From an uncultured Pseudomonadota bacterium (GTDB lineage: Bacteria > Pseudomonadota > Alphaproteobacteria > UBA9219): a stretch of 52,760 nucleotides of DNA. Within the stretch, counting starts at the first letter, position 1. The number at the start of each line of letters is the position of its first letter. The position numbers and the translations under genes are program-made. Location: the NCBI GenBank assembly GCA_903920205.1, contig CAIXLI010000205.1:1-52760 (forward strand), in the 5' to 3' direction. The notes under the pieces were generated by a model that was not told the DNA's origin, did no database searches, and saw only the letters and a list, made by a program, of their open reading frames with translations. Of this stretch, positions 1 through 52,760 are shown piece after piece.

Positions 1-34
1 AAAAGGCAAGGAAAGCCTTCAACTTAAACGACAT
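1..34 (-). CDS. possible 5' end of a gene running off the window
   Basis: An ATG on the minus strand at 34 opens a frame that stays open to the window edge and reads MSFKLKAFLAF, which resembles the first residues of a signal peptide (basic then hydrophobic). Only eleven codons are visible and no convincing ribosome site lies just upstream. The stretch 35-167 holds nothing else I can support. This is a weak call, given only because the region lies downstream of xseA on the same strand. Confidence 0.15.
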   Translation of the reverse strand, partial: MSFKLKAFLAF

Positions 35-167
35 ATCGCAGCTTGGGACACCGATTTCCTCTACAATGTGATCGCATGTTAACTCAGTCGATTGCCCTGT
101 TGCCGATGTTACATTATGAGGCTTAAACCATCCTTCATGACTCGCCTACGGATGCATGTTGCCCCCC

Positions 168-1682
168 CTACTCCGCCACCACCCCTGTTTTCCCATCTTG
201 GAATTCAATCACGAGTTTATCGCCGGATGTTGTTTGGCTGGCGCTGGAGATAATGCCGCCTTTGGCGTTTTGCACTAAAGCGTAGCCGCGCCCCAAGACA
301 GCTCGGGGAGACAAGTGACCGAGGACAGAGCCTTTGTTCTCCAGCTGGTTCGCTTTGCGCGTAAAAATTTCGCGCCAGGCAAAATCCATCTTCTGTTCGG
401 CGTTCGCCAAACGCTGGGTCGCCAGAGTGAGAATATCGCGGGGGTGTCGCAAGCGGCTTGCGGATTCGGTAACTCTTGCGGTGCTGCGGTCATGAAAGCC
501 GCGCCATGCGAAAGTCAATTTTTTATCGGCGTTTTCCAAACGCTGCGCCGCTAGGCGCACGACATCGCGGGGATGACGGAGACGACCTGCAGCTTCGGCG
601 GTTTGAGCGCGGCGGCGGTCGAAAAAGCCGCGCCATGCAAGCAACAAGCGTTCGGTCTTTTCGTCTAATCTTTGCGCCAAGGGTTCTATCGCTCGAGCAG
701 GGTCGCCCAAAGCGCGTCCCGTCAAGCGCAGGCGTTCACATCGATCTTGCATTAAGCGTATCGCGGCTTGGAACAAACGGTTCCCGTCATCGACCACTTG
801 CGCCAATAAATCTTCGCGCACCGGCACGGCTTTTTCCGCCGCCGCTGTGGGAGTCGGGGCGCGAAGGTCAGCGGCAAAATCGATCAAAGTCGTATCGGTT
901 TCGTGACCCACGGCAGAGATAACGGGGATAACGCTTTCCGCCACGGCACGAACGACGTTTTCTTCGTTGAACGGCATCAAATCTTCGACGCTGCCGCCGC
1001 CTCGGGCAATGATAAGGACATCGGGACGGGGAGTCTTTCCCGTTTTTGGCAGAGCGTTAAAGCCGCGTATCGCCGCCGTGATTTGTTCAGCCGCCCCCTC
1101 GCCCTGAACCGCTACAGGCCAAACCAAGACACGACGCGGAAAACGTTCCGCCAATCTGTGCAAAATATCGCGGATAACCGCGCCTGTCGGCGAAGTTACC
1201 ACGCCGATCGCCTCTGGCAGATAGGGCAAGTCGCGTTTGCGTGAGGCGTCAAACAGCCCTTCGGCGGCAAGCTTTTTCTTGCGCTCCTCCAGCATCTTCA
1301 GCAACGCGCCGATGCCCGCCAGAGCCATGCCTTCGATGACCAACTGATACTTCGATTGTCCAGCAAATGTCGTCAAACGACCCGTGCAAACGACTTCCAT
1401 CCCCACGGCAGGCTTTATCCCCAGCCGCCCCACCTGCCCGCGCCAGCATACCGATGCCAAAACAGCAGTGCCTTCTTTCAGCGTCAGATACATATGACCG
1501 CTGGAATGCAGCTTGCAGTCGGAAATCTCGCCTCGTACGCGAACGAGACCGAAGGTTTCCTCGACCGTCTTTTTGACAAGCCCCGACAACTCGCTAACGC
1601 TGAATTCAGGCGCGTTAGCTCCTGCGCGGGGCGCATCAAAAAGAGAAGGCGGTGGAGAAGATGGTGACATAAGGGGCAGCAT
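168..1682 (-). CDS. xseA: Exodeoxyribonuclease VII large subunit
   Basis: Catalytic subunit of exonuclease VII, which degrades single-stranded DNA from both ends and works in mismatch repair and DNA damage processing with the small subunit XseB (not in this window). The 504-residue product has the N-terminal OB-fold (about residues 25-125) followed by the nuclease core, with the family signatures [23 protein letters not shown] and [12 protein letters not shown] near residues 225-285. The helical region after residue 300 contains about three copies of a ~43-residue unit (AWRGFFDRR / AWRGFHDRS / AWREIFTRK, each followed by a version of RLRHPRD), so it is slightly longer than usual for the family. 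The start at 1682 is uncertain; an in-frame ATG at 1670 is equally possible and neither has a good ribosome site. It is divergent from purD. Confidence 0.95.
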
Positions 1683-1693
1683 ACCGAACTCGT

Positions 1694-1755
1694 CATTCCG
1701 GCGAAAGCCGGAATCCTGATTATAAACTTTAATTCTTTAAGCGGAGACGCTGGTT
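1694..1755 (+). repeat. truncated copy of a dispersed palindromic element (family A)
   Basis: The hairpin CATTCCGGCGAAAGCCGG at 1694 onward, then GATTATAAACTTT and AGACGCTG, matches the left part of the longer elements at 14435-14543 and 29403-29508, but the right-hand inverted arm is missing. It sits between xseA and purD. The end coordinate is approximate. Confidence 0.6.
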
Positions 1756-1768
1756 AATAACGCTTTGC

Positions 1769-1797
1769 TTGCGAGAAAGCCCTGTAGCGGGTTATAT
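1769..1797 (+). promoter_or_regulatory. possible sigma70-type promoter for purD
   Basis: TTGCGA at 1769 and TTATAT at 1792 are separated by 17 bases and lie just upstream of purD (start 1825). The match to consensus is moderate and there is no other support. Confidence 0.3.
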
Positions 1798-1824
1798 ACC
1801 CCCACCTCATTCGGAGACTAAAAA

Positions 1825-3108
1825 ATGAAAGTTCTGGTCGTAGGCGGCGGCGGGCGTGAACATGCGCTTTGTAACGCGATTGTGGCATCGCCTTTATGCG
1901 AAAAACTGTATTGCGCCCCAGGGAATGCAGGCATTGCTGCCGTTGCCGAATGTTGGCCTATCGCTACGGATAAAGTCGCAGAGATCACGGCGGCGGCAAA
2001 GGCGCATGATGTAGATTTTGTTGTCATCGGCCCTGAAATTCCCCTCGCCCTCGGTCTTGCCGATGCCCTAATTGCGGTGGGGATTCCCAGCTTCGGCCCT
2101 AGTGCCTTGGCGGCGGAATTGGAAAGTTCCAAAGGATTTATGAAAGACCTTTGCGCACGGGCTGGCGTGCCGACTGCCGCCTACAAACGCTTCACCGATG
2201 CCGAAGGCGCACGCGCTTATGTCCGAGAACAAGGAGCGCCTATCGTGGTCAAGGCTGACGGTCTCGCAGCGGGTAAAGGCGTGACCGTCGCACGTTCCGT
2301 CGAAGAAGCGATTGCCGCCATCGACGACGCGATGATCGATCAAGCCTTCGGCGCATCCGGCGCGGAAATCGTGATCGAGGAATGTATGGAAGGCGAAGAG
2401 GTCAGTTTCTTCGCTCTTGCCGACGGAAAAACCACCCGCTTTTTCGCCACGGCGCAAGACCACAAGGCAGTTTTCGACGGTGACAAAGGCCCCAACACAG
2501 GCGGCATGGGCGCCTATTCCCCCGCGCCGATCATCGACGAAGCCATGAAGCAACGCATCATGCGCGAGATCATCGAGCCGACCGCCGCCGAGATGGAAAA
2601 GATGGGACGCCCCTTCTCCGGCGTCCTGTTTGCCGGACTGATGATGACCAAAACGGGGCCGAGGCTGATTGAATTTAACGCTCGTTTCGGCGATCCCGAA
2701 ACCGAAGTCATGATCCCGCGCCTGAAATCCGACCTCCTCGCGCTGCTTTACGCGTGCAGCAAAGGCATGTTGGACGGCGTCGACATAGCATGGCACGATA
2801 CGGCGGCGCTGACCGTCGTTATGGCGGCGCAGGGCTATCCGGGCTCTTATCAAAAAGGCACCGTTATTCATGGCCTCGACCGCGCCGCAACCATCCCCCA
2901 TACCACCGTGATTCACGCAGGAACCCAGCTTAACGCGGGGGGAGAAATAACAGCCAACGGAGGCCGCGTTTTGTGCATAACCGCCACCGCCCCCACCATC
3001 GCAGAGGCGCAGAAACTGGCTTATCAAGCCGTCGACCAGATCGACTGGCGAGAGGGATTCTGCCGCCGCGACATCGGCTGGCGCGCCCTTGTAAGGAACC
3101 CCGCTTAA
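1825..3108 (+). CDS. purD: Phosphoribosylamine--glycine ligase (GAR synthetase)
   Basis: Second step of purine synthesis: ATP-dependent joining of glycine to 5-phosphoribosylamine in the cytoplasm. The 427-residue length is typical. The N-terminus [15 protein letters not shown] is the classic PurD opening, followed by the ATP-grasp region with [13 protein letters not shown] (about 140-155), [10 protein letters not shown], the [20 protein letters not shown] block (about 210-230) and the metal-binding [11 protein letters not shown] (about 280-290). The ribosome site GGAGA lies eight bases before the ATG. It is divergent from xseA and ends 52 bp before a tRNA gene. Confidence 0.97.
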
Positions 3109-3160
3109 ACCCTTGGACGGCGAGAAAAATATTTGTTATCCCTAGCCTTCGTTTCTGACT

Positions 3161-3236
3161 GGGCCTGTAGTTCAGCGGTTAGAACGCACCGCTCATAACG
3201 GTGTTGTCGCAGGTTCGAATCCTGCCGGGCCCACCA
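3161..3236 (+). tRNA. tRNA with CAT anticodon (elongator Met or Ile2)
   Basis: A 76-base cloverleaf with encoded CCA. The acceptor stem GGGCCTG pairs with CGGGCCC (one G-U), the anticodon stem CACCG/CGGTG encloses the loop CTCATAA, and the T-arm holds GGTTCGAATCC. The anticodon CAT fits elongator tRNA-Met or the lysidine-modified tRNA-Ile2; it is not the initiator, because positions 1 and 72 pair and the anticodon stem lacks the three G-C pairs. I lean to Ile2 from the GGGCC acceptor, but the choice needs identity-element scoring. A conserved repeat begins directly after the CCA. Confidence 0.93.
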
Positions 3237-3329
3237 GCCTTCGTTAACGAAGTGAGCGGAGGCTGCCGCGGCGTAGTCCAAAGGGCAAAAAGCTGGGCTT
3301 GTTTCTGTTCGCTACGGCTCGTCAAGCCG
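3237..3329 (+). repeat. tRNA-trailing repeat, copy 1
   Basis: Starts at the first base after the tRNA CCA and is about 80 % identical to the sequence directly after tRNA-Tyr at 50329-50419. Shared blocks include GAAGTGAGC, AGGCTG, GCGTAG, CCAAAGGGC and CTGTTCGCTAC, ending in CAAGCCG. The first 27 bases can fold as a hairpin (CTTC/GAAG inside AGCCT/AGGCT) whose stems are kept in both copies while the loop changes. Confidence 0.75.
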
Positions 3330-3557
3330 TTGCCTCAAATTTTTTCATCTTTTTGTGGCGAAAGCCCTTCCCTCTCCGTCAAAACTTTCACGGAACGAAG
3401 CATGGCTTACCCCTTGAAACTATAGGCAATTCCCTTGCGAGGAAAGAGCGCCAAGGTCTTGTTTTTTATCTACAATTTTAGATAACTGCTCGGCATAATT
3501 ACCGGAATATTAGACAATAAATGCTTTGATGATGGAATAACAAGCTTGGTTATTCCG
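3330..3557 (+). other. non-coding gap with inverted repeat abutting the lapG-like start codon
   Basis: No gene seen. At 3534-3556 a perfect inverted repeat GGAATAAC-N7-GTTATTCC ends one base before the ATG at 3558, in the place where a ribosome site would be expected; none is visible. It could be an operator or an RNA hairpin that limits translation. The rest of the gap shows nothing recognisable. Confidence 0.5.
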
Positions 3558-4217
3558 ATGTCTATATTGAAGGTTTGGTATTTGATCCTTTTCGTTTTGA
3601 CCCTGCTTGGCGGGACAAGCCAGGCACAGGCCGACGACTATACACAGCCCCCTGCCGCTATTACAGGCAACGCGCTGGACACCCTTCACGCAGATACTCT
3701 TTTCGGACACGCCTCTGTCAGCTATCAAGACATTAAAGCCTTCACCAAGTGGAGCGATGTTCTGCAACGTCAAGCGAAGATCGACTCTACCGATAGGGTC
3801 GTGGCTTGGCAGGAATTCTTGGATTCCATCAGAGACAAGAGCAAAGATGAACAGATCGCGGCGGTGAACGACTATGTGAACGCGCTACCTTACATAACCG
3901 ACATGGACAACTATGGCGTGGAAGATCATTGGGCAACCGTTGAAGACTTCCTTGAACATAACGGCGGCGATTGCGAAGATTACGCGCTGGCTAAATATTT
4001 CTCACTCATCGAACTTGGATTTACCCCCGACCAAATGCGTTTGGTGATCTTGTATGATGCCGACAAAAACGCCGACCATGCCGTTCTGGCGATGACGCAT
4101 AACGACAAGATCGAGATATTGGACAATCAGTACAGCAGCGTGCGTGACGCCCAGACCATATCAAACTATAAGCCTATTTACGCCATTTCTCAGGAGCAAT
4201 GGTGGCGCTATCTGTAA
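3558..4217 (+). CDS. LapG-like periplasmic transglutaminase-type cysteine protease
   Basis: A 219-residue member of the bacterial transglutaminase-like cysteine proteinase family (BTLCP/DUF920), to which LapG belongs. LapG cleaves surface adhesins in the periplasm at di-alanine (T/PAAG) motifs. A signal peptide is visible (MSILKVWYLILFVLTLLGG then AQA-DD). The catalytic Cys is in GGDCEDYALAKYF, the His in NADHAVLAM and the Asp in EILDNQYSS, in the order and spacing of the LapG triad. The ATG at 3558 is preferred over a TTG at 3546 because the signal peptide begins there. It converges on tpsA, sharing a bidirectional terminator, which suggests that TpsA may be its substrate; no LapD-like c-di-GMP receptor is in the window. 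Confidence 0.8.
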   Translation: MSILKVWYLILFVLTLLGGTSQAQADDYTQPPAAITGNALDTLHADTLFGHASVSYQDIKAFTKWSDVLQRQAKIDSTDRVVAWQEFLDSIRDKSKDEQIAAVNDYVNALPYITDMDNYGVEDHWATVEDFLEHNGGDCEDYALAKYFSLIELGFTPDQMRLVILYDADKNADHAVLAMTHNDKIEILDNQYSSVRDAQTISNYKPIYAISQEQWWRYL

Positions 4218-4244
4218 ATGCAAAAGTCGTCATTCTCCTCAAAA

Positions 4245-4271
4245 AAAAGAGCCGCATATAGCGGCTCTTTT
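4245..4271. terminator. bidirectional Rho-independent terminator
   Basis: AAAAGAGCCGC, a five-base ATATA loop, then GCGGCTCTTTT. It has A-run and T-run on opposite sides, so it can end both the lapG-like gene (+) and tpsA (-), which converge here. Confidence 0.9.
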
Positions 4272-4292
4272 GATTTTAGACTTAACCCAGAA

Positions 4293-7200
4293 TTACTGAG
4301 CGAGGCCACAAGACTTGTTGTCGAGGAAGCTGTTGCCACAGGCAATGGATTCATCCGTGGCACCGCCGCGTCCATTTCCGCCCGCTGCAGGAGCCATAGC
4401 GTTCAACTCTTCAGGAGTCAGTCCTGCGGTTTCCGTATGGCTTCCTCCTGCCGCCGGAGAGATGGCGTTAAAGATGCTCGCAATGTCGCCGCCCCTTCCT
4501 TGCGGAGGTGCTTTGATGCTCACATTCGTATCAAGCGTATGAATTTCATAGGGCTTGAAGGGAAGATTCTGAACAATAACATTGTTGTTATAGGAAAGAA
4601 TCGGACGGCCCAGAGGATCAATGCGAATAAATGACCCCGCAGGAAAGGTACTGACCGGGGCCGGATTAATCGTCAGGTCACCTGCCGCATAGCTGATCGT
4701 ATAGTTAGCCTCGACCGCGCCGCTCGCCGTCAGTGTGCCCTTATAGGTGCCCACGCTGGCCGTTGCAGGCGTGCCCGATACAACTGTCGGAGCCGTCGTC
4801 AGCTTCGAGGCGTCGTCGCCATTCACAAAGCCGCTATAACTCGCCGTCAGACTCGGCATGACGCCGCCATAAGTCACATGCTGGTTATCAGCCGCAATCA
4901 AAAGCTCGGCCTTGCCAATAATCAGGTCGCCTGCCGCATAGCTAATGGTATAGTTGGCATCAACCGCGCCGCTCGCTGTTAGGGTTCCTTCATAGGTACC
5001 TGCGTTAGCATTCGCCGCAGTGCCCGACACAACAGTCGGAGCCGTTGTCAGTTTCGACGCGTCGTCGCCGTTCACGAAGCCAGTATAACTTGCCGTCAGT
5101 GTCGGCATAATGCCGCCATAGGTCATGCCCTTGCTGTCAGCCGTAATCAGCAGCCTCGCGGGATCAATGGTCAGGTCGCCTGCCGCATAGCTGATGGTGT
5201 AGTTACCATCAACCGCGCCACTCGCCGTCAGGGTTCCCGTATAGGTACCTGCATTAGCCGTCGCCGCCGTGCCCGACACAACAGTTGGGGCCGCGGTCAG
5301 TTTCGACGCGTCATCGCCATTCACAAAGCCGCTATAGCTTGCCGTCAGGGCTGGCATCACGCCGCCATAGGTCATGCTCTTGCTGTCAGCCGTGATCAAC
5401 AGACTGGCCTTGCCGATTGTCAGGTCACCCGCCACATAGCTGATGGTATAGTTTTTATCCACGGCTCCCTTCGCGGTGATCGTGTCCGTATAGGTTCCCG
5501 CGCCAGCCGTCGCCAGAGTCGCGGAAGTAACGGTCGGCTTTTTTGTCAGGCTGGAGGAATTGTCGCCGTTCACAAAGCCGCTATAGCTGACGGTCAAAGT
5601 CGGCATGGTGCCGCCATAGGTCATGCTCTTGTCGTCCGCCTTGATAATAAGCGCTGCCTTATTAATCGTCAGATCGCCTTTTACATAGCAGATCGTGTAG
5701 TTGTTATCGACGGCACCTTTCGCGGTGATGGTGTTATAATAGGTTCCCGCATCGGCAGTCGCAGGAGTGGCGGAAGTAACAGTCGGCTTCGTCGTCAGGC
5801 TGGACGAATTGTCGCCGTTCACAAAGCCGCTATAGCTGACTGTCAGGGTCGGCATGCTGCCGCCATAGGTCATGGTCTTGTCATTCGCCGTAATTTTCAG
5901 CGCCGCCTTGTTGATTGTTAGATCGCCCGCGACATAGCTGATCGTATAATTACTATCGACCGCACCACTTGCCGTCAGCGTGTTCGCATAAGTTCCCGCG
6001 TTAGCCGTCGCCGGAGTCGCGGAAGTAACTGTCGGTTTCTTCGTCAGGCTGAACGAATTGTCGCCGTTCACAAAGCCGCTATAGCTGACGGTCAGGGTCG
6101 GCATGCTGCCGCCATAGGTCATGCTCTTGTCATCCGCCGTAATTTTCAGCGCCGCCTTGTTGATTGTTAGATCACCTTTCACATAGCTGATCGTGTAGTT
6201 GCTATCGACAGCACCTTTCGCGGTGATGGTGTTATAATAGGTTCCCGCATCGGCAGTCGCCTGAGTGGCGGAAGTAACAGTCGGCTTCGTCGTCAGGCTG
6301 AACGAATTGTCGCCGTTCACAAAGCCGCTATAGCTGACCGTAAGGGTCGGCATAGCGCCGCCATAGGTCATGATCTTGTCGTCCGCCGTGATGGTCAACT
6401 TCGCTGGCGAAATCGTGAAAGTGTTGCCGACATAGGTAATCGCATAATTACCAGCGCCGCTGGCGGTGAGTGTCCCTTGCAGGATATTGTATGTACCGAC
6501 ATTCTCCCCGGTAGTGCGCGTCAGCGCACCGATAAAGCTGTCGCCGCTCAAAAGCGTACCGGTATAGGTGTAGGTCAGCAACGAGGGGTCAAGAGAACCA
6601 TAAATTTTCGTTCCTGAATCCGCTGCAACCCGCAAATAAGTGACAGGCAGAGGGTCCAACACGCCACAGCCAACACCGCCCGCGGCGAAGCAGTCACTAT
6701 TGCCACTGATCGTCTTGCCATCGATGGTGATGGATCCGCCATTCGCGTTGTGTACGAATGTGTTAGAATTTCCAAAGTTGTTAAAAGCTAGCGTTGAGCC
6801 ATTTTCGATCAGCCTGATTCCTCCAACCGACGAGACGAGAGGCGATGTCGTGTCGATGATGACCGAATTTGTGCTGACATCCCCACTTGTTCTGTCGCAA
6901 GCACAACCGGCCGCAATACCTTTGATGGTCACATTCCCGCCACGCACATAGATAGATGTATTGTTGATCGAAACGCTGCCTGCAATCAGATTCAGATTTC
7001 CGCCCAAGGAAGAGCCAAGCCCCTTCAGGTAAAACGTACCATGATTGATAGCGATGTTGTTGCCAGCAAGGAAAGTAACGGAACCGCCAACAGTCCTTAC
7101 ATAATTATTGTTAAGCGTAATGGTTCCCGTTCCCGCCCTCAGGGAAGTCGAAATGCCGTTAATTGTTCCTGTAATGTTGGAACCCGACACGCCCGCAACA

Positions 7201-8609
7201 AGAAACAAACTAGCAGTCGGATGCGTCATGTTGATATCAGCCCCGATGTTAAGAGTCTTGTTGGCCCATAACACGACATTCGACGACGAAGCGTTGATCG
7301 TAGCAACGCCGATGGTGGAGGTTCCTGTCGCAGGAAGCGAGGAATTCCATGCCACGCCGGTTGCGGAGATATTAATCGTATCGGGATCAAGCAGCCAGCT
7401 GCCCGTAGCGCCCGAGGGAGCCAAGGCATCTACAATCGCGCCTTCGACATAAATAACGTTTTGCGAAGAAGTTTCGACTGTGCCGCCGTTGCCGCCCTGC
7501 GCCCCGCCGCGCGCCGAGAGTTGTCCCTGAGCGACTGTCGCATTTTCAGACCATGCGATGACCGAGCCGCCATTGCCATTTTCGGTAGCATCGGCCTTAA
7601 TCACGGCATCCTTGGTGATGGTGACATTCATGGCAGTTGCCAAGGTTCCCTGACCACGGCTATCGCCGCCGATTTTGACCGCGCCGCCACCAGTGGTGCC
7701 GGAGGCATCAATCTTACCGCTAACCTGAACATCGGCGCCCTGTCCCGTCAGGACGACTTCGCCATTCACGTTCTTCAGGCCACGCGCCTGAATATAGCCC
7801 GAGTCATTAATGACAGAGCTAACAACATCGCTCGCAGTCGCCGCCGTCATCAGAACCTTGCCGCCATCGGCGATAATCGACCCTGAATTCTCTGCGGTCA
7901 ACGTTCTGTGACCGGAACCTTCAGAAGACGCGACGGCGAAGCTCAACAGCCCGTCGCCGGAAAAATCCACTGCAAAAGTATCGGCAGCGGCAAGTTGCAC
8001 CTTATTGCCTTCAATGACGCCGCTGTTACGCACAGTCGGGGCCACTAACGCAGCCAGACCAGTCTCTGCGACTGTAATATGCCCTTGGTTCTCAACGATG
8101 GCATCAGGATTACCCGGGCGGTTGAAAACTAGCTCTTTCTTGGAAAGAGCATCATTGGACATATCAGCCGTCGTGGCGACAAACCCCGCCGTATTAATTC
8201 TGCCGTTAGGGCCAATCAAGACGCCATTCGGATTGATGACGACAATACGACCATTGGCAATAAGGCTGCCGTCAAGCGCGCTGAGCTGCGTGCTGTTGAC
8301 AACACGGTTCACGGCAATCGAATTGGCGCCGGGTTGATAAAAATGCGTCACTTCCCCTTTGCCAATATTAAAAGAAGCCCAATCGATTAAAGTACGATCG
8401 GAGGATTGCCTGATTTGAAGTTCGCTGGGCGTATTGATGATCGTCGTGTTTCCGCTAACAACTGTACCGTTTTGCGGATTTGCTTGGGCGGCCTCTGGAA
8501 CCAAAGCGCCAACAAAAACGGCACTGACCAAGAGAACCACACGGGCGCAACCCTTCAAGGTATTTACAACGGGGGTGCGAAAGCGAGCGATAACGATAGA
8601 GGTGATCAT
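4293..8609 (-). CDS. Two-partner-secretion exoprotein (filamentous haemagglutinin type, MBG repeats)
   Basis: A 1438-residue secreted adhesin of the TpsA family. The ATG at 8609 is chosen because it gives a normal long signal peptide (MITSIVIARF... ending near EAAQANPQNG); a longer frame to 8714 has an unlikely N-terminus. The TPS secretion domain follows, with NPNGVLIGPNGRIN and WASFNIGKGEVTHF. The middle is a beta-helix-like region, then one divergent and seven near-identical 83-residue MBG/YDG-type repeats (DNA 4656-6398). The C-terminus has two PAAG motifs (residues 1385-1388 and 1407-1410) and a Cys pair (C1424 and C1434, last 15 residues), as in the HMW1 surface anchor. TpsB is divergent upstream; a LapG-like protease is convergent downstream. 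The cargo role (adhesion or biofilm) is inferred from family. Confidence 0.9.
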   Translation of the reverse strand: MITSIVIARFRTPVVNTLKGCARVVLLVSAVFVGALVPEAAQANPQNGTVVSGNTTIINTPSELQIRQSSDRTLIDWASFNIGKGEVTHFYQPGANSIAVNRVVNSTQLSALDGSLIANGRIVVINPNGVLIGPNGRINTAGFVATTADMSNDALSKKELVFNRPGNPDAIVENQGHITVAETGLAALVAPTVRNSGVIEGNKVQLAAADTFAVDFSGDGLLSFAVASSEGSGHRTLTAENSGSIIADGGKVLMTAATASDVVSSVINDSGYIQARGLKNVNGEVVLTGQGADVQVSGKIDASGTTGGGAVKIGGDSRGQGTLATAMNVTITKDAVIKADATENGNGGSVIAWSENATVAQGQLSARGGAQGGNGGTVETSSQNVIYVEGAIVDALAPSGATGSWLLDPDTINISATGVAWNSSLPATGTSTIGVATINASSSNVVLWANKTLNIGADINMTHPTASLFLVAGVSGSNITGTINGISTSLRAGTGTITLNNNYVRTVGGSVTFLAGNNIAINHGTFYLKGLGSSLGGNLNLIAGSVSINNTSIYVRGGNVTIKGIAAGCACDRTSGDVSTNSVIIDTTSPLVSSVGGIRLIENGSTLAFNNFGNSNTFVHNANGGSITIDGKTISGNSDCFAAGGVGCGVLDPLPVTYLRVAADSGTKIYGSLDPSLLTYTYTGTLLSGDSFIGALTRTTGENVGTYNILQGTLTASGAGNYAITYVGNTFTISPAKLTITADDKIMTYGGAMPTLTVSYSGFVNGDNSFSLTTKPTVTSATQATADAGTYYNTITAKGAVDSNYTISYVKGDLTINKAALKITADDKSMTYGGSMPTLTVSYSGFVNGDNSFSLTKKPTVTSATPATANAGTYANTLTASGAVDSNYTISYVAGDLTINKAALKITANDKTMTYGGSMPTLTVSYSGFVNGDNSSSLTTKPTVTSATPATADAGTYYNTITAKGAVDNNYTICYVKGDLTINKAALIIKADDKSMTYGGTMPTLTVSYSGFVNGDNSSSLTKKPTVTSATLATAGAGTYTDTITAKGAVDKNYTISYVAGDLTIGKASLLITADSKSMTYGGVMPALTASYSGFVNGDDASKLTAAPTVVSGTAATANAGTYTGTLTASGAVDGNYTISYAAGDLTIDPARLLITADSKGMTYGGIMPTLTASYTGFVNGDDASKLTTAPTVVSGTAANANAGTYEGTLTASGAVDANYTISYAAGDLIIGKAELLIAADNQHVTYGGVMPSLTASYSGFVNGDDASKLTTAPTVVSGTPATASVGTYKGTLTASGAVEANYTISYAAGDLTINPAPVSTFPAGSFIRIDPLGRPILSYNNNVIVQNLPFKPYEIHTLDTNVSIKAPPQGRGGDIASIFNAISPAAGGSHTETAGLTPEELNAMAPAAGGNGRGGATDESIACGNSFLDNKSCGLAQ
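4656..6398 (-). repeat. seven tandem 249-bp repeats encoding MBG domains
   Basis: Seven consecutive units of exactly 83 codons, each with MTYGG.MPTLT.SYSGFVNGD (the last unit has VTYGG), GTY, GAV and NYTISY landmarks. Units cluster in two subfamilies: the first four carry NGDNS and KPTVTSAT, the last three carry NGDDASKL and APTVVSGT. The strong DNA similarity makes copy-number change by recombination, and assembly collapse, likely here. Confidence 0.95.
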
Positions 8610-8934
8610 GGGACACCCAACCTTTTGGTTTTCAATAATGGTTAATAATACGTTAAACAATAATGCCAACATATGTTGAAAGAAATAAAAAGTAAAGATT
8701 TTTATTATTTTCATAAACGTCAGAACAGGAAAAGACCGACAAGAAAACCTTGGTTGTATCCCCCCAAATACCTATAGCTTTTCATTATAAAAGCGGCACC
8801 ACACCTGTGTTACTTTTGCAACAATTAGGCGGAATATCTTTCGTGACGCTATCAATCTTTATGATTCTGGCTAAAACTTGCAACACTATTATTAGACTTT
8901 ATGCCTCCCCCTCTTTGAACAAGGGTTTCCGATC
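8610..8934. promoter_or_regulatory. shared AT-rich control region of tpsA and tpsB
   Basis: A 325-bp non-coding stretch between the divergent tpsA and tpsB starts. It holds a perfect CtrA-type box (8642-8656) close to tpsA, and two copies of TTGCAACA (8816-8823 and 8878-8885) spaced 62 bases apart, about six helical turns, on the tpsB side. I see no unambiguous sigma70 promoter. Confidence 0.5.
8642..8656. promoter_or_regulatory. CtrA-type binding box TTAA-N7-TTAA
   Basis: TTAATAATACGTTAA is an exact match to the CtrA consensus TTAA-N7-TTAA of Alphaproteobacteria. It lies 33-47 bases upstream of the tpsA start codon, where it could overlap the promoter. In AT-rich DNA such a match can arise by chance about once in a few tens of kilobases. 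Confidence 0.4.
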
Positions 8935-10626
8935 ATGATCGAAAGCAAAAAAATTCGCACTGCCTCGTTCCTTTTGGCCTGCGCCGTTACCTCCTTGTGC
9001 AACGCGGCGCGTGCGGAACAAATACCCTCCACAGCACAGCCTGGGGTTCTTTTGCGTAGTTTAGAGAAACAAAGTATCGAGCCGACTCTTTCGGCACAAG
9101 ACATTATCGTCATACAAAAAGGCAAAAACGAGGCTGGCGATCTAAGCGAGGATAAAGCGTTTACGTTGCAAAGCCTTACCCTAGAAGGATCGACCCTTTA
9201 CGGCCAAGAAGCCGTCAACGATGTCATTCGGGATTATGTTGGCAAACAGACTTCGTTTGCCGATCTGAATGCTATCGGGGCTCGTTTAACGGCGATGTAT
9301 CGCAACGATGGCTATATTTTCTCGCGCGTGATTGTTCCTCCGCAAAAGATTAAGGACGGCGTCGTTCATCTGAAAGCTCTTGAAGGCCGCGTAACAGACG
9401 TCAAAATCGTCGGCACCTATAAAGATGACAACCACCTCATCAAGGATATGGCCGAAAAAATAAAAGCCTCCGTCCCCACTAACGAAAAAGACATCGAACG
9501 GTACCTTCTTCTTATCAACGATCTTCCCGGCATCAAGGCGCGCGGCGTCATAAGCCCCTCGCAAACGCCCGGCGGCGGAGAACTTACGATCACGATTGAG
9601 CAAAAAGATCTTGAAGGATCTGTCGGCATAGACAATCGCGGGTCAAGAAACCTCGGCCCCTTTCAAGCCACGGCGATAGCCGCTGCTAATTCGCTTTTTG
9701 GCATTCACGACAGGACTACTGTTCGCGTTATTTCCACCACCGACGCGAAAGAGCTTATGTATGGAGAAATAACCCACGAAGAACAGTTGGGAACCGAAGG
9801 AGCCAATGTCGTCTTCCGCTATGCAAGGACACGGTCGAGACCCGGCGATAACCTTGCCTATCTTGACATCAAGGGCAACAGCGACAATTTCGATGCGGAA
9901 ACAATGTATCCCCTGCTCCGCAGCCGCCACACCAACGTCAATTTATTGGCTGGATTTAACTCTTTGGGATCGGAATCAAGCATTCTTGGCATAAAAACCG
10001 TCGAGGATCGCGTCAGAAGCCTGCGCATCGGAAGCCATGTTGATTTTACGGATTCTTGGGCGGGCATAACCCAAGTTGAAGCCAAAGTCATCAAGGGCCT
10101 CTCTATCTTCGACGCGACGCCTGACGGCGCGGGACGGTCGAACATCAACGGCAAGCATGACTTTCTGCGCACCGATGTATCGGCGACGCGCGTGCAGGAT
10201 CTTTGGGACAAATTTTCGCTTCAGGTATCGGGACACGGTCAATACACTCAAGACCCTTTGCTCTCCTCCGAACAATTCTTGATCGGCGGACAAGGGTTTG
10301 GTCGCGCTTATGATTCAGGGGAGTTGACCGGAGACCAAGGCATCGTCGGCGCGGTCGAGCTGCGTTATGGCGAAGAAACAGGTAACCGCTATATCCCCGC
10401 CTATCAATTCTTTACCTACTACGATTCAGGCAGGGTTTGGAACCTTAACTCTGTCGTAGGGCAAGCGGGAACGGATGCCATCAGTTCAGCAGGTGGCGGC
10501 GTGAGGTTTAACCTCGACTACGACATCTCTGGATCGTTTGAACTCGACAAGCCCCTAACCCGTCAGGTTTCTGCGGAAGGCAACAAGGATACGAGAATCT
10601 TCTTCTCGCTCTTGAAGAGATTCTAA
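8935..10626 (+). CDS. TpsB outer-membrane transporter (ShlB/FhaC/HecB family)
   Basis: The 563-residue outer-membrane partner that recognises the TPS domain of TpsA via periplasmic POTRA domains and exports it through a 16-strand barrel. It has a signal peptide (about residues 1-27, ending NAARAEQ), a POTRA_2-type domain (about 75-155, FTLQSLTLEGSTLYG to ALEGRVTDV), a second POTRA (about 155-225) and a barrel from about 225 to the end. The chain ends in a terminal phenylalanine (LLKRF), the usual signature for BAM-dependent insertion. The start is supported by AAGGG 12 bases upstream. It is divergent from tpsA; the two are often adjacent and co-oriented in other bacteria, so this arrangement allows separate control. 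Confidence 0.92.
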   Translation: MIESKKIRTASFLLACAVTSLCNAARAEQIPSTAQPGVLLRSLEKQSIEPTLSAQDIIVIQKGKNEAGDLSEDKAFTLQSLTLEGSTLYGQEAVNDVIRDYVGKQTSFADLNAIGARLTAMYRNDGYIFSRVIVPPQKIKDGVVHLKALEGRVTDVKIVGTYKDDNHLIKDMAEKIKASVPTNEKDIERYLLLINDLPGIKARGVISPSQTPGGGELTITIEQKDLEGSVGIDNRGSRNLGPFQATAIAAANSLFGIHDRTTVRVISTTDAKELMYGEITHEEQLGTEGANVVFRYARTRSRPGDNLAYLDIKGNSDNFDAETMYPLLRSRHTNVNLLAGFNSLGSESSILGIKTVEDRVRSLRIGSHVDFTDSWAGITQVEAKVIKGLSIFDATPDGAGRSNINGKHDFLRTDVSATRVQDLWDKFSLQVSGHGQYTQDPLLSSEQFLIGGQGFGRAYDSGELTGDQGIVGAVELRYGEETGNRYIPAYQFFTYYDSGRVWNLNSVVGQAGTDAISSAGGGVRFNLDYDISGSFELDKPLTRQVSAEGNKDTRIFFSLLKRF

Positions 10627-10724
10627 GCCAGAAACGACGGCATGTTGATTTTCCACGCAGCTAGGCGAAGCGGAGCTGTGACTCCATGGTGTTTTTTGTC
10701 TGAAGTTTCATAATAAGGACGAAA

Positions 10725-11180
10725 GTGTCAATGATTACATGCAAATTTGAAAATGGAGACGCTGCTTTACTTCGGCACGTTGTCGTCGATGCCCTCGTGC
10801 TCAAGAACGATGAAATCCTTCTTGTTAAAAGGAGTCATAAACTTCTTGAAGGAGGAAAATGGGCGCTTGTCGGCGGATTTGTTGACAGAGACGAGACAAT
10901 CCAAGAAGCGGCGCGTAGAGAGATTTTAGAAGAAACGGGATATGAAGTAGACGACATTACTCTTCTTCGCATTATCGACTCTCCCCATAGACAGGGCGAA
11001 GACAGACAGAACATTTCTTTCGTTTACTTTTGCAAAACTTTGGAAAAGGTCGGCGAAGCAGACGATGAAAGCGATGAACAACGCTGGTTCTCTCTTTCAG
11101 CCTTGCCCCCGCAAGAACAGATGGCTTTTGATCACTTCACTATTATTCAGTTATATTTGGCAGCCCCCATCAAGCCATAG
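10725..11180 (+). CDS. Nudix hydrolase
   Basis: A 151-residue pyrophosphohydrolase of the MutT/NUDIX superfamily. The Nudix box GX5EX7REUXEEXGU is complete (GFVDRDE, then REILEETG, about residues 48-70), so the metal-dependent hydrolase site looks intact. Substrate cannot be told from sequence; ADP-ribose- or NADH-type and MutT-type enzymes share this layout. The start is GTG at 10725 with AGGA five bases upstream; an ATG at 10731 is the alternative. It stands alone between tpsB and a LolA-like gene. Confidence 0.85.
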   Translation: MSMITCKFENGDAALLRHVVVDALVLKNDEILLVKRSHKLLEGGKWALVGGFVDRDETIQEAARREILEETGYEVDDITLLRIIDSPHRQGEDRQNISFVYFCKTLEKVGEADDESDEQRWFSLSALPPQEQMAFDHFTIIQLYLAAPIKP

Positions 11181-11259
11181 TTTGACCCCAATTGAGTTGC
11201 TCAATAATCATCCTCAGCTAAAGATTCTGCACTAACAAGACGGGACAAAGGATTTTCCT

Positions 11260-11865
11260 ATGCGTTTTATTCTTCTGATCTTCGCCCTTGCGACGGTTCC
11301 TTTCATGGCTTGGGCGGTTGAGGCACCTGCGGGTCAGGTTCGCATCGACGCCACGAAAGTTTTGAGGGGGCATTTTGTCGAGGAGCATTCGATGAAGGGA
11401 AGCCGAGGCCCTATGCGGTCATCCGGTCATTTTGTCGTAGCTCCTGCCCATGGGTTGATTTGGGGCATCGAAAAGCCATTTCCTACATCAACGATTATTA
11501 CCCCGAACGGCGCGGCGCAGGATATAGGGGGGATGGCGGTGAAATTGCCGGCTAAAAATATTGCGCATCTCTACGACATCGTCGGTGGGGCTTTGGCTGG
11601 CGATTGGCGGGGGTTGGAGGAGGACTTTGTTCTTACGCGCAGCGGCGACGCACAACATTGGCAGATACTTTTGACTCCGCGTCAGGGCAATGCGTCCAGA
11701 CTGCCTTATGCGACAATCACGGTCGACGGCAGCCGCTTTGTCGAGAATATCGTGATGACCAAGGTTGATGAAAGCTATGACTCGCTAAGTTTTTCGGACG
11801 AGATTTTGTCTCCCACGCCGCTAACCTCGGCGGAAAACGCCGTGTTCAACAAAGTCATGCCTTAA
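11260..11865 (+). CDS. LolA-like outer-membrane lipoprotein carrier family protein
   Basis: A 201-residue periplasmic protein with a clear signal peptide (MRFILLIFALATVPFMAWA, cut before VEAPAG). The body follows the LolA-like fold: LRGHFVEEHSMKGS near the start (the family's FxQ..., 'reform/exporter' type), SSGHFVVAP, GLIWGIEKPFPTSTIITP and the C-terminal NIVMTKVDES. This subfamily is distant from true LolA and in other genomes often sits beside glycolipid or acyltransferase/exporter genes; no such partner is here. The function is therefore only a family-level guess: binding of a lipid or lipoprotein in the periplasm. Confidence 0.7.
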   Translation: MRFILLIFALATVPFMAWAVEAPAGQVRIDATKVLRGHFVEEHSMKGSRGPMRSSGHFVVAPAHGLIWGIEKPFPTSTIITPNGAAQDIGGMAVKLPAKNIAHLYDIVGGALAGDWRGLEEDFVLTRSGDAQHWQILLTPRQGNASRLPYATITVDGSRFVENIVMTKVDESYDSLSFSDEILSPTPLTSAENAVFNKVMP

Positions 11866-11875
11866 GTCTTTCGTC

Positions 11876-12889
11876 TTACAGTTTTCGGACAAGCACGTCT
11901 TTTAGATAGGGATTCTGAAAGTCCGTCACCTCGCCAATTTTTGCTTTGCCGTCAGAGACAAACCGCACGGATAAAGCCTTTTTGTATTTGATGCTGAGAG
12001 CCTGCGTCAACCGAAAAATATCAAGAATTCTGCCTTTATCTTCGTCAATGCCGATGGGGTAAGTGTCGATGCCAAGACCTGAATGCAAACTGAGAAAGAT
12101 ATTGCGCTCGACGGTGAAATTTCCGTGCTCATATTCGGAAGCCAATTCAAAATCTTCCAAACACGGAAACATCAGTCCGCATAACCCGACAGGTTTTGGA
12201 TTCTCGGTTTTTATAAAATTCGTTATCTCAGTATAAAGAGGAGACAAGACGGATCGATCGAAACTACCTTTCAAGTGTTTGATAAAATGAATCAGGCTCC
12301 CATATCCTTCGTAGAGAGGCGCAACCGAGGAATCTATGCCTAAATATTCCACTCTTTCGCAAAAAGCCCCATGCAATTCAGCCCATACAGTTTTCGTTTT
12401 ATTAAGCCATTCACCAAGCGATCGGCACCCTTCCGCCAGATCAGTCGATTGCAACCCGATACTAAATCCGTCTCGTTCGTAATATGCTGAGGGAAAGAAT
12501 GGGCTGGAGGCAGGAACATTAAAACTGTAAGTAAACTCAAATGTTTTTGACGGTTTTCTGTGAACAATCTCCGTCAATACCTCGACATGCTTGTCGGTGA
12601 TGCCCTCACTTGTTAAGTCAAAGCTGATGTTGCGATTGACGGAATTCAGAAAGCAGAATTGATGTGTTTGATAGTCCTCGCATGACAATTTACCGTGGCT
12701 TAGCAGAACGCCTTGTTTTAAAAGAAAGGCGTCATCAACCGCAGGGTCGAACGATGCCAAGCAAAGCCGCTTAGTTTGAATGATATATCCCTTTGCCGCT
12801 AATTCATCGGCAAGAGAATTCAAAGTTGCAAGGTCGTTCTCCTGATAGGAACGACGAAACAAACAAATCGATCTGATGATCTTTGTCAT
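11876..12889 (-). CDS. DUF711-family protein of unknown function
   Basis: A 337-residue cytoplasmic protein without signal peptide or membrane segment. I place it in DUF711 (UPF0210) from the block order: IRSICLFRRSY at the N-terminus with IQTKRLCLASF, then SPFFPSAYYE, VGLCGLMFPCLEDFELA (about 235-255), SGLGIDTYPIG (about 275) and LSVRFVSDGKAKIGEVTDF near the end. It is shorter than the roughly 450-residue bacterial relatives. Biochemical function of the family is not known to me. GC content is lower than that of the neighbouring gluQ gene. Confidence 0.65.
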   Translation of the reverse strand: MTKIIRSICLFRRSYQENDLATLNSLADELAAKGYIIQTKRLCLASFDPAVDDAFLLKQGVLLSHGKLSCEDYQTHQFCFLNSVNRNISFDLTSEGITDKHVEVLTEIVHRKPSKTFEFTYSFNVPASSPFFPSAYYERDGFSIGLQSTDLAEGCRSLGEWLNKTKTVWAELHGAFCERVEYLGIDSSVAPLYEGYGSLIHFIKHLKGSFDRSVLSPLYTEITNFIKTENPKPVGLCGLMFPCLEDFELASEYEHGNFTVERNIFLSLHSGLGIDTYPIGIDEDKGRILDIFRLTQALSIKYKKALSVRFVSDGKAKIGEVTDFQNPYLKDVLVRKL

Positions 12890-12955
12890 ACGGCTTGCGC
12901 CTCACAAAAAGTTCCGAACATTGGGAACAGGCATAAGTTACAATAAATGTCACCA

Positions 12956-13804
12956 TCAGGAAAGACTATCGGGAAAAGCAAAAGAGGCTTTGATAACCTG
13001 CTCCGCCGTCTCTCCCCTCTCCCGCCAATCGCGCAATGTCGCCGCTTTATCGCGCTTGGCGTAGCGGCGGCCTGTAGAGTCGGTAAGAAGTGAGTGGTGG
13101 TGATAGCCGGGCGTATCAAAGCCGAGCAAAGCTTGCAGCAAACGATGAATGTGGGTCGAGGCAAACAAATCCTTTCCCCGCGTGACGAGCGTAACGCCTT
13201 GAGCGTGATCGTCGACAATGACGCTAAGGTGATAACTGGTGGGCACGTCTTTACGCGCCAAAACGACATCGCCGAAAAGCGCGGGGTTCGCCTCCACCCA
13301 GCCCTTAACGCGGTCGTGCCAGAAAAGCTTGCCTGTCTGGCGCATCGCGGCGGCAATGTCGAGCCGCCAGGTCGCGCTTCCCTGTCGTGCTAATTTCTCG
13401 GCACGTTCGGATGCGGATAAATGCTGACAGGTTCCCGGGTAAACGAGGGTTCCGTCTTCGGCATGGGGGGCATGGGCGGCGCGTTGCGCTTCTTGGTCGA
13501 TTTCCCGCCGTGTGCAAAAGCAGGGATAAACCAAACCTCTATCCCGCAATTTGTCGAGCGCGGCGGCGTAATCGGCGAGATGTTGCGATTGATGCCGCAC
13601 AGGCTCCGGCCATTCCAACCCCAGCCAGCGCAAATCCTCAATGATCGCTTCGGTAAATTCCGGCTTGCATCGCACAGGATCGATATCTTCGATACGCAAA
13701 AGAAACCGCCCCTCTTCCGCCGCACGAAAAGCCAGCAAGGCAGCATAGGCGTGACCGAGATGCAGATAACCCGTAGGGCTAGGGGCGAAGCGTGTGATAG
13801 GCAT
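12956..13804 (-). CDS. gluQ: Glutamyl-Q tRNA(Asp) synthetase
   Basis: A 282-residue paralogue of the glutamyl-tRNA synthetase catalytic domain that attaches glutamate to queuosine in tRNA-Asp. Class I signatures are present: FAPSPTGYLHLGHAYAAL with the HLGH-type HIGH motif at the N-terminus, LRIEDIDPVR, a zinc-site set CFC...YPGTC (about residues 95-125), and KRDKA in place of KMSKS near residue 253. The anticodon-binding domain is missing, which separates it from GltX. It starts immediately after the stop of the TPR gene, so the two are probably co-transcribed. Confidence 0.93.
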   Translation of the reverse strand: MPITRFAPSPTGYLHLGHAYAALLAFRAAEEGRFLLRIEDIDPVRCKPEFTEAIIEDLRWLGLEWPEPVRHQSQHLADYAAALDKLRDRGLVYPCFCTRREIDQEAQRAAHAPHAEDGTLVYPGTCQHLSASERAEKLARQGSATWRLDIAAAMRQTGKLFWHDRVKGWVEANPALFGDVVLARKDVPTSYHLSVIVDDHAQGVTLVTRGKDLFASTHIHRLLQALLGFDTPGYHHHSLLTDSTGRRYAKRDKAATLRDWRERGETAEQVIKASFAFPDSLS

Positions 13805-14437
13805 TTACTTCCCCGCTTGATCTCCCGCCAGAGCCGCCGCATGCGCCAAATCTTCTTGCGCGTTTTTCTCGTTGCCTAGATGTCTCCAAGCACGACCGCG
13901 CTGTCGCAGAGCGTTGATGTCGTCGGGGTTTGATTTCAAAACGCGATTGAGATCGTCAAGAGCATCCCAATAACGCTCGGCTTCCATGCGCGTTTGAGCG
14001 CGACCAATAAGGCTTGTGGAATTATACGGCGCGATTTTCAGCGCGGCCTCATAACGCGCCTCGGCGTTTTTGGGGTCTTTGGCGCGAAGAAATTCCTGTC
14101 CCGCGAGATTATGCATCAAAAGAGCGCGGTTCAGGTTCTGCGCAGGCGTTTTTTTGTCGTAAAATGATGCCAAAGCCCAAAACTCCCGCGCCGCATCGGC
14201 ATGCATTCCCCGATTGGCCTGCGCGAACGCACGGCATAGATGAGCATCATTGCCGCCTTTTTGTTTGATCCACATGGCGGATTCGGCAGCAGCCATGTCC
14301 GGTAAATCGTCAGCGCGTTTCAGGCATTTTTGAAGTTGAAGAGATTCCGCGACTTGAGTCGACGGGGCTTCGGCAGCGAAGCTACCCCCCAAAAACACCA
14401 TAAGAAAAAGGAGAGCCGCCCCTCCCCCCATCGTCAT
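13805..14437 (-). CDS. Secreted tetratricopeptide-repeat protein
   Basis: About 210 residues with a signal peptide (MTMGGGAALLFLMVFLGGSFA, then AEAPS) and at least three TPR-like helical pairs between residues 90 and 200 (for example RYEAALKIAPYNSTSLIGRA and LNRVLKSNPDDINALRQRG). It probably acts as a periplasmic scaffold; no partner can be named. The start codon at 14437 (or 14431) lies inside a dispersed palindromic element, whose left arm supplies GGAATGACGATG. A longer frame to 14572 only translates that repeat ([15 protein letters not shown]) and is rejected. It lies between lepA and gluQ on the same strand. Confidence 0.75.
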   Translation of the reverse strand: MTMGGGAALLFLMVFLGGSFAAEAPSTQVAESLQLQKCLKRADDLPDMAAAESAMWIKQKGGNDAHLCRAFAQANRGMHADAAREFWALASFYDKKTPAQNLNRALLMHNLAGQEFLRAKDPKNAEARYEAALKIAPYNSTSLIGRAQTRMEAERYWDALDDLNRVLKSNPDDINALRQRGRAWRHLGNEKNAQEDLAHAAALAGDQAGK

Positions 14438-14543
14438 TCCGGCGAAAGCCGGAATCCAGATTAAAAACTTTTTGTTTTCTTGGCGACAAGACTTATGCAC
14501 GCCGCAGACGCTGCGTAGCTGGATTCCGGCTTTCGCCGAAATG
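14435..14543 (-). repeat. dispersed palindromic element, family A, full copy
   Basis: Two inverted arms (CATTCCGGCGAAAGCCGG at 14435 and its partner CCGGCTTTCGCCGAAATG ending at 14543), each itself a hairpin, enclose about 60 bases containing GATTAAAAACTTTT and CAGACGC. The same layout, in opposite orientation, is at 29403-29508. It sits in the lepA-TPR gap and overlaps the TPR gene start. Confidence 0.8.
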
Positions 14544-14561
14544 ACGGGCGTATTGGAAGTT

Positions 14562-16364
14562 CTACCTGTCATCCATTTTCAACGCTGCAATAAACGCGGA
14601 TTGCGGAATTTCGACTTCGCCAAATTGGCGCATGCGCTTTTTGCCTTCTTTTTGTTTGTCGAGAAGCTTGCGTTTGCGGCTTATATCGCCGCCATAGCAT
14701 TTCGCCGTCACGTCCTTGCGCATCGCCGAAATCGTTTCGCGGGCGATGACGCGGCTGCCGATGGAAGCCTGAATGGCGATTTTGAACAAATGCTTGGGGA
14801 TCAACTCCTTGAGGCGTTCACAAAGCACGCGCCCACGGCTTTCGGCGTTGGCGCGGTGAACGATGATGCCCAAGGCGTCAACCGGCTCGCTATTGACCAA
14901 AATCGACATATTCACAAGATCGCCGTCGCGGTATTCGTCGAGCGTGTAGTCAAAGCTGGCATAGCCGCGGCTAATGGATTTCAACCGATCATAGAAATCG
15001 AACACGACTTCGTTCAACGGCAGTTTGTAAACCAACATCGCCCGTGCGCCAACATAGGTCAGGTCGAGTTGTTCGCCGCGCCTGTCGTTGCACAATGCCA
15101 GAATGCTGCCCAAATATTCGTCGGGAGTCAGAATGGTCGCCTTGATCCACGGTTCTTCGATGCGGTCGATGCGGACGGGATCGGGCATATCGGCGGGGTT
15201 GTGCAATTCCCGAATGGAGCCGTCTATCAAATGGACTTTGTAAATAACCGAAGGTGCTGTCGTGATAAGGTTCAGGTTGAATTCGCGTTCCAACCGTTCC
15301 TGAATAATTTCAAGATGCAGCAAACCCAAAAAGCCGCAACGGAAACCAAAGCCCAAAGCCACGGAACTTTCCGCCTCAAATTTAAAGCTGGCGTCGTTCA
15401 AGGCCAGTTTGCCCAACGACTCGCGCAAATGTTCAAACTCCGCCGCATCCACGGGGAACAAACCGCAGAACACGACAGGCACAGAAGGCTTGAAACCCGG
15501 CAAAAGCCCTTCCGCCGGATTTTTGTCGTCGGTAATCGTGTCGCCGACTTTGGTATCGCTGATCTGCTTGATTCCTGCGGTGATAAAGCCAATTTCGCCC
15601 GGGCCCAATGTGCCGACTTCAATTTTCTTGGGCGTAAAAATGCCAACGCGGTCAAGGTCGCGCACAGCGTTCGTCACCATGAAACGAACCTTCTGTCCCT
15701 TTTTCAACGTGCCGTCCACAACGCGCACCAAAATAACAACGCCAAGATAGGCGTCGTACCAGCTATCGACCAGAAGAGCCTTCAACGGCGCGTCGGGGTC
15801 GCCCTTGGGCGGAGGCAAGCGCGTAACAATCGCTTCCAGAACATTATCGATACCCAGCCCCGTCTTGGCGGAAATCATGACGGCGTCGGAGGCGTCCAAG
15901 CCGATCACGTCTTCGATCTGTTGCTTGATGCGTTCGGGCTCTGCGGCGGGCAAATCGATCTTGTTTAGCACAGGCACAATTTCATGATTGTTGTCGAGCG
16001 CCTGATAGACATTCGCCAAAGTCTGCGCCTCAACGCCTTGCGAAGCGTCAACCACCAAAATCGAGCCTTCGCAGGCCGCCAGAGAACGGCTGACTTCATA
16101 CGCGAAATCGACGTGCCCGGGCGTGTCCATCAAATTCAACTGATAGGTTTCGCCGTCCTTGGCCTTGTAATTCAGGCGCACGGTTTGCGCTTTGATCGTG
16201 ATGCCGCGTTCGCGTTCGATATCCATGCTGTCGAGCATTTGCTCGCGCATTTCACGCGCTTCTATCGCGCCGCAGTTTTGAATCAGCCGATCCGCCAAGG
16301 TAGACTTGCCATGATCGATATGCGCGATAATCGAAAAATTACGGATATGGGATTGATCTGTCAT
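14562..16364 (-). CDS. lepA: Elongation factor 4 (LepA), back-translocating GTPase
   Basis: A 600-residue ribosome-associated GTPase that acts in translation under stress and in initiation or 30S biogenesis. G1 [16 protein letters not shown]2/G3 [11 protein letters not shown] and DTPGHVDF, G4 NKIDLPAA are all present in the first 140 residues. The LepA-specific C-terminal domain is complete ([20 protein letters not shown] and [15 protein letters not shown]). The ATG at 16364 is chosen because GGAAGG lies five bases upstream; an ATG at 16376 lacks this. Length and motifs are typical. Confidence 0.97.
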
Positions 16365-16428
16365 AACGCCTTCCAAATGCGCCTCTTATGCGCTGAGAGC
16401 GTGTTTTGAGCATACAAGCCGCTCAAAT

Positions 16429-16665
16429 TCAAGGTTTCTCGAGCTTTTCCAGCGCATAACGCACGGCGCGGATATTGTCGTTAATGTCGATCAGCAGGAA
16501 CAAAAGGCCAAAAATGACCGTGCTAACGATAAAAGATACAACAAGCCCTAAAATGGCGACATAGGGATTCCCCGTCATCAGGCCAAATCCCGTCCCCGCT
16601 ACCACGAGTAAAACAACCCCTATTTTACAAAGAAGTTCAAGGGAATTGACAATAAGGTCTCTCAT
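16429..16665 (-). CDS. small two-helix membrane protein of unknown function
   Basis: A 78-residue protein with two hydrophobic helices (about residues 12-32 and 37-60) and a charged C-terminal tail (DINDNIRAVRYALEKLEKP). The start lies 15 bases downstream of the pgeF stop on the same strand, so it is probably the second gene of a pgeF transcript. I do not recognise a named family and no function can be read from it. Confidence 0.65.
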   Translation of the reverse strand: MRDLIVNSLELLCKIGVVLLVVAGTGFGLMTGNPYVAILGLVVSFIVSTVIFGLLFLLIDINDNIRAVRYALEKLEKP

Positions 16666-16680
16666 GCGCGTTCCTTTCCC

Positions 16681-17427
16681 TCAGGCCAAAGCGATGGCGG
16701 AAACCAAGCGTTCTTCAGTGCGCAAAGTCGAATAACGATAGCTGAAAAAGCGATCAGGCTCGGCGCAAGTATCCGCAGGCGTCATGGCAACAGACGCAAC
16801 ACCCAACCCTCGCAATTTTTCCGCAACATAGCCAGATAAATCAAAAAGATAGTGGTCGCTTTTAAATGCGGGCTTAAAGAATTTGTCGTGCAAGGGGTTT
16901 TCAGCAAGAAAAGGGGCCGGAAACTCTGGCCCGACCTCATAAGATTTCTGCCCGATGCAAGGCCCCAGCGCCGCGCAAAGGGATTGCCTCGACGCCCCCA
17001 GCTTTTCCATGGCCTCAACCGTATGCTCCAAAACGCCGCACAAAGCGCCGCGCCACCCCGCATGAGCCGCGCCGATAACAGGCATTTCTAAGGACGCCAA
17101 CAACACAGGCACGCAATCCGCTGTGAGAACGCCCAAAGCGATGCCGGATTGATCAGTGACCATCGCGTCAGCTTTAGGGCTATCATGCGCCGTCCAAACA
17201 TCGCCGACCGTCACGACATTCGACGAATGAATTTGGCGACAGAACAAAAACCGCTCCGGCGCGACGCGCAAATGCCCCGCCATCCGCGCACGAACAAGAA
17301 GCGCATCCTGCAGCATCCCATGATCCGCAAAGCCAGCACCTGCCCCTCCCCACGCCTTCGTAAAGAAGGCATGCCGCACACCCTCACGGGCATCCAGAAT
17401 ATCGGCGGATAGGACTTCGTCGGGCAT
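16681..17427 (-). CDS. pgeF: Peptidoglycan editing factor PgeF (YfiH, multicopper-oxidase-like fold)
   Basis: A 248-residue member of the YfiH/DUF152 family. Members remove wrongly incorporated amino acids from peptidoglycan precursors; a purine nucleoside phosphorylase activity has also been shown for homologues. The metal-site blocks are all present: FCRQIHSS (about 65), GVLTADCVPVLLAS (about 100), GAAHAGWRGAL (about 120) and LGPCIGQKSYEVG (about 155). The C-terminus FFSYRYSTLRTEERLVSAIAL is typical. It is divergent from sucA. Confidence 0.9.
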   Translation of the reverse strand: MPDEVLSADILDAREGVRHAFFTKAWGGAGAGFADHGMLQDALLVRARMAGHLRVAPERFLFCRQIHSSNVVTVGDVWTAHDSPKADAMVTDQSGIALGVLTADCVPVLLASLEMPVIGAAHAGWRGALCGVLEHTVEAMEKLGASRQSLCAALGPCIGQKSYEVGPEFPAPFLAENPLHDKFFKPAFKSDHYLFDLSGYVAEKLRGLGVASVAMTPADTCAEPDRFFSYRYSTLRTEERLVSAIALA

Positions 17428-17521
17428 AAAGAACCGAAGGCAAGAGGATAAGAAAGATCAAGGTATAAGCAAAAAATTCGATTCACAAGCCAAACCGATT
17501 TTATGGTAAAGAATACCAAGT

Positions 17522-20434
17522 ATGCCCCCTCCTCAGGCCCCGCACACTGCCATGTCTTTAAACGAAAATTCTTTCCTTTACAGCGCCAATGCGGATTTTA
17601 TCGCCGAATTGTTTCAGCGTTACGCGGCGGATCCCGCCTCGGTCGATGAAAGCTGGCGCGTTTTCTTTGGCGGGTTACATCAGGACGCGCGAACGGCTTT
17701 GACCGAGATCACAGGGGCTAGTTGGGCTCCGGCGAAATCCATAAAGATCATTTCGAACGAAAACAAAGGGGGGGAGAAACAAGCGCAGGCTCCTGTCGCC
17801 CTCCCTGCGTCTCAACCCGCCTTACAGCAAGCCATCCTCGACAGCATTCGCGCCATCATGTTGATCCGTGTTCATCGTGTGCGCGGACATATGCAAGCGC
17901 AGCTTGATCCTTTGGCGATGACGCCCCAAGCGCCGCATCCCGAATTGACACCCCAAAACTACGGCTTTACCGAAGCCGACTATGACCGTCCCATTTTCCT
18001 CGACGGTTCGCTGGGTTTCACACATGCTACGCTACGCGAGATTATGGCGCGGTTACAGGCAACCTATTGCGGGCATATCGGCGTCGAATTTATGCATATG
18101 CAGGATCCTGCGGAAAAAGCGTGGATTCAAGCGCAGATGGAAGCTTCGGAAAACAAAACGGTTTATGCGGCGGAAACAAAACGCCACTTGCTGGAACGCC
18201 TGACGGCGGCCGAGGGTTTTGAAAAATTCCTCGCCACAAAATTCGTCGCAGTCAAACGCTTCGGTTTGGAAGGCGGCGAGGCGATGATTCCCGCGCTGGA
18301 AGCCTCGATTGAGAGAGGCGTATCGCTGGGACTGCGCGAAGTCGTCCTTGGTATGGCGCATCGCGGGCGGTTAAGCGTGTTGACCAACGTGCTAGGGAAA
18401 CCCTTTACGGCGATGCTGGCGGAATTCCGAGGCATCTCGCCTTTCCCCGACAGCTTCCACGGCTCCAGCGACGTAAAATATCACCTAGGCGCTTCGACAA
18501 ACCGCGATTTTGCGGGGCAGAACATTCATCTGACCATGAACGCCAACCCTTCGCATCTGGAATGGGTCGATCCCGTCGTCGTCGGACGCGCGCGCGCCAA
18601 ACAACAACAACGCTCCGCCTCGCGCACACCAAGCGCCGAGGCACAGCGTCAAGTGATGGCCTTGCTGATCCACGGCGATGCCGCCTTTGCCGGACAAGGC
18701 ATTGTAGGGGAAACGCTGACGCTTTCCGCGTTGAAAGGCTATGGAACCGGCGGCACGATTCATTTCGTCATCAACAATCAGGTCGGCTTCACGACCGCGC
18801 CGAATTATTCGCGTTCGGGAATTTATTGCACCGACATCGCCAAAAGCATCCAAGCCCCCATCTTCCACGTCAACGGCGATGATTTAGAAGCGGTTGTGCA
18901 TGTCTGCGAACTTGCCGCAGAATTCCGACAGAAATTCAGCCGCGACGCCGTGATCGACATGGTTTGCTATCGCCGCCACGGACACAATGAAAGCGACGAA
19001 CCGGCCTTCACCCAGCCAATCATGTACCGCAAGATCAAAGACACGCCGACAACGCGAGAGCTTTACGCCGCACAACTAATCAACGAAGGTGTCGTCACCC
19101 AAGCCGAAGCCGACGCGATCAATCATAATTTTCTGGCAGTCATGGAGCAAGCCTATCAAGACTCCGCTGTCTATAAACCCGGCAAAGCCGATTGGCTGGA
19201 AGGCAAATGGCATGGCTTCGAAGCCCCGCCAACCGAGGAGCCCATCGGCAAAACAGGCGTCGCGCTCGATACACTACGCGAAGTCGGCTACGCGCTGGCG
19301 CGAGTGCCGCAGGATTTTCACCTCAATCCCAAAATTGCCAAACAACTGGACGCCAAGCGCGAGATGATCGAAACTGGCGAAGGTATCGATTGGGCGACGG
19401 CGGAGGCTTTAGCGTTCGGCACGTTGTTGCTTGAAGGCACACCGGTGCGCCTGTCGGGGCAAGATTGCGGGCGCGGAACCTTTTCACAACGCCATTCTTT
19501 GTTGATTGATCAGGAAGACGAGCATCGCTTTGTGCCCCTTAACAGCATTCGCCCCTCCATGCCCGCGACCTTTAGCGCGCACGACAGCCCGTTATCCGAA
19601 GCGGCGGTTATGGGCTTTGATTACGGATTTTCCTTGGCGGAGCCGAACACGCTGACCTGCTGGGAAGGTCAATTCGGCGACTTTGCCAATACGGCGCAAG
19701 TCCTTGTCGATCAGTTTATTTCGTCGGCGGAAACCAAATGGCTGCGCATGTCGGGACTGACTTTACTTTTGCCGCATGGGTATGAAGGGCAAGGGGCGGA
19801 GCATTCCTCGGCACGGCTTGAACGTTTTCTGCAACTCTGCGCCGAAGACAATATGCAGGTAGCGAATTGCTCGACGCCCGCGAATTACTTTCACATCCTG
19901 CGCCGCCAAATGCGCCGCAACTATCGCAAGCCGCTGATCCTGATGACGCCGAAATCTTTGCTGCGTCATAAACTATGCGTGTCGCCGCTTTCTGCGATGG
20001 ATGAAAACTCGACCTTCCTTAGCGTCATTCCCGACAGCGCGACGCATGTGGTCGCAGATGAACTTATTCGTCGAGTTATTCTTTGCAGCGGAAAAATTTC
20101 TTATGATTTGATCCCGGCGAGAGAAGAAAAAAAGATCGACGATGTCGCCATCATCCGTTTAGAACAATTCTATCCTTTCCCCCAAAAATATCTTGCCGTG
20201 GAATTAGCGCGTTACGTCAACGCCACGGAAGTTATTTGGTGTCAGGAAGAGCCTGAGAACATGGGCGCATGGCATTTTCTCGACCGCCGCATCGAACAAA
20301 CCCTCTCGACCGTCAATGGTCGCGTCGCACGCCCCACCTATAAAGGACGCCCACCTTCAGCCGCCACCGCGACAGGCTCCGCAAAGCGGCATTCAAAGGA
20401 ACAATTAGATATTATAGATCAAATACTTGCATGA
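17522..20434 (+). CDS. sucA: 2-oxoglutarate dehydrogenase E1 component
   Basis: The thiamine-diphosphate-dependent E1 subunit that decarboxylates 2-oxoglutarate in the TCA cycle. The 970-residue length is usual. Visible landmarks are the N-terminal YSANADFIAELFQRY segment, LGMAHRGRLSVLTNVLGKP (about 280), the ThDP/metal region HGDAAFAGQGIVGETL (about 380), VNGDDLEAVVHV (about 455) and RRHGHNESDEPAFTQP (about 480), and the transketolase-type C-terminal half. The start may instead be the ATG at 17552 (MSLNENSF). Unusually, sucB/odhB and lpd do not follow; the next genes are unrelated, so the complex's other subunits must be encoded elsewhere. Confidence 0.96.
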   Translation: MPPPQAPHTAMSLNENSFLYSANADFIAELFQRYAADPASVDESWRVFFGGLHQDARTALTEITGASWAPAKSIKIISNENKGGEKQAQAPVALPASQPALQQAILDSIRAIMLIRVHRVRGHMQAQLDPLAMTPQAPHPELTPQNYGFTEADYDRPIFLDGSLGFTHATLREIMARLQATYCGHIGVEFMHMQDPAEKAWIQAQMEASENKTVYAAETKRHLLERLTAAEGFEKFLATKFVAVKRFGLEGGEAMIPALEASIERGVSLGLREVVLGMAHRGRLSVLTNVLGKPFTAMLAEFRGISPFPDSFHGSSDVKYHLGASTNRDFAGQNIHLTMNANPSHLEWVDPVVVGRARAKQQQRSASRTPSAEAQRQVMALLIHGDAAFAGQGIVGETLTLSALKGYGTGGTIHFVINNQVGFTTAPNYSRSGIYCTDIAKSIQAPIFHVNGDDLEAVVHVCELAAEFRQKFSRDAVIDMVCYRRHGHNESDEPAFTQPIMYRKIKDTPTTRELYAAQLINEGVVTQAEADAINHNFLAVMEQAYQDSAVYKPGKADWLEGKWHGFEAPPTEEPIGKTGVALDTLREVGYALARVPQDFHLNPKIAKQLDAKREMIETGEGIDWATAEALAFGTLLLEGTPVRLSGQDCGRGTFSQRHSLLIDQEDEHRFVPLNSIRPSMPATFSAHDSPLSEAAVMGFDYGFSLAEPNTLTCWEGQFGDFANTAQVLVDQFISSAETKWLRMSGLTLLLPHGYEGQGAEHSSARLERFLQLCAEDNMQVANCSTPANYFHILRRQMRRNYRKPLILMTPKSLLRHKLCVSPLSAMDENSTFLSVIPDSATHVVADELIRRVILCSGKISYDLIPAREEKKIDDVAIIRLEQFYPFPQKYLAVELARYVNATEVIWCQEEPENMGAWHFLDRRIEQTLSTVNGRVARPTYKGRPPSAATATGSAKRHSKEQLDIIDQILA

Positions 20435-20505
20435 AATTAATTGCCCCTTAACCTATAATGGATACAATTGCCTCATAGTCGATAAATAATTATAGGGTGT
20501 CCGTC

Positions 20506-20898
20506 ATGGCAAATCCAGAAAACTATACAAACGACACGACAAACGCTCAGGATCAAACTGAAGAAAATCGTCATAATGAGGATAGGACACTCAATGCTAT
20601 GGAAGCTCTTGCGGTTGTCGCCCTCGCGCCAGACCCCATAAAGTTGAGACACCATAGACATTTTGGGCATCATGGACGTCATGGCCATAACAATATAAGC
20701 GCAAAACATCATAATGGGGGAAAAAATGAGGCTCGCACACTCCGTGAACTTAAAGCAAATCACGCCCTGCATACAACGGACAAGATAGCACCACAAAAAG
20801 CGAGAATGGCCTCGAAGAATAAGTACACAAGCAACAACGCAGGCAAACGTTTCAATAAACAGAATCTTTTCGACGGCGGATTTAAGCCGGGCTTGTAG
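20506..20898 (+). CDS. small basic, histidine-rich protein of unknown function
   Basis: A 130-residue hydrophilic protein with no signal peptide or membrane helix. A His-rich stretch (RHHRHFGHHGRHGHN, about residues 50-64) precedes a Lys/Asn-rich C-terminus ending FDGGFKPGL. I recognise no domain. A TATAAT at 20454-20459 is a candidate -10 box for this gene and the four that follow; the gap after sucA is only 71 bases. Candidate roles (metal binding, chaperone or partner for the downstream enzymes) are guesses from context. Confidence 0.55.
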   Translation: MANPENYTNDTTNAQDQTEENRHNEDRTLNAMEALAVVALAPDPIKLRHHRHFGHHGRHGHNNISAKHHNGGKNEARTLRELKANHALHTTDKIAPQKARMASKNKYTSNNAGKRFNKQNLFDGGFKPGL

Positions 20899-20916
20899 GA
20901 CAAAGGTTTTTTGGTC

Positions 20917-21984
20917 ATGGCAAGTAACATCAGACATATGTCGCGCGACACCATCGGTATTTTGCAAGAGCATTTGCACGTTGGCAAGGATAAGGTCCTA
21001 GGTCGCAAAACCCTTAAGGCCCTACATAAACTTTCCTACGCCGCACAACAAAAACTTATTCGTCATGTCAAAAAAGAGGCGTTGAAAAGAGGCGCGTTAG
21101 CAGCTACTTCGAAAATGGTCAGCGATGCAAGCACGCCCAATCAAAGCATGTGGAACGATCTTCCTCCTCAAGAACAGAAACGCATTCTGGAGACGACACA
21201 AAAAGAATTCAAAATATCGAGCCTTTCGCCTACGGTTGGAGAGGATATTGAACGTTCAGGCGGAAGCAGACTTTCATCCCTTGATATGAGCCCTTCCGAT
21301 ACGAACGATGCTGGAAATTTCTTCGCTAGGTCGCAGGAACCCGCCAGCGCCCCCAATAGTTTGGCGGCGCTGAAAGCATGCTCGAAGATTGATAATACGG
21401 GATCGTTTTTAGATCTCACAAATTCCAAAACCAAGAAAGTTTATCGTCAAATTAAAGCTCATGGCGGACCAACTGGATGGTGCGCCGAATGGACGAGAAA
21501 GCTGTTAGATTCTTGCGGTGTTGTTATACGCAAAGAGGGAAAGATCCTTGGCAGAGCCCGCGACTACACCAAGGACATCATGAACAAACACGGGTTTTCA
21601 CAGCTCCAAGCAGGGATTAGCGGAGAGAAGATCAGTCTTACGGAGTTAAAAAAGCTCTCAGAAAATATGGTCGGTGACATCAATCGCACGATTGTGCTGG
21701 TGTTCACGCCAAAAGACAAAAGATCTCAAGAAGCTGGACACATTTGTTTGGTCGATCCAAAATCAGGAAAATCCGTCTCCGATTGGGACCAAAAAAGCCT
21801 AACTGGGCTGAAAAATCCAGGGAAATTCACTTGTTCGGCTTATATTAAGGCCGACCCCGAAACGGATTATAGTCCAAGCATGGAAAACACAGCGAAGGCG
21901 GAAGATAAATCACTGGGAACGAAGAACTACACGAAAGAAGTTGCCGGCTTTAAGAGAAGCCTCATCGGGGCTTCCCCCGTCTAG
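20917..21984 (+). CDS. CHAP/NlpC-like cysteine amidase candidate with long basic N-terminus
   Basis: A 355-residue protein without signal peptide. The first about 100 residues are basic and helical, with two copies of a motif of the form L/W-x2-L-x4-Q-x2-hh (LHKLSYAAQQKLI, WNDLPPQEQKRIL). A Ser/Thr-rich linker follows, then a likely catalytic domain from about 155 with GPTGWCAEWTRKLLDSCG (Cys189) and EAGHICLVD (His275), in the Cys-then-His order of CHAP and NlpC/P60 peptidoglycan amidases. The third catalytic residue is not obvious. It starts 18 bases after the His-rich gene and lies in the same operon. The family assignment is by pattern, not by close likeness. Confidence 0.55.
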   Translation: MASNIRHMSRDTIGILQEHLHVGKDKVLGRKTLKALHKLSYAAQQKLIRHVKKEALKRGALAATSKMVSDASTPNQSMWNDLPPQEQKRILETTQKEFKISSLSPTVGEDIERSGGSRLSSLDMSPSDTNDAGNFFARSQEPASAPNSLAALKACSKIDNTGSFLDLTNSKTKKVYRQIKAHGGPTGWCAEWTRKLLDSCGVVIRKEGKILGRARDYTKDIMNKHGFSQLQAGISGEKISLTELKKLSENMVGDINRTIVLVFTPKDKRSQEAGHICLVDPKSGKSVSDWDQKSLTGLKNPGKFTCSAYIKADPETDYSPSMENTAKAEDKSLGTKNYTKEVAGFKRSLIGASPV

Positions 21985-22017
21985 GCATTATAGCGATAGG
22001 ATAGGAGGCATTGTGTC

Positions 22018-23034
22018 ATGAAACGCTATCATAACCACCTGAAACTACCTAGAAATCATGCTGATATTGAATATATTCAGCGACACATGAAGGGGTATCA
22101 TGGCGATTTTGACGGTATTGCAACCCTCAAAAACGGGGGGGAAAGCGAGACCCAAAAGGTTTGGAGACATCTGTCCAGAAGGAAACAAAGAAAGCTTCTC
22201 TTAGGTGCTATAGGCCATAGAGGAAAGCCCTCTCTTGCCGCTCATAACACAGCAAGCGTGGCACCACGACCCGATCAAACACTTCGCCATCATAACCGTA
22301 GGAACCGCGGTGCCTTAAAGAAGGTTAGTGTTGCGATAGTCCCTGCTCCCGATAGTGAGGAAGCGTGCGAGCTGAATCTGAATAAGTTCCACAGCAAGGT
22401 AGTGAAAGCATGCTCCGTTCGGTACGATGAGCACTTTATAAACAGAGGCGTTAAAAGCCCAACGGCCTATGGTGGCCATTGTGCGGGTGTTATGTGCGGA
22501 GTCGCCAGCACCCTTCTTGGAAAAACTATACCGCTTACAAACGCCAAGGATCTCCCTGACGTCCTACCATCGTTTGGTTTTAAGAATTTGGGTATAACCG
22601 TTTCCAAAAAAGGTGAATATCTGAACAAGGATGGAACTCCCTATAAGCCTGAGCCAGGGGATATCGCCATTATAAACAAAAAAGGCTCTCCGTTTGGTCA
22701 TGCGGCGATGAGAGAAAAAGACGGCTGGTTTTCGGATGCCGTTCAGGGAGAGAGACTGTGGCCCTACTCGGCCCCGGAAGATCCACATGCCTGCGCATTC
22801 TACCGCAACGATAAGATTAATCATATGTTCGTTAGCAGACCAGACCCCGCGAAAGATCCACAATGGATGGCTAAGGCAGTAGCACCGGAAGTGGGTTCTA
22901 AAAATTTTCTGCAATCCCAGAGCAGTTCTCCCGGTCTTACGAGCTTTGTCGATAAGCAAGCAGTCACAAACAAGGGGACAGGCAAAATCTCCATGCTGGG
23001 GTTACAGACCGCACCCAATTCTTTGGTTCCATAA
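22018..23034 (+). CDS. CHAP/amidase-like cysteine hydrolase candidate
   Basis: A 338-residue protein with no signal peptide. The N-terminal 110 residues are basic and include WRHLSRRKQRKLLL, resembling the helical motif of the preceding gene product. The catalytic-looking domain has AYGGHCAGVMCGVAS (Cys155), KPEPGDIAIINKKGS, and GHAAMREKDGWFSD (His228, Asp240), a layout typical of CHAP and T6SS-amidase-like peptidoglycan hydrolases. The C-terminal 60 residues are Ser/Gln-rich and probably unstructured. ATG is preceded by AGGAGG nine bases upstream, a strong ribosome site. Confidence 0.6.
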   Translation: MKRYHNHLKLPRNHADIEYIQRHMKGYHGDFDGIATLKNGGESETQKVWRHLSRRKQRKLLLGAIGHRGKPSLAAHNTASVAPRPDQTLRHHNRRNRGALKKVSVAIVPAPDSEEACELNLNKFHSKVVKACSVRYDEHFINRGVKSPTAYGGHCAGVMCGVASTLLGKTIPLTNAKDLPDVLPSFGFKNLGITVSKKGEYLNKDGTPYKPEPGDIAIINKKGSPFGHAAMREKDGWFSDAVQGERLWPYSAPEDPHACAFYRNDKINHMFVSRPDPAKDPQWMAKAVAPEVGSKNFLQSQSSSPGLTSFVDKQAVTNKGTGKISMLGLQTAPNSLVP

Positions 23035-23118
23035 GGAAAACGAACATGCTGCGTCCGACTTGTTCCTTTTGCTTAAAACGTCAAGGGAGCATGCCGACAA
23101 GAGATGGGGTTAGATTCT

Positions 23119-23904
23119 ATGCCTGAATACACCAAACTTCTCCCTGAACAAGGGGCTTTGGATTCGCAGTCGGCGAGGGCTGGAAGAGGATCGTTGAGAA
23201 CAGAAACGGCTTTGGCTCAGTCTGTAAGCGATTTCTCAGGCGGAAGCAGGTTTCGTTTTGAAGATCAACGGGAGGCTCTGGCAATTCTTGAGGTGGATAA
23301 AGATTATCACAAAAAACATGAACTTGATCTTTCCGTTAGCAATTCGGATTCCGGCAAGCGCGTGTCTTTAAAGAACGACAGTGCCAGCATCATTCTTGAT
23401 GCGCCCGAGATGCCTCATGGCAAGGTTGCGGTATTCGACCCCAATACCAAGACGCTTACTTTACCCGATGGCCGAAAATTCAAAATGGGCTCGGGCAAAG
23501 GGTTCGACGCGAAAACACCCGACGGCGGGGTTATCCCTCCCGGCACATGGCTCGTCGCCAAGGCTGCCAAGCATGATTTCAAGCTTGTTAACGGCATCGA
23601 TACATGTGACGCCTTCTATCTTTCCCCCACAAAGGATGTCGAACTCAACGGGCGCGACGGATTCTATATCCATCACCCTCATTCACCGAATCTGAGCAGC
23701 CTCGGCTGCCCTGTTGCGGATGACAAATGTATAGCCGCGTTGAAAGTTGCGCGGGAAAAGGACATCTTCACTTCGCTCCGCGTTCTGCCTTACGACCCTA
23801 AACTGGCGGCAACACACGGCAAGAAAGTAGAAAAAGTTGTCAAGACCAAACAAAAAGCAAAAAAGAATATTCAGGTCGCCATGACCGCGCCCGTCATAGA
23901 ATAA
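23119..23904 (+). CDS. L,D-transpeptidase-like protein (DUF2778/Tlde1-type signature)
   Basis: A 261-residue protein. After a Ser/Gly-rich N-terminus, a beta-rich domain (VAVFDPNTKTLTLPDGRKF, GVIPPGTWLV) leads into GFYIHHPHSPNLSSLGCPV, where a His cluster is followed by S-L-G-C (Cys197). This is the L,D-transpeptidase active-site order (His ... SxGC) and is closest to the DUF2778/Tlde1 form, in which SLGC replaces SHGC. Such enzymes cut or exchange peptidoglycan cross-links. There is no signal peptide, unlike housekeeping L,D-transpeptidases. The ATG at 23119 is preferred (MPE start as in the next gene); 23104 is the alternative. Confidence 0.6.
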   Translation: MPEYTKLLPEQGALDSQSARAGRGSLRTETALAQSVSDFSGGSRFRFEDQREALAILEVDKDYHKKHELDLSVSNSDSGKRVSLKNDSASIILDAPEMPHGKVAVFDPNTKTLTLPDGRKFKMGSGKGFDAKTPDGGVIPPGTWLVAKAAKHDFKLVNGIDTCDAFYLSPTKDVELNGRDGFYIHHPHSPNLSSLGCPVADDKCIAALKVAREKDIFTSLRVLPYDPKLAATHGKKVEKVVKTKQKAKKNIQVAMTAPVIE

Positions 23905-23938
23905 ACGATCATTAAAACAGTATATTTGGATTATTATT

Positions 23939-24883
23939 ATGCCAGAGGTATTAGATCCACCGCTCCCTTCAACCCCCGCTAATCCACGGGCAGCGTTGCG
24001 CACGCTTAAAAACGAAAATGCCAAGGTATCTTCTGCCGATCTTCCTCAGCCTGATCCTTCGGGAGGCACAACTGTCGCTCCCGAAAATCGTCAAGCCGTT
24101 ATTACCTCCTTCGTAACACCCGCGACAACAGAGTCTAATAATTTTCCTGATACTCAGACTGAAAACCGTCCTTTTCCAAACCCTGCAAGTCTTAAAAAAG
24201 ATCAGGCGGCAGCATCCACAGAAGGAGGGCTTTGGCAGTCTCATATCGGCTCTGAGGGATTCAGATTCACCCGGGCAAACCCCGTAAATTATAAGTGGGG
24301 CGGTAAAGAAAATATGGGGCAGTGGCTAGAAAAATTGCTTAATGGGGAGGGGAGCAAGCTGTCGGTCAATAAGCTTGATTGCTCTGGTTTCACAAAGACG
24401 CTCACTCTTGCCGTCATGCAGAAGATGAATGACCTTAGTGGCCGCCAAATTTACGATGTGCGCGCTATAGCCAAGCTTTTTCCCGATACAGCAGAAGGGC
24501 AATTCAAGGCTATTGCCGGAAAAGTGAAAGCGTGTTCCACGGAAGAAATAAAATCGGGAAACATTCCCGCAGGGGCGTTAGTCTTCCTTAAAAATAAAGC
24601 TCAACGCATTTTCCATACCGCAGCCGTAGTCACAGGACCAGACGGAGAGAAATTAATCGCCGAAAGCGGAAGCTCAAAAGGCACCACGTTAACTCCCTTG
24701 AGAAAATGGGTTTCACGGGAAATGCATGTTGGCAACAAAGTTCTCGCCGTAGACGCCCATAATCTTGCTACCCTCCCCCCTCCTGATTTGACAAGCACGG
24801 CAAACAAAGCCGCGACTAAAGCTCCGACGCAGATTGCTATGAACACGCGGATGCCGAAAGCTTTTCCTGGCTTTACTGTTTGA
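23939..24883 (+). CDS. NlpC/P60-family peptidoglycan hydrolase candidate
   Basis: A 314-residue protein. Residues 1-95 are Pro/Ser/Thr-rich and disordered. The NlpC/P60 domain follows: YKWGGKENMGQW (the family's YxWGG entry), NKLDCSGFTKTL (catalytic Cys148), IPAGALVFLKNK, and RIFHTAAVVTGPDG (His226). Members hydrolyse the gamma-D-Glu-meso-DAP bond in stem peptides. No signal peptide is present, so another export route would be needed. The tail ends QIAMNTRMPKAFPGFTV, similar in composition to the tail of the preceding gene product (QVAMTAPVIE). It is last in the cassette, 108 bp before hpnB. Confidence 0.7.
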   Translation: MPEVLDPPLPSTPANPRAALRTLKNENAKVSSADLPQPDPSGGTTVAPENRQAVITSFVTPATTESNNFPDTQTENRPFPNPASLKKDQAAASTEGGLWQSHIGSEGFRFTRANPVNYKWGGKENMGQWLEKLLNGEGSKLSVNKLDCSGFTKTLTLAVMQKMNDLSGRQIYDVRAIAKLFPDTAEGQFKAIAGKVKACSTEEIKSGNIPAGALVFLKNKAQRIFHTAAVVTGPDGEKLIAESGSSKGTTLTPLRKWVSREMHVGNKVLAVDAHNLATLPPPDLTSTANKAATKAPTQIAMNTRMPKAFPGFTV

Positions 24884-24991
24884 TCCTCTCGACGCTCAGA
24901 AAGACAAAGAAATTAACATTTTGATGATTTAGGCGGCATTCGCCCCCATCTTCTTGTTGCATCCCCCCCGCCTATCCAGATAATAACCTCT

Positions 24992-26122
24992 ATGGTTGTT
25001 TTCTCCCTCCTTGGCACACTCGCCCTTGCCGCTTGGCTTTACCTTGCTCTGGAGCGTGGTTTTTTTTGGATTCCTTTGCTGCCGCAGGAATCTTTTGAAC
25101 CAACGGTGTTGCCCTCCGTCGCAATTGTCGTTCCTGCACGGAACGAGGCAAAAGTCCTGCCGCGCTCCCTGCCCTCGCTTTTGGCTCAGAACTATGCGGG
25201 CGCATGGCGCGTTATTTTGGTGGACGACCACAGCCGAGACGGAACCAGCGACGTCGCTCAAAGAATCGCTGCGGATTTAAGCAAATCCGACCGCCTTACC
25301 ATCATCGCCGCTCCCGATTTGCCCGAAGGATGGAGCGGCAAGGTCGCCGCGATGAATGCTGGGGCAAAAGCCAGCGACGAAGACTTTGTCCTCTTTACCG
25401 ACGCCGACATCCTTCATGCGCCGTATAGCCTGAAAAAACTGGTGGCGCGCGCCGAAGAGAAAAAACTCGACCTGACCTCGCGCATGGTCAAATTAAACTG
25501 CGTCAGTTTTGCGGAACAGCTTCTTATTCCTGCCTTCGTTTTCTTTTTCGCCATGCTGTTTCCCTTCTCCCTCTCTAACGCACCTCGTTCGCATGTTGCG
25601 GCTGCGGCAGGAGGCGTCATGCTTGTGCGGCGTTCTATCCTGAATAAAATAGGAGGCTTGGCCTGCATCCGATCCGCTCTCATCGACGATTGCAGCCTTG
25701 CCAAAGAGATTAAGCACGCAGGCGGCATAACGGAGCTAACCCTCACCCGAGATATCCAAAGCCTGCGCCACTACCCCCATATAGGCGATGTCTGGCAGAT
25801 GGTGACGCGGACGGCCTACACCCAATTGCGTCATTCTCCGCTTTTGCTGGCGGGAACGGTAGCAGGGTTGGTAATCGTATATCTTGCTCCGCCGCTGCTC
25901 TTTATTTTTGCGCCGACTGTGACGGCATTGGCGGCAGGATTTCTGGCGGAGTTGCTGATGACCGCGATTTATATGCCTATGGTGAGATTTTATGGCTTAC
26001 CAAGAGCTTGGGCGTTGACGTTACCTGTGGCGGCGTTGGTGTATGCTGCCGCTACGCTAAACTCGGCACGACTTTATCATCAAGGAAAAGGTGGTCAGTG
26101 GAAAGGTCGCGCGCAGGCATGA
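24992..26122 (+). CDS. hpnB: Hopanoid-associated glycosyltransferase HpnB
   Basis: A 376-residue family 2 glycosyltransferase found in hopanoid loci. An N-terminal membrane helix (MVVFSLLGTLALAAWLYLAL) precedes the GT-A domain with VAIVVPARNEAKVLP, ILVDDHSRDGTSD, and FTDADILHAP (DxD-like metal site). IDDCSLAKEIK supplies the second acidic site, and several hydrophobic helices follow from about residue 170. It is the first gene of a five-gene run with ATGA overlaps. The sugar and acceptor are not established by sequence. Confidence 0.85.
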   Translation: MVVFSLLGTLALAAWLYLALERGFFWIPLLPQESFEPTVLPSVAIVVPARNEAKVLPRSLPSLLAQNYAGAWRVILVDDHSRDGTSDVAQRIAADLSKSDRLTIIAAPDLPEGWSGKVAAMNAGAKASDEDFVLFTDADILHAPYSLKKLVARAEEKKLDLTSRMVKLNCVSFAEQLLIPAFVFFFAMLFPFSLSNAPRSHVAAAAGGVMLVRRSILNKIGGLACIRSALIDDCSLAKEIKHAGGITELTLTRDIQSLRHYPHIGDVWQMVTRTAYTQLRHSPLLLAGTVAGLVIVYLAPPLLFIFAPTVTALAAGFLAELLMTAIYMPMVRFYGLPRAWALTLPVAALVYAAATLNSARLYHQGKGGQWKGRAQA

Positions 26123-26451
26123 CAATCCGCGAATTTGTGAAACACAGACTCTTGCTAGGATTGGGAACAATCTTGGCTTATTTCCTTTTTATTGGGATTT
26201 TGGGAATTACTATAGGTGTTCACGAGGGAAAACCGTCCGCACTTTTTCTTTTAATACCTATTCCTTTTTTTCTTGTTATTATCTTTGTCAATTTTGGCAT
26301 TCGCTGTCCAAGATGTGATGGCAATTTAGGAATTACCATTGGACATGCGCTTTTTTCTCTTTTTTCAAAGCACAAACCCAATTATTGCCCTTTTTGCGGT
26401 ATAAGTCTTAATGAAGACTGTTCGCCGTACCAGAAAGCAAAACAATCATGA
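26119..26451 (+). CDS. two-TM zinc-ribbon protein inside the hopanoid operon
   Basis: A 110-residue protein that overlaps hpnB and hpnC by four bases on either side. It has two hydrophobic helices (about residues 12-35 and 44-62) followed by two CxxC knuckles (CPRCDG and CPFCG) about 35 residues apart, which together can bind one zinc. I do not know it as a standard hopanoid gene. AT-rich codon use (many TTT/ATT) differs from the GC-richer hpnC and hpnD, which suggests later insertion. It may be a membrane accessory or simply a passenger. Confidence 0.75.
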   Translation: MTIREFVKHRLLLGLGTILAYFLFIGILGITIGVHEGKPSALFLLIPIPFFLVIIFVNFGIRCPRCDGNLGITIGHALFSLFSKHKPNYCPFCGISLNEDCSPYQKAKQS

Positions 26452-27290
26452 CGACAGAAAACCATACGCTCGACACCGCCAGCGGGAAAAACAGCAAGAC
26501 GGAGAATTTTCCTGTCGGATCGATGTTGATCCGCCCCGATTTGCGTCCGCATGTCCATGTCTTTTATAACTTTGCCCGCGCCGCCGACGATATAAGCGAC
26601 CACCCTCTGCTTGACGCACAGGAAAAAGTCTCGCAGCTTGAAAAATTTGCGGTGACTTTACTTGACGATAAGAACAATGAAATCCCTTCAGCCGCCGCGC
26701 TACGCCAAAGTTTGCGTCAGTCCGGCGTTTCTCCCCAACACAGTCTCGACCTTCTGACGGCCTTTAAGCGCGATGCAACGCAACTACGCTACCGCGATTG
26801 GTACGATCTAATCGATTACTGCAACTTTTCGGCCGCGCCAGTTGGACGGCACGTTCTTGCGCTGCACGGCATCGGAAAACAGGCATGGCAGGCCAATGAC
26901 GCCCTGTGCAACGCGCTTCAAATCATCAATCATATTCAGGATTGCGCCGACGATTACCGTGAATTGGATCGCGTTTACCGTCCTCAAGACATGCTTGCGG
27001 CGCATGGCGCAGTCGTAACGGACCTTTCGCACGAGACATCAACCAAGGAGCTTCAAGCCGTCCTTCAGGCGATGCTCGACCGCGTCGATCCTTTGCTGCA
27101 AGAGGCCAGAAACCTGCCGCACCAAGTCCCCGATGTTCGTTTGAAGGCCGAAACATCCGTCATCTGCGCTCTTGCGGAACGAATTGTGGCTTTGCTGCGA
27201 CGCCGCGACCCTTTATGCGACAATGTGAAGCTTGGCAAAATTTCGGTTCTAGGCGCAACGGCGGTCGGTGTGGTAAGGGCTTGGCTATGA
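26448..27290 (+). CDS. hpnC: Hydroxysqualene synthase HpnC
   Basis: A 280-residue squalene/phytoene-synthase-family enzyme. In the HpnC-D-E route it converts presqualene diphosphate to hydroxysqualene. The first aspartate-rich site is FARAADDISDH (about 43-53), the second is DCADDYRELDRVY (about 165-177), and NFSAAPVGRHVLALHG is the HpnC-type central motif. Its start overlaps the zinc-ribbon gene and its stop overlaps hpnD. Confidence 0.9.
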   Translation: MTTENHTLDTASGKNSKTENFPVGSMLIRPDLRPHVHVFYNFARAADDISDHPLLDAQEKVSQLEKFAVTLLDDKNNEIPSAAALRQSLRQSGVSPQHSLDLLTAFKRDATQLRYRDWYDLIDYCNFSAAPVGRHVLALHGIGKQAWQANDALCNALQIINHIQDCADDYRELDRVYRPQDMLAAHGAVVTDLSHETSTKELQAVLQAMLDRVDPLLQEARNLPHQVPDVRLKAETSVICALAERIVALLRRRDPLCDNVKLGKISVLGATAVGVVRAWL

Positions 27291-28135
27291 CATCCCTTAC
27301 TTATCCCGAAGCGCTAACGCAAATCAAAGCGCAAGTCGTCGCCTCGCGCACCTCTTTTCATGCTGGTATGACTGTTCTTCCTAAAGAACGGCGCGAAGGC
27401 ATGTATGCGCTGTATGGGTTCTGTCGCGTTGTGGACGATATCGCGGATGATAGCCCCTCGCCTGAAATTGCCGCGAGGGATTTGCAGGCATGGCGCCTTC
27501 GCATCGCGGAAGTGTTTCAAGGCAAACCTAGCGACGCGATCACAACGGCCCTCCTTCCCGCCATTCGCGCTTTTAATCTTGTCGAAAAAGATTTTCAGGA
27601 AATCATCGACGGCATGGAAATGGATTCCGTGGCGATTGTCGCCCCCGATGCCGCGACGCTTGACCAGTATTGCGACCGCGTTGCTAGCGCCGTGGGCAGA
27701 ATCTCGGTGCGAATTTTTGGTCATGTAGGGTCGGATGCGATGAATGTCGCGCATCATTTGGGGCGCGCCCTGCAATTGACGAATATCTTGCGCGATTTGG
27801 CGGAAGACGCAGGCAGAGGGCGGCTTTATCTGCCGCAAGAACTGTTAGCAAAGCACGGCATCTCTTCCCGCGAACCGAACGACGTTTTGCGAGCGCCTTC
27901 TTTGTCCGCTGCGTGCCGCGATCTGGCGGCGCAAGCCCGGGAACATTACGCACAGGCCGACGCGTTTATGAACAAATGCCCGGCTTCCGCCATGCGCCCT
28001 GCCCGCATTATGCGGATGTATTACGGAGCGATTTTCAATCGTCTTGTCTCTCTGGACTGGCGCGATCCTTTCGTCCGTGTGACGCTGCCAAAATGGAAAA
28101 AGATCGGCCTTATTCTGAAAGGCTTTTTCGGATGA
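27287..28135 (+). CDS. hpnD: Presqualene diphosphate synthase HpnD
   Basis: A 282-residue squalene/phytoene-synthase-family enzyme that joins two farnesyl diphosphates into presqualene diphosphate. The motifs FCRVVDDIADD (about 44-54), YCDRVASAVGRIS (about 127-139) and LTNILRDLAEDAGRGRLYLP (about 163-182) match HpnD. The start at 27287 is set by the ATGA overlap with hpnC; the gene in turn overlaps hpnE by four bases. Confidence 0.93.
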   Translation: MTSLTYPEALTQIKAQVVASRTSFHAGMTVLPKERREGMYALYGFCRVVDDIADDSPSPEIAARDLQAWRLRIAEVFQGKPSDAITTALLPAIRAFNLVEKDFQEIIDGMEMDSVAIVAPDAATLDQYCDRVASAVGRISVRIFGHVGSDAMNVAHHLGRALQLTNILRDLAEDAGRGRLYLPQELLAKHGISSREPNDVLRAPSLSAACRDLAAQAREHYAQADAFMNKCPASAMRPARIMRMYYGAIFNRLVSLDWRDPFVRVTLPKWKKIGLILKGFFG

Positions 28136-29391
28136 CAAAGCGGCATGTCCATGTCATCGGCGCGGGGTTGGCGGGATTATCGACCGCGCTGCAACTGTCT
28201 TTGTCGGGCGAAAAAGTCACGGTTTACGAAGCCGCGCCTTTTGCCGGAGGCCGCTGCCGTTCCTTTCTTGACCGCGATCTTGGCTGCCGCATCGATAACG
28301 GCAATCATCTGGTTCTGTCCGGCAATGTCGCGGTGCGCGATTATTTGTTCCTGACAAACGCTCTCGACACGATGGGCGGCGGGGGAAAGCCTATTTTTCC
28401 ATTCATCGACCTTTCTACCAACGAACGTTGGGCGATAACGATGAACAAGGGCGCGATCCCTTGGTGGATATTGAATAAGAAACGCCGCGTGCCAGGCACC
28501 AAGATTTTGGATTATCTGTCGGCGGCACGAGTCATGCTGGCGAGTGAAACTGATACGCTGGCGGGGTTGATTGATCGCCATAACCCACTTTATAATCGTT
28601 TCTGGGAGCCGTTGATTATAGGTGCTTTGAATACGGAGCCGGAAATCGCCTCGGCAAGGCTGTTGCGCAACGTTCTTTCTCAAAGCTTCGGCGCTGGAGG
28701 AGAATCCTGCATTCCCCTGATCCCCAAAGTCGGCTTATCGGAAAGTTTCGTCACTCCTTGCCTCAGCGTTTTGCGCCAACACGATACTGAAGTGAAATAT
28801 TATCACCGCCTGCGGTCGATGCTGTGGGAAGGCGATTGCGTGCGCGAGCTTGATTTTAACGGCACTGTTATCGAGATCGCGCCGACAGATTGGGTTGTGC
28901 TCGCCCTGCCCGCTTGGTTTATGCGCGAAATGTTGCCAGAAGTTCCCACCCCGACAGAATTCCGCTCCATCATTAACGCCCATTTCCGCGTTGACGTGCC
29001 TGATATGGAATCCGCCTTTACAGGTGTTGTTGGCGGTTATTCCGAATGGGTTTTTGTGCGAAACGGTCTGGCCTCTGTTACGATTAGCTGCGCCGAACGC
29101 CATAAAAGCATTCCTGTCCGCGATATGGCGGCTCTGGTATGGAAAGAGGTCGCGCTGCTCCTGAACCTTGATCCCGCAGAACTGCCGCAGCATCGAATCT
29201 TCTTGGAAAAATACGCAACCCTCGCCGCCACGCCGGAACAAAACATTCGTCGCCCCGCCTCCTATACAGGCTGGAAAAACGTCGCGCTTGCAGGTGAATG
29301 GACGGATACAGGCCTTCCCTCAACTATCGAAGGCGCCCTGCGCTCCGGCATTAAAGCCGCGCAAGTGGTGATGCGGTGGGGAGATAAGTAG
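28132..29391 (+). CDS. hpnE: Hydroxysqualene dehydroxylase HpnE
   Basis: A 419-residue FAD-dependent amine-oxidase-fold enzyme that reduces hydroxysqualene to squalene, the substrate for hopene cyclase. The dinucleotide-binding motif HVIGAGLAGLSTALQL is at the N-terminus, followed by VYEAAPFAGGRCRSF, and the C-terminal FAD contact is ALAGEWTDTGLPSTIEGALRSG. Last gene of the overlapping run; shc (squalene-hopene cyclase) does not follow and must lie elsewhere. A family A repeat and a bidirectional terminator lie just downstream. Confidence 0.93.
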   Translation: MTKRHVHVIGAGLAGLSTALQLSLSGEKVTVYEAAPFAGGRCRSFLDRDLGCRIDNGNHLVLSGNVAVRDYLFLTNALDTMGGGGKPIFPFIDLSTNERWAITMNKGAIPWWILNKKRRVPGTKILDYLSAARVMLASETDTLAGLIDRHNPLYNRFWEPLIIGALNTEPEIASARLLRNVLSQSFGAGGESCIPLIPKVGLSESFVTPCLSVLRQHDTEVKYYHRLRSMLWEGDCVRELDFNGTVIEIAPTDWVVLALPAWFMREMLPEVPTPTEFRSIINAHFRVDVPDMESAFTGVVGGYSEWVFVRNGLASVTISCAERHKSIPVRDMAALVWKEVALLLNLDPAELPQHRIFLEKYATLAATPEQNIRRPASYTGWKNVALAGEWTDTGLPSTIEGALRSGIKAAQVVMRWGDK

Positions 29392-29402
29392 CCCCCCATC
29401 GC

Positions 29403-29508
29403 CATTCCGGCGTAAGCCGGAATTTAGCGGAGCGCGTCTGAGCGACGCATGACGCCTGCGCCGGAGATAGAAAAGTTTTTAATCTGAATTCCAGCTTACG
29501 CTGGAATG
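29403..29508 (+). repeat. dispersed palindromic element, family A, full copy
   Basis: Arms at 29403-29425 (CATTCCGGCGTAAGCCGG) and 29486-29508 (CCAGCTTACGCTGGAATG) enclose a core that, read on the minus strand, matches the 14435-14543 element (GATTAAAAACTTTT near one arm, CAGACGC and GCT near the other). Confidence 0.8.
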
Positions 29509-29541
29509 ACTATGTTTGTTGAATTACCAAAGCATAAATAA

Positions 29542-29575
29542 AAAAACCGGCTCCCTTTGCAAAGAGCCGGTTTTT
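29542..29575. terminator. bidirectional Rho-independent terminator
   Basis: AAAAACCGGCTC and GAGCCGGTTTTT form a 12-bp stem around a ten-base loop. It serves both the convergent hpn operon (+) and gcrA (-). Confidence 0.9.
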
Positions 29576-29594
29576 CTTTTCGTCTTCTCTTCAA

Positions 29595-30125
29595 TCAATG
29601 CGCCGTTTCTTCGTTGCTGGACGCGCCGCGCGTGCGTTTACTAACGTTTTGATAGGCGACGCGGGCGTGATCGACGCAGTAAGGCAAGCCTTCATGCGCG
29701 GTACAGCCGCAGAAACGGAAATCGGGAGAACGCGGATCGCCGACGGGCCAACGGCAATGACGGTCGCCAGCCTTGGTCACCACGATGCCTTCACTGCGCA
29801 CCGCACCGCCGATACCTTCCAGCGAACGGAAAATGTCCTTCGCCGTGGGAATGACTCGCATGGTGGTCGCGGGAGCCGGAACGACAGGCAAGGGTCGGAG
29901 CATAACGCGCTTGCGGCTCGACTTGATCGCCCCCATACCTCCCGTCGCACGTTGCAATCCGGTCCCAGGAGTGTCTGCGGATTTTTGAACCGACAACTTC
30001 AGGCGATGTGCCTTGCCGATGACCGCGTTGCGGGTCAAACCACCGATGTGTTCGGCAATTTCGCTGGCGCTGTGATGCCCCCACATATCCTTGAGCATTT
30101 GGATTTTTTGCTCGGTCCATGTCAT
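29595..30125 (-). CDS. gcrA: Cell-cycle regulator GcrA
   Basis: A 176-residue alphaproteobacterial transcription regulator that binds RNA polymerase sigma70 and promoters carrying CcrM-methylated GANTC. The N-terminal DNA-binding segment is clear: MTWTEQKIQMLKDMW, SASEIAEHIGG and LTRNAVIGKAHRLKL (residues 1-45). The C-terminal sigma-binding region contains DRHCRWPVGDPRSPDFRFCG and a second Cys set (GLPYCVDHARVAY). AGGAG lies ten bases before the ATG. The gene's 5' region is unusually rich in GANTC and DnaA-box sequences. Confidence 0.95.
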   Translation of the reverse strand: MTWTEQKIQMLKDMWGHHSASEIAEHIGGLTRNAVIGKAHRLKLSVQKSADTPGTGLQRATGGMGAIKSSRKRVMLRPLPVVPAPATTMRVIPTAKDIFRSLEGIGGAVRSEGIVVTKAGDRHCRWPVGDPRSPDFRFCGCTAHEGLPYCVDHARVAYQNVSKRTRGASSNEETAH

Positions 30126-30524
30126 GGTTCTTAAACTCCTGATGGTTTGTTGGCGGGAAGGGCTTACCCAAAATCAGTACGATTCCGAAACAAGCCCCCA
30201 AAACCTTAGATCGTTAACCACTAGATTTTGTGGCTTACAAGCAAACCTCATACCACGGAGAGCGAATCGATTCTAGCAAACACTGTATCTTGTGGATGAA
30301 TTGTGGGTAGCAACTAAATATGGATTCTTAACCTTATGAATCGTAAACACTTTATTAACTTATTCACAGATATGGGCTTTCCGGATTCAGCGAAAAACAG
30401 GTAAAAGCGTCAAACTTATCCACAACTTTCTTTTGTCGATTCCTGTTTATGTCCGTCAAAGAAAATGCGATAGGAGCCTTCCGCTAACCAATTTTGGGTA
30501 GCGGGGGAGAAATTTAGAAAAACC
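30126..30524. promoter_or_regulatory. gcrA control region or candidate replication origin
   Basis: A 399-bp gene-free gap between divergent gcrA and an HD-domain gene. It holds two sites matching the DnaA consensus TTATNCACA (30360-30368 and 30416-30424), one on the other strand with a single mismatch (30291-30299), seven GANTC sites (30181, 30264, 30269, 30323, 30338, 30384, 30438) and two TTAACC CtrA half-sites (30214, 30328). The middle (30300-30370) is AT-rich. In Caulobacter, DnaA activates and CtrA represses gcrA, so a promoter role is expected; the same set of elements also marks origins in this class. Confidence 0.6.
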
Positions 30525-31439
30525 ATGCTTCAATCCTTGCCCTTGTCAGAACTGGATGCCGCGTTGTCTATGCTGCCTGAAGTTATTGCGATTGCGATCT
30601 TGCAGTCCGGCATTCAGGAGTATGGCGGTGATTTCGGTTGGCTTACCGACGAGCGCGTTATCAAGGGGGTGCTTTACGCACATGAGGCACATGGAGGAAA
30701 GACGCGCAAACGCGGCAATCGCCTGCGTTTAATTCATGAAGTCTTTTGCGCTCATCACATCCATAACAATCAAGAACTTCAAACGTGGATTAATCGGCAA
30801 CAACATGTTACCCCTGCCCTTGCGGTTTTTGGCATGGTCGTTCACGATTGCGTTGAGAATTTCCGCGATTGCGCCAAAGAGGCAAACACCCCGTTCGATG
30901 AAAATGCCGTTATCAAAAAACTGGCCGCATTGTGGGGGGAGCCGTCCACTTTCGTTTATATTCATGAGAAAGGCATCCGGTTTATGACCGATGCCGCAGA
31001 TTTACGCGGCAAAAACAGGATCAATGCCCAAATAGAAAAGGCCTTTGATAAAGACCGATTCTTATGCATTGACATGCTGCAACAGTGTTGGCGCATGTAT
31101 GACAAATTCAGCAATGTTTGCTTGGATGCTATGGAGTGTAGAGACCAACTTTTCTCGCGGAAAAACGCCGCAAACTGTTATACAAAAGCCCATAAAAAAC
31201 GCTTTGTTTTAGAATATCCGGCGGCAAAGTTGATCGAGAGGGAGTATTGGGAAGCTATGGAGGTGTTGGAAGAAAGGGCTTGGAGAGGCATTCCAAGAAC
31301 TTTTCACGAAAGCGTGTTGTTTTCTTTCCGTAAGAGTGTTCGCAAGGCACTTGCCCGTAGTATTGATGTGCAGAGAGCCCTATTAAAAATGACCCATTCA
31401 AACAAAAATGCAGCAGGCAACGAAGCCCCTATTCTCTGA
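30525..31439 (+). CDS. degenerate RelA/SpoT-type HD-domain protein
   Basis: A 304-residue soluble protein. Residues 50-135 align in layout with the RSH hydrolase domain: AHGGKTRKRGN (RSH: AHxGQxRKSG), then LIHEVFCAHHI with His71, VVHDCVEN with His107-Asp108, and a following IKKLAALWGE helix. The usual ED after HD is EN here, and the later conserved Asp of the KLADRLHNM motif is not visible (IDMLQQCWRM). (p)ppGpp hydrolysis is therefore doubtful; a binding or altered phosphohydrolase role is possible. No synthetase or TGS domain is present. Divergent from gcrA. Confidence 0.5.
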   Translation: MLQSLPLSELDAALSMLPEVIAIAILQSGIQEYGGDFGWLTDERVIKGVLYAHEAHGGKTRKRGNRLRLIHEVFCAHHIHNNQELQTWINRQQHVTPALAVFGMVVHDCVENFRDCAKEANTPFDENAVIKKLAALWGEPSTFVYIHEKGIRFMTDAADLRGKNRINAQIEKAFDKDRFLCIDMLQQCWRMYDKFSNVCLDAMECRDQLFSRKNAANCYTKAHKKRFVLEYPAAKLIEREYWEAMEVLEERAWRGIPRTFHESVLFSFRKSVRKALARSIDVQRALLKMTHSNKNAAGNEAPIL

Positions 31440-31510
31440 CATTCATCTCCGCGAATCATGCTACATAGGCGGGGTTAAGCATCCAAACTGAAAGCGTGCG
31501 CGGAAGACTC

Positions 31511-33496
31511 ATGGCCGATTTGTTTCCTACCAATAGCAAGAAAAAAGACGCGACCTATGATGCCAATGATATTGAGGTGTTGGAGGGGTTGGAGCCTGTG
31601 CGCCGCCGTCCGGGCATGTATATCGGGGGTACAGACGAGGCCGCGCTGCATCATTTGGTGGCGGAAGTACTCGATAACTCGATGGACGAGGCGGTCGCAG
31701 GTTATGCGTCTTTTATCGAGCTGGAATTGAAGCCGGACAATACGGTTCTGGTACGCGACAACGGGCGCGGGATTCCTATCGACAATCATCCCAAATATCC
31801 GGGCAAGTCGGCGCTTGAAGTTATTTTGACCACGCTACATTCCGGCGGCAAGTTTTCGAGCAAGGTTTACGAAACATCGGGCGGTTTGCACGGCGTCGGC
31901 ATCTCGGTCGTCAACGCTTTGTCCGAAGAGCTGACCGTCGAAGTCGCACGCGAAAAGCAGCTTTATGTTCAGCATTACAGCCGTGGAACGCCCCAAGGCA
32001 AGCTGAAGCATGTAGGCGCAGTCAACAAGCGCGGTACGACGGTTACATTCCGTCCTGATGTGGATATTTTCGGCTCGCGCGTGCACTTCAAACCTTCGAC
32101 TTTGTTCCGCATGGCGCGGTCGAAAGCATACCTGTTTCGCGGCGTGGAAATTCGCTGGAGCTGCGATCCTTCGCTGATTAAGGCCGACGACAAAACGCCG
32201 ACGCAAGCGGTTTTGCATTTTCCGGGTGGGCTTTCGGATTATCTGTCTTCGACGATGGATGACCGCGAAACGCTGACCAAGCAGATGTTTTCAGGCATCA
32301 CCGATTTGCCCGATAATCAGGGCAAGGTCGAGTGGGCTGTGGCATGGCCCGTGGATGGCGATGGTTTCTGTAGCTCTTATTGCAACACCGTTCCTACGCC
32401 GCAAGGCGGCACGCATGAAAGCGGGATGCGGTCGGCGTTGCTGCGTGGTCTGCGTGCCTATGGCGAATTGACGGGCAACCGCCGCGCCACAGCGATCACC
32501 GGCGACGAGGCTTTTGGCAACGCGGCTGTATTGCTGTCGCTGTTTATCAAAAACCCGCAATTTCAGGGACAGACCAAAGAAAAACTGGCGACCGCCGAGG
32601 CTTTGCGTCTGGTCGATCAGACGGTCAAGGATCACCTTGATCATTGGCTGGTCGCCGATGCCGTGGGCAGCAAGGCGTTGCTGGATCATTTGGTTTTTAA
32701 AGCCGAAGAACGCATCCGCGCTTCGCAAGCAAAAGACCTCGCCCGTAAATCCGCCACGCGCAAACTGCGTTTGCCCGGAAAACTGGCGGATTGTTCACAA
32801 AGCCAAGCGAAGGATACTGAGATTTTTCTCGTCGAAGGCGACTCGGCGGGCGGCTCCGCCAAACAGGCGCGGAGACGCGAGACACAGGCGATCCTCCCCT
32901 TGCGCGGGAAAATACTCAACGTCGCCAGCGCGACGGTGGACAAGCTGCGCGGTAATCAGGAATTGCAGGATTTGACGCAGGCTTTGGGATGCGGCGTCGG
33001 GTCGTCATTTTCACTCGATAAACTGCGGTATGAACGCGTTATCATTATGACCGACGCCGATGTGGACGGGGCGCATATCGCGTCACTATTGATGACGTTT
33101 TTCTATCGGGAAATGCCCGGGCTGATTACGGCGGGGAATGTGTATTTGGCACAGCCGCCTTTGTATCGGATTTCGCAGGGCAACAACACGCGCTATGCCC
33201 GAGACGACGCGCATAAGGAAGAATTGTTGAAGACCGTTTTCAGCAGCCGAGGTAAGATAGAAATAAGCCGATTCAAAGGCTTGGGCGAAATGATGCCGGC
33301 GCAATTGCGCGAGACGACGATGAATCCGGCGACGCGGTCTTTGCTGCGCGTTGTTATCACCAAAAACCCAGAAACAAGCCAAGATGAGATCAAGGAGACC
33401 GAGACTTTGGTCGAAAGCTTGATGGGGAGGAAAGCCGAATTGCGGTTCCAATTTATCCAAGAAAACGCCCGTTTTGCGCGGGATGTGGATATTTGA
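31511..33496 (+). CDS. parE: DNA topoisomerase IV subunit B
   Basis: The 661-residue ATPase subunit that, with ParC, decatenates daughter chromosomes. GHKL ATPase motifs are present (EVLDNSMDEA, VRDNGRGIPID, GGLHGVGISVVNALS), then the TOPRIM domain with EGDSAGGSAKQAR and MTDADVDGAHI, and the C-terminal RFKGLGEMMPAQL. ParE rather than GyrB is indicated by the short length and the immediate RYERVIIMTDADVDG context without the GyrB insert. The ATG at 31511 has GGAAG five bases upstream. parC is not in the window. Confidence 0.95.
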   Translation: MADLFPTNSKKKDATYDANDIEVLEGLEPVRRRPGMYIGGTDEAALHHLVAEVLDNSMDEAVAGYASFIELELKPDNTVLVRDNGRGIPIDNHPKYPGKSALEVILTTLHSGGKFSSKVYETSGGLHGVGISVVNALSEELTVEVAREKQLYVQHYSRGTPQGKLKHVGAVNKRGTTVTFRPDVDIFGSRVHFKPSTLFRMARSKAYLFRGVEIRWSCDPSLIKADDKTPTQAVLHFPGGLSDYLSSTMDDRETLTKQMFSGITDLPDNQGKVEWAVAWPVDGDGFCSSYCNTVPTPQGGTHESGMRSALLRGLRAYGELTGNRRATAITGDEAFGNAAVLLSLFIKNPQFQGQTKEKLATAEALRLVDQTVKDHLDHWLVADAVGSKALLDHLVFKAEERIRASQAKDLARKSATRKLRLPGKLADCSQSQAKDTEIFLVEGDSAGGSAKQARRRETQAILPLRGKILNVASATVDKLRGNQELQDLTQALGCGVGSSFSLDKLRYERVIIMTDADVDGAHIASLLMTFFYREMPGLITAGNVYLAQPPLYRISQGNNTRYARDDAHKEELLKTVFSSRGKIEISRFKGLGEMMPAQLRETTMNPATRSLLRVVITKNPETSQDEIKETETLVESLMGRKAELRFQFIQENARFARDVDI

Positions 33497-33676
33497 GAAA
33501 AAAACGGGATTTTGTGAACTGCGGCTTATTTTTTGAGGGGCTTTGATAAGGCGCAGCTGGTGAAGCGATGGGCGTTAATAAGCCGGGGCTTCAAGACGTA
33601 AGGTGCGGCTTATAAAGAATGCGATGGGGTTCCGGTTAACCATAAAGGGGCCGCGGAGGTGAAACTATTGCCGGAC

Positions 33677-33705
33677 TTGGGCGCAGAGAAACCCTGTGAT
33701 ATAAT
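33677..33705 (+). promoter_or_regulatory. sigma70-type promoter with extended -10
   Basis: TTGGGC at 33677 and a perfect TATAAT at 33700 are 17 bases apart, and TG precedes the -10 as in extended -10 promoters. It points at the hypothetical gene starting at 33759. The rest of the 262-base gap after parE shows nothing recognisable. Confidence 0.55.
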
Positions 33706-33758
33706 TTCACGCGTATTCAAAATTTTTGAAGAAAATATTTCAGATAAGGAAATTGACG

Positions 33759-34394
33759 ATGAAAAATATTTCCACAGCCAGCTCAGAAGAACTTATGCTT
33801 CAAGCACGCGGCTATTGCTCTCTCAACGCCCTTTTTCCCAAGACGACAGGCTGTGTTGTTTTTAGCGCTGAAGACGGAAAGAATAGTCTCACGAAGTTTG
33901 TCATAAACGACCAAGAACTCTATTCGCATCGAGTGCGGATAACATCTCTAGGCATAATGGATGTTCTTTTGTTTACTGATAATTTTGGAGTGGGCTTCAA
34001 AGTATTGTTTACGGAAGCAGGTCGAGAGATTACCGCTACATTCGGGAACGGAGATATAAAAAATGATGTCGTTATATTCAGTAAAGAAACGGTAGATCCA
34101 GCATTCATAAACGCTAATTTACAAACAAGATTTGATGCCGCGCATCGATATATTTTAGGAAAAATGCAGGCTTATCCAGCTGTTGTTTTGCCGTCTTCCA
34201 ATTTGTTCTCGTCTAATCTACTTGATGGGCGTCTTCGTTTATTGGAAAGGTGCTCAATTCACGCCGGTCAAATTGTTGCTTCGCAAGGAAGAGACCCTCG
34301 CTATTTTATCGCAGAGGACTATGAGTGTTTGCCTGATAAGAGGCTGATGATTAAGGCGCAAGCTAGGCACAAGCCGTTTGGTTTTGGGCTTTAA
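33759..34394 (+). CDS. hypothetical protein
   Basis: A 211-residue soluble protein, mixed alpha/beta by eye, without signal peptide, membrane helices or a motif I recognise. AAGGA eight bases upstream supports the ATG at 33759 over one at 33726. GC content is lower (about 40-45 %) than in parE, which together with its own promoter suggests an accessory gene. It converges on the MFS gene with a 19-bp gap. Confidence 0.6.
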   Translation: MKNISTASSEELMLQARGYCSLNALFPKTTGCVVFSAEDGKNSLTKFVINDQELYSHRVRITSLGIMDVLLFTDNFGVGFKVLFTEAGREITATFGNGDIKNDVVIFSKETVDPAFINANLQTRFDAAHRYILGKMQAYPAVVLPSSNLFSSNLLDGRLRLLERCSIHAGQIVASQGRDPRYFIAEDYECLPDKRLMIKAQARHKPFGFGL

Positions 34395-34413
34395 CTTCCT
34401 CCACCGTGATTTC

Positions 34414-35664
34414 TTACGAATCTATCGGTGTCAGGTGGTCGGCCTTGCGGAGGGAGGGGAAGATCTTTGCCCAGAGGACGGTGATGGCGATAGAGCCTAG
34501 GCCGCCGAAGACGGCGGAGCCGATGACGCCGAAGAAACGGGCTGCAAGGCCGCTTTCAAATTCGCCCAATTCGTTCGAGGCACTGACGAAGAGGCTGGAG
34601 ACCGCCGAGACTCGGCCGCGCATAGCATCGGGCGTGATGATCTGAACCAAGTTCTGACGCATGAAGACGGAAAAGGAATCTGCAGAGCCTGCGATGGCAA
34701 GCGCGAGCATCGACAAACCGACATTACGCGAAACGGCGAAGCCAAGCGTGGCAAGGCCATAAACCGTCACGCCTCCCAACATCCATTTTCCGGCGTGGCG
34801 TTTGATGGGCCACAGGGCAAGGCCGAGGGTTGTTAGCCCTGCTCCGACGGCAAACGCGGCGCGGAGATGTCCGAAGCCTTGGGGTCCGATATCAAGGATG
34901 TCTTTGGCATAGGCGGGAAGCAACGCCGTAACTCCGCCCAAAAGTACTGCGAAAAGATCGAGCGAGATAGCGCCCAGAACGACCTTGCTTCTCCACAAAT
35001 GAACAAGGCCTTCGCGGATGAGCGCAAGGCGGGAGATATCTTCTTTCGTTTTTTGGCGTGTGGGGAGAGGCATTTTAAGAAGAATAAACGTGGCGATGCT
35101 TGCCAGTAGATAGAGGGCGCATGAGACAGCGTTGGCGTGGGCTGGCGCTATCGCGCAGAGAGCGCCACCAAGCCACGGTCCGATGACCATGCCAGTTTGA
35201 TGCGTCAGGGTATGCCAAGCAATCGCTTTGGAAAGATCCTTCCGTGGAACTAAGGTGGGGATAATAGAAGCCGATGCGGGAGCGTTAAACGCCCGCACAA
35301 CGCCAAATAATCCCGCGACGAGGAAGATCAGAGTCATAGAAACGTGAGGCTGCAACGCCAGCGCAGTAAAAGCCGCCGCGCAAAAAGCCTGCATCAGAGT
35401 ACAGATAAGAATAATTTTGCGGCGGTTATAGCGATCCGCCGTTTCACCTGCAAAGAGCGTCAGCGCGAACATGGGCAGGAATTGCGCCAGACCGATCATG
35501 CCGACAAAAAACATGCTTTCACGTTCGTCGTGTGTTTGACGCGACAGCGTATAGACAAGCCAGCCAATCGCCACGCTTTGCATCAGGGTTGCTATGTTTG
35601 TCGTCAGGCGAGCAAGCCACATGACGGCGAAAGCGCGGTGGCGGAAAACGGAAGGAAAAAACAT
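34414..35664 (-). CDS. MFS transporter (MFS_3 / enterobactin-exporter-like)
   Basis: A 416-residue inner-membrane major facilitator with about 12 hydrophobic helices. The N-terminus (FRHRAFAVMWLARLTTNIATLMQSVAIGW) and the loop-2 motif AGETADRYNRRKIIL (GxxADRxxRR) are typical of the MFS_3 group, which includes EntS-type exporters. FNAPASASIIPTLVPRKDL lies in the helix-4/5 region. Substrate unknown. It follows ompA-like on the same strand, but a strong terminator lies between them, so it has its own promoter or depends on read-through. Confidence 0.85.
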   Translation of the reverse strand: MFFPSVFRHRAFAVMWLARLTTNIATLMQSVAIGWLVYTLSRQTHDERESMFFVGMIGLAQFLPMFALTLFAGETADRYNRRKIILICTLMQAFCAAAFTALALQPHVSMTLIFLVAGLFGVVRAFNAPASASIIPTLVPRKDLSKAIAWHTLTHQTGMVIGPWLGGALCAIAPAHANAVSCALYLLASIATFILLKMPLPTRQKTKEDISRLALIREGLVHLWRSKVVLGAISLDLFAVLLGGVTALLPAYAKDILDIGPQGFGHLRAAFAVGAGLTTLGLALWPIKRHAGKWMLGGVTVYGLATLGFAVSRNVGLSMLALAIAGSADSFSVFMRQNLVQIITPDAMRGRVSAVSSLFVSASNELGEFESGLAARFFGVIGSAVFGGLGSIAITVLWAKIFPSLRKADHLTPIDS

Positions 35665-35685
35665 GAAACCTGCGGCAAAGAAAAA

Positions 35686-35718
35686 TCAGGCCCGACCGAA
35701 AGTTTCGGTCGGGCCTGA
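35686..35718 (-). terminator. Rho-independent terminator of the OmpA-family gene
   Basis: A 14-bp perfect stem (TCAGGCCCGACCGA with its complement, short loop). Read on the minus strand it is followed by TTTTTCTTT, as expected for transcription leaving the gene at 35740-36297. Confidence 0.9.
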
Positions 35719-35739
35719 AAAGAGGTATCGAAGAAAAGC

Positions 35740-36297
35740 TTACTTGGCAGCGCTGAATTCGATTTCGACGCGACGGTCTTCGCTGAGGCATTCGATCAAC
35801 TTAGCGCGAGGCAAATCAGCCGCGCAATTCGCACGAGGCGCCGACTTGCCGAGAGAACGAACCTCGACCTTCTTGGCTTTCACGCCTTTTGCGACTAGAT
35901 AATCGCGGACAGTCTTGGCGCGCTTGAAGGCCAGCTTTTCGTTCGCAGCGGCGTTGCCGATACGATCAGCAAAGCCAACGACGGTGATGACTTGCGCGTG
36001 TGACTTTTTAGCCAGATGGTTGAGTTGGTGTCTGGCGTGCTTGGTCAGATCGCTCTTGTTGAAGTCGAAGAACACGACGCGTTCGTGGTCAAACGCGGCC
36101 GGAGCAACGGCCGCAGCGACAGGGGCGTTAGCGTCAGCACAGTTTACCGCGCCATCCGTTCCCGTGAGGACGGGTGTGCCCTCCGCCGTAAGGACGGGGG
36201 TGCCGTCAGCTGTGTGAAGTATGCCAGCTTGTGCCGAAAAAGAGCCAAGAACGATCAAAGCGGTCAAGGCGGCGGTTTTTATTGAAAAGGTTGTCAT
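35740..36297 (-). CDS. OmpA-family protein with C-terminal peptidoglycan-binding domain
   Basis: A 185-residue exported protein. Signal peptide: MTTFSIKTAALTALIVLGSF then SAQA. A short duplicated stretch (TADGTPVLTAEGTPVLTG) follows, then the OmpA-C domain: VVFFDFNKSDLT, VVGFADRIGNAAANEKLAFKR and LIECLSEDRRVEIEF. The domain binds meso-DAP non-covalently, tethering envelope components to the wall. No beta-barrel or lipobox is seen, so it is a small soluble periplasmic form. The ATG at 36297 is chosen for the signal peptide; an upstream ATG at 36342 gives no sensible N-terminus. Confidence 0.88.
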   Translation of the reverse strand: MTTFSIKTAALTALIVLGSFSAQAGILHTADGTPVLTAEGTPVLTGTDGAVNCADANAPVAAAVAPAAFDHERVVFFDFNKSDLTKHARHQLNHLAKKSHAQVITVVGFADRIGNAAANEKLAFKRAKTVRDYLVAKGVKAKKVEVRSLGKSAPRANCAADLPRAKLIECLSEDRRVEIEFSAAK

Positions 36298-36464
36298 TTT
36301 TTCTCTCGTTTTTTCGTTGAAAGGGGGAAGAATGTTATCCACAACGAGAGTTACTATAGCGATTCCATAGTGTTACATCAATACCTAATCAATTACTTTG
36401 ACTCGCCCCCTGCCCTTCGATAGGGTTTGGCACGTTTTCACGCCTCTTTACCACTTATTCCAGC

Positions 36465-37241
36465 ATGAACCCCCTTGCCCTTATCGGACGCACCTGTATT
36501 GAGTTTTTGTTGGCTGTCGGCCATTTGGCGCGGTTTGCTATTCGCGCTGTAAGGCATTGTTTTGTGCCGCCTTTTTACTTGCGACAGATTGCACGACAGT
36601 TCATCGATATTGGCTATTATTCCTTACCCGTTGTGGGATTGACGACCTTGTTTACAGGGATGGTTCTGGCCCTTCAAAGCCACACAGGATTTGCCCGATT
36701 CGATGCGGAAAGCGCCATTCCAACCGTTGTTATTTTGTCGATTACCCGGGAATTAGGGCCGGTTATGGCGGGGTTGATGGTCGCGGGGCGAATCGGCGCG
36801 GCGATTGCCGCCGAACTGGGAACGATGCGCGTGACCGAACAGATCGATGCTTTGACGACGCTTTCCACGAATCCCTTCAAGTATCTGATTGCGCCACGCT
36901 TGATCGCGGGAACTTTGATCCTGCCGGTTCTGGTTTTGGTCGGAGATATTGTCGGCGTGTTCGGCGGGTTTTTGGTTTGCGTGTATGATTTGAAATTCAA
37001 CGCCGCTAATTATATTTCGCAAAGCTGGCAATATCTGGAACACCGCGACGTTGCTTCAGGTTTGTGGAAGGCTGCCGTGTTCGGGTTCATCATCACGATG
37101 ATGGGATGCTATCACGGCTTCAATTCCAAGGGCGGCGCACAGGGCGTGGGCAAGGCCACCACGAACGCGGTCGTTTCCGCTTCCATCCTTATCCTCGTCT
37201 TCAACTATGTGTTGACGGGATTGTTTTTTGCCGGAAAATAA
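36465..37241 (+). CDS. mlaE: Mla-type lipid ABC transporter permease (MlaE/YrbE)
   Basis: A 258-residue inner-membrane permease of the MlaE family with five to six hydrophobic helices. Family blocks: TRELGPVMAGLMVAGRIGAAIAAELGTMRVTEQIDAL (positions about 95-130, key residues E, P, R, G) and the C-terminal GVGKATTNAVVSA. With MlaF it moves phospholipids between the inner membrane and the periplasmic MlaD/C system. mlaF follows after 6 bp. Confidence 0.92.
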   Translation: MNPLALIGRTCIEFLLAVGHLARFAIRAVRHCFVPPFYLRQIARQFIDIGYYSLPVVGLTTLFTGMVLALQSHTGFARFDAESAIPTVVILSITRELGPVMAGLMVAGRIGAAIAAELGTMRVTEQIDALTTLSTNPFKYLIAPRLIAGTLILPVLVLVGDIVGVFGGFLVCVYDLKFNAANYISQSWQYLEHRDVASGLWKAAVFGFIITMMGCYHGFNSKGGAQGVGKATTNAVVSASILILVFNYVLTGLFFAGK

Positions 37242-37247
37242 AACTCC

Positions 37248-38024
37248 ATGACCATCGCACCGAAAATTGAGCTATCCGGCGTTACGAAATCCTTTGACGA
37301 GAAGCATGTTTTACGCGGCGTCGATTTTTCTGTAGGCACGCGGGAATCCGTCGTTATCATCGGCGGGTCGGGCACTGGCAAATCGGTAATGCTGAAATGC
37401 ATACTTGGACTGATGCGCCCCGATAGCGGCAGCATCAAGGTTGACGGACAAGAAACGTCGAAGCTGAGGGGCAGCGCACTTGACGCGCATCAGGCGAAAT
37501 TCGGGATGTTGTTTCAGGGGTCTGCTCTATTCGACTCTTTACCCGTGTGGCGCAATGTCGCGTTCAAGCTGGTGCAGGCGCAGGGCGTCCCGCCTAAAGA
37601 GGCCAAGGAGCGGGCGATTGCGACTTTGGCTTCTGTCGGACTTGCGCCTGATATTGCGGATCTTTACCCCTCCGAGCTTTCGGGCGGGATGCAGAAGCGG
37701 GTGGCTTTGGCGCGGGCGATTGCGTCGAAGCCTGAGATTATCTTTTTCGACGAGCCGACGACGGGGCTTGATCCCATCATGTCGGATGTCATCAACGAAT
37801 TAATCGTAAAATGCGTGCGCGAGGTTGGGGCAACGGCTTTGTCGATTACGCATGATATGGCGAGCGCGAGGAAAATTTCCGATCGTATTGCGATGATCCA
37901 TGAAGGCCGCATCGTGTGGCAGGGCAAGACGCAGGATATCGATCATTCGGGCAACCCTTATGTCGACCAGTTCATACATGGACGGGCGGAGGGGCCGATT
38001 AAGATGCAGGTGAGGAAGCTGTAG
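37248..38024 (+). CDS. mlaF: Mla-type lipid ABC transporter ATP-binding protein
   Basis: A 258-residue ABC ATPase. Walker A GGSGTGKSVMLK (about 41-52), Q-loop MLFQGSALFD, signature LSGGMQKRVALARAI (about 142-156), Walker B IIFFDEPTTGLDP and the switch ITHDMASA are all intact. In most genomes mlaD (the MCE substrate-binding protein) follows; here the operon stops and fhs lies on the opposite strand, so MlaD, B and C are not encoded in the window. Confidence 0.93.
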   Translation: MTIAPKIELSGVTKSFDEKHVLRGVDFSVGTRESVVIIGGSGTGKSVMLKCILGLMRPDSGSIKVDGQETSKLRGSALDAHQAKFGMLFQGSALFDSLPVWRNVAFKLVQAQGVPPKEAKERAIATLASVGLAPDIADLYPSELSGGMQKRVALARAIASKPEIIFFDEPTTGLDPIMSDVINELIVKCVREVGATALSITHDMASARKISDRIAMIHEGRIVWQGKTQDIDHSGNPYVDQFIHGRAEGPIKMQVRKL

Positions 38025-38156
38025 GGTTGGCGGCGGGGTATTTTCTCGTCTTTCCCTATAATTTCTGACGGCTTTATTCGGGGCAGAAAAAAGAAAATGG
38101 GATCTGTCGCTTTCGCGGGGATGACGATGTTTCTTAAGTAGTTGCCCCTCTCCTCC

Positions 38157-39884
38157 TTAAAATAATCCGGTTATTTTTCCGTCTGCGGTTACGGCGATGG
38201 TTTCGGCTGCGGGGATTCTGGGGAGACCGGGCATGGTTAGGATGTCACCGCAAAGGGCGACGATGAATTCGGCGCCTGCGGAGAGGCGGGCTTCGCGGAC
38301 GGGAAGAATGTGTCCTGTTGGCGCACCTTTGAGGGCGGGGTCTGTTGTAAAGCTGTATTGGGTTTTGGCGATGCAGACGGGAAGATGCCCGTAGCCGTCT
38401 TTTTCAAATTCCGCGAGGCTTTTGTGCGCAGAGGGGTCGAGAGAGATGTTGGAGGCTCCGTAAATCTCGCGGGCGATGGTGCGGATTTTTTCGGCCAGAG
38501 GTAGGACGTCGGGGTAAAGGGGGTTAAATTTTTCTGGATTGTTGTCGATAGTGGACACGACTTCGCGGGCGAGGTCTGCCGCCCCTGCCCCGCCGGAGCC
38601 CCAGTGATCGGCGAGAATGCAGGCGATGCCGCGCTCTGCCACGAGGCGTTTGAGCAAATCCATTTCGGCTTGGGTATCGGTACTGAAACGGTTGAGCGAC
38701 ACAATGACGGAAACGCCGAATTTTTGGACGTTGGCGATGTGGCGGTCGAGGTTGGCGAAACCTTGTTCGAGTGCGACGAGGTTTTCAGTTTTCAAATCTT
38801 CTTTGGCGACTCCGCCGTGCATTTTTAGGGCGCGAATTGTGGCAACTATTACGGCACAAGCGGGAGTCAAATTCGCTTTACGGCATTTGATGTCGAAGAA
38901 TTTCTCTGCGCCAAGGTCTGCGCCAAATCCGGCCTCGAGGACGACGTAGTCGGCGAGTTTAAGTGCTGCTCGGGTGGCGATCACGGAGTTGCAGCCGTGA
39001 GCGATATTGGCGAAGGGGCCTCCGTGGACGAAGGCGGGATTATTTTCGAGCGTTTGCACTAGATTAGGTTGGATGGCGTCCTTCAAAAGCGCGGTCATGG
39101 CACCTACGGCGTCGAGGTCGCTGGCGCGGACGGGGCGGCGATCTTTGGTTTGACCGATGATGATCTGTCCGAGCCTGCGTTGCAGATCGGCGAAGTCGGT
39201 AGCGAGGCAGAAGATTGCCATGATTTCTGACGCGACCGTAATATCGAAGCCGTCTTCGCGTGGATGACCATTTCCAGCACCACCCAGAGACTGCACGATG
39301 CTTCGCAAGGCGCGGTCGTTCATGTCAACGGCGCGACGCCACGTGATACGTCTAACGTCGATCCCTAGTTTATTGCCCCAATAGATGTGGTTGTCGATCA
39401 AGGCGGCAAGGAGATTATTCGCAGCGCCGATGGCGTGGAAGTCTCCGGTAAAGTGGAGATTGATGTCTTCCATGGGGGCGACTTGGGCGTAGCCTCCGCC
39501 AGTTGCGCCGCCTTTTTGCCCGAAACAGGGGCCGAGGCTGGGTTCGCGCAGGCATAGAAGGGAATTTTTGCCAATATGGTTCAGCGCGTCGTTCAGTCCG
39601 ACCGAGGTCGTTGTTTTACCCTCGCCTGCCGGAGTGGGGGTAATGGCGGTGACGAGGATCAATTTGCCGTCGGGGCGGTCTTTAAGCGAGGCGATGTAGT
39701 CGAGAGAGATTTTCGCCTTGGTGTGACCGTAGGGCAAGACATGTTCGGGCGGGATGCCGAGTCTGTCGCGGGCGATTTCGAGAATCGGCTTCAAAGCGGC
39801 GGCTTGGGATATTTGGATGTCGGTTTGGGGTGCTAGGTGCTGATTGTTTTTGCCGTTTAAGTCTTGGTGAACTGGTGCGAGCAT
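38157..39884 (-). CDS. fhs: Formate--tetrahydrofolate ligase
   Basis: A 575-residue enzyme making 10-formyl-tetrahydrofolate from formate, ATP and THF, feeding one-carbon units to purine synthesis. Conserved blocks include [18 protein letters not shown] (P-loop, about 82-100), [18 protein letters not shown] (about 116-133), [15 protein letters not shown] (about 300-314) and the C-terminal LPRIPAAE. Length is slightly above the usual 555-560, from an N-terminal extension. The downstream 38025-38156 gap holds no gene. The plus strand over this gene is notably G-rich. Confidence 0.95.
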
Positions 39885-40051
39885 GTTGGCGGCCTTTTGC
39901 GATCACAAGGTAATATTATGTGGTAATCTGTATAGGTGGTGGAGGTCAAGGGGGGCGCAGGAATGACGAGGAAGATAGGGGCGATTTAGATTGCATTTCC
40001 TTTGATTCCGTTACCACTATCGGCTCACCCTTTTGTGCATTGAGGCTTTTC

Positions 40052-40141
40052 GTGGTTTTTGATCTTTATCTTGGCGGCTTGGTCGCTTTGGCTCTGGCTG
40101 TTTATCTGGGGTATGCGTTGCTGCATCCTGAAAAATTTTAG
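40052..40141 (+). CDS. kdpF: KdpF subunit of the potassium-transporting ATPase
   Basis: A 29-residue single-helix peptide (GTG start at 40052, [19 protein letters not shown] then YALLHPEKF), matching KdpF in length, hydrophobic core and the HPEKF end. KdpF stabilises the KdpABC complex in the membrane. GAGG lies about six bases upstream. It begins the kdp operon, 11 bp before kdpA. Confidence 0.85.
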
Positions 40142-40152
40142 GCGGGGCTGAG

Positions 40153-41850
40153 ATGACGGGAAACGCGGTTTTGCAATTTTTCTTTTTCGCCGTTGTGACG
40201 ATGGCGCTTGCCCTCCCCTGCGCGGGTTATTTAACGCGGGTTTTTTCTAAGGAACCGTCGGCGGTCGAGCGCGGGATCGGGAGAATTTTAGGGGCGGGAT
40301 TTTGGACACAACAAAATTGGGGGGCTTATGCTTTTTCGGTTTTGTTTTTTAACGCCTTGGGCGGGGCGGTTTTATTTTGGATTTTAACGCATCAAAGGCA
40401 TTTGCCTTGGAATCCGCAGAATTTGGGGAATTTGTCTCCGGCTTTTGCGTTTAACGTTGCGGTCGCGTTTGTGACCAATACGGATTGGCAGTCTTATGGC
40501 GGCGAGGCGACTTTGAGCTATTTCAGCCAGAGGATCGGGTTGACGGTTCAGAATTATTTGTCTGCAGCCACGGGGATTGCCGTCGCCTTTGCAGTGGTGC
40601 GGGGTTTTGTGCGGAAGGAAAACGCGGCGCTTGGGAATTTTTATGCCGATGTCGTGCGGGTGACGCTTTATGTTTTGTTGCCTTTGGCGTTGGTTTTTTC
40701 GTTGTTTTTGGTAGGACAGGGCGTGCCGCAGAATATGTCGCCTTATGTGCAGGCTTCGCCTTTGGGGGGCGGGCAGCAGGTGATAGCGCAAGGGCCTGTA
40801 GCTAGTCAGGTGGCAATTAAGGTGTTGGGTTCGAATGGCGGGGGATTTTTTGGGGTGAATGGCGCCCATCCTTACGAAAACCCTACCCCGCTAAGTAATT
40901 TTGCGCAGATGGTTTCCCTTCTTTTTCTACCTATCGCCTTGGTGCTAGCTTTTGGGCGCATGGTGGGGGATCGGCGGCAGGGATGGTCACTGTTCGCCAG
41001 TATGACAATTTTGTTTTTGATTTTGCTGGCTATGTGCGTTTACGGAGAGCAGGCGGCGCATCCGGCTTTGGCGGGGTTGAATGTCAATCAGACGATTTCC
41101 GACATTAACCTCGGCGGCAATATGGAGGGGAAGGAAGCCCGTTTCGGGATTTTCAATTCCGCTTTGTGGACTGTAGCGGCGACCGCTACATCGAATGGCG
41201 CTGTGAATTCTATGTTGGATAGCTATATGCCACTGGGCGGACTTGTGCCGCTCTTCAGCCTCTTGGTCGGCGAGGTTATTTATGGCGGAGTTGGGTGCGG
41301 GCTTTATGGGATTTTGGTTTATGTGCTGATTACCGTTTTCATCGCGGGGTTGATGGTCGGGCGCACGCCGGAATATCTGGGCAAGAAGATCGAGGCGCAG
41401 GAGATCAAATTGGCGGTTATCGCTATGCTGCTTTATCCGGTTTGCGTTTTGGGGTTCGGGGTTATCAGCCTGTTGACGCCCGAGGGGGCTAATTCGATTA
41501 CGGCTTATGGACCGCATGGGTTGACGCAGACGATTTACGCTTATGCCTCAGCTGCCGCGAATAACGGGTCGGCTTTTGCGGGGTTTAATGGAAATACGAC
41601 GTTTCAGAATGTCATGCTGGGGATTGTGATGCTGATCGGGCGGTTTGGGATGATCGTGCCGGTGTTGGCGATTGCGGGGTCTTTGGCGGTGAAGAAGATT
41701 ACCCCTGCCTCCGGCGGTACTTTTCCTACGCATGGGGGGATGTTCGTTGTTTTGTTGACGGGGATTATCGTCGTGTTCGGGGGGCTGACTTATTTTCCGG
41801 CGTTGGCTTTGGGGCCAGTGGCGGAGCATTTGGCGTTGTTCGCGCGGTAG
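40153..41850 (+). CDS. kdpA: Potassium-transporting ATPase subunit KdpA
   Basis: The 565-residue potassium-channel-like subunit (about ten helices) of the high-affinity KdpFABC pump. Selectivity-filter-like segments are seen: [13 protein letters not shown] (about 108-120), [19 protein letters not shown] (about 228-247), [10 protein letters not shown] (about 342) and [14 protein letters not shown] (about 467-480). Length and motifs are normal. A G-rich palindromic repeat separates it from kdpB by about 100 bp, an unusually long gap for this operon. Confidence 0.96.
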
Positions 41851-41884
41851 GGGGTTGTGTAAAATTTTGAGCCTTTGGCTCAAA

Positions 41885-41938
41885 CCCCCTCCCTAGCCCT
41901 CCCCACAAGGGGGAGGGAATTTAAGGGGGGGCTTGGGG
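41885..41938 (+). repeat. CCCTCCC palindromic repeat (family B), variant copy
   Basis: CCCCCTCCCTAGCCCTCCCC followed by AAGGGGGAGGG and AAGGGGGGG form a G/C-tract hairpin between kdpA and kdpB. Related copies with a CTCGAG centre lie at about 44144, 48084 and 48976. Confidence 0.6.
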
Positions 41939-41953
41939 AAAGAGAATTGATCG

Positions 41954-43990
41954 ATGTCTAAGAAACCTACACGCTCTTCTTTGTTCGATCCTGCCTTGTT
42001 GCGGGATGCCGTGGCGGGAGCCTTTGTTAAGTTGGCTCCGGCTTCGCTGGCGCGGAATCCTGTGATGTTGACGGTGGAAGTCGCAAGCGTAACCGCCACT
42101 TTTTTTACTTTGCGTGATGCTTTAGCAGGAAAGCCCTTTGCTGTTGGATTACAAATCGCGCTGTGGCTTTGGTTTACAGTATTGTTCGGGAATTTTGCCG
42201 AGGCTGTTGCGGAGGGGCGAGGGAAAGCTCAGGCGGACAGTTTGCGAAAAACTAAGACGATGACCTTGGCGAAGAAAGTTTCGAGCATAGAGGCGACAAG
42301 CTTTAAGACCATTCCCGCCGCCGAATTGCACATGGGCGATTTAATTGTGGCGGAAGCAGGGGATATTATTCCAGGCGACGGCGATGTGGTGCAAGGCATT
42401 GCTACGGTCGATGAATCTTCGATCACGGGAGAATCCGCGCCTGTTATTCGGGAATCCGGCGGCGACCGTTCTGCGGTTACGGGCGGAACGCAGATTATTT
42501 CCGACCGCATTGTCGTGGAAATTCGCGCCAATCCTGGCGAGTCTTTTTTAGATCGCATGATCGGGTTGGTGGAGGGCGCAAAACGGCAGAAGACGCCGAA
42601 CGAAATTGCGCTGACTATTCTCTTGGTAGGGCTGACGCTGATCTTTTTAATCGTGTGCGTGACGTTACAGGGGTTCGCCATTTATAGCGGTGCTCCGATT
42701 CCCCTACTCTATCTTATTGCGCTTTTGATTACGTTGATACCGACGACGATTGGCGGACTTTTGTCTGCCATCGGGATTGCGGGGATGGATCGGTTGGTGA
42801 CGTTTAACGTTATCGCTAAATCGGGGCGTGCGGTCGAGGCGGCTGGCGATATTGATACGCTGCTTTTGGATAAGACGGGGACGATCACGCTGGGCAATCG
42901 CATGGCGAGCGCGTTTATTCCCGTTTGCGGCGCAGAAGAGAAGGAATTGGCGGAGGCGGCTTTACTGTCTTCGCTGGCGGACGACACGCCGGAGGGGAAA
43001 TCTATCGTTCGTTTGGCGGAGGAGAAATACGGGTTGAGCGCGGCGGAGGGACGAACGAGCGATATGCGCTTTGTTGCCTTTAGCGCCCATACACGGGTTA
43101 GTGGAGTCGATACGGATTCTTTGTCTATTCGCAAGGGGGCTCCGGATTCCATTCTGGTGCTTTGCGGGAAAGGCGGAAATGCGGAAATCGCACGGGCAGT
43201 CGAAAGCGTCGCCAAGACGGGCGGGACGCCTTTGCTGGTAGCGCGAGATAAAAATATTTTGGGTGTCGTGCATTTGAAGGACATTATTAAGACGGGGATT
43301 CACGAACGGTTTATGACGTTGCGCCGGATGGGCATTCGCACGGTGATGATTACGGGGGATAATCCGATTACGGCGGCGGCGATTGCGGCGGAGGCTGGCG
43401 TTGACGATTTCCTGGCGGAAGCTTCGCCCGAAAAGAAATTAGAGCTTATCAGGCATGAGCAGGCTGCGGGCAAACTTGTCGCCATGTGCGGCGACGGGTC
43501 GAACGATGCCCCTGCCCTTGCACAGGCTGATGTCGGAGTCGCCATGAATACGGGGACGATGGCGGCGCGTGAAGCGGGGAATATGATCGATTTGGATAGC
43601 GATCCAACTAAATTGATCGAGGTTGTGATGATCGGCAAACAACTATTGATGAGCCGAGGGGCTTTAACGACATTTTCTATCGCTAACGATATAGCCAAAT
43701 ATTTTGCGATTATTCCGGCTTTGTTTATGGGCGTCTTTCCTGCGATGAAGGTTTTGAACGTTATGGGGTTGACGAGTCCGGAAAGCGCGATTTTGTCGGC
43801 GATTATTTTCAACGCTTTGGTTTTGATCGGGCTGGTACCTTTGGCATTGCGGGGGGTGAAATATTCTCCGGCTCCCGCCAGCGTTGTGTTGCGGCGGAAT
43901 TTGTTGGTGTATGGCGGAGGCGGGATTGTCGTGCCGTTTGTGGGGATTAAGGCGATTGATGTGGTGGTGAGCGGGTTGATGGGGGGGTAG
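41954..43990 (+). CDS. kdpB: Potassium-transporting ATPase ATP-binding subunit KdpB
   Basis: A 678-residue P-type ATPase (P1A) energising the Kdp pump. [13 protein letters not shown] (actuator domain TGES, about 155), the phosphorylation motif [13 protein letters not shown] (about 302-314), KGAPDSI and [18 protein letters not shown] (about 512-529) are intact. Predicted helices flank these as usual. It starts after a repeat and is followed by a long untranslated stretch before kdpC. Confidence 0.97.
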
Positions 43991-44126
43991 GGTTCATACG
44001 GCGAAGGGAACAAATGGGATTTCGGATAAAATCGCATTTTGTGAAAGACAAAAAGCGATTTTTCAGAAATGACGGGGAGAGAATATGGGGGAAGGACGAT
44101 GCGCTGTGGTTCTTGCGGAACGCCCG

Positions 44127-44167
44127 CCCCCCCCCCCCCGCCCACCTCCCTCGAGGGGAGGGGGAGG
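44127..44167 (+). repeat. 13-base C homopolymer plus family B palindrome
   Basis: C13 at 44127-44139 followed by ACCTCCCTCGAGGGGAGG (about 44144-44167), within the 212-bp kdpB-kdpC gap. The homopolymer is prone to slippage and to sequencing error. It lies upstream of the kdpC start chosen here. Confidence 0.75.
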
Positions 44168-44202
44168 TTGAGATGGATGAAAATCGCAAAGAGGAGTTGG
44201 GG

Positions 44203-44790
44203 ATGTTTCAGGAAATTCGGGCTGGTTTGGGGGTTTTGGCGCTCTTCACTTTGTTGACGGGGGTTTTGTATCCGTTGGTGGTGACAGGGGGCGGGCAAAC
44301 TTTGTTTCCGCTTCAGGCTGGCGGAAGTTTGGTCGAAAAAGAGGGGAAGATTATTGGGTCTTCGTTAATCGGGCAGAATTTTACGGGGGACGGGTATTTT
44401 CATGGGCGGCCTTCGGCGGCGGGAAATGGATATGACGCGGGGAATTCCTCGGGGAGCAATCTGGCGCCTTCTTCTGCGGATTTGATTAAGACGGTCACGG
44501 CGCGGGTCGCGGCTTTGCGGGAGTCCGGCGATGCGCGACCTGTTCCTGTTGATTTGGTAACGGCGTCAGGAAGCGGGCTTGATCCTGATATTTCGGTGGC
44601 TGCTGCGAAGTTTCAGGCGGGGCGGGTTGCGGAGGCGCGAGGCGTGACGGCGGCTGAAGTGGAAAAGTTGATCGCCAAGAAAACAACGCCGCGAAGCCTT
44701 GGGGTTTTTGGAGAAAAGCGCGTTAATGTATTGGCCATTAATCAGGCTCTTGATCTTTTGCCTTCCTCTGTTCCTTCTGTCGCGCCATGA
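44203..44790 (+). CDS. kdpC: Potassium-transporting ATPase subunit KdpC
   Basis: A 195-residue single-span subunit required for ATP affinity of the Kdp complex. MFQEIRAGLGVLALFTLLTG is the N-terminal membrane helix; the periplasmic domain has IGSSLIGQNFTGDGYFHGRPSA (about 55-75), SSGSNLAPSS and SGLDPDISVAAAKFQ (about 125-140). GAGGAG six bases upstream fixes the start at 44203; earlier ATGs (44014, 44173) would only add a translated repeat. Its stop overlaps kdpD. Confidence 0.94.
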   Translation: MFQEIRAGLGVLALFTLLTGVLYPLVVTGGGQTLFPLQAGGSLVEKEGKIIGSSLIGQNFTGDGYFHGRPSAAGNGYDAGNSSGSNLAPSSADLIKTVTARVAALRESGDARPVPVDLVTASGSGLDPDISVAAAKFQAGRVAEARGVTAAEVEKLIAKKTTPRSLGVFGEKRVNVLAINQALDLLPSSVPSVAP

Positions 44791-47474
44791 CCGAAAACGG
44801 CAACCGCCCTTCGCCTGAAGCGCTTTTGAAAGAAGCCGAAAGCGAGCTGCGCGGGAAGTTGAAAATCTTTTTGGGGGCGGCTCCGGGCGTAGGCAAGACT
44901 TATGCGATGTTGAGCGCGGCAAAGTCGCGCCTTGGCGAGGGCGTCGATACCGTCATTGGGCTTGTCGAAACGCATCAGCGCAGCGAAACGCAAATGCTGG
45001 CGGAAGGGATCGAGGTTATGCCGAAACAGAAACTCGCCTATCGCGGGTTGAGTTTCGACGAGATGGATTTGGACGCGATCTTGAAGCGCAAGCCGAAGCT
45101 CGTTTTGGTCGACGAGTTGGCGCATACGAACATTCCGGGGGCAAGGCATCCCAAGCGGTATCAGGATGTGCAGGAAATTCTGGAAGCCGGAATCGACGTT
45201 TATTCCACGCTGAACGTGCAGCATATCGAAAGTCTGAACGACATTGTGACTCGCATCACCGGTGTAAAAGTGCGCGAGACGGTACCGGATACCGTCGTGC
45301 AGATGGCCAATTCCATCGAATTGATCGATTTGCCGCCGGACGAATTGTTGCAGCGTTTGAAAGAGGGCAAGGTTTATATTCCCGAACAGGCGCGCTTGGC
45401 GGTTAATCGGTTTTTTACGCCTGGCAATCTGACTGCTTTGCGCGAGTTGGCATTAAGGCAGGCTGCAGAGCGCGTGGACGATCAAATGACGAGCTATATG
45501 CGTCGTCATGCCATTGCGGGACCATGGCCCACCAGCAGCCGCGTAATGGTCTGTATTGCTGGGGATACGCAGGCCGCTTCTTTAGTGAGGGCAGCGCGGC
45601 GGAGCGCCGAAAGGAGGCAGACGCCTTGGCTTGTTCTCTACGTTGAAACGCGTCATCACGCGCTTCTGCCGGAAAAAGCGCGGCAGGATATCGCGCAAGC
45701 CATGGCGATGGCGGAAGGCATGGGCGCGGAGACGATGACCGTGGCGAGCGAGGATATCGCTCAAGAGATTGTGCGCGTTGCCCGCGAGCGCAATGTGAGC
45801 ACGATTATCGTCGGCAAACCGGCGCGATCGCTTGTATCGCGGTGGATGCGGCCCTCAGTTGCGGAAGCCGTGTTGAGCGAGGCCAGCGGTTTCGATGTTT
45901 TGTTCGTAAACGCTATTTCTGATACGTCGAAGCAGGCTTCTGCCGATCCCGAAACGCCGCGTTGGCGTTTCGGATGGGGCGGTTTTGGCAAGGCAGGGTT
46001 TATTGTCGGGCTTGCTTGCCTTACGGCAACAGTCGCCGGTACTTTGATCGCGCCATATGTTCTGCCCTTTTTCTTCATAATCGCCGTTCTGCTTGTTGCG
46101 TTGGATACTAATCTTGTGGCTGCTTTTTGCGCGACTCTTGTGTGTGCTCTGGCGCAGATCGTTTTGATGACTGCGCCGCGATTTTCTCTTATTCCTCCGC
46201 GCGAAGAGGATGCCATTTCCTTGCTGGGCTTTGTAGCTACGGGGATTGCGGTCGGCGTTATCGGCGACATCGTGCGGCGGAGGGTCGAGGCCACGCGCCG
46301 CAATGCGGAGCGGACGCAGTCTTTATACGATTTCACAAAGAGCATCGCTGCTGCTGCTACCATTGACGACGTGGCGCAGGCGACGGTGCGGCGCGTCGCT
46401 ATGACTTTAGGCGCGCGGGTTGCTGTGCTTTTGCCTCGCCATGAAAGACTGGAGGTTGCCGCCTCCGTTCCTGCAGACTTGAAGCTGGATACGGCTTCGG
46501 ACGCGGCGATGGATTGGGCTTGGCGGCATGGCAAGCCTGCGGGATTTAAGTCTAACACTTTGCCAGGCGCGGCTTTTTATGGACTGCCTTTGCAAGTAGG
46601 ATCTGCGACGCTGGGTGTTTTGGCGGTTCAGGTTGAAAATGGTGGGGAGCTAACATCTTCGCAGAACCATTTTTTTATTAGCCTTGCCTATCAGGCGGCA
46701 GCAGCAATCGAACGCGCCAAGCTGGTGGCGGATGTCGCGCAGGCGCGGTTACAGACGGAGACAGAGAAACTTCATGCCAGCTTGCTTTCTTCGATTAGCC
46801 GCGATTTACGGGAACCTTTGGATAACATTATTGTCACAGCAAAGAGCTTGATCGATGGGGGAGAAGCCATCTTGCCGGAACGGAGACGCGTTCTTGTAGC
46901 GCATATCGGGCAGGAATCGGACAAGCTAGACAGGTTTGTCGAAAATCTTTTGGATATGACGGAACTTGTCACCGGAAGCGCGCATTTTAATCGGCAACCT
47001 TTGGCTTTGCGCGAATTGATTGGAAAGGCCTTAGCGCGGCTTTCTTTGCTGCTTGAAGGCCGCGAGGTTTTGATTGATGTTCCCGATGACTTGCCTTTGA
47101 TCGAGGCAGATAGCGACACGTTGCGGCGTGTTTTTGTTAATGTGATCGAAAACGCATGCGCCTACTCCCTGCCCGATCAGCCGATTACGATTGTCGTGAA
47201 ACAAGACGGGCGCGACGTGAAGATCGCCGTGACCGATCAGGGCTTGGGCATTCCCGAAAGCGAACGCGAACGCGTGTTCGATATGTTTTATCGGATTAAA
47301 AAGGGCGGTGGTGTGGATTCCGTTGCGGGCGTGGGGCTGGGGCTGTCGATTTGTCGCGGCTTTGTTGAGGCGCATCAGGGGCATATCAGCGCCCAATCCG
47401 GCAAAGGCGGCGTGGGGACGAGCATTGTTATTCGGCTGCCTGTTACGAACGAGCCCATTAACTATAAAAAATAA
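44787..47474 (+). CDS. kdpD: KdpD-type sensor protein with arginine at the phosphoacceptor site
   Basis: An 895-residue KdpD. The N-terminal KdpD domain has a Walker A FLGAAPGVGKTY and Walker B DELAHTNIPGARHPKRYQDV. A Usp-like domain (about 250-370), four membrane helices (about 400-500), a GAF-like region and the kinase core follow. The ATP-binding motifs are intact (N-box VFVNVIENACAYS, DQGLGIPE, GVGLGLSI). The phosphoacceptor box, normally SHDLRTPL, reads SISRDLREPL: the histidine is Arg672 (codon CGC, 46800-46802). Autophosphorylation by the normal route should be impossible. kdpE does not follow. It overlaps kdpC by four bases. Confidence 0.93.
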   Translation: MTENGNRPSPEALLKEAESELRGKLKIFLGAAPGVGKTYAMLSAAKSRLGEGVDTVIGLVETHQRSETQMLAEGIEVMPKQKLAYRGLSFDEMDLDAILKRKPKLVLVDELAHTNIPGARHPKRYQDVQEILEAGIDVYSTLNVQHIESLNDIVTRITGVKVRETVPDTVVQMANSIELIDLPPDELLQRLKEGKVYIPEQARLAVNRFFTPGNLTALRELALRQAAERVDDQMTSYMRRHAIAGPWPTSSRVMVCIAGDTQAASLVRAARRSAERRQTPWLVLYVETRHHALLPEKARQDIAQAMAMAEGMGAETMTVASEDIAQEIVRVARERNVSTIIVGKPARSLVSRWMRPSVAEAVLSEASGFDVLFVNAISDTSKQASADPETPRWRFGWGGFGKAGFIVGLACLTATVAGTLIAPYVLPFFFIIAVLLVALDTNLVAAFCATLVCALAQIVLMTAPRFSLIPPREEDAISLLGFVATGIAVGVIGDIVRRRVEATRRNAERTQSLYDFTKSIAAAATIDDVAQATVRRVAMTLGARVAVLLPRHERLEVAASVPADLKLDTASDAAMDWAWRHGKPAGFKSNTLPGAAFYGLPLQVGSATLGVLAVQVENGGELTSSQNHFFISLAYQAAAAIERAKLVADVAQARLQTETEKLHASLLSSISRDLREPLDNIIVTAKSLIDGGEAILPERRRVLVAHIGQESDKLDRFVENLLDMTELVTGSAHFNRQPLALRELIGKALARLSLLLEGREVLIDVPDDLPLIEADSDTLRRVFVNVIENACAYSLPDQPITIVVKQDGRDVKIAVTDQGLGIPESERERVFDMFYRIKKGGGVDSVAGVGLGLSICRGFVEAHQGHISAQSGKGGVGTSIVIRLPVTNEPINYKK

Positions 47475-47557
47475 TTGAGGGCGAGGTTGGGGGGGAATAT
47501 AAGTAGGGATATTAGGCGGGGTTGAATCTTATTGAGCAGCAAAGGGAGAAAACGGGG

Positions 47558-47941
47558 ATGGAGCTTAACAAAGACAGACTGAAAAGATTTAAAGGGGCAG
47601 CTTCTGGGCTTGTTAATAATTTAAATAGAGCAGGCAAATTTTCTCGCAGGCCATTTTTCGTCGAAGAAGGCGAGTTTGATCTTCTTGCCAACAAGTATGA
47701 GATATTTGTGAGAGCGCGACAGAACGGTCAGGATGTTTTGGCTGCTACCGTTACTATCCTTGGAGGCAACGATGATGCGCCGGAAGGAGACGTTATTCTT
47801 ACAACGCCTTGGGAAAAGAGTTCATTCAAGGAATTAAAACTACCCTTGTCGGAAAGCGAAATCATTATGGTTTCGAGCGGAATTTACAATACCATATTGC
47901 AGAATGTAGTGCCGAGATTGTTGCCTGCTTCTGTCTTATAA
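47558..47941 (+). CDS. hypothetical protein downstream of kdpD
   Basis: A 127-residue soluble protein of no recognised family, occupying the place where kdpE would be expected but with no receiver or winged-helix features. GGGAG lies nine bases before the chosen ATG at 47558; a TTG at 47522 is an alternative. It starts 83 bp after kdpD. Sequence is mixed-charge, with PFFVEEGEFDLLANKYEIFVR and a C-terminal NTILQNVVPRLL helix. Confidence 0.55.
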   Translation: MELNKDRLKRFKGAASGLVNNLNRAGKFSRRPFFVEEGEFDLLANKYEIFVRARQNGQDVLAATVTILGGNDDAPEGDVILTTPWEKSSFKELKLPLSESEIIMVSSGIYNTILQNVVPRLLPASVL

Positions 47942-48083
47942 GGAAGAGCTTGGAGGATTTTTTGATTGAAGACCATCGGCACTATGATCCGGCTTGTCGG
48001 TATGGGAAGAGCCGCAGAAAAACAGATTCCCTCCCCTTTTGATAAAAACTTGTTCCAAACGGAACTCCCCCACCCCCGGCCCA

Positions 48084-48105
48084 CTCCCTCGAGGGGGAAG
48101 GGAGG
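48084..48105 (+). repeat. CCCTCCC palindromic repeat (family B)
   Basis: CTCCCTCGAGGGGGAAGGGAG-type palindrome between the hypothetical gene and xth, centred on CTCGAG, following a C-rich lead (CCCCCACCCCCGG). It may act as a transcription stop for both convergent genes. Confidence 0.6.
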
Positions 48106-48126
48106 ATTGGGTTTGTTATGGGGCGG

Positions 48127-48897
48127 CTAGTTCTTGATTTCTAAAATTACGGGGGTGTGGTCGGAGGCTTTGTCTTGGGCTCGGGGGGCGCGGTCGATGG
48201 TGCAGGCTCCTGCCCTGTCTACGGCTTCGGGAGACAATAGAAAGTGATCGATGCGGAGGCCTTTGTTTTGTTGCCATGCGCCGCCTTGGTAATCCCAGAA
48301 ACTGTAGGCGCAGTCGGTCGGGTGTTGGGCTCGGAAGATTTCAGTGTATCCAAGATTCAAAATTTCGCGGTAGGCGGCGCGGCTGGACGGGGCGTAAAGC
48401 GCGTCTTGTTCCCATCCTTGCGGATCATAGACATCGCGTTCTGTCGGGATGACGTTGAAGTCTCCGCCTAGGATGACGGGTTTTTCGATGCGGAGAAGTT
48501 CGGTGGCGCGTCGTTTCAGCTTTTTCAGCCAATCAAGTTTGTAAGTGTATTTTTCTGTACCCAACGGGTTGCCGTTGGGGAGATAGATGCTGGCAAGGCG
48601 AAGGCCTTGGATGGTTGCTTCGAGGTAGCGGGCTTGCGTGTCTTCTGCGGCGTCGGGGATGTTTTCTTGGACGTTTTCGATTTTGTGGAGGCTGGCTATC
48701 GCTACGCCGTTATAGGATTTTTGGCCTAGAGCGTGGATGGCGTATCCGGCGGCGTTAAATTCCAGTGCGGGGAAGGCTTCTGTTTCGCATTTTATTTCTT
48801 GCATGAGGAGGATGTCGGGCTTGGCTTCTGCAAGCCATGCGAGGATGTTCGGCAGACGGGCGCGGACGGAGTTAACGTTCCAGGTAGCGATGCGCAT
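48127..48897 (-). CDS. xth: Exodeoxyribonuclease III / AP endonuclease
   Basis: A 256-residue exonuclease-endonuclease-phosphatase enzyme for base-excision repair at abasic sites. MRIATWNVNSVRARL at the start, LMQEIKCE (metal-binding Glu, about 31-38), GGDFNVIPTERDVYDP (about 150-165), the LRIDHFLLS block and SDHTPVILEI at the C-terminus are all present and typical of XthA. Flanked on both sides by family B repeats. Confidence 0.95.
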   Translation of the reverse strand: MRIATWNVNSVRARLPNILAWLAEAKPDILLMQEIKCETEAFPALEFNAAGYAIHALGQKSYNGVAIASLHKIENVQENIPDAAEDTQARYLEATIQGLRLASIYLPNGNPLGTEKYTYKLDWLKKLKRRATELLRIEKPVILGGDFNVIPTERDVYDPQGWEQDALYAPSSRAAYREILNLGYTEIFRAQHPTDCAYSFWDYQGGAWQQNKGLRIDHFLLSPEAVDRAGACTIDRAPRAQDKASDHTPVILEIKN

Positions 48898-48975
48898 TGG
48901 GAAACACCCCCTTCGATACTCTGGCTTGGAAGCCGTTTGTTATAGTCAAGGTTTGCTCTTGCGGCGCACCCCAGA

Positions 48976-49001
48976 CCCCTCCCTCGAGGGGAGGGAGGGG
49001 G
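48976..49001 (+). repeat. CCCTCCC palindromic repeat (family B)
   Basis: CCCCTCCCTCGAGGGGAGGG and following Gs, a perfect palindrome around CTCGAG, in the 132-bp gap between the xth start and the rlmB stop. Confidence 0.65.
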
Positions 49002-49029
49002 TTTGCTCCACGTTCGCTTATTATTATAC

Positions 49030-50169
49030 TTACTTGGCTTGCTTTCTTACTTCATACAAAGCGACGGCGGCGGCGTTGGAGACGTTGAGGCTGCCGACTG
49101 GGCCGCCTGTGGGGAGGCGGGCTAGTTCGTCGCATTTTTGGCGGGTCAGGTGGCGGAGACCGTCGCCTTCCGCGCCGAGAACCAAAACCGTGCGGCCTGA
49201 GAGGTCGAGATCGCCGAGATTCTTTTCGCCTTCTTCGGCGAGGCCTACGCACCAGTATCCGGCTTCGCGCAGATCGTCGAGCGTACGGGCGAGGTTGACG
49301 ACGTGAACCATGGGCGTGTGTTCGAGCGCACCGGAGGCCGATTTTGCCATGACGCCTGTCATGGTGGGGGCATTGCGTTCGGTCATGATGACGGCCCCGG
49401 CCCCAAAGGCGGCGGCGGATCGCAGGATAGCGCCGACATTATGCGGGTCGGTCACTTGATCGAGCATCAGGATAAGATCGGGCGGCGGATTGGCGGCAAT
49501 AATGTCATGCAAGGACGGATCATTCAGCGGCGCGGTTTCGATAACGATGCCTTGATGCACGCTGCCCGGGGGGGTGATGCGGTCAAGTTCGTCGCGATCA
49601 AGACGTTTGGCGTCGGGGCGTTTGAGGAGTTCGTCTCGCGCTTCGTTTTGCGTCGTTTCAAAGAGTTTTTGTCCGGATTCCGTCAGCCAGAGGCGCGTGA
49701 TACGGCGCTTGGGGTTTATAAACGCAGCGCGAGCGGCGTGGAGACCCCAGATCAAAACACAGTCGTTAGTGGGTTTAAAGGGTTCCGCTTGAGGCGCGGG
49801 GTTGGGCTTGCGGAACGCAGGTTTAGCACCTGTGCGGAAGGCGGGTTTAGGTTTGTCGCCAAACTTGGGCTTATCGCCGAACTTGGGTTTTGCGCCGAAC
49901 TTCGGCTTGTCTCCAAACTTGGGTTTGTCACCAAATTTTGGCTTCTCACCGAATTTGGGTTTGTCGCCAAATTTGGATTTGGCTCCGAATTTTGTTTTTT
50001 CGCCGATTCTTGGCTTTTCGCTCGAACGCAAGTTGGGTTTTGCCTTCGCTCCCTTGTAAAAGGTCGTTTTGGACTTGCCGCTTTCGCCGTCGCGCGTCTT
50101 GGCAGAGGGCGAAGAAGACCGAAAAGACGGGCGGGAACGGTCAGATTTGTACGATTTGTTGTTTTTCAT
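49030..50169 (-). CDS. rlmB: 23S rRNA 2'-O-methyltransferase RlmB with basic repeat extension
   Basis: A 379-residue SpoU/TrmH-family enzyme; RlmB methylates G2251 of 23S rRNA. The C-terminal 240 residues hold the substrate-binding domain (VLIWGLHAARAAF) and SPOUT knot motifs LDQVTDPHNVGAILRSA, VLGAEGDGLRHLT and GSLNVSNAAAVALYE. The first 135 residues are a Lys/Ser-rich extension with eight KFG hexads (KFGDKP-type) at residues 58-108. The ATG at 50169 is used; the frame continues to 50415 only by reading through the antisense of tRNA-Tyr and is rejected there. GC skew and codon use match the neighbouring genes. Confidence 0.9.
   Translation of the reverse strand: MKNNKSYKSDRSRPSFRSSSPSAKTRDGESGKSKTTFYKGAKAKPNLRSSEKPRIGEKTKFGAKSKFGDKPKFGEKPKFGDKPKFGDKPKFGAKPKFGDKPKFGDKPKPAFRTGAKPAFRKPNPAPQAEPFKPTNDCVLIWGLHAARAAFINPKRRITRLWLTESGQKLFETTQNEARDELLKRPDAKRLDRDELDRITPPGSVHQGIVIETAPLNDPSLHDIIAANPPPDLILMLDQVTDPHNVGAILRSAAAFGAGAVIMTERNAPTMTGVMAKSASGALEHTPMVHVVNLARTLDDLREAGYWCVGLAEEGEKNLGDLDLSGRTVLVLGAEGDGLRHLTRQKCDELARLPTGGPVGSLNVSNAAAVALYEVRKQAK
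49846..49998 (-). repeat. 18-bp-period repeat encoding KFGDKP hexads
   Basis: Eight tandem copies of an 18-base unit inside rlmB encode K-F-G-(D/E/A)-K-(P/S), giving a strongly basic, probably disordered tail. Unit identity is high at the DNA level, so copy number is likely to vary between strains. Confidence 0.85.
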
Positions 50170-50242
50170 GCCCCAACTGTAAGGAAGTGATTGACAAAAA
50201 CAAGCAAATTCCGTTACTTCCCCCTTTCCTTTTGCTTCCCAT

Positions 50243-50328
50243 GGAAGGGTGGCCGAGCGGTTAATGGCAGCAGACTGTAAATCTGCCCTCTCACGAGTAC
50301 GGCGGTTCGAATCCGCCCCCTTCCACCA
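50243..50328 (+). tRNA. tRNA-Tyr (GTA)
   Basis: An 86-base class II tRNA with encoded CCA. The anticodon stem CAGA/TCTG encloses CTGTAAA (anticodon GTA); a long variable arm (CCCTCTCACGAGTACGG region) precedes the T-arm GGTTCGAATCC; the acceptor stem is GGAAGGG/CCCTTCC. The tRNA-trailing repeat follows the CCA directly. Confidence 0.95.
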
Positions 50329-50419
50329 GCCTTCATAAAAGAAGTGAGCAAAGGCTGTCGCAGCGTAGCCCAAAGGGCGGAGAAGGACTGGTTGCTGTTC
50401 GCTACAGTTCAGCAAGCCG
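50329..50419 (+). repeat. tRNA-trailing repeat, copy 2
   Basis: Begins directly after the CCA of tRNA-Tyr and matches the sequence after the CAT tRNA (3237-3329) at about 80 % over its length, with shared GAAGTGAGC, GCGTAG, CCAAAGGGC, CTGTTCGCTAC and CAAGCCG. Most differences are transitions and keep the hairpins. Confidence 0.75.
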
Positions 50420-50442
50420 CAGGGCTATCAACCTAGCAATAC

Positions 50443-51378
50443 TTACGATGGCGTCAAAACAGCGCCGTCTTTGTCTAAGGTCAGCTTAACCGATGCCCCT
50501 ATCGGTAAAGTCGTTATGTATTTTCCATGACCGCAGGGAAAATTCATGCACACGGGAATGTCGGGGGGGAGATTGTCTTTGAGAATTTGTCTGATATTCC
50601 GCCCATAGGGGCGTTCGCCCTCGCGCATATGGCTGGTTTCGCCATCGGGCACATCGATCATATCGCCAAAGATGACGGCGTTAACATTCCGGAATTTTCC
50701 GGCCAGACGGAAGTGCTGGAGTGTGCGGTCGATACGATAGAGGACTTCATCCACATCTTCCAAAAACAGAATGGCGTCCCTGCCCGACCAATCATAAGGC
50801 GTTCCCACCATGTTTTGCAGAAGCGTCATATTGCCGCCGACAAGAACGCCTTCGGCTTTGCCCGAGACAAGAACATCGACATCGGGGACGGCAAGCGTTG
50901 ACAGACCGCGTTCACTTTCGATATGCGCAAAGAAATCATCCGCTGTGCGCGGATCAAAATCGCGCCCGAAACTCGCCAGCATGGGTCCGTGATAGGTGAC
51001 AAAATCGCAATTTTTGCTGATGGCCTGAAGGAATAGAGTAATGTCGGAATAACCGATAAACGGCTTGGGGTTCTGTGTGATGAGCGGGTAATCCAGTTTA
51101 TCAAGCAGGCGTATCGAGCCATTCCCTCCGCGGGCGCACATAATGGCGTCGATTGCAGGGTCGCGGAACATATCCATCAAGGCAGAAGCCCGCGCTTCAT
51201 CCGTCCCTGCCAATTGCCCGATCCTTTGGTAGCATTGGGGATGAATAACGACGCGATAACCGTGTTCTTCAAGAAAGCATCGGCCTTTTTCAAGTATGTC
51301 GGAATCGCCCGCGCTGGCGGGAGCAACAATCCCTATCGTGGCTCCTATTTTCAATGGCTTAGGAAATTTCATGGGCAT
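50443..51378 (-). CDS. ldcA: Muramoyltetrapeptide LD-carboxypeptidase (peptidase S66)
   Basis: A 311-residue cytoplasmic serine peptidase of the LdcA family that removes the terminal D-Ala from tetrapeptides during murein recycling. The nucleophile motif GYSDIT (about residue 110), the Glu-bearing LFLEDVDEVLYRIDR (about 205-219) and the His in PCGHGKYIT (about 282-290) are in order; GATIGIVAPAS and CARGGNGSIRLL are further family blocks. AAGGA five bases before the ATG at 51378 fixes the start. The gene faces away from the upstream phosphoesterase gene. Confidence 0.9.
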   Translation of the reverse strand: MPMKFPKPLKIGATIGIVAPASAGDSDILEKGRCFLEEHGYRVVIHPQCYQRIGQLAGTDEARASALMDMFRDPAIDAIMCARGGNGSIRLLDKLDYPLITQNPKPFIGYSDITLFLQAISKNCDFVTYHGPMLASFGRDFDPRTADDFFAHIESERGLSTLAVPDVDVLVSGKAEGVLVGGNMTLLQNMVGTPYDWSGRDAILFLEDVDEVLYRIDRTLQHFRLAGKFRNVNAVIFGDMIDVPDGETSHMREGERPYGRNIRQILKDNLPPDIPVCMNFPCGHGKYITTLPIGASVKLTLDKDGAVLTPS

Positions 51379-51596
51379 AAAATCCTTTTCCCAAAAACGG
51401 GGGCTCGGCAGCAAAGGTGCATTGTAAGAGAAAGCGGAACAAAGGGCAAATAATTGCGCGGGAATGCCGCTTTGTTTCCGCAAAGATTTCCCAATATTAG
51501 GCTTAACAGAACAGCGTCATGGTTCTTTCATACCACCCTAGCAAATCCAACAAGATTCTGGCATAAAACACCTCATATTATTGTTATGCGGTGTGT

Positions 51597-52760
51597 ATGA
51601 ATCAGGAACAAATTATTCGCGGACTTCGGATTTCGGAATTTCATGAGGACACGTCAGACAGGCTCCGGCACCCTCCTCTTTCCGTCAATGCCGTTTTTTT
51701 GTCGGACGTTCATCTTTTCTCTCCCGGGTGTCGAGCGCAGGAACTTGTCGATTTTTTGAATCACGTTATTCCCAAATATATCTATCTTGTCGGCGATGTG
51801 ATTGACGGCTGGGGGCTTGGCATTACACGCCTCCATCACATAGGTCGCCTGTTTAAGCCCGGCGCGAAAGAGGCGACACAAAACCTTCGGTCTGGTCATA
51901 CCGACGTTATCCAGAAATTATTGCGCCATGAACGCAAAGGCTCTTACATTTTTTATATCCCAGGAAATCATGACGATTTTTTGCGCCCGAGTTTGCGCAC
52001 CCCGATCGATTTACCGGAAGAAACCGTCGATAAGCATCTTTCATTTTTAGAAACGAGCAAGGCTCTTACTGAAAGAAAAAAAATCATTCTTGGGCTTTTT
52101 AACGATATAGCACAAACACGTCGCATTGTCTTTCTTCACAATATTGTGCACAAAACCGTTGATGATCGGCGATTTCTCGTTCAGCACGGCGATGAGTTCG
52201 ATCTTCTTATCAAGAATCAGCGTTTGTTGAGCATTATAGGCACGAAGGCGCGTGACCAACTATTTCATTTCAGCAAATGGCTAACCCGCAACGACGAACA
52301 ATGGATCATTCACCAGATTACGCGCAATCTTTTTAAAATGAACGATGGGTTTTCTTTGGCACAGAATGTCGAACGGATCAAAACGAAGTTTGATATTGAC
52401 CTGCCCGAGCTTGCTGTCGCGTTCGTGGAAAAACTTAACAAGGACATTGAGAAAAAACGGTTGTCGAATAGCGCATGGGAAAACCAACCGCTGTTGGATG
52501 GCATTGTGGTGGGACACAATCACATTCCTGCCGCTTTGAGTATAAACAAAATTGCTTACTTCAACTGCGGTGACTGGATGGGAAACAATACGGCTGCCAT
52601 CGAACATACAGACGGTCGCATGGAAATTATGGGATGGAATTCTGTCAGAGGTGTACGGTGGCCCGTGGTGACTTCGCACGAGCTGCTTAAAAAATATTGG
52701 GGCCATTCGGCGTTCCGTTCTCCGCAGGAAGAGATCATCCAGGCTGCCGTAGACGGCAAG
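51597..52760 (+). CDS. LpxH-like metallophosphoesterase, 3' end beyond the window
   Basis: An open frame of 388 codons running off the window. Calcineurin-type phosphoesterase motifs are in order: FLSDVHLF (Asp37, His39), LVGDVIDGW (Asp67), PGNHDD (Asn124-His125), QHGDEFD and VGHNHIP. This arrangement (COG2908) is that of UDP-2,3-diacylglucosamine diphosphatases of lipid A synthesis and their paralogues. It is longer than LpxH (about 240 residues) because of an N-terminal lead and an insert between HGDEFD and GHNH, so it may be a paralogue rather than the essential LpxH/LpxI enzyme. GTG codons just upstream (51591) are possible alternative starts. Confidence 0.8.
   Translation, partial: MNQEQIIRGLRISEFHEDTSDRLRHPPLSVNAVFLSDVHLFSPGCRAQELVDFLNHVIPKYIYLVGDVIDGWGLGITRLHHIGRLFKPGAKEATQNLRSGHTDVIQKLLRHERKGSYIFYIPGNHDDFLRPSLRTPIDLPEETVDKHLSFLETSKALTERKKIILGLFNDIAQTRRIVFLHNIVHKTVDDRRFLVQHGDEFDLLIKNQRLLSIIGTKARDQLFHFSKWLTRNDEQWIIHQITRNLFKMNDGFSLAQNVERIKTKFDIDLPELAVAFVEKLNKDIEKKRLSNSAWENQPLLDGIVVGHNHIPAALSINKIAYFNCGDWMGNNTAAIEHTDGRMEIMGWNSVRGVRWPVVTSHELLKKYWGHSAFRSPQEEIIQAAVDGK

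Follow-up and report, generated by a model that had tools for sequence, protein, structure and literature searches.

The locus considered here raises the question of how a large two-partner adhesin (TpsA) is held at the cell surface, and whether the LapG-like protease encoded beside it sets it free. It lies on contig C205 of an uncultured alphaproteobacterial genome, G000 (2.32 Mb in 228 contigs, estimated 96% complete); the whole stretch of DNA analysed, 52,760 nucleotides, is referred to as the window. In Haemophilus influenzae, the adhesin HMW1 is held in its transporter HMW1B by a C-terminal pair of cysteines; to our knowledge, LapG-type release is not known for HMW1, whose likeness to the window locus, by description, is the C-terminal Cys pair. 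The cleavage consensus of LapG is [T/A/P]AAG, cut between the alanines. In Pseudomonas aeruginosa, the accessible portions of the literature describe CdrA as an MBG2-repeat TpsA: a cysteine hook keeps its C-terminus in CdrB (PMC7616799), and LapG cuts it near that end, releasing the adhesin (PMC11898600; PMC5422565; PMC4694147); as dated in these portions, the scheme was established in 2015-16. The initial annotation of the window had put forward a C-terminally held TpsA freed by LapG as a new arrangement. Given the CdrA precedent, its main idea was already established in another organism and the claim to novelty falls, but the arrangement itself gains support from the co-occurrence of tail and protease described below. 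We consider it likely that the window locus encodes a CdrA-type releasable two-partner adhesin, cut at PAAG by the neighbouring LapG-like protease.

The tpsA gene (4293..8714, minus strand), recognized from its open reading frame and a domain search, encodes a large exported adhesin in which a TPS domain is followed by MBG_2 repeats. The reading frame comprises 1473 amino acids from the first ATG, or 1438 from Met36 (start at 8609), and residues of TpsA are counted from Met36 here, as in the initial annotation. The TPS secretion domain (PF05860, 98.8 bits in a profile search) occupies 7707..8489 on the minus strand, and tandem repeats of 249 bp (83 residues), detected by repeat and domain searches as MBG_2, form the adhesin stalk (4660..6389, minus strand). 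Divergent from tpsA lies tpsB (8935..10626, plus strand; PF03865 and PF08479), encoding an outer membrane transporter of the ShlB/FhaC type with POTRA_2; with a TPS domain in TpsA and a POTRA-bearing ShlB/FhaC-type transporter adjoining, the pair constitutes a type Vb system. The gene for the LapG-like periplasmic cysteine protease (Peptidase_C93; 3558..4217, plus strand), assigned by family profile, triad and alignments, is convergent with tpsA. An ATG at 3558 is preferred as its start to the TTG at 3546 of the ORF listing, and 75 bp separate its stop at 4217 from the tpsA stop codon, which starts at 4293. RNA folding placed an 11-bp hairpin between the two convergent genes (4245..4271, both strands), flanked by T runs on either side and probably serving as a bidirectional terminator; the terminator scan did not list it, and the promoter and terminator scan of the window gave output at chance level. 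Because the lapG-like gene and tpsA converge and a probable terminator separates them, they do not form one operon. A tRNA-Met gene (anticodon CAT; 3161-3236) is found just upstream of the lapG-like gene and is a possible integration point.

That the neighbouring gene encodes a LapG-like protease, as first annotated, was confirmed by its match to Peptidase_C93/BTLCP (64.8 bits; cut-off 27) and by a catalytic triad of C139, H174 and D189, in which the cysteine is flanked by D138 and E140 (GGDCEDY). Its score against NCBIfam CystProtLapG, 89 bits (E=2.5e-25), lies below the equivalog cut-off of 320, and the protein is therefore termed LapG-like rather than taken for a close orthologue of LapG. 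With phmmer, the protease matched PDB 4fgo (E=1.5e-21), which we take to be a Legionella LapG, with the Cys, His and Asp aligned; its N-terminus resembles a signal peptide by eye. In an alignment of 25 LapG-like proteins, all keep the triad, and the Asp and Glu beside the cysteine, the presumed calcium site, are present in 21, that of the window among them; with DvhG of Desulfovibrio vulgaris, changing this Asp/Glu pair abolished activity. In a FastTree phylogeny, the window protease groups with that of G030, a genome of another family in the same order (support 0.994); the other four LapG-like proteins of its genus lie elsewhere in the tree. These four (L046, L047, L048 and L049) carry NCKD instead of DCED around the catalytic Cys, such that both presumed calcium ligands are altered and the triad is intact. 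The search for a second lapG elsewhere in G000 returned just one weak C93 match, below the cut-off, on contig C153, which was rejected.

The window TpsA ends in ...IFNAISPAAGGSHTETAGLTPEELNAMAPAAGGNGRGGATDESIACGNSFLDNKSCGLAQ. PAAGG occurs at residues 1385 and 1407, and the two PAAG sites, located by sequence and family comparison, comprise residues 1385-1388 (4446..4457, minus strand) and 1407-1410 (4380..4391, minus strand). Beyond them, Cys1424 and Cys1434 (codons at 4338..4340 and 4308..4310, minus strand), 15 and 5 residues from the end of the protein, form a CX9C pair and a putative anchor loop. The twin PAAGG, the two cysteines and the LapG-like gene 75 bp away, from which the initial annotation had argued, were thus all found again in the sequence, and the tail has the order of a CdrA-like one, with [T/A/P]AAG ahead of a terminal Cys pair. 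On shuffling of the last 90 residues, at least one [TP]AAG arose in 3.8% of cases and at least two in 0.05% (frequency 0.0005); chance occurrence of PAAG in low-complexity sequence was ruled out by these shuffles and the cross-genome counts, of which the conservation of the tail across genomes is stronger evidence than the shuffling odds. With other adhesins, a 'DP' and a helix have been described ahead of the cleavage consensus; the window sites read NAISPAAG and NAMAPAAG, and 'DP' and helix are absent as such. A second TpsA of G000, on contig C198, has neither the motif nor the Cys pair, and the stretch of C198 that was fetched around it contains no lapG match.

The generality of this tail was assessed in a sample of 385 alphaproteobacterial genomes, 110 with a C93 match and 84 with a TPS domain (143 TPS matches). 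LapG-like proteins were defined as C93 matches of less than 100 bits, among the matches listed, a split that was set after seeing the results. Of the TPS matches, 132 were taken and the window's own was set aside, leaving 131 TpsA 3' ends, from which 95 tails were obtained after 32 had run off the contig, one had proved too short and three contained N. [TP]AAG was found in the last 90 residues of 14 of the 24 tails from genomes with a LapG-like gene among the matches listed, versus 6 of the remaining 71 (p=1.7e-6), and [TP]AAG together with at least two cysteines in the last 40 residues was found in 11 of the 24 versus none of the 71 (p=3e-8). Counted by genome, and again with LapG-like genes taken from the matches listed, motif plus Cys pair occurred in 6/15 versus 0/51, and by family in 4/11 versus 0/35 (p=0.002). 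The tails concerned belong to G179 (five), G356 (two), G142, G133, G267 and G348. Conservation of the PAAG motifs, on which the initial annotation had staked its proposal, was therefore observed for motif plus Cys pair, among the sampled genomes in LapG-like ones only. A hydrophobic residue two places ahead of the motif, a pattern picked after inspection of the tails, marks 14 of the 24 tails, being all 14 that bear the motif, and none of the 71. The last site precedes the first cysteine by 4-28 residues in 13 tails, those of the window and G030 included, and the Cys loop varies from CX5C to CX31C among motif-bearing tails. The other 11 TPS matches stand outside these counts: one runs off its contig and ten have a stop, several of the ten being fragments that end within the TPS domain; motif plus Cys pair was found in none of the 11, one of which (G038) ends in KKTAAGA.

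The association is not without exceptions. The TpsAs of G340 (L113), G047 (L107) and G398 (L203) have the motif followed by 48-56 Cys-free residues; as their genomes are LapG-positive, the Cys pair is not obligatory, and a different C-terminal plug may be in use there. A third tail of G356 has the Cys pair and lacks the exact motif, and in 6 of the 15 genomes with LapG-like genes among the matches listed no motif was present in the tails read, G000 being one of the six by way of its second TpsA. Nor is every C-terminal [TP]AAG a LapG site, as seven tails from LapG-like-negative genomes carry one without the flanking pattern. In G179, five TpsAs (L104, L116, L120, L129 and L130) share a near-identical CX14C tail with PAAG sites, and one or two LapG-like proteases may hence release a whole set of adhesins.

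Within the order, five of 32 other genomes gave a LapG-like match at E<=1e-20, and the only close one was in G030 (55% identity). Its locus, which matches record RGZA01000017.1 (Alphaproteobacteria bacterium WBA_2_308), has divergent tpsB and tpsA and a convergent lapG as in the window, and its TpsA carries twin NPAAGG sites and a CX5C pair. Beyond G030, an alignment-based scan recovered just one further LapG (L057), situated away from tps genes, and a single-sequence scan of genome contigs recovered nothing. Elsewhere in the class, lapG lies near tps genes in G340 (about 3 kb), G047 (about 11 kb), G356 (contig C46) and G179 (contig C50); within the window's own genus it does so in G009, and in G007 with tpsB only.

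The initial annotation spoke of regulated release and suggested a search for lapD elsewhere in the genome. This search, a profile search of the 96% complete G000, did not detect the LapD periplasmic domain (PF16448); of 28 genomes encoding LapG-like proteins, 27, G000 among them, gave no match to it. The PF16448 model used with hmmscan detects a Vibrio LapD encoded beside a LapG gene, and the genome search included no LapD-positive control genome; a plasmid tblastn (128 records, all <60% identity) was used solely as a LapD control. Three EAL proteins of G000 were considered as LapD and rejected on their architecture: a response regulator-EAL protein, a PAS-GGDEF-EAL protein without LapD_MoxY_N, and a partial EAL. 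A DvhD-like HD-GYP protein gave no match in G000, versus matches in 79 of the 385 sample genomes, and the HD_5 domain was not found anywhere in G000. The word regulated thus loses its footing here. With no LapD- or DvhD-type c-di-GMP receptor found in G000, control might operate through expression or an unrecognized receptor, or be absent.

A candidate receptor was recognized in the class sample as a membrane protein of about 700 residues that carries an HD_5 (HD-GYP) domain; one of three also gave a PAS match. By eye, these DvhD-like candidates have two hydrophobic stretches and altered, degenerate HD and GYP residues. Among 55 strong homologues, at least 43 are encoded no more than 3 kb from a LapG-like gene, and, among the matches listed, 54 of 114 LapG-like genes have a DvhD-like neighbour versus none of 36 high-scoring C93 genes. 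Such paired loci include L137:7201-10115, L198, L196, L197, L049, L046 and L047, as well as L038, L039, L041, L042, L044 and L045, and in G356, G179 and G009 the lapG/HD-GYP cluster includes tpsB and tpsA. The term 'alphaproteobacteria' is absent from the text of the Dvh paper in its accessible part; the class-level figure and supplement of that paper may show the class. It may tentatively be suggested, with confidence a little short of even, that releasable TpsAs of the Alphaproteobacteria are under a Dvh-type switch that replaces LapD, and that the lapG lineage of the window is receptor-less; its separate position beside a tpsA without a receptor would make release in the window constitutive or responsive to an unknown signal.

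The absence of a detected receptor also bears on an alternative, namely constitutive maturation, in which the protease always clips TpsA and the product is a secreted matrix protein rather than a switchable adhesin. This agrees with the cleavage part of the CdrA-type explanation and is compatible with it. LapD, a DvhD-like protein and HD_5 were all missing from the searches of a genome estimated to be 96% complete, and the window LapG branches separately from the LapGs of its genus that are linked to a receptor; however, an unrecognized receptor is possible in a genome of 228 contigs, and there would be little point in an anchor that is invariably removed. On balance, constitutive maturation seems unlikely, if more credible than the two explanations that follow.

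It is improbable that the Cys tail anchors TpsA while the protease serves another adhesin, with PAAG a low-complexity linker and the adjacency coincidental. LapG-like genes are indeed common in the class and some, such as that at L194, adjoin type I secretion genes (by eye), and the C-terminal [TP]AAG in 6 of the 71 tails without a LapG-like gene among the matches listed, together with the one later example, is mostly set in S/G-rich linkers. Against this, the combination of motif and Cys pair occurs only in genomes with LapG-like genes among the matches listed, the flanking pattern splits the two groups of tails completely, and G030 keeps both sites and gene order at 55% LapG identity. Also judged quite improbable is a reading in which the tail is cut by the protease while TpsA is retained by a folded or charged plug at its C-terminus, the cysteines being incidental: the Cys-free tails of G340, G047 and G398 are what it would lead one to expect, but a Cys pair follows the motif in 11 of the 14 motif-bearing tails from LapG-like genomes, in the window and in G030, and CdrA, in the part of its literature accessible, has a cysteine hook.

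Release of the CdrA type, as the preferred explanation, would proceed as follows. TpsB would export TpsA with the N-terminus leading, and the C-terminal tail, probably closed as a CX9C disulfide loop, would remain in the periplasm and hold TpsA in the TpsB pore. The LapG-like protease would then cut between the two alanines at one PAAG site or at both, ahead of the cysteines, and cleavage of the tail would free the adhesin from the cell. The sequence features, the family and active-site residues of the protease and the fact that tail and protease occur together across the class are established here; judged from sequence, the TpsA tail is genuine and conserved and very probably works as a release site, the PAAG motifs are likely the cut sites of the protease, and the terminal Cys pair probably anchors the adhesin.

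The window locus represents a variation on the CdrA/LapG system in which the protease gene adjoins tpsA, the sites are twinned and no receptor was detected. In common with CdrA, as far as the accessible sources describe it, are an MBG2 TpsA and C-terminal Cys features with a LapG site, which are putative in the window; the window differs, CdrA being compared by description only, in having lapG beside tpsA, twin PAAG sites, divergent tpsB and tpsA, a distant LapG homologue and no LapD found. With the LapA/LapG/LapD system of P. fluorescens it shares a periplasmic LapG and [T/A/P]AAG beside a retention module, whereas LapA, in the accessible text, is type I secreted and held at its N-terminus (PMC4694147), and LapD was not found in G000. 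The DvhA/DvhG/DvhD system of D. vulgaris likewise has a LapG-like protease without LapD and an identical cleavage consensus, but DvhA is an N-terminally held type I adhesin and the searched window genome is without a DvhD-like protein. A link between alphaproteobacterial TpsAs and LapG, or a tail signature traced across genomes, was not found in the open-access literature, outside which many subscription papers lie. If the explanation is true, CdrA, the single known case, becomes one of a testable class of releasable two-partner adhesins, in which a short C-terminal tail signature would predict the TpsAs released by LapG-type proteases and the genes for substrate and enzyme are sometimes side by side. 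LapG-like proteases and their likely substrates are present in genomes that gave no LapD match, so that their control can be put directly to the test; the spread of the system in the Alphaproteobacteria and the missing regulator of the window genome are new leads. Elsewhere in the window, positions 20911-24883 hold four consecutive plus-strand reading frames of 266-357 residues; two of them look like NlpC/P60 or CHAP peptidases by eye, and another like an L,D-transpeptidase.

What the first reader, a model, noticed from the sequence alone, without database searches (positions are those of the whole stretch)
20506..24883. Five-gene cassette of leaderless cell-wall enzymes with no immunity or secretion genes
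Seen: five compact same-strand genes, four with distinct peptidoglycan-enzyme signatures: two CHAP-like (Cys189/His275; Cys155/His228/Asp240), one L,D-transpeptidase-like (His cluster then SLGC), one NlpC/P60 (Cys148/His226). None has a signal peptide; all have basic or disordered N-termini; GC about 45 % by eye against about 55-60 % in sucA. Known: T6SS effectors of the Tae and Tlde1 types use the same folds, but are paired with signal-peptide-bearing immunity proteins, which are absent. Inference: a delivered murein-cutting set (predation, contractile injection, type IV secretion) or an internal remodelling module. I know of no described operon of this composition.
Basis: partly seen in the sequence, partly recalled or inferred. 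Interest (0 to 1): 0.82.

Follow-up and report, generated by a model that had tools for sequence, protein, structure and literature searches.

The report
Variable murein-hydrolase cassette, probable secretion effectors
An unnamed alphaproteobacterium carries a small, frequently exchanged gene cluster encoding several cell-wall-cutting enzymes with no export tags; its genome also has a Legionella-type (type IVB) injection machine, so the enzymes are probably ammunition fired into other bacteria, although delivery has not been shown.

Summary
Window 20506-24883 holds a five-gene same-strand run just 3' of sucA. g2/g3 belong to a family whose profile finds only the T6SS amidase effector Tae3 among solved structures (E 1.5e-8). 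g4 is L,D-transpeptidase-like. g5 is NlpC/P60. No phage genes flank them and no T6SS sheath was found in the genome.

New here: (1) the spot 3' of sucA is variable within the genus. Relatives carry other leaderless hydrolase-like genes there (Tae3-like pair plus two SLT-like; a BTLCP-like one), or nothing. (2) All four sucA-linked leaderless transcription starts have a CtrA-type site (AATTAA-N7-TTAACC) 60-70 bp upstream; the same motif precedes flagellar genes and a pair of DotB/PilT-like ATPases. (3) 29 of 33 genomes of the order, this one included, encode DotH/IcmK of a type IVB (Dot/Icm-like) secretion system; here dotH-dotG-dotF are adjacent.

Best explanation: a co-regulated set of T4BSS-delivered peptidoglycan effectors against neighbouring or prey bacteria. 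Folds, hotspot, promoter motif and machine are shown; secretion, target and activity are inferred. No immunity gene sits in the cassette.

The parts
20435..20453 (+). CtrA-type site AATTAA-TTGCCCC-TTAACC, start 71 bp upstream of the g1 ATG; a -10-like TACAAT follows at 20463-20468
   Evidence: same element at the same distance before the leaderless cassettes of G005 (twice) and G011
20506..20898 (+). g1: 130-aa basic, His-containing, probably disordered protein; status as a gene uncertain
   Evidence: no family match; antisense frame scores as well on codon use
20917..21984 (+). g2: 355-aa leaderless Tae3/CHAP-like amidase, Cys189/His275/Asp289; helical N-terminal segment
   Evidence: alone it has no convincing PDB or Pfam match
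22018..23034 (+). g3: 338-aa leaderless Tae3/CHAP-like amidase, Cys155/His228/Asp240
   Evidence: (CHAP, sub-threshold)
23104..23904 (+). g4: 266-aa leaderless L,D-transpeptidase-like (YkuD/Tlde1-like) protein, His190...Cys202; the in-frame ATG at 23119 is also a possible start
   Evidence: the G010 relative has PG_binding_1 plus sub-threshold YkuD
23939..24883 (+). g5: 314-aa leaderless NlpC/P60 peptidase, Cys148/His226
17522..20434 (+). sucA (2-oxoglutarate dehydrogenase E1), the fixed 5' border of the hotspot
24992..26122 (+). Hopanoid-type glycosyltransferase (HpnB-like), the 3' border in this genome; in relatives sucB usually stands after the hotspot

Best explanation
The cassette is a set of peptidoglycan-degrading effectors made in the cytoplasm without Sec/Tat signals and delivered directly into the envelope of neighbouring or prey bacteria by the chromosomal Dot/Icm-like type IVB secretion system that this order carries. 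There, Tae3-like amidases (g2, g3), an NlpC/P60 endopeptidase (g5) and an L,D-transpeptidase-like enzyme (g4) would attack different bonds of the wall. The set is switched on with motility and part of the secretion ATPases through a CtrA-type promoter. Its gene content turns over fast at a hotspot 3' of sucA, as effector repertoires do. Shown: folds/families of g3 and g5 and of relatives, leaderlessness, hotspot variation, shared promoter element, presence of T4BSS genes. Inferred: secretion by the T4BSS, bacterial target, catalytic activity, regulation by CtrA itself.
For: Family: the profile of g2+g3+two G005 relatives finds only Tae3 (4hz9) in the PDB, E 1.5e-8; one relative alone hits it at E 9e-9, with the CA, AKD, GDV, GH and SD..Q motifs aligned; g3's model has Tae3 as its top Foldseek hits, probability 1.00, and VIA Z 8.3-8.5. 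g5 is NlpC/P60. A g4 relative carries PG_binding_1 (E 6e-12) plus YkuD. Repeated pattern: G005 has Tae3-like x2 plus SLT-motif x2, and G011 a BTLCP-like protein, at the same place 3' of sucA; elsewhere G015 has phage-type lysozyme plus NlpC, and G030 an NlpC between two related leaderless genes. Machine: PF12293 DotH/IcmK E 2e-72 in this genome, 29 of 33 genomes of the order; adjacent DotG/IcmE E 4e-52 and DotF/IcmG E 3e-6. Co-regulation: AATTAA-N7-TTAACC at 4 of 4 sucA-linked leaderless starts; among 294 genes in fetched loci the strict site otherwise marks only one gene that was not brought in by the motif search; family-wide 32 sites against 6 for the reversed control, including flgBC-fliE and DotB/PilT-like ATPase genes in several genera. 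Precedents: a T4BSS that kills bacteria (PMC9519443) and a T4SS delivering PG hydrolases (PMC6536674).
Against: No secretion assay, and no recognisable translocation signal: C-terminal tails share no clear motif. No immunity gene in the cassette, unlike X-Tfe/X-Tfi and the P. putida pair. T4BSS genes and cassette are not physically linked. The CtrA-type motif is absent before the G010 and G030 genes. The ATPase pair scores higher to PilT and TraJ than to DotB, so the co-regulation link to the T4BSS proper is indirect. Catalytic activity is untested, and g2/g3 alone do not reach Tae3 by single-sequence search.
Confidence: 0.5

Rival explanations
1. The proteins are a CtrA-controlled self-lysis module (for instance for release of a gene transfer agent or of cell content), reaching the wall through a holin or membrane damage.
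For: CtrA-type promoter; leaderless lysozyme, NlpC and SLT types resemble endolysins; CtrA control of gene transfer agents in Rhodobacter is established knowledge.
Against: No holin-like or phage structural gene seen beside the cassettes; no relatives in viral or phage collections; several different enzymes at once and high turnover are not needed for one lysis event. Gene transfer agent genes were not searched for.
Confidence: 0.17
2. They are effectors of the T4BSS, but the target is a eukaryotic host (protist), where papain-like folds act on host substrates or on bacterial wall inside vacuoles.
For: Most described T4BSSs deliver into eukaryotes (PMC9519443); genomes of 1.1-3.1 Mb with sucA undetected in about half of the family would suit host association.
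Against: The enzyme types are wall-specific (PG_binding_1 plus YkuD, lysozyme, SLT, Tae3); this genome keeps hopanoid genes and a 2.3 Mb size.
Confidence: 0.13
3. They are T6SS- or eCIS-type cargo, delivered by a contractile system not seen in this draft genome.
For: g2/g3 are closest to the T6SS effector Tae3; g4 resembles the Tlde1 type (by eye).
Against: No TssC/VipB in this 96 % complete genome; no PAAR, Hcp or VgrG gene among the flanking genes scanned. eCIS genes were not searched for.
Confidence: 0.1
4. The cassette is a leftover of horizontally acquired lysin genes without a present role.
For: Lower GC and atypical codon use; patchy distribution.
Against: Intact frames, intact catalytic residues, tight operon spacing and a conserved promoter element in separate cassettes.
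Confidence: 0.1

Closest known systems
X-Tfe effectors of the Xanthomonas/Stenotrophomonas T4SS (PMC6536674, PMC10933484)
   Same: A cocktail of leaderless peptidoglycan hydrolases of several folds (glycohydrolases, lytic transglycosylases, PG peptidases including NlpC/P60) for contact-dependent killing by type IV secretion
   Different: X-T4SS is class A (VirB4, XVIPCD signal, lipoprotein immunity). Here VirB4 is absent, the machine is class B, no immunity gene is adjacent and no common signal domain was found; XVIPCD was not specifically searched for
Tae3 type VI amidase effector (PDB 4hz9)
   Same: Same NlpC/P60-type amidase family and catalytic motifs for g3 and relatives
   Different: No T6SS sheath gene in the genome, no Tai3-like partner, long disordered tails added, several hydrolases in one operon
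Pseudomonas putida IsoF Kib T4BSS (PMC9519443)
   Same: A type IVB system that kills bacteria
   Different: Kib is a recent island with one effector-immunity pair inside it; here T4BSS genes are nearly order-wide and the candidate effectors lie elsewhere in variable cassettes
Legionella/Coxiella Dot/Icm
   Same: dotH-dotG-dotF (icmK-icmE-icmG) neighbours as in Legionella
   Different: Shorter DotG, very divergent DotO-like ATPase, candidate effectors are wall enzymes

Membership tests
Tae3 amidase family (g2, g3) | NlpC/P60 (papain-like) fold and Tae3 sequence motifs with catalytic Cys and His | tested here: met
   Profile E 1.5e-8 to 4hz9 only; relative alone E 9e-9; fold hits. g2 and g3 alone do not hit, so membership rests on their relatives
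Tae3 amidase family (g2, g3) | Adjacent Tai3-type periplasmic immunity gene | tested here: not met
   Gaps of 18-69 bp, no leader-bearing ORF in the cassette
T6SS effector | T6SS sheath TssC/VipB in the genome | tested here: not met
   PF05943 without match, control positive
Type IVB (Dot/Icm) secretion system in this genome | DotH/IcmK, DotG/IcmE, DotF/IcmG | tested here: met
   PF12293 E 2.2e-72; NF033900 E 3.7e-52, below the curated full-length cut-off as this DotG is much shorter than the model, and NF038218 E 3.1e-6
Type IVB (Dot/Icm) secretion system in this genome | DotB and DotO ATPases | tested here: inconclusive
   Tandem T2SSE-family ATPases match PilT and TraJ better than DotB; a 997-aa protein next to phaR in G005 and G011 has only a weak TraC match
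Type IVB (Dot/Icm) secretion system in this genome | DotA, DotC, DotD, DotI/IcmL, DotL coupling protein | not tested
X-Tfe (class A T4SS) effectors | Class A T4SS with VirB4 | tested here: not met
   PF03135 absent from G000, G005, G009, G011
X-Tfe (class A T4SS) effectors | C-terminal XVIPCD recognition domain | not tested
   No model for it was used
T4BSS effector | Dot-dependent translocation | not testable with these tools
   Needs an experiment; no clear common C-terminal motif
NlpC/P60 (g5) | Family score above cut-off and catalytic Cys/His | tested here: met
   PF00877 26.5 bits against cut-off 23; C148/H226 invariant
YkuD / Tlde1-type L,D-transpeptidase (g4) | YkuD or Tlde1 (DUF2778) domain with His...S-x-G-C motif | tested here: inconclusive
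   Motif present; no such family match for g4 itself; relative matches YkuD below cut-off, 21.3 of 23.4 bits
CtrA regulon | TTAA-N7-TTAA(C) in the promoter | tested here: met
CtrA regulon | Binding and activation by CtrA | not testable with these tools
   Needs an experiment; presence of a ctrA gene was not searched
Prophage lysis cassette | Holin, spanin or phage structural genes nearby; relatives in phages | tested here: not met

The most novel reading that the evidence does not exclude
An entire alphaproteobacterial order uses an inherited type IVB secretion system as a weapon or predation tool. It is loaded from exchangeable multi-enzyme cassettes of peptidoglycan hydrolases (Tae3, L,D-transpeptidase, NlpC, transglycosylase, lysozyme types) without adjacent immunity genes and timed with motility by a CtrA-type switch.
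Probability: 0.38. Interest if true: 0.86.

Novelty: new variant of a known kind. Interest (0 to 1): 0.68.

Why it matters
T4BSSs were long thought to serve only against eukaryotes; one bacterial-killing case (P. putida) has been described in the papers read here. If this cassette is T4BSS cargo, it moves antibacterial T4BSS from one recent island to a nearly order-wide trait. It would give a first candidate effector repertoire of wall enzymes, a regulatory signature (CtrA-type site) and a hotspot (3' of sucA) by which more effectors can be found, and it raises the question of how such cells survive without adjacent immunity genes.

Tried and rejected
Phage or prophage origin: no PHROG match for g1, g4 and g5 and only one sub-threshold match each for g2 and g3, no relatives in IMG/VR or, for g3, in phage genomes. 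T6SS in the own genome: negative. Class A T4SS: only in G007. Common N-terminal domain in g2, g3, G010, G011: only g2 against G011 clearly exceeds shuffles (z 4.7), so a shared targeting domain is not claimed. Common C-terminal signal: none clear. AlphaFold of g2 failed (pLDDT 40); g3 gave a usable core only (mean pLDDT 50, block means 84-90 around residues 181-220). The genome-contig scan returned only G005 itself, an unnamed alphaproteobacterial MAG (JAMFSS01), so order and genus names stay unknown; Micavibrionales was guessed but not shown. PDB search with the DotO-like ATPase and with the g4 profile: no match. Plasmid search with a Tae3-like relative: three Salmonella NlpC/P60 proteins at 38 % over a third of the query; g4: none.
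Full report
OBSERVATION. The window is contig C205 of a 2.32-Mb draft genome (G000, 96 % complete). Five same-strand ORFs lie at 20506-24883 between sucA and an HpnB-like glycosyltransferase gene. The gaps between them are 18-69 bp. Open frames allow no extra N-terminal leader and hydropathy shows no signal peptide. GC is 47-50 % for g2-g5 against 55 % for sucA. Codon use supports g2-g5; g1 is uncertain because its antisense strand scores equally well.

FAMILIES. Pfam recognises only g5 (NlpC/P60). A relative of g3 was found in another species of the genus (G005), which has two copies. A profile of these four finds a single solved protein, the type VI amidase effector Tae3 (E 1.5e-8). One G005 copy alone finds it at E 9e-9, and g3's model ranks Tae3 first. 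g2 and g3 by themselves do not reach it, and the g2 model is unusable. g4 is 30-35 % identical to a G010 protein next to ftsA (ftsA by eye) that has PG_binding_1 and a sub-threshold YkuD match; the SxGC motif is kept. g5 has relatives in G015, G009 and G030.

A HOTSPOT. sucA was located in 11 of 24 genomes of the family, and the DNA 3' of it was read in nine relatives. G005 has four leaderless genes between sucA and sucB (Tae3-like x2; two with SLT-type 'SRGLMQ' motifs). G011 has one leaderless BTLCP-like gene (sub-threshold). G009 has one NlpC-type gene, but with a hydrophobic N-terminal segment. G008, G003, G015 and G012 have no gene there, only a spacer of about 40-75 bp, and G013/G014 have unrelated small genes. 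G012, which lacks the cassette, also lacks DotH; this is one case only. Outside the hotspot, G015 has a leaderless phage-type lysozyme plus an NlpC gene, and G030, of another family, has an NlpC gene between two related leaderless genes of unknown family.

PROMOTER. About 60-70 bp before g1, both Tae3-like genes of G005 and the G011 gene stands TTAA-N7-TTAACC within the longer AATTAA-N7-TTAACC, followed by a -10-like hexamer. G015's pair has the looser TTAA-N7-TTAA at -83. TTAA-N7-TTAA(C) is the known CtrA binding consensus (established knowledge). In the window alone one such site is not beyond chance; the case rests on recurrence. Family-wide there are 32 matches against 6 for the reversed pattern, before the flgBC-fliE flagellar genes, phaR (followed in G005 and G011 by a 997-998-aa ATPase-like gene) and a tandem pair of DotB/TraJ/PilT-type ATPases in several genera. 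Among 294 genes in fetched loci, the strict site occurs only at cassette starts, at genes brought in by the motif search, and once at a bactofilin-like gene. G010 and G030 lack it, and so does G009's gene, which has the hydrophobic N-terminus.

SECRETION MACHINE. TssC of T6SS is absent from the genome and VirB4 of class A T4SS is absent from all genus members but G007. DotH/IcmK of type IVB systems is present in 29 of 33 genomes of the order, at E 2e-72 in this one. Behind it stand DotG/IcmE (E 4e-52) and a DotF/IcmG-like protein (E 3e-6), the icmK-icmE-icmG order of Legionella (own knowledge). The locus sits among housekeeping genes (dnaA-like upstream, secA downstream; annotation by eye), which suits vertical inheritance rather than a plasmid.

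INTERPRETATION. Leaderless enzymes for a wall they cannot reach, of several bond specificities, exchanged rapidly at one site, with a shared promoter element, in genomes with a T4BSS: the simplest account is injected effectors. Class A T4SSs fire such cocktails (PMC6536674), and a T4BSS has been shown to kill bacteria (PMC9519443). The lack of an immunity gene is the main discord: in X. citri such proteins protect mainly against the cell's own effectors (PMC10933484). Secretion, target and enzyme activity are inference. Micavibrio aeruginosavorus ARL-13 was reported without type III or IV secretion (PMC3189940); whether this order is related to it was not determined.

VERDICT. Real and interesting; probably a new variant of antibacterial type IV effectors.

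Noticed in passing
window 4293-8714 (-) and 8935-10626 (+): Divergent two-partner secretion pair: a 1473-aa TPS-domain exoprotein with eight MBG_2 repeats and its ShlB/FhaC transporter; a TTAA-N7-TTAACC site lies at 8640-8656 near their shared upstream region.
   Followed up: partly
window 31496-33496 and 30000-50000: A gyrB-family gene at 31496 and a switch of GC skew from about 0 to +0.2 beyond it may mark a replication-related boundary such as the origin.
   Followed up: no
L025 3134-4766 (G005): Extremely His-rich N- and C-terminal tails (13-15 % His overall, a run of 10 in one) on candidate effectors; metal binding or pH-dependent unfolding might be involved.
   Followed up: no
L114 661-3167 (G030): NlpC-like gene flanked by two paralogous leaderless genes with an E-x-GS-x-G...NR motif that by eye recalls SleB-type hydrolases; no Pfam match.
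   Followed up: partly
L110 747-980, L109 2271-2639: Second possible hotspot beside the Tim44-like/secB genes: different small leaderless ORFs behind CtrA-type sites in G000 and G010.
   Followed up: no
L034 13739-15172 (G015): Two adjacent leaderless genes of unknown family with disordered termini; possibly non-enzymatic effectors.
   Followed up: no
family-wide: sucA was not detected in 13 of 24 genomes of the family, including several that are 98-100 % complete; the TCA cycle may be open there.
   Followed up: no
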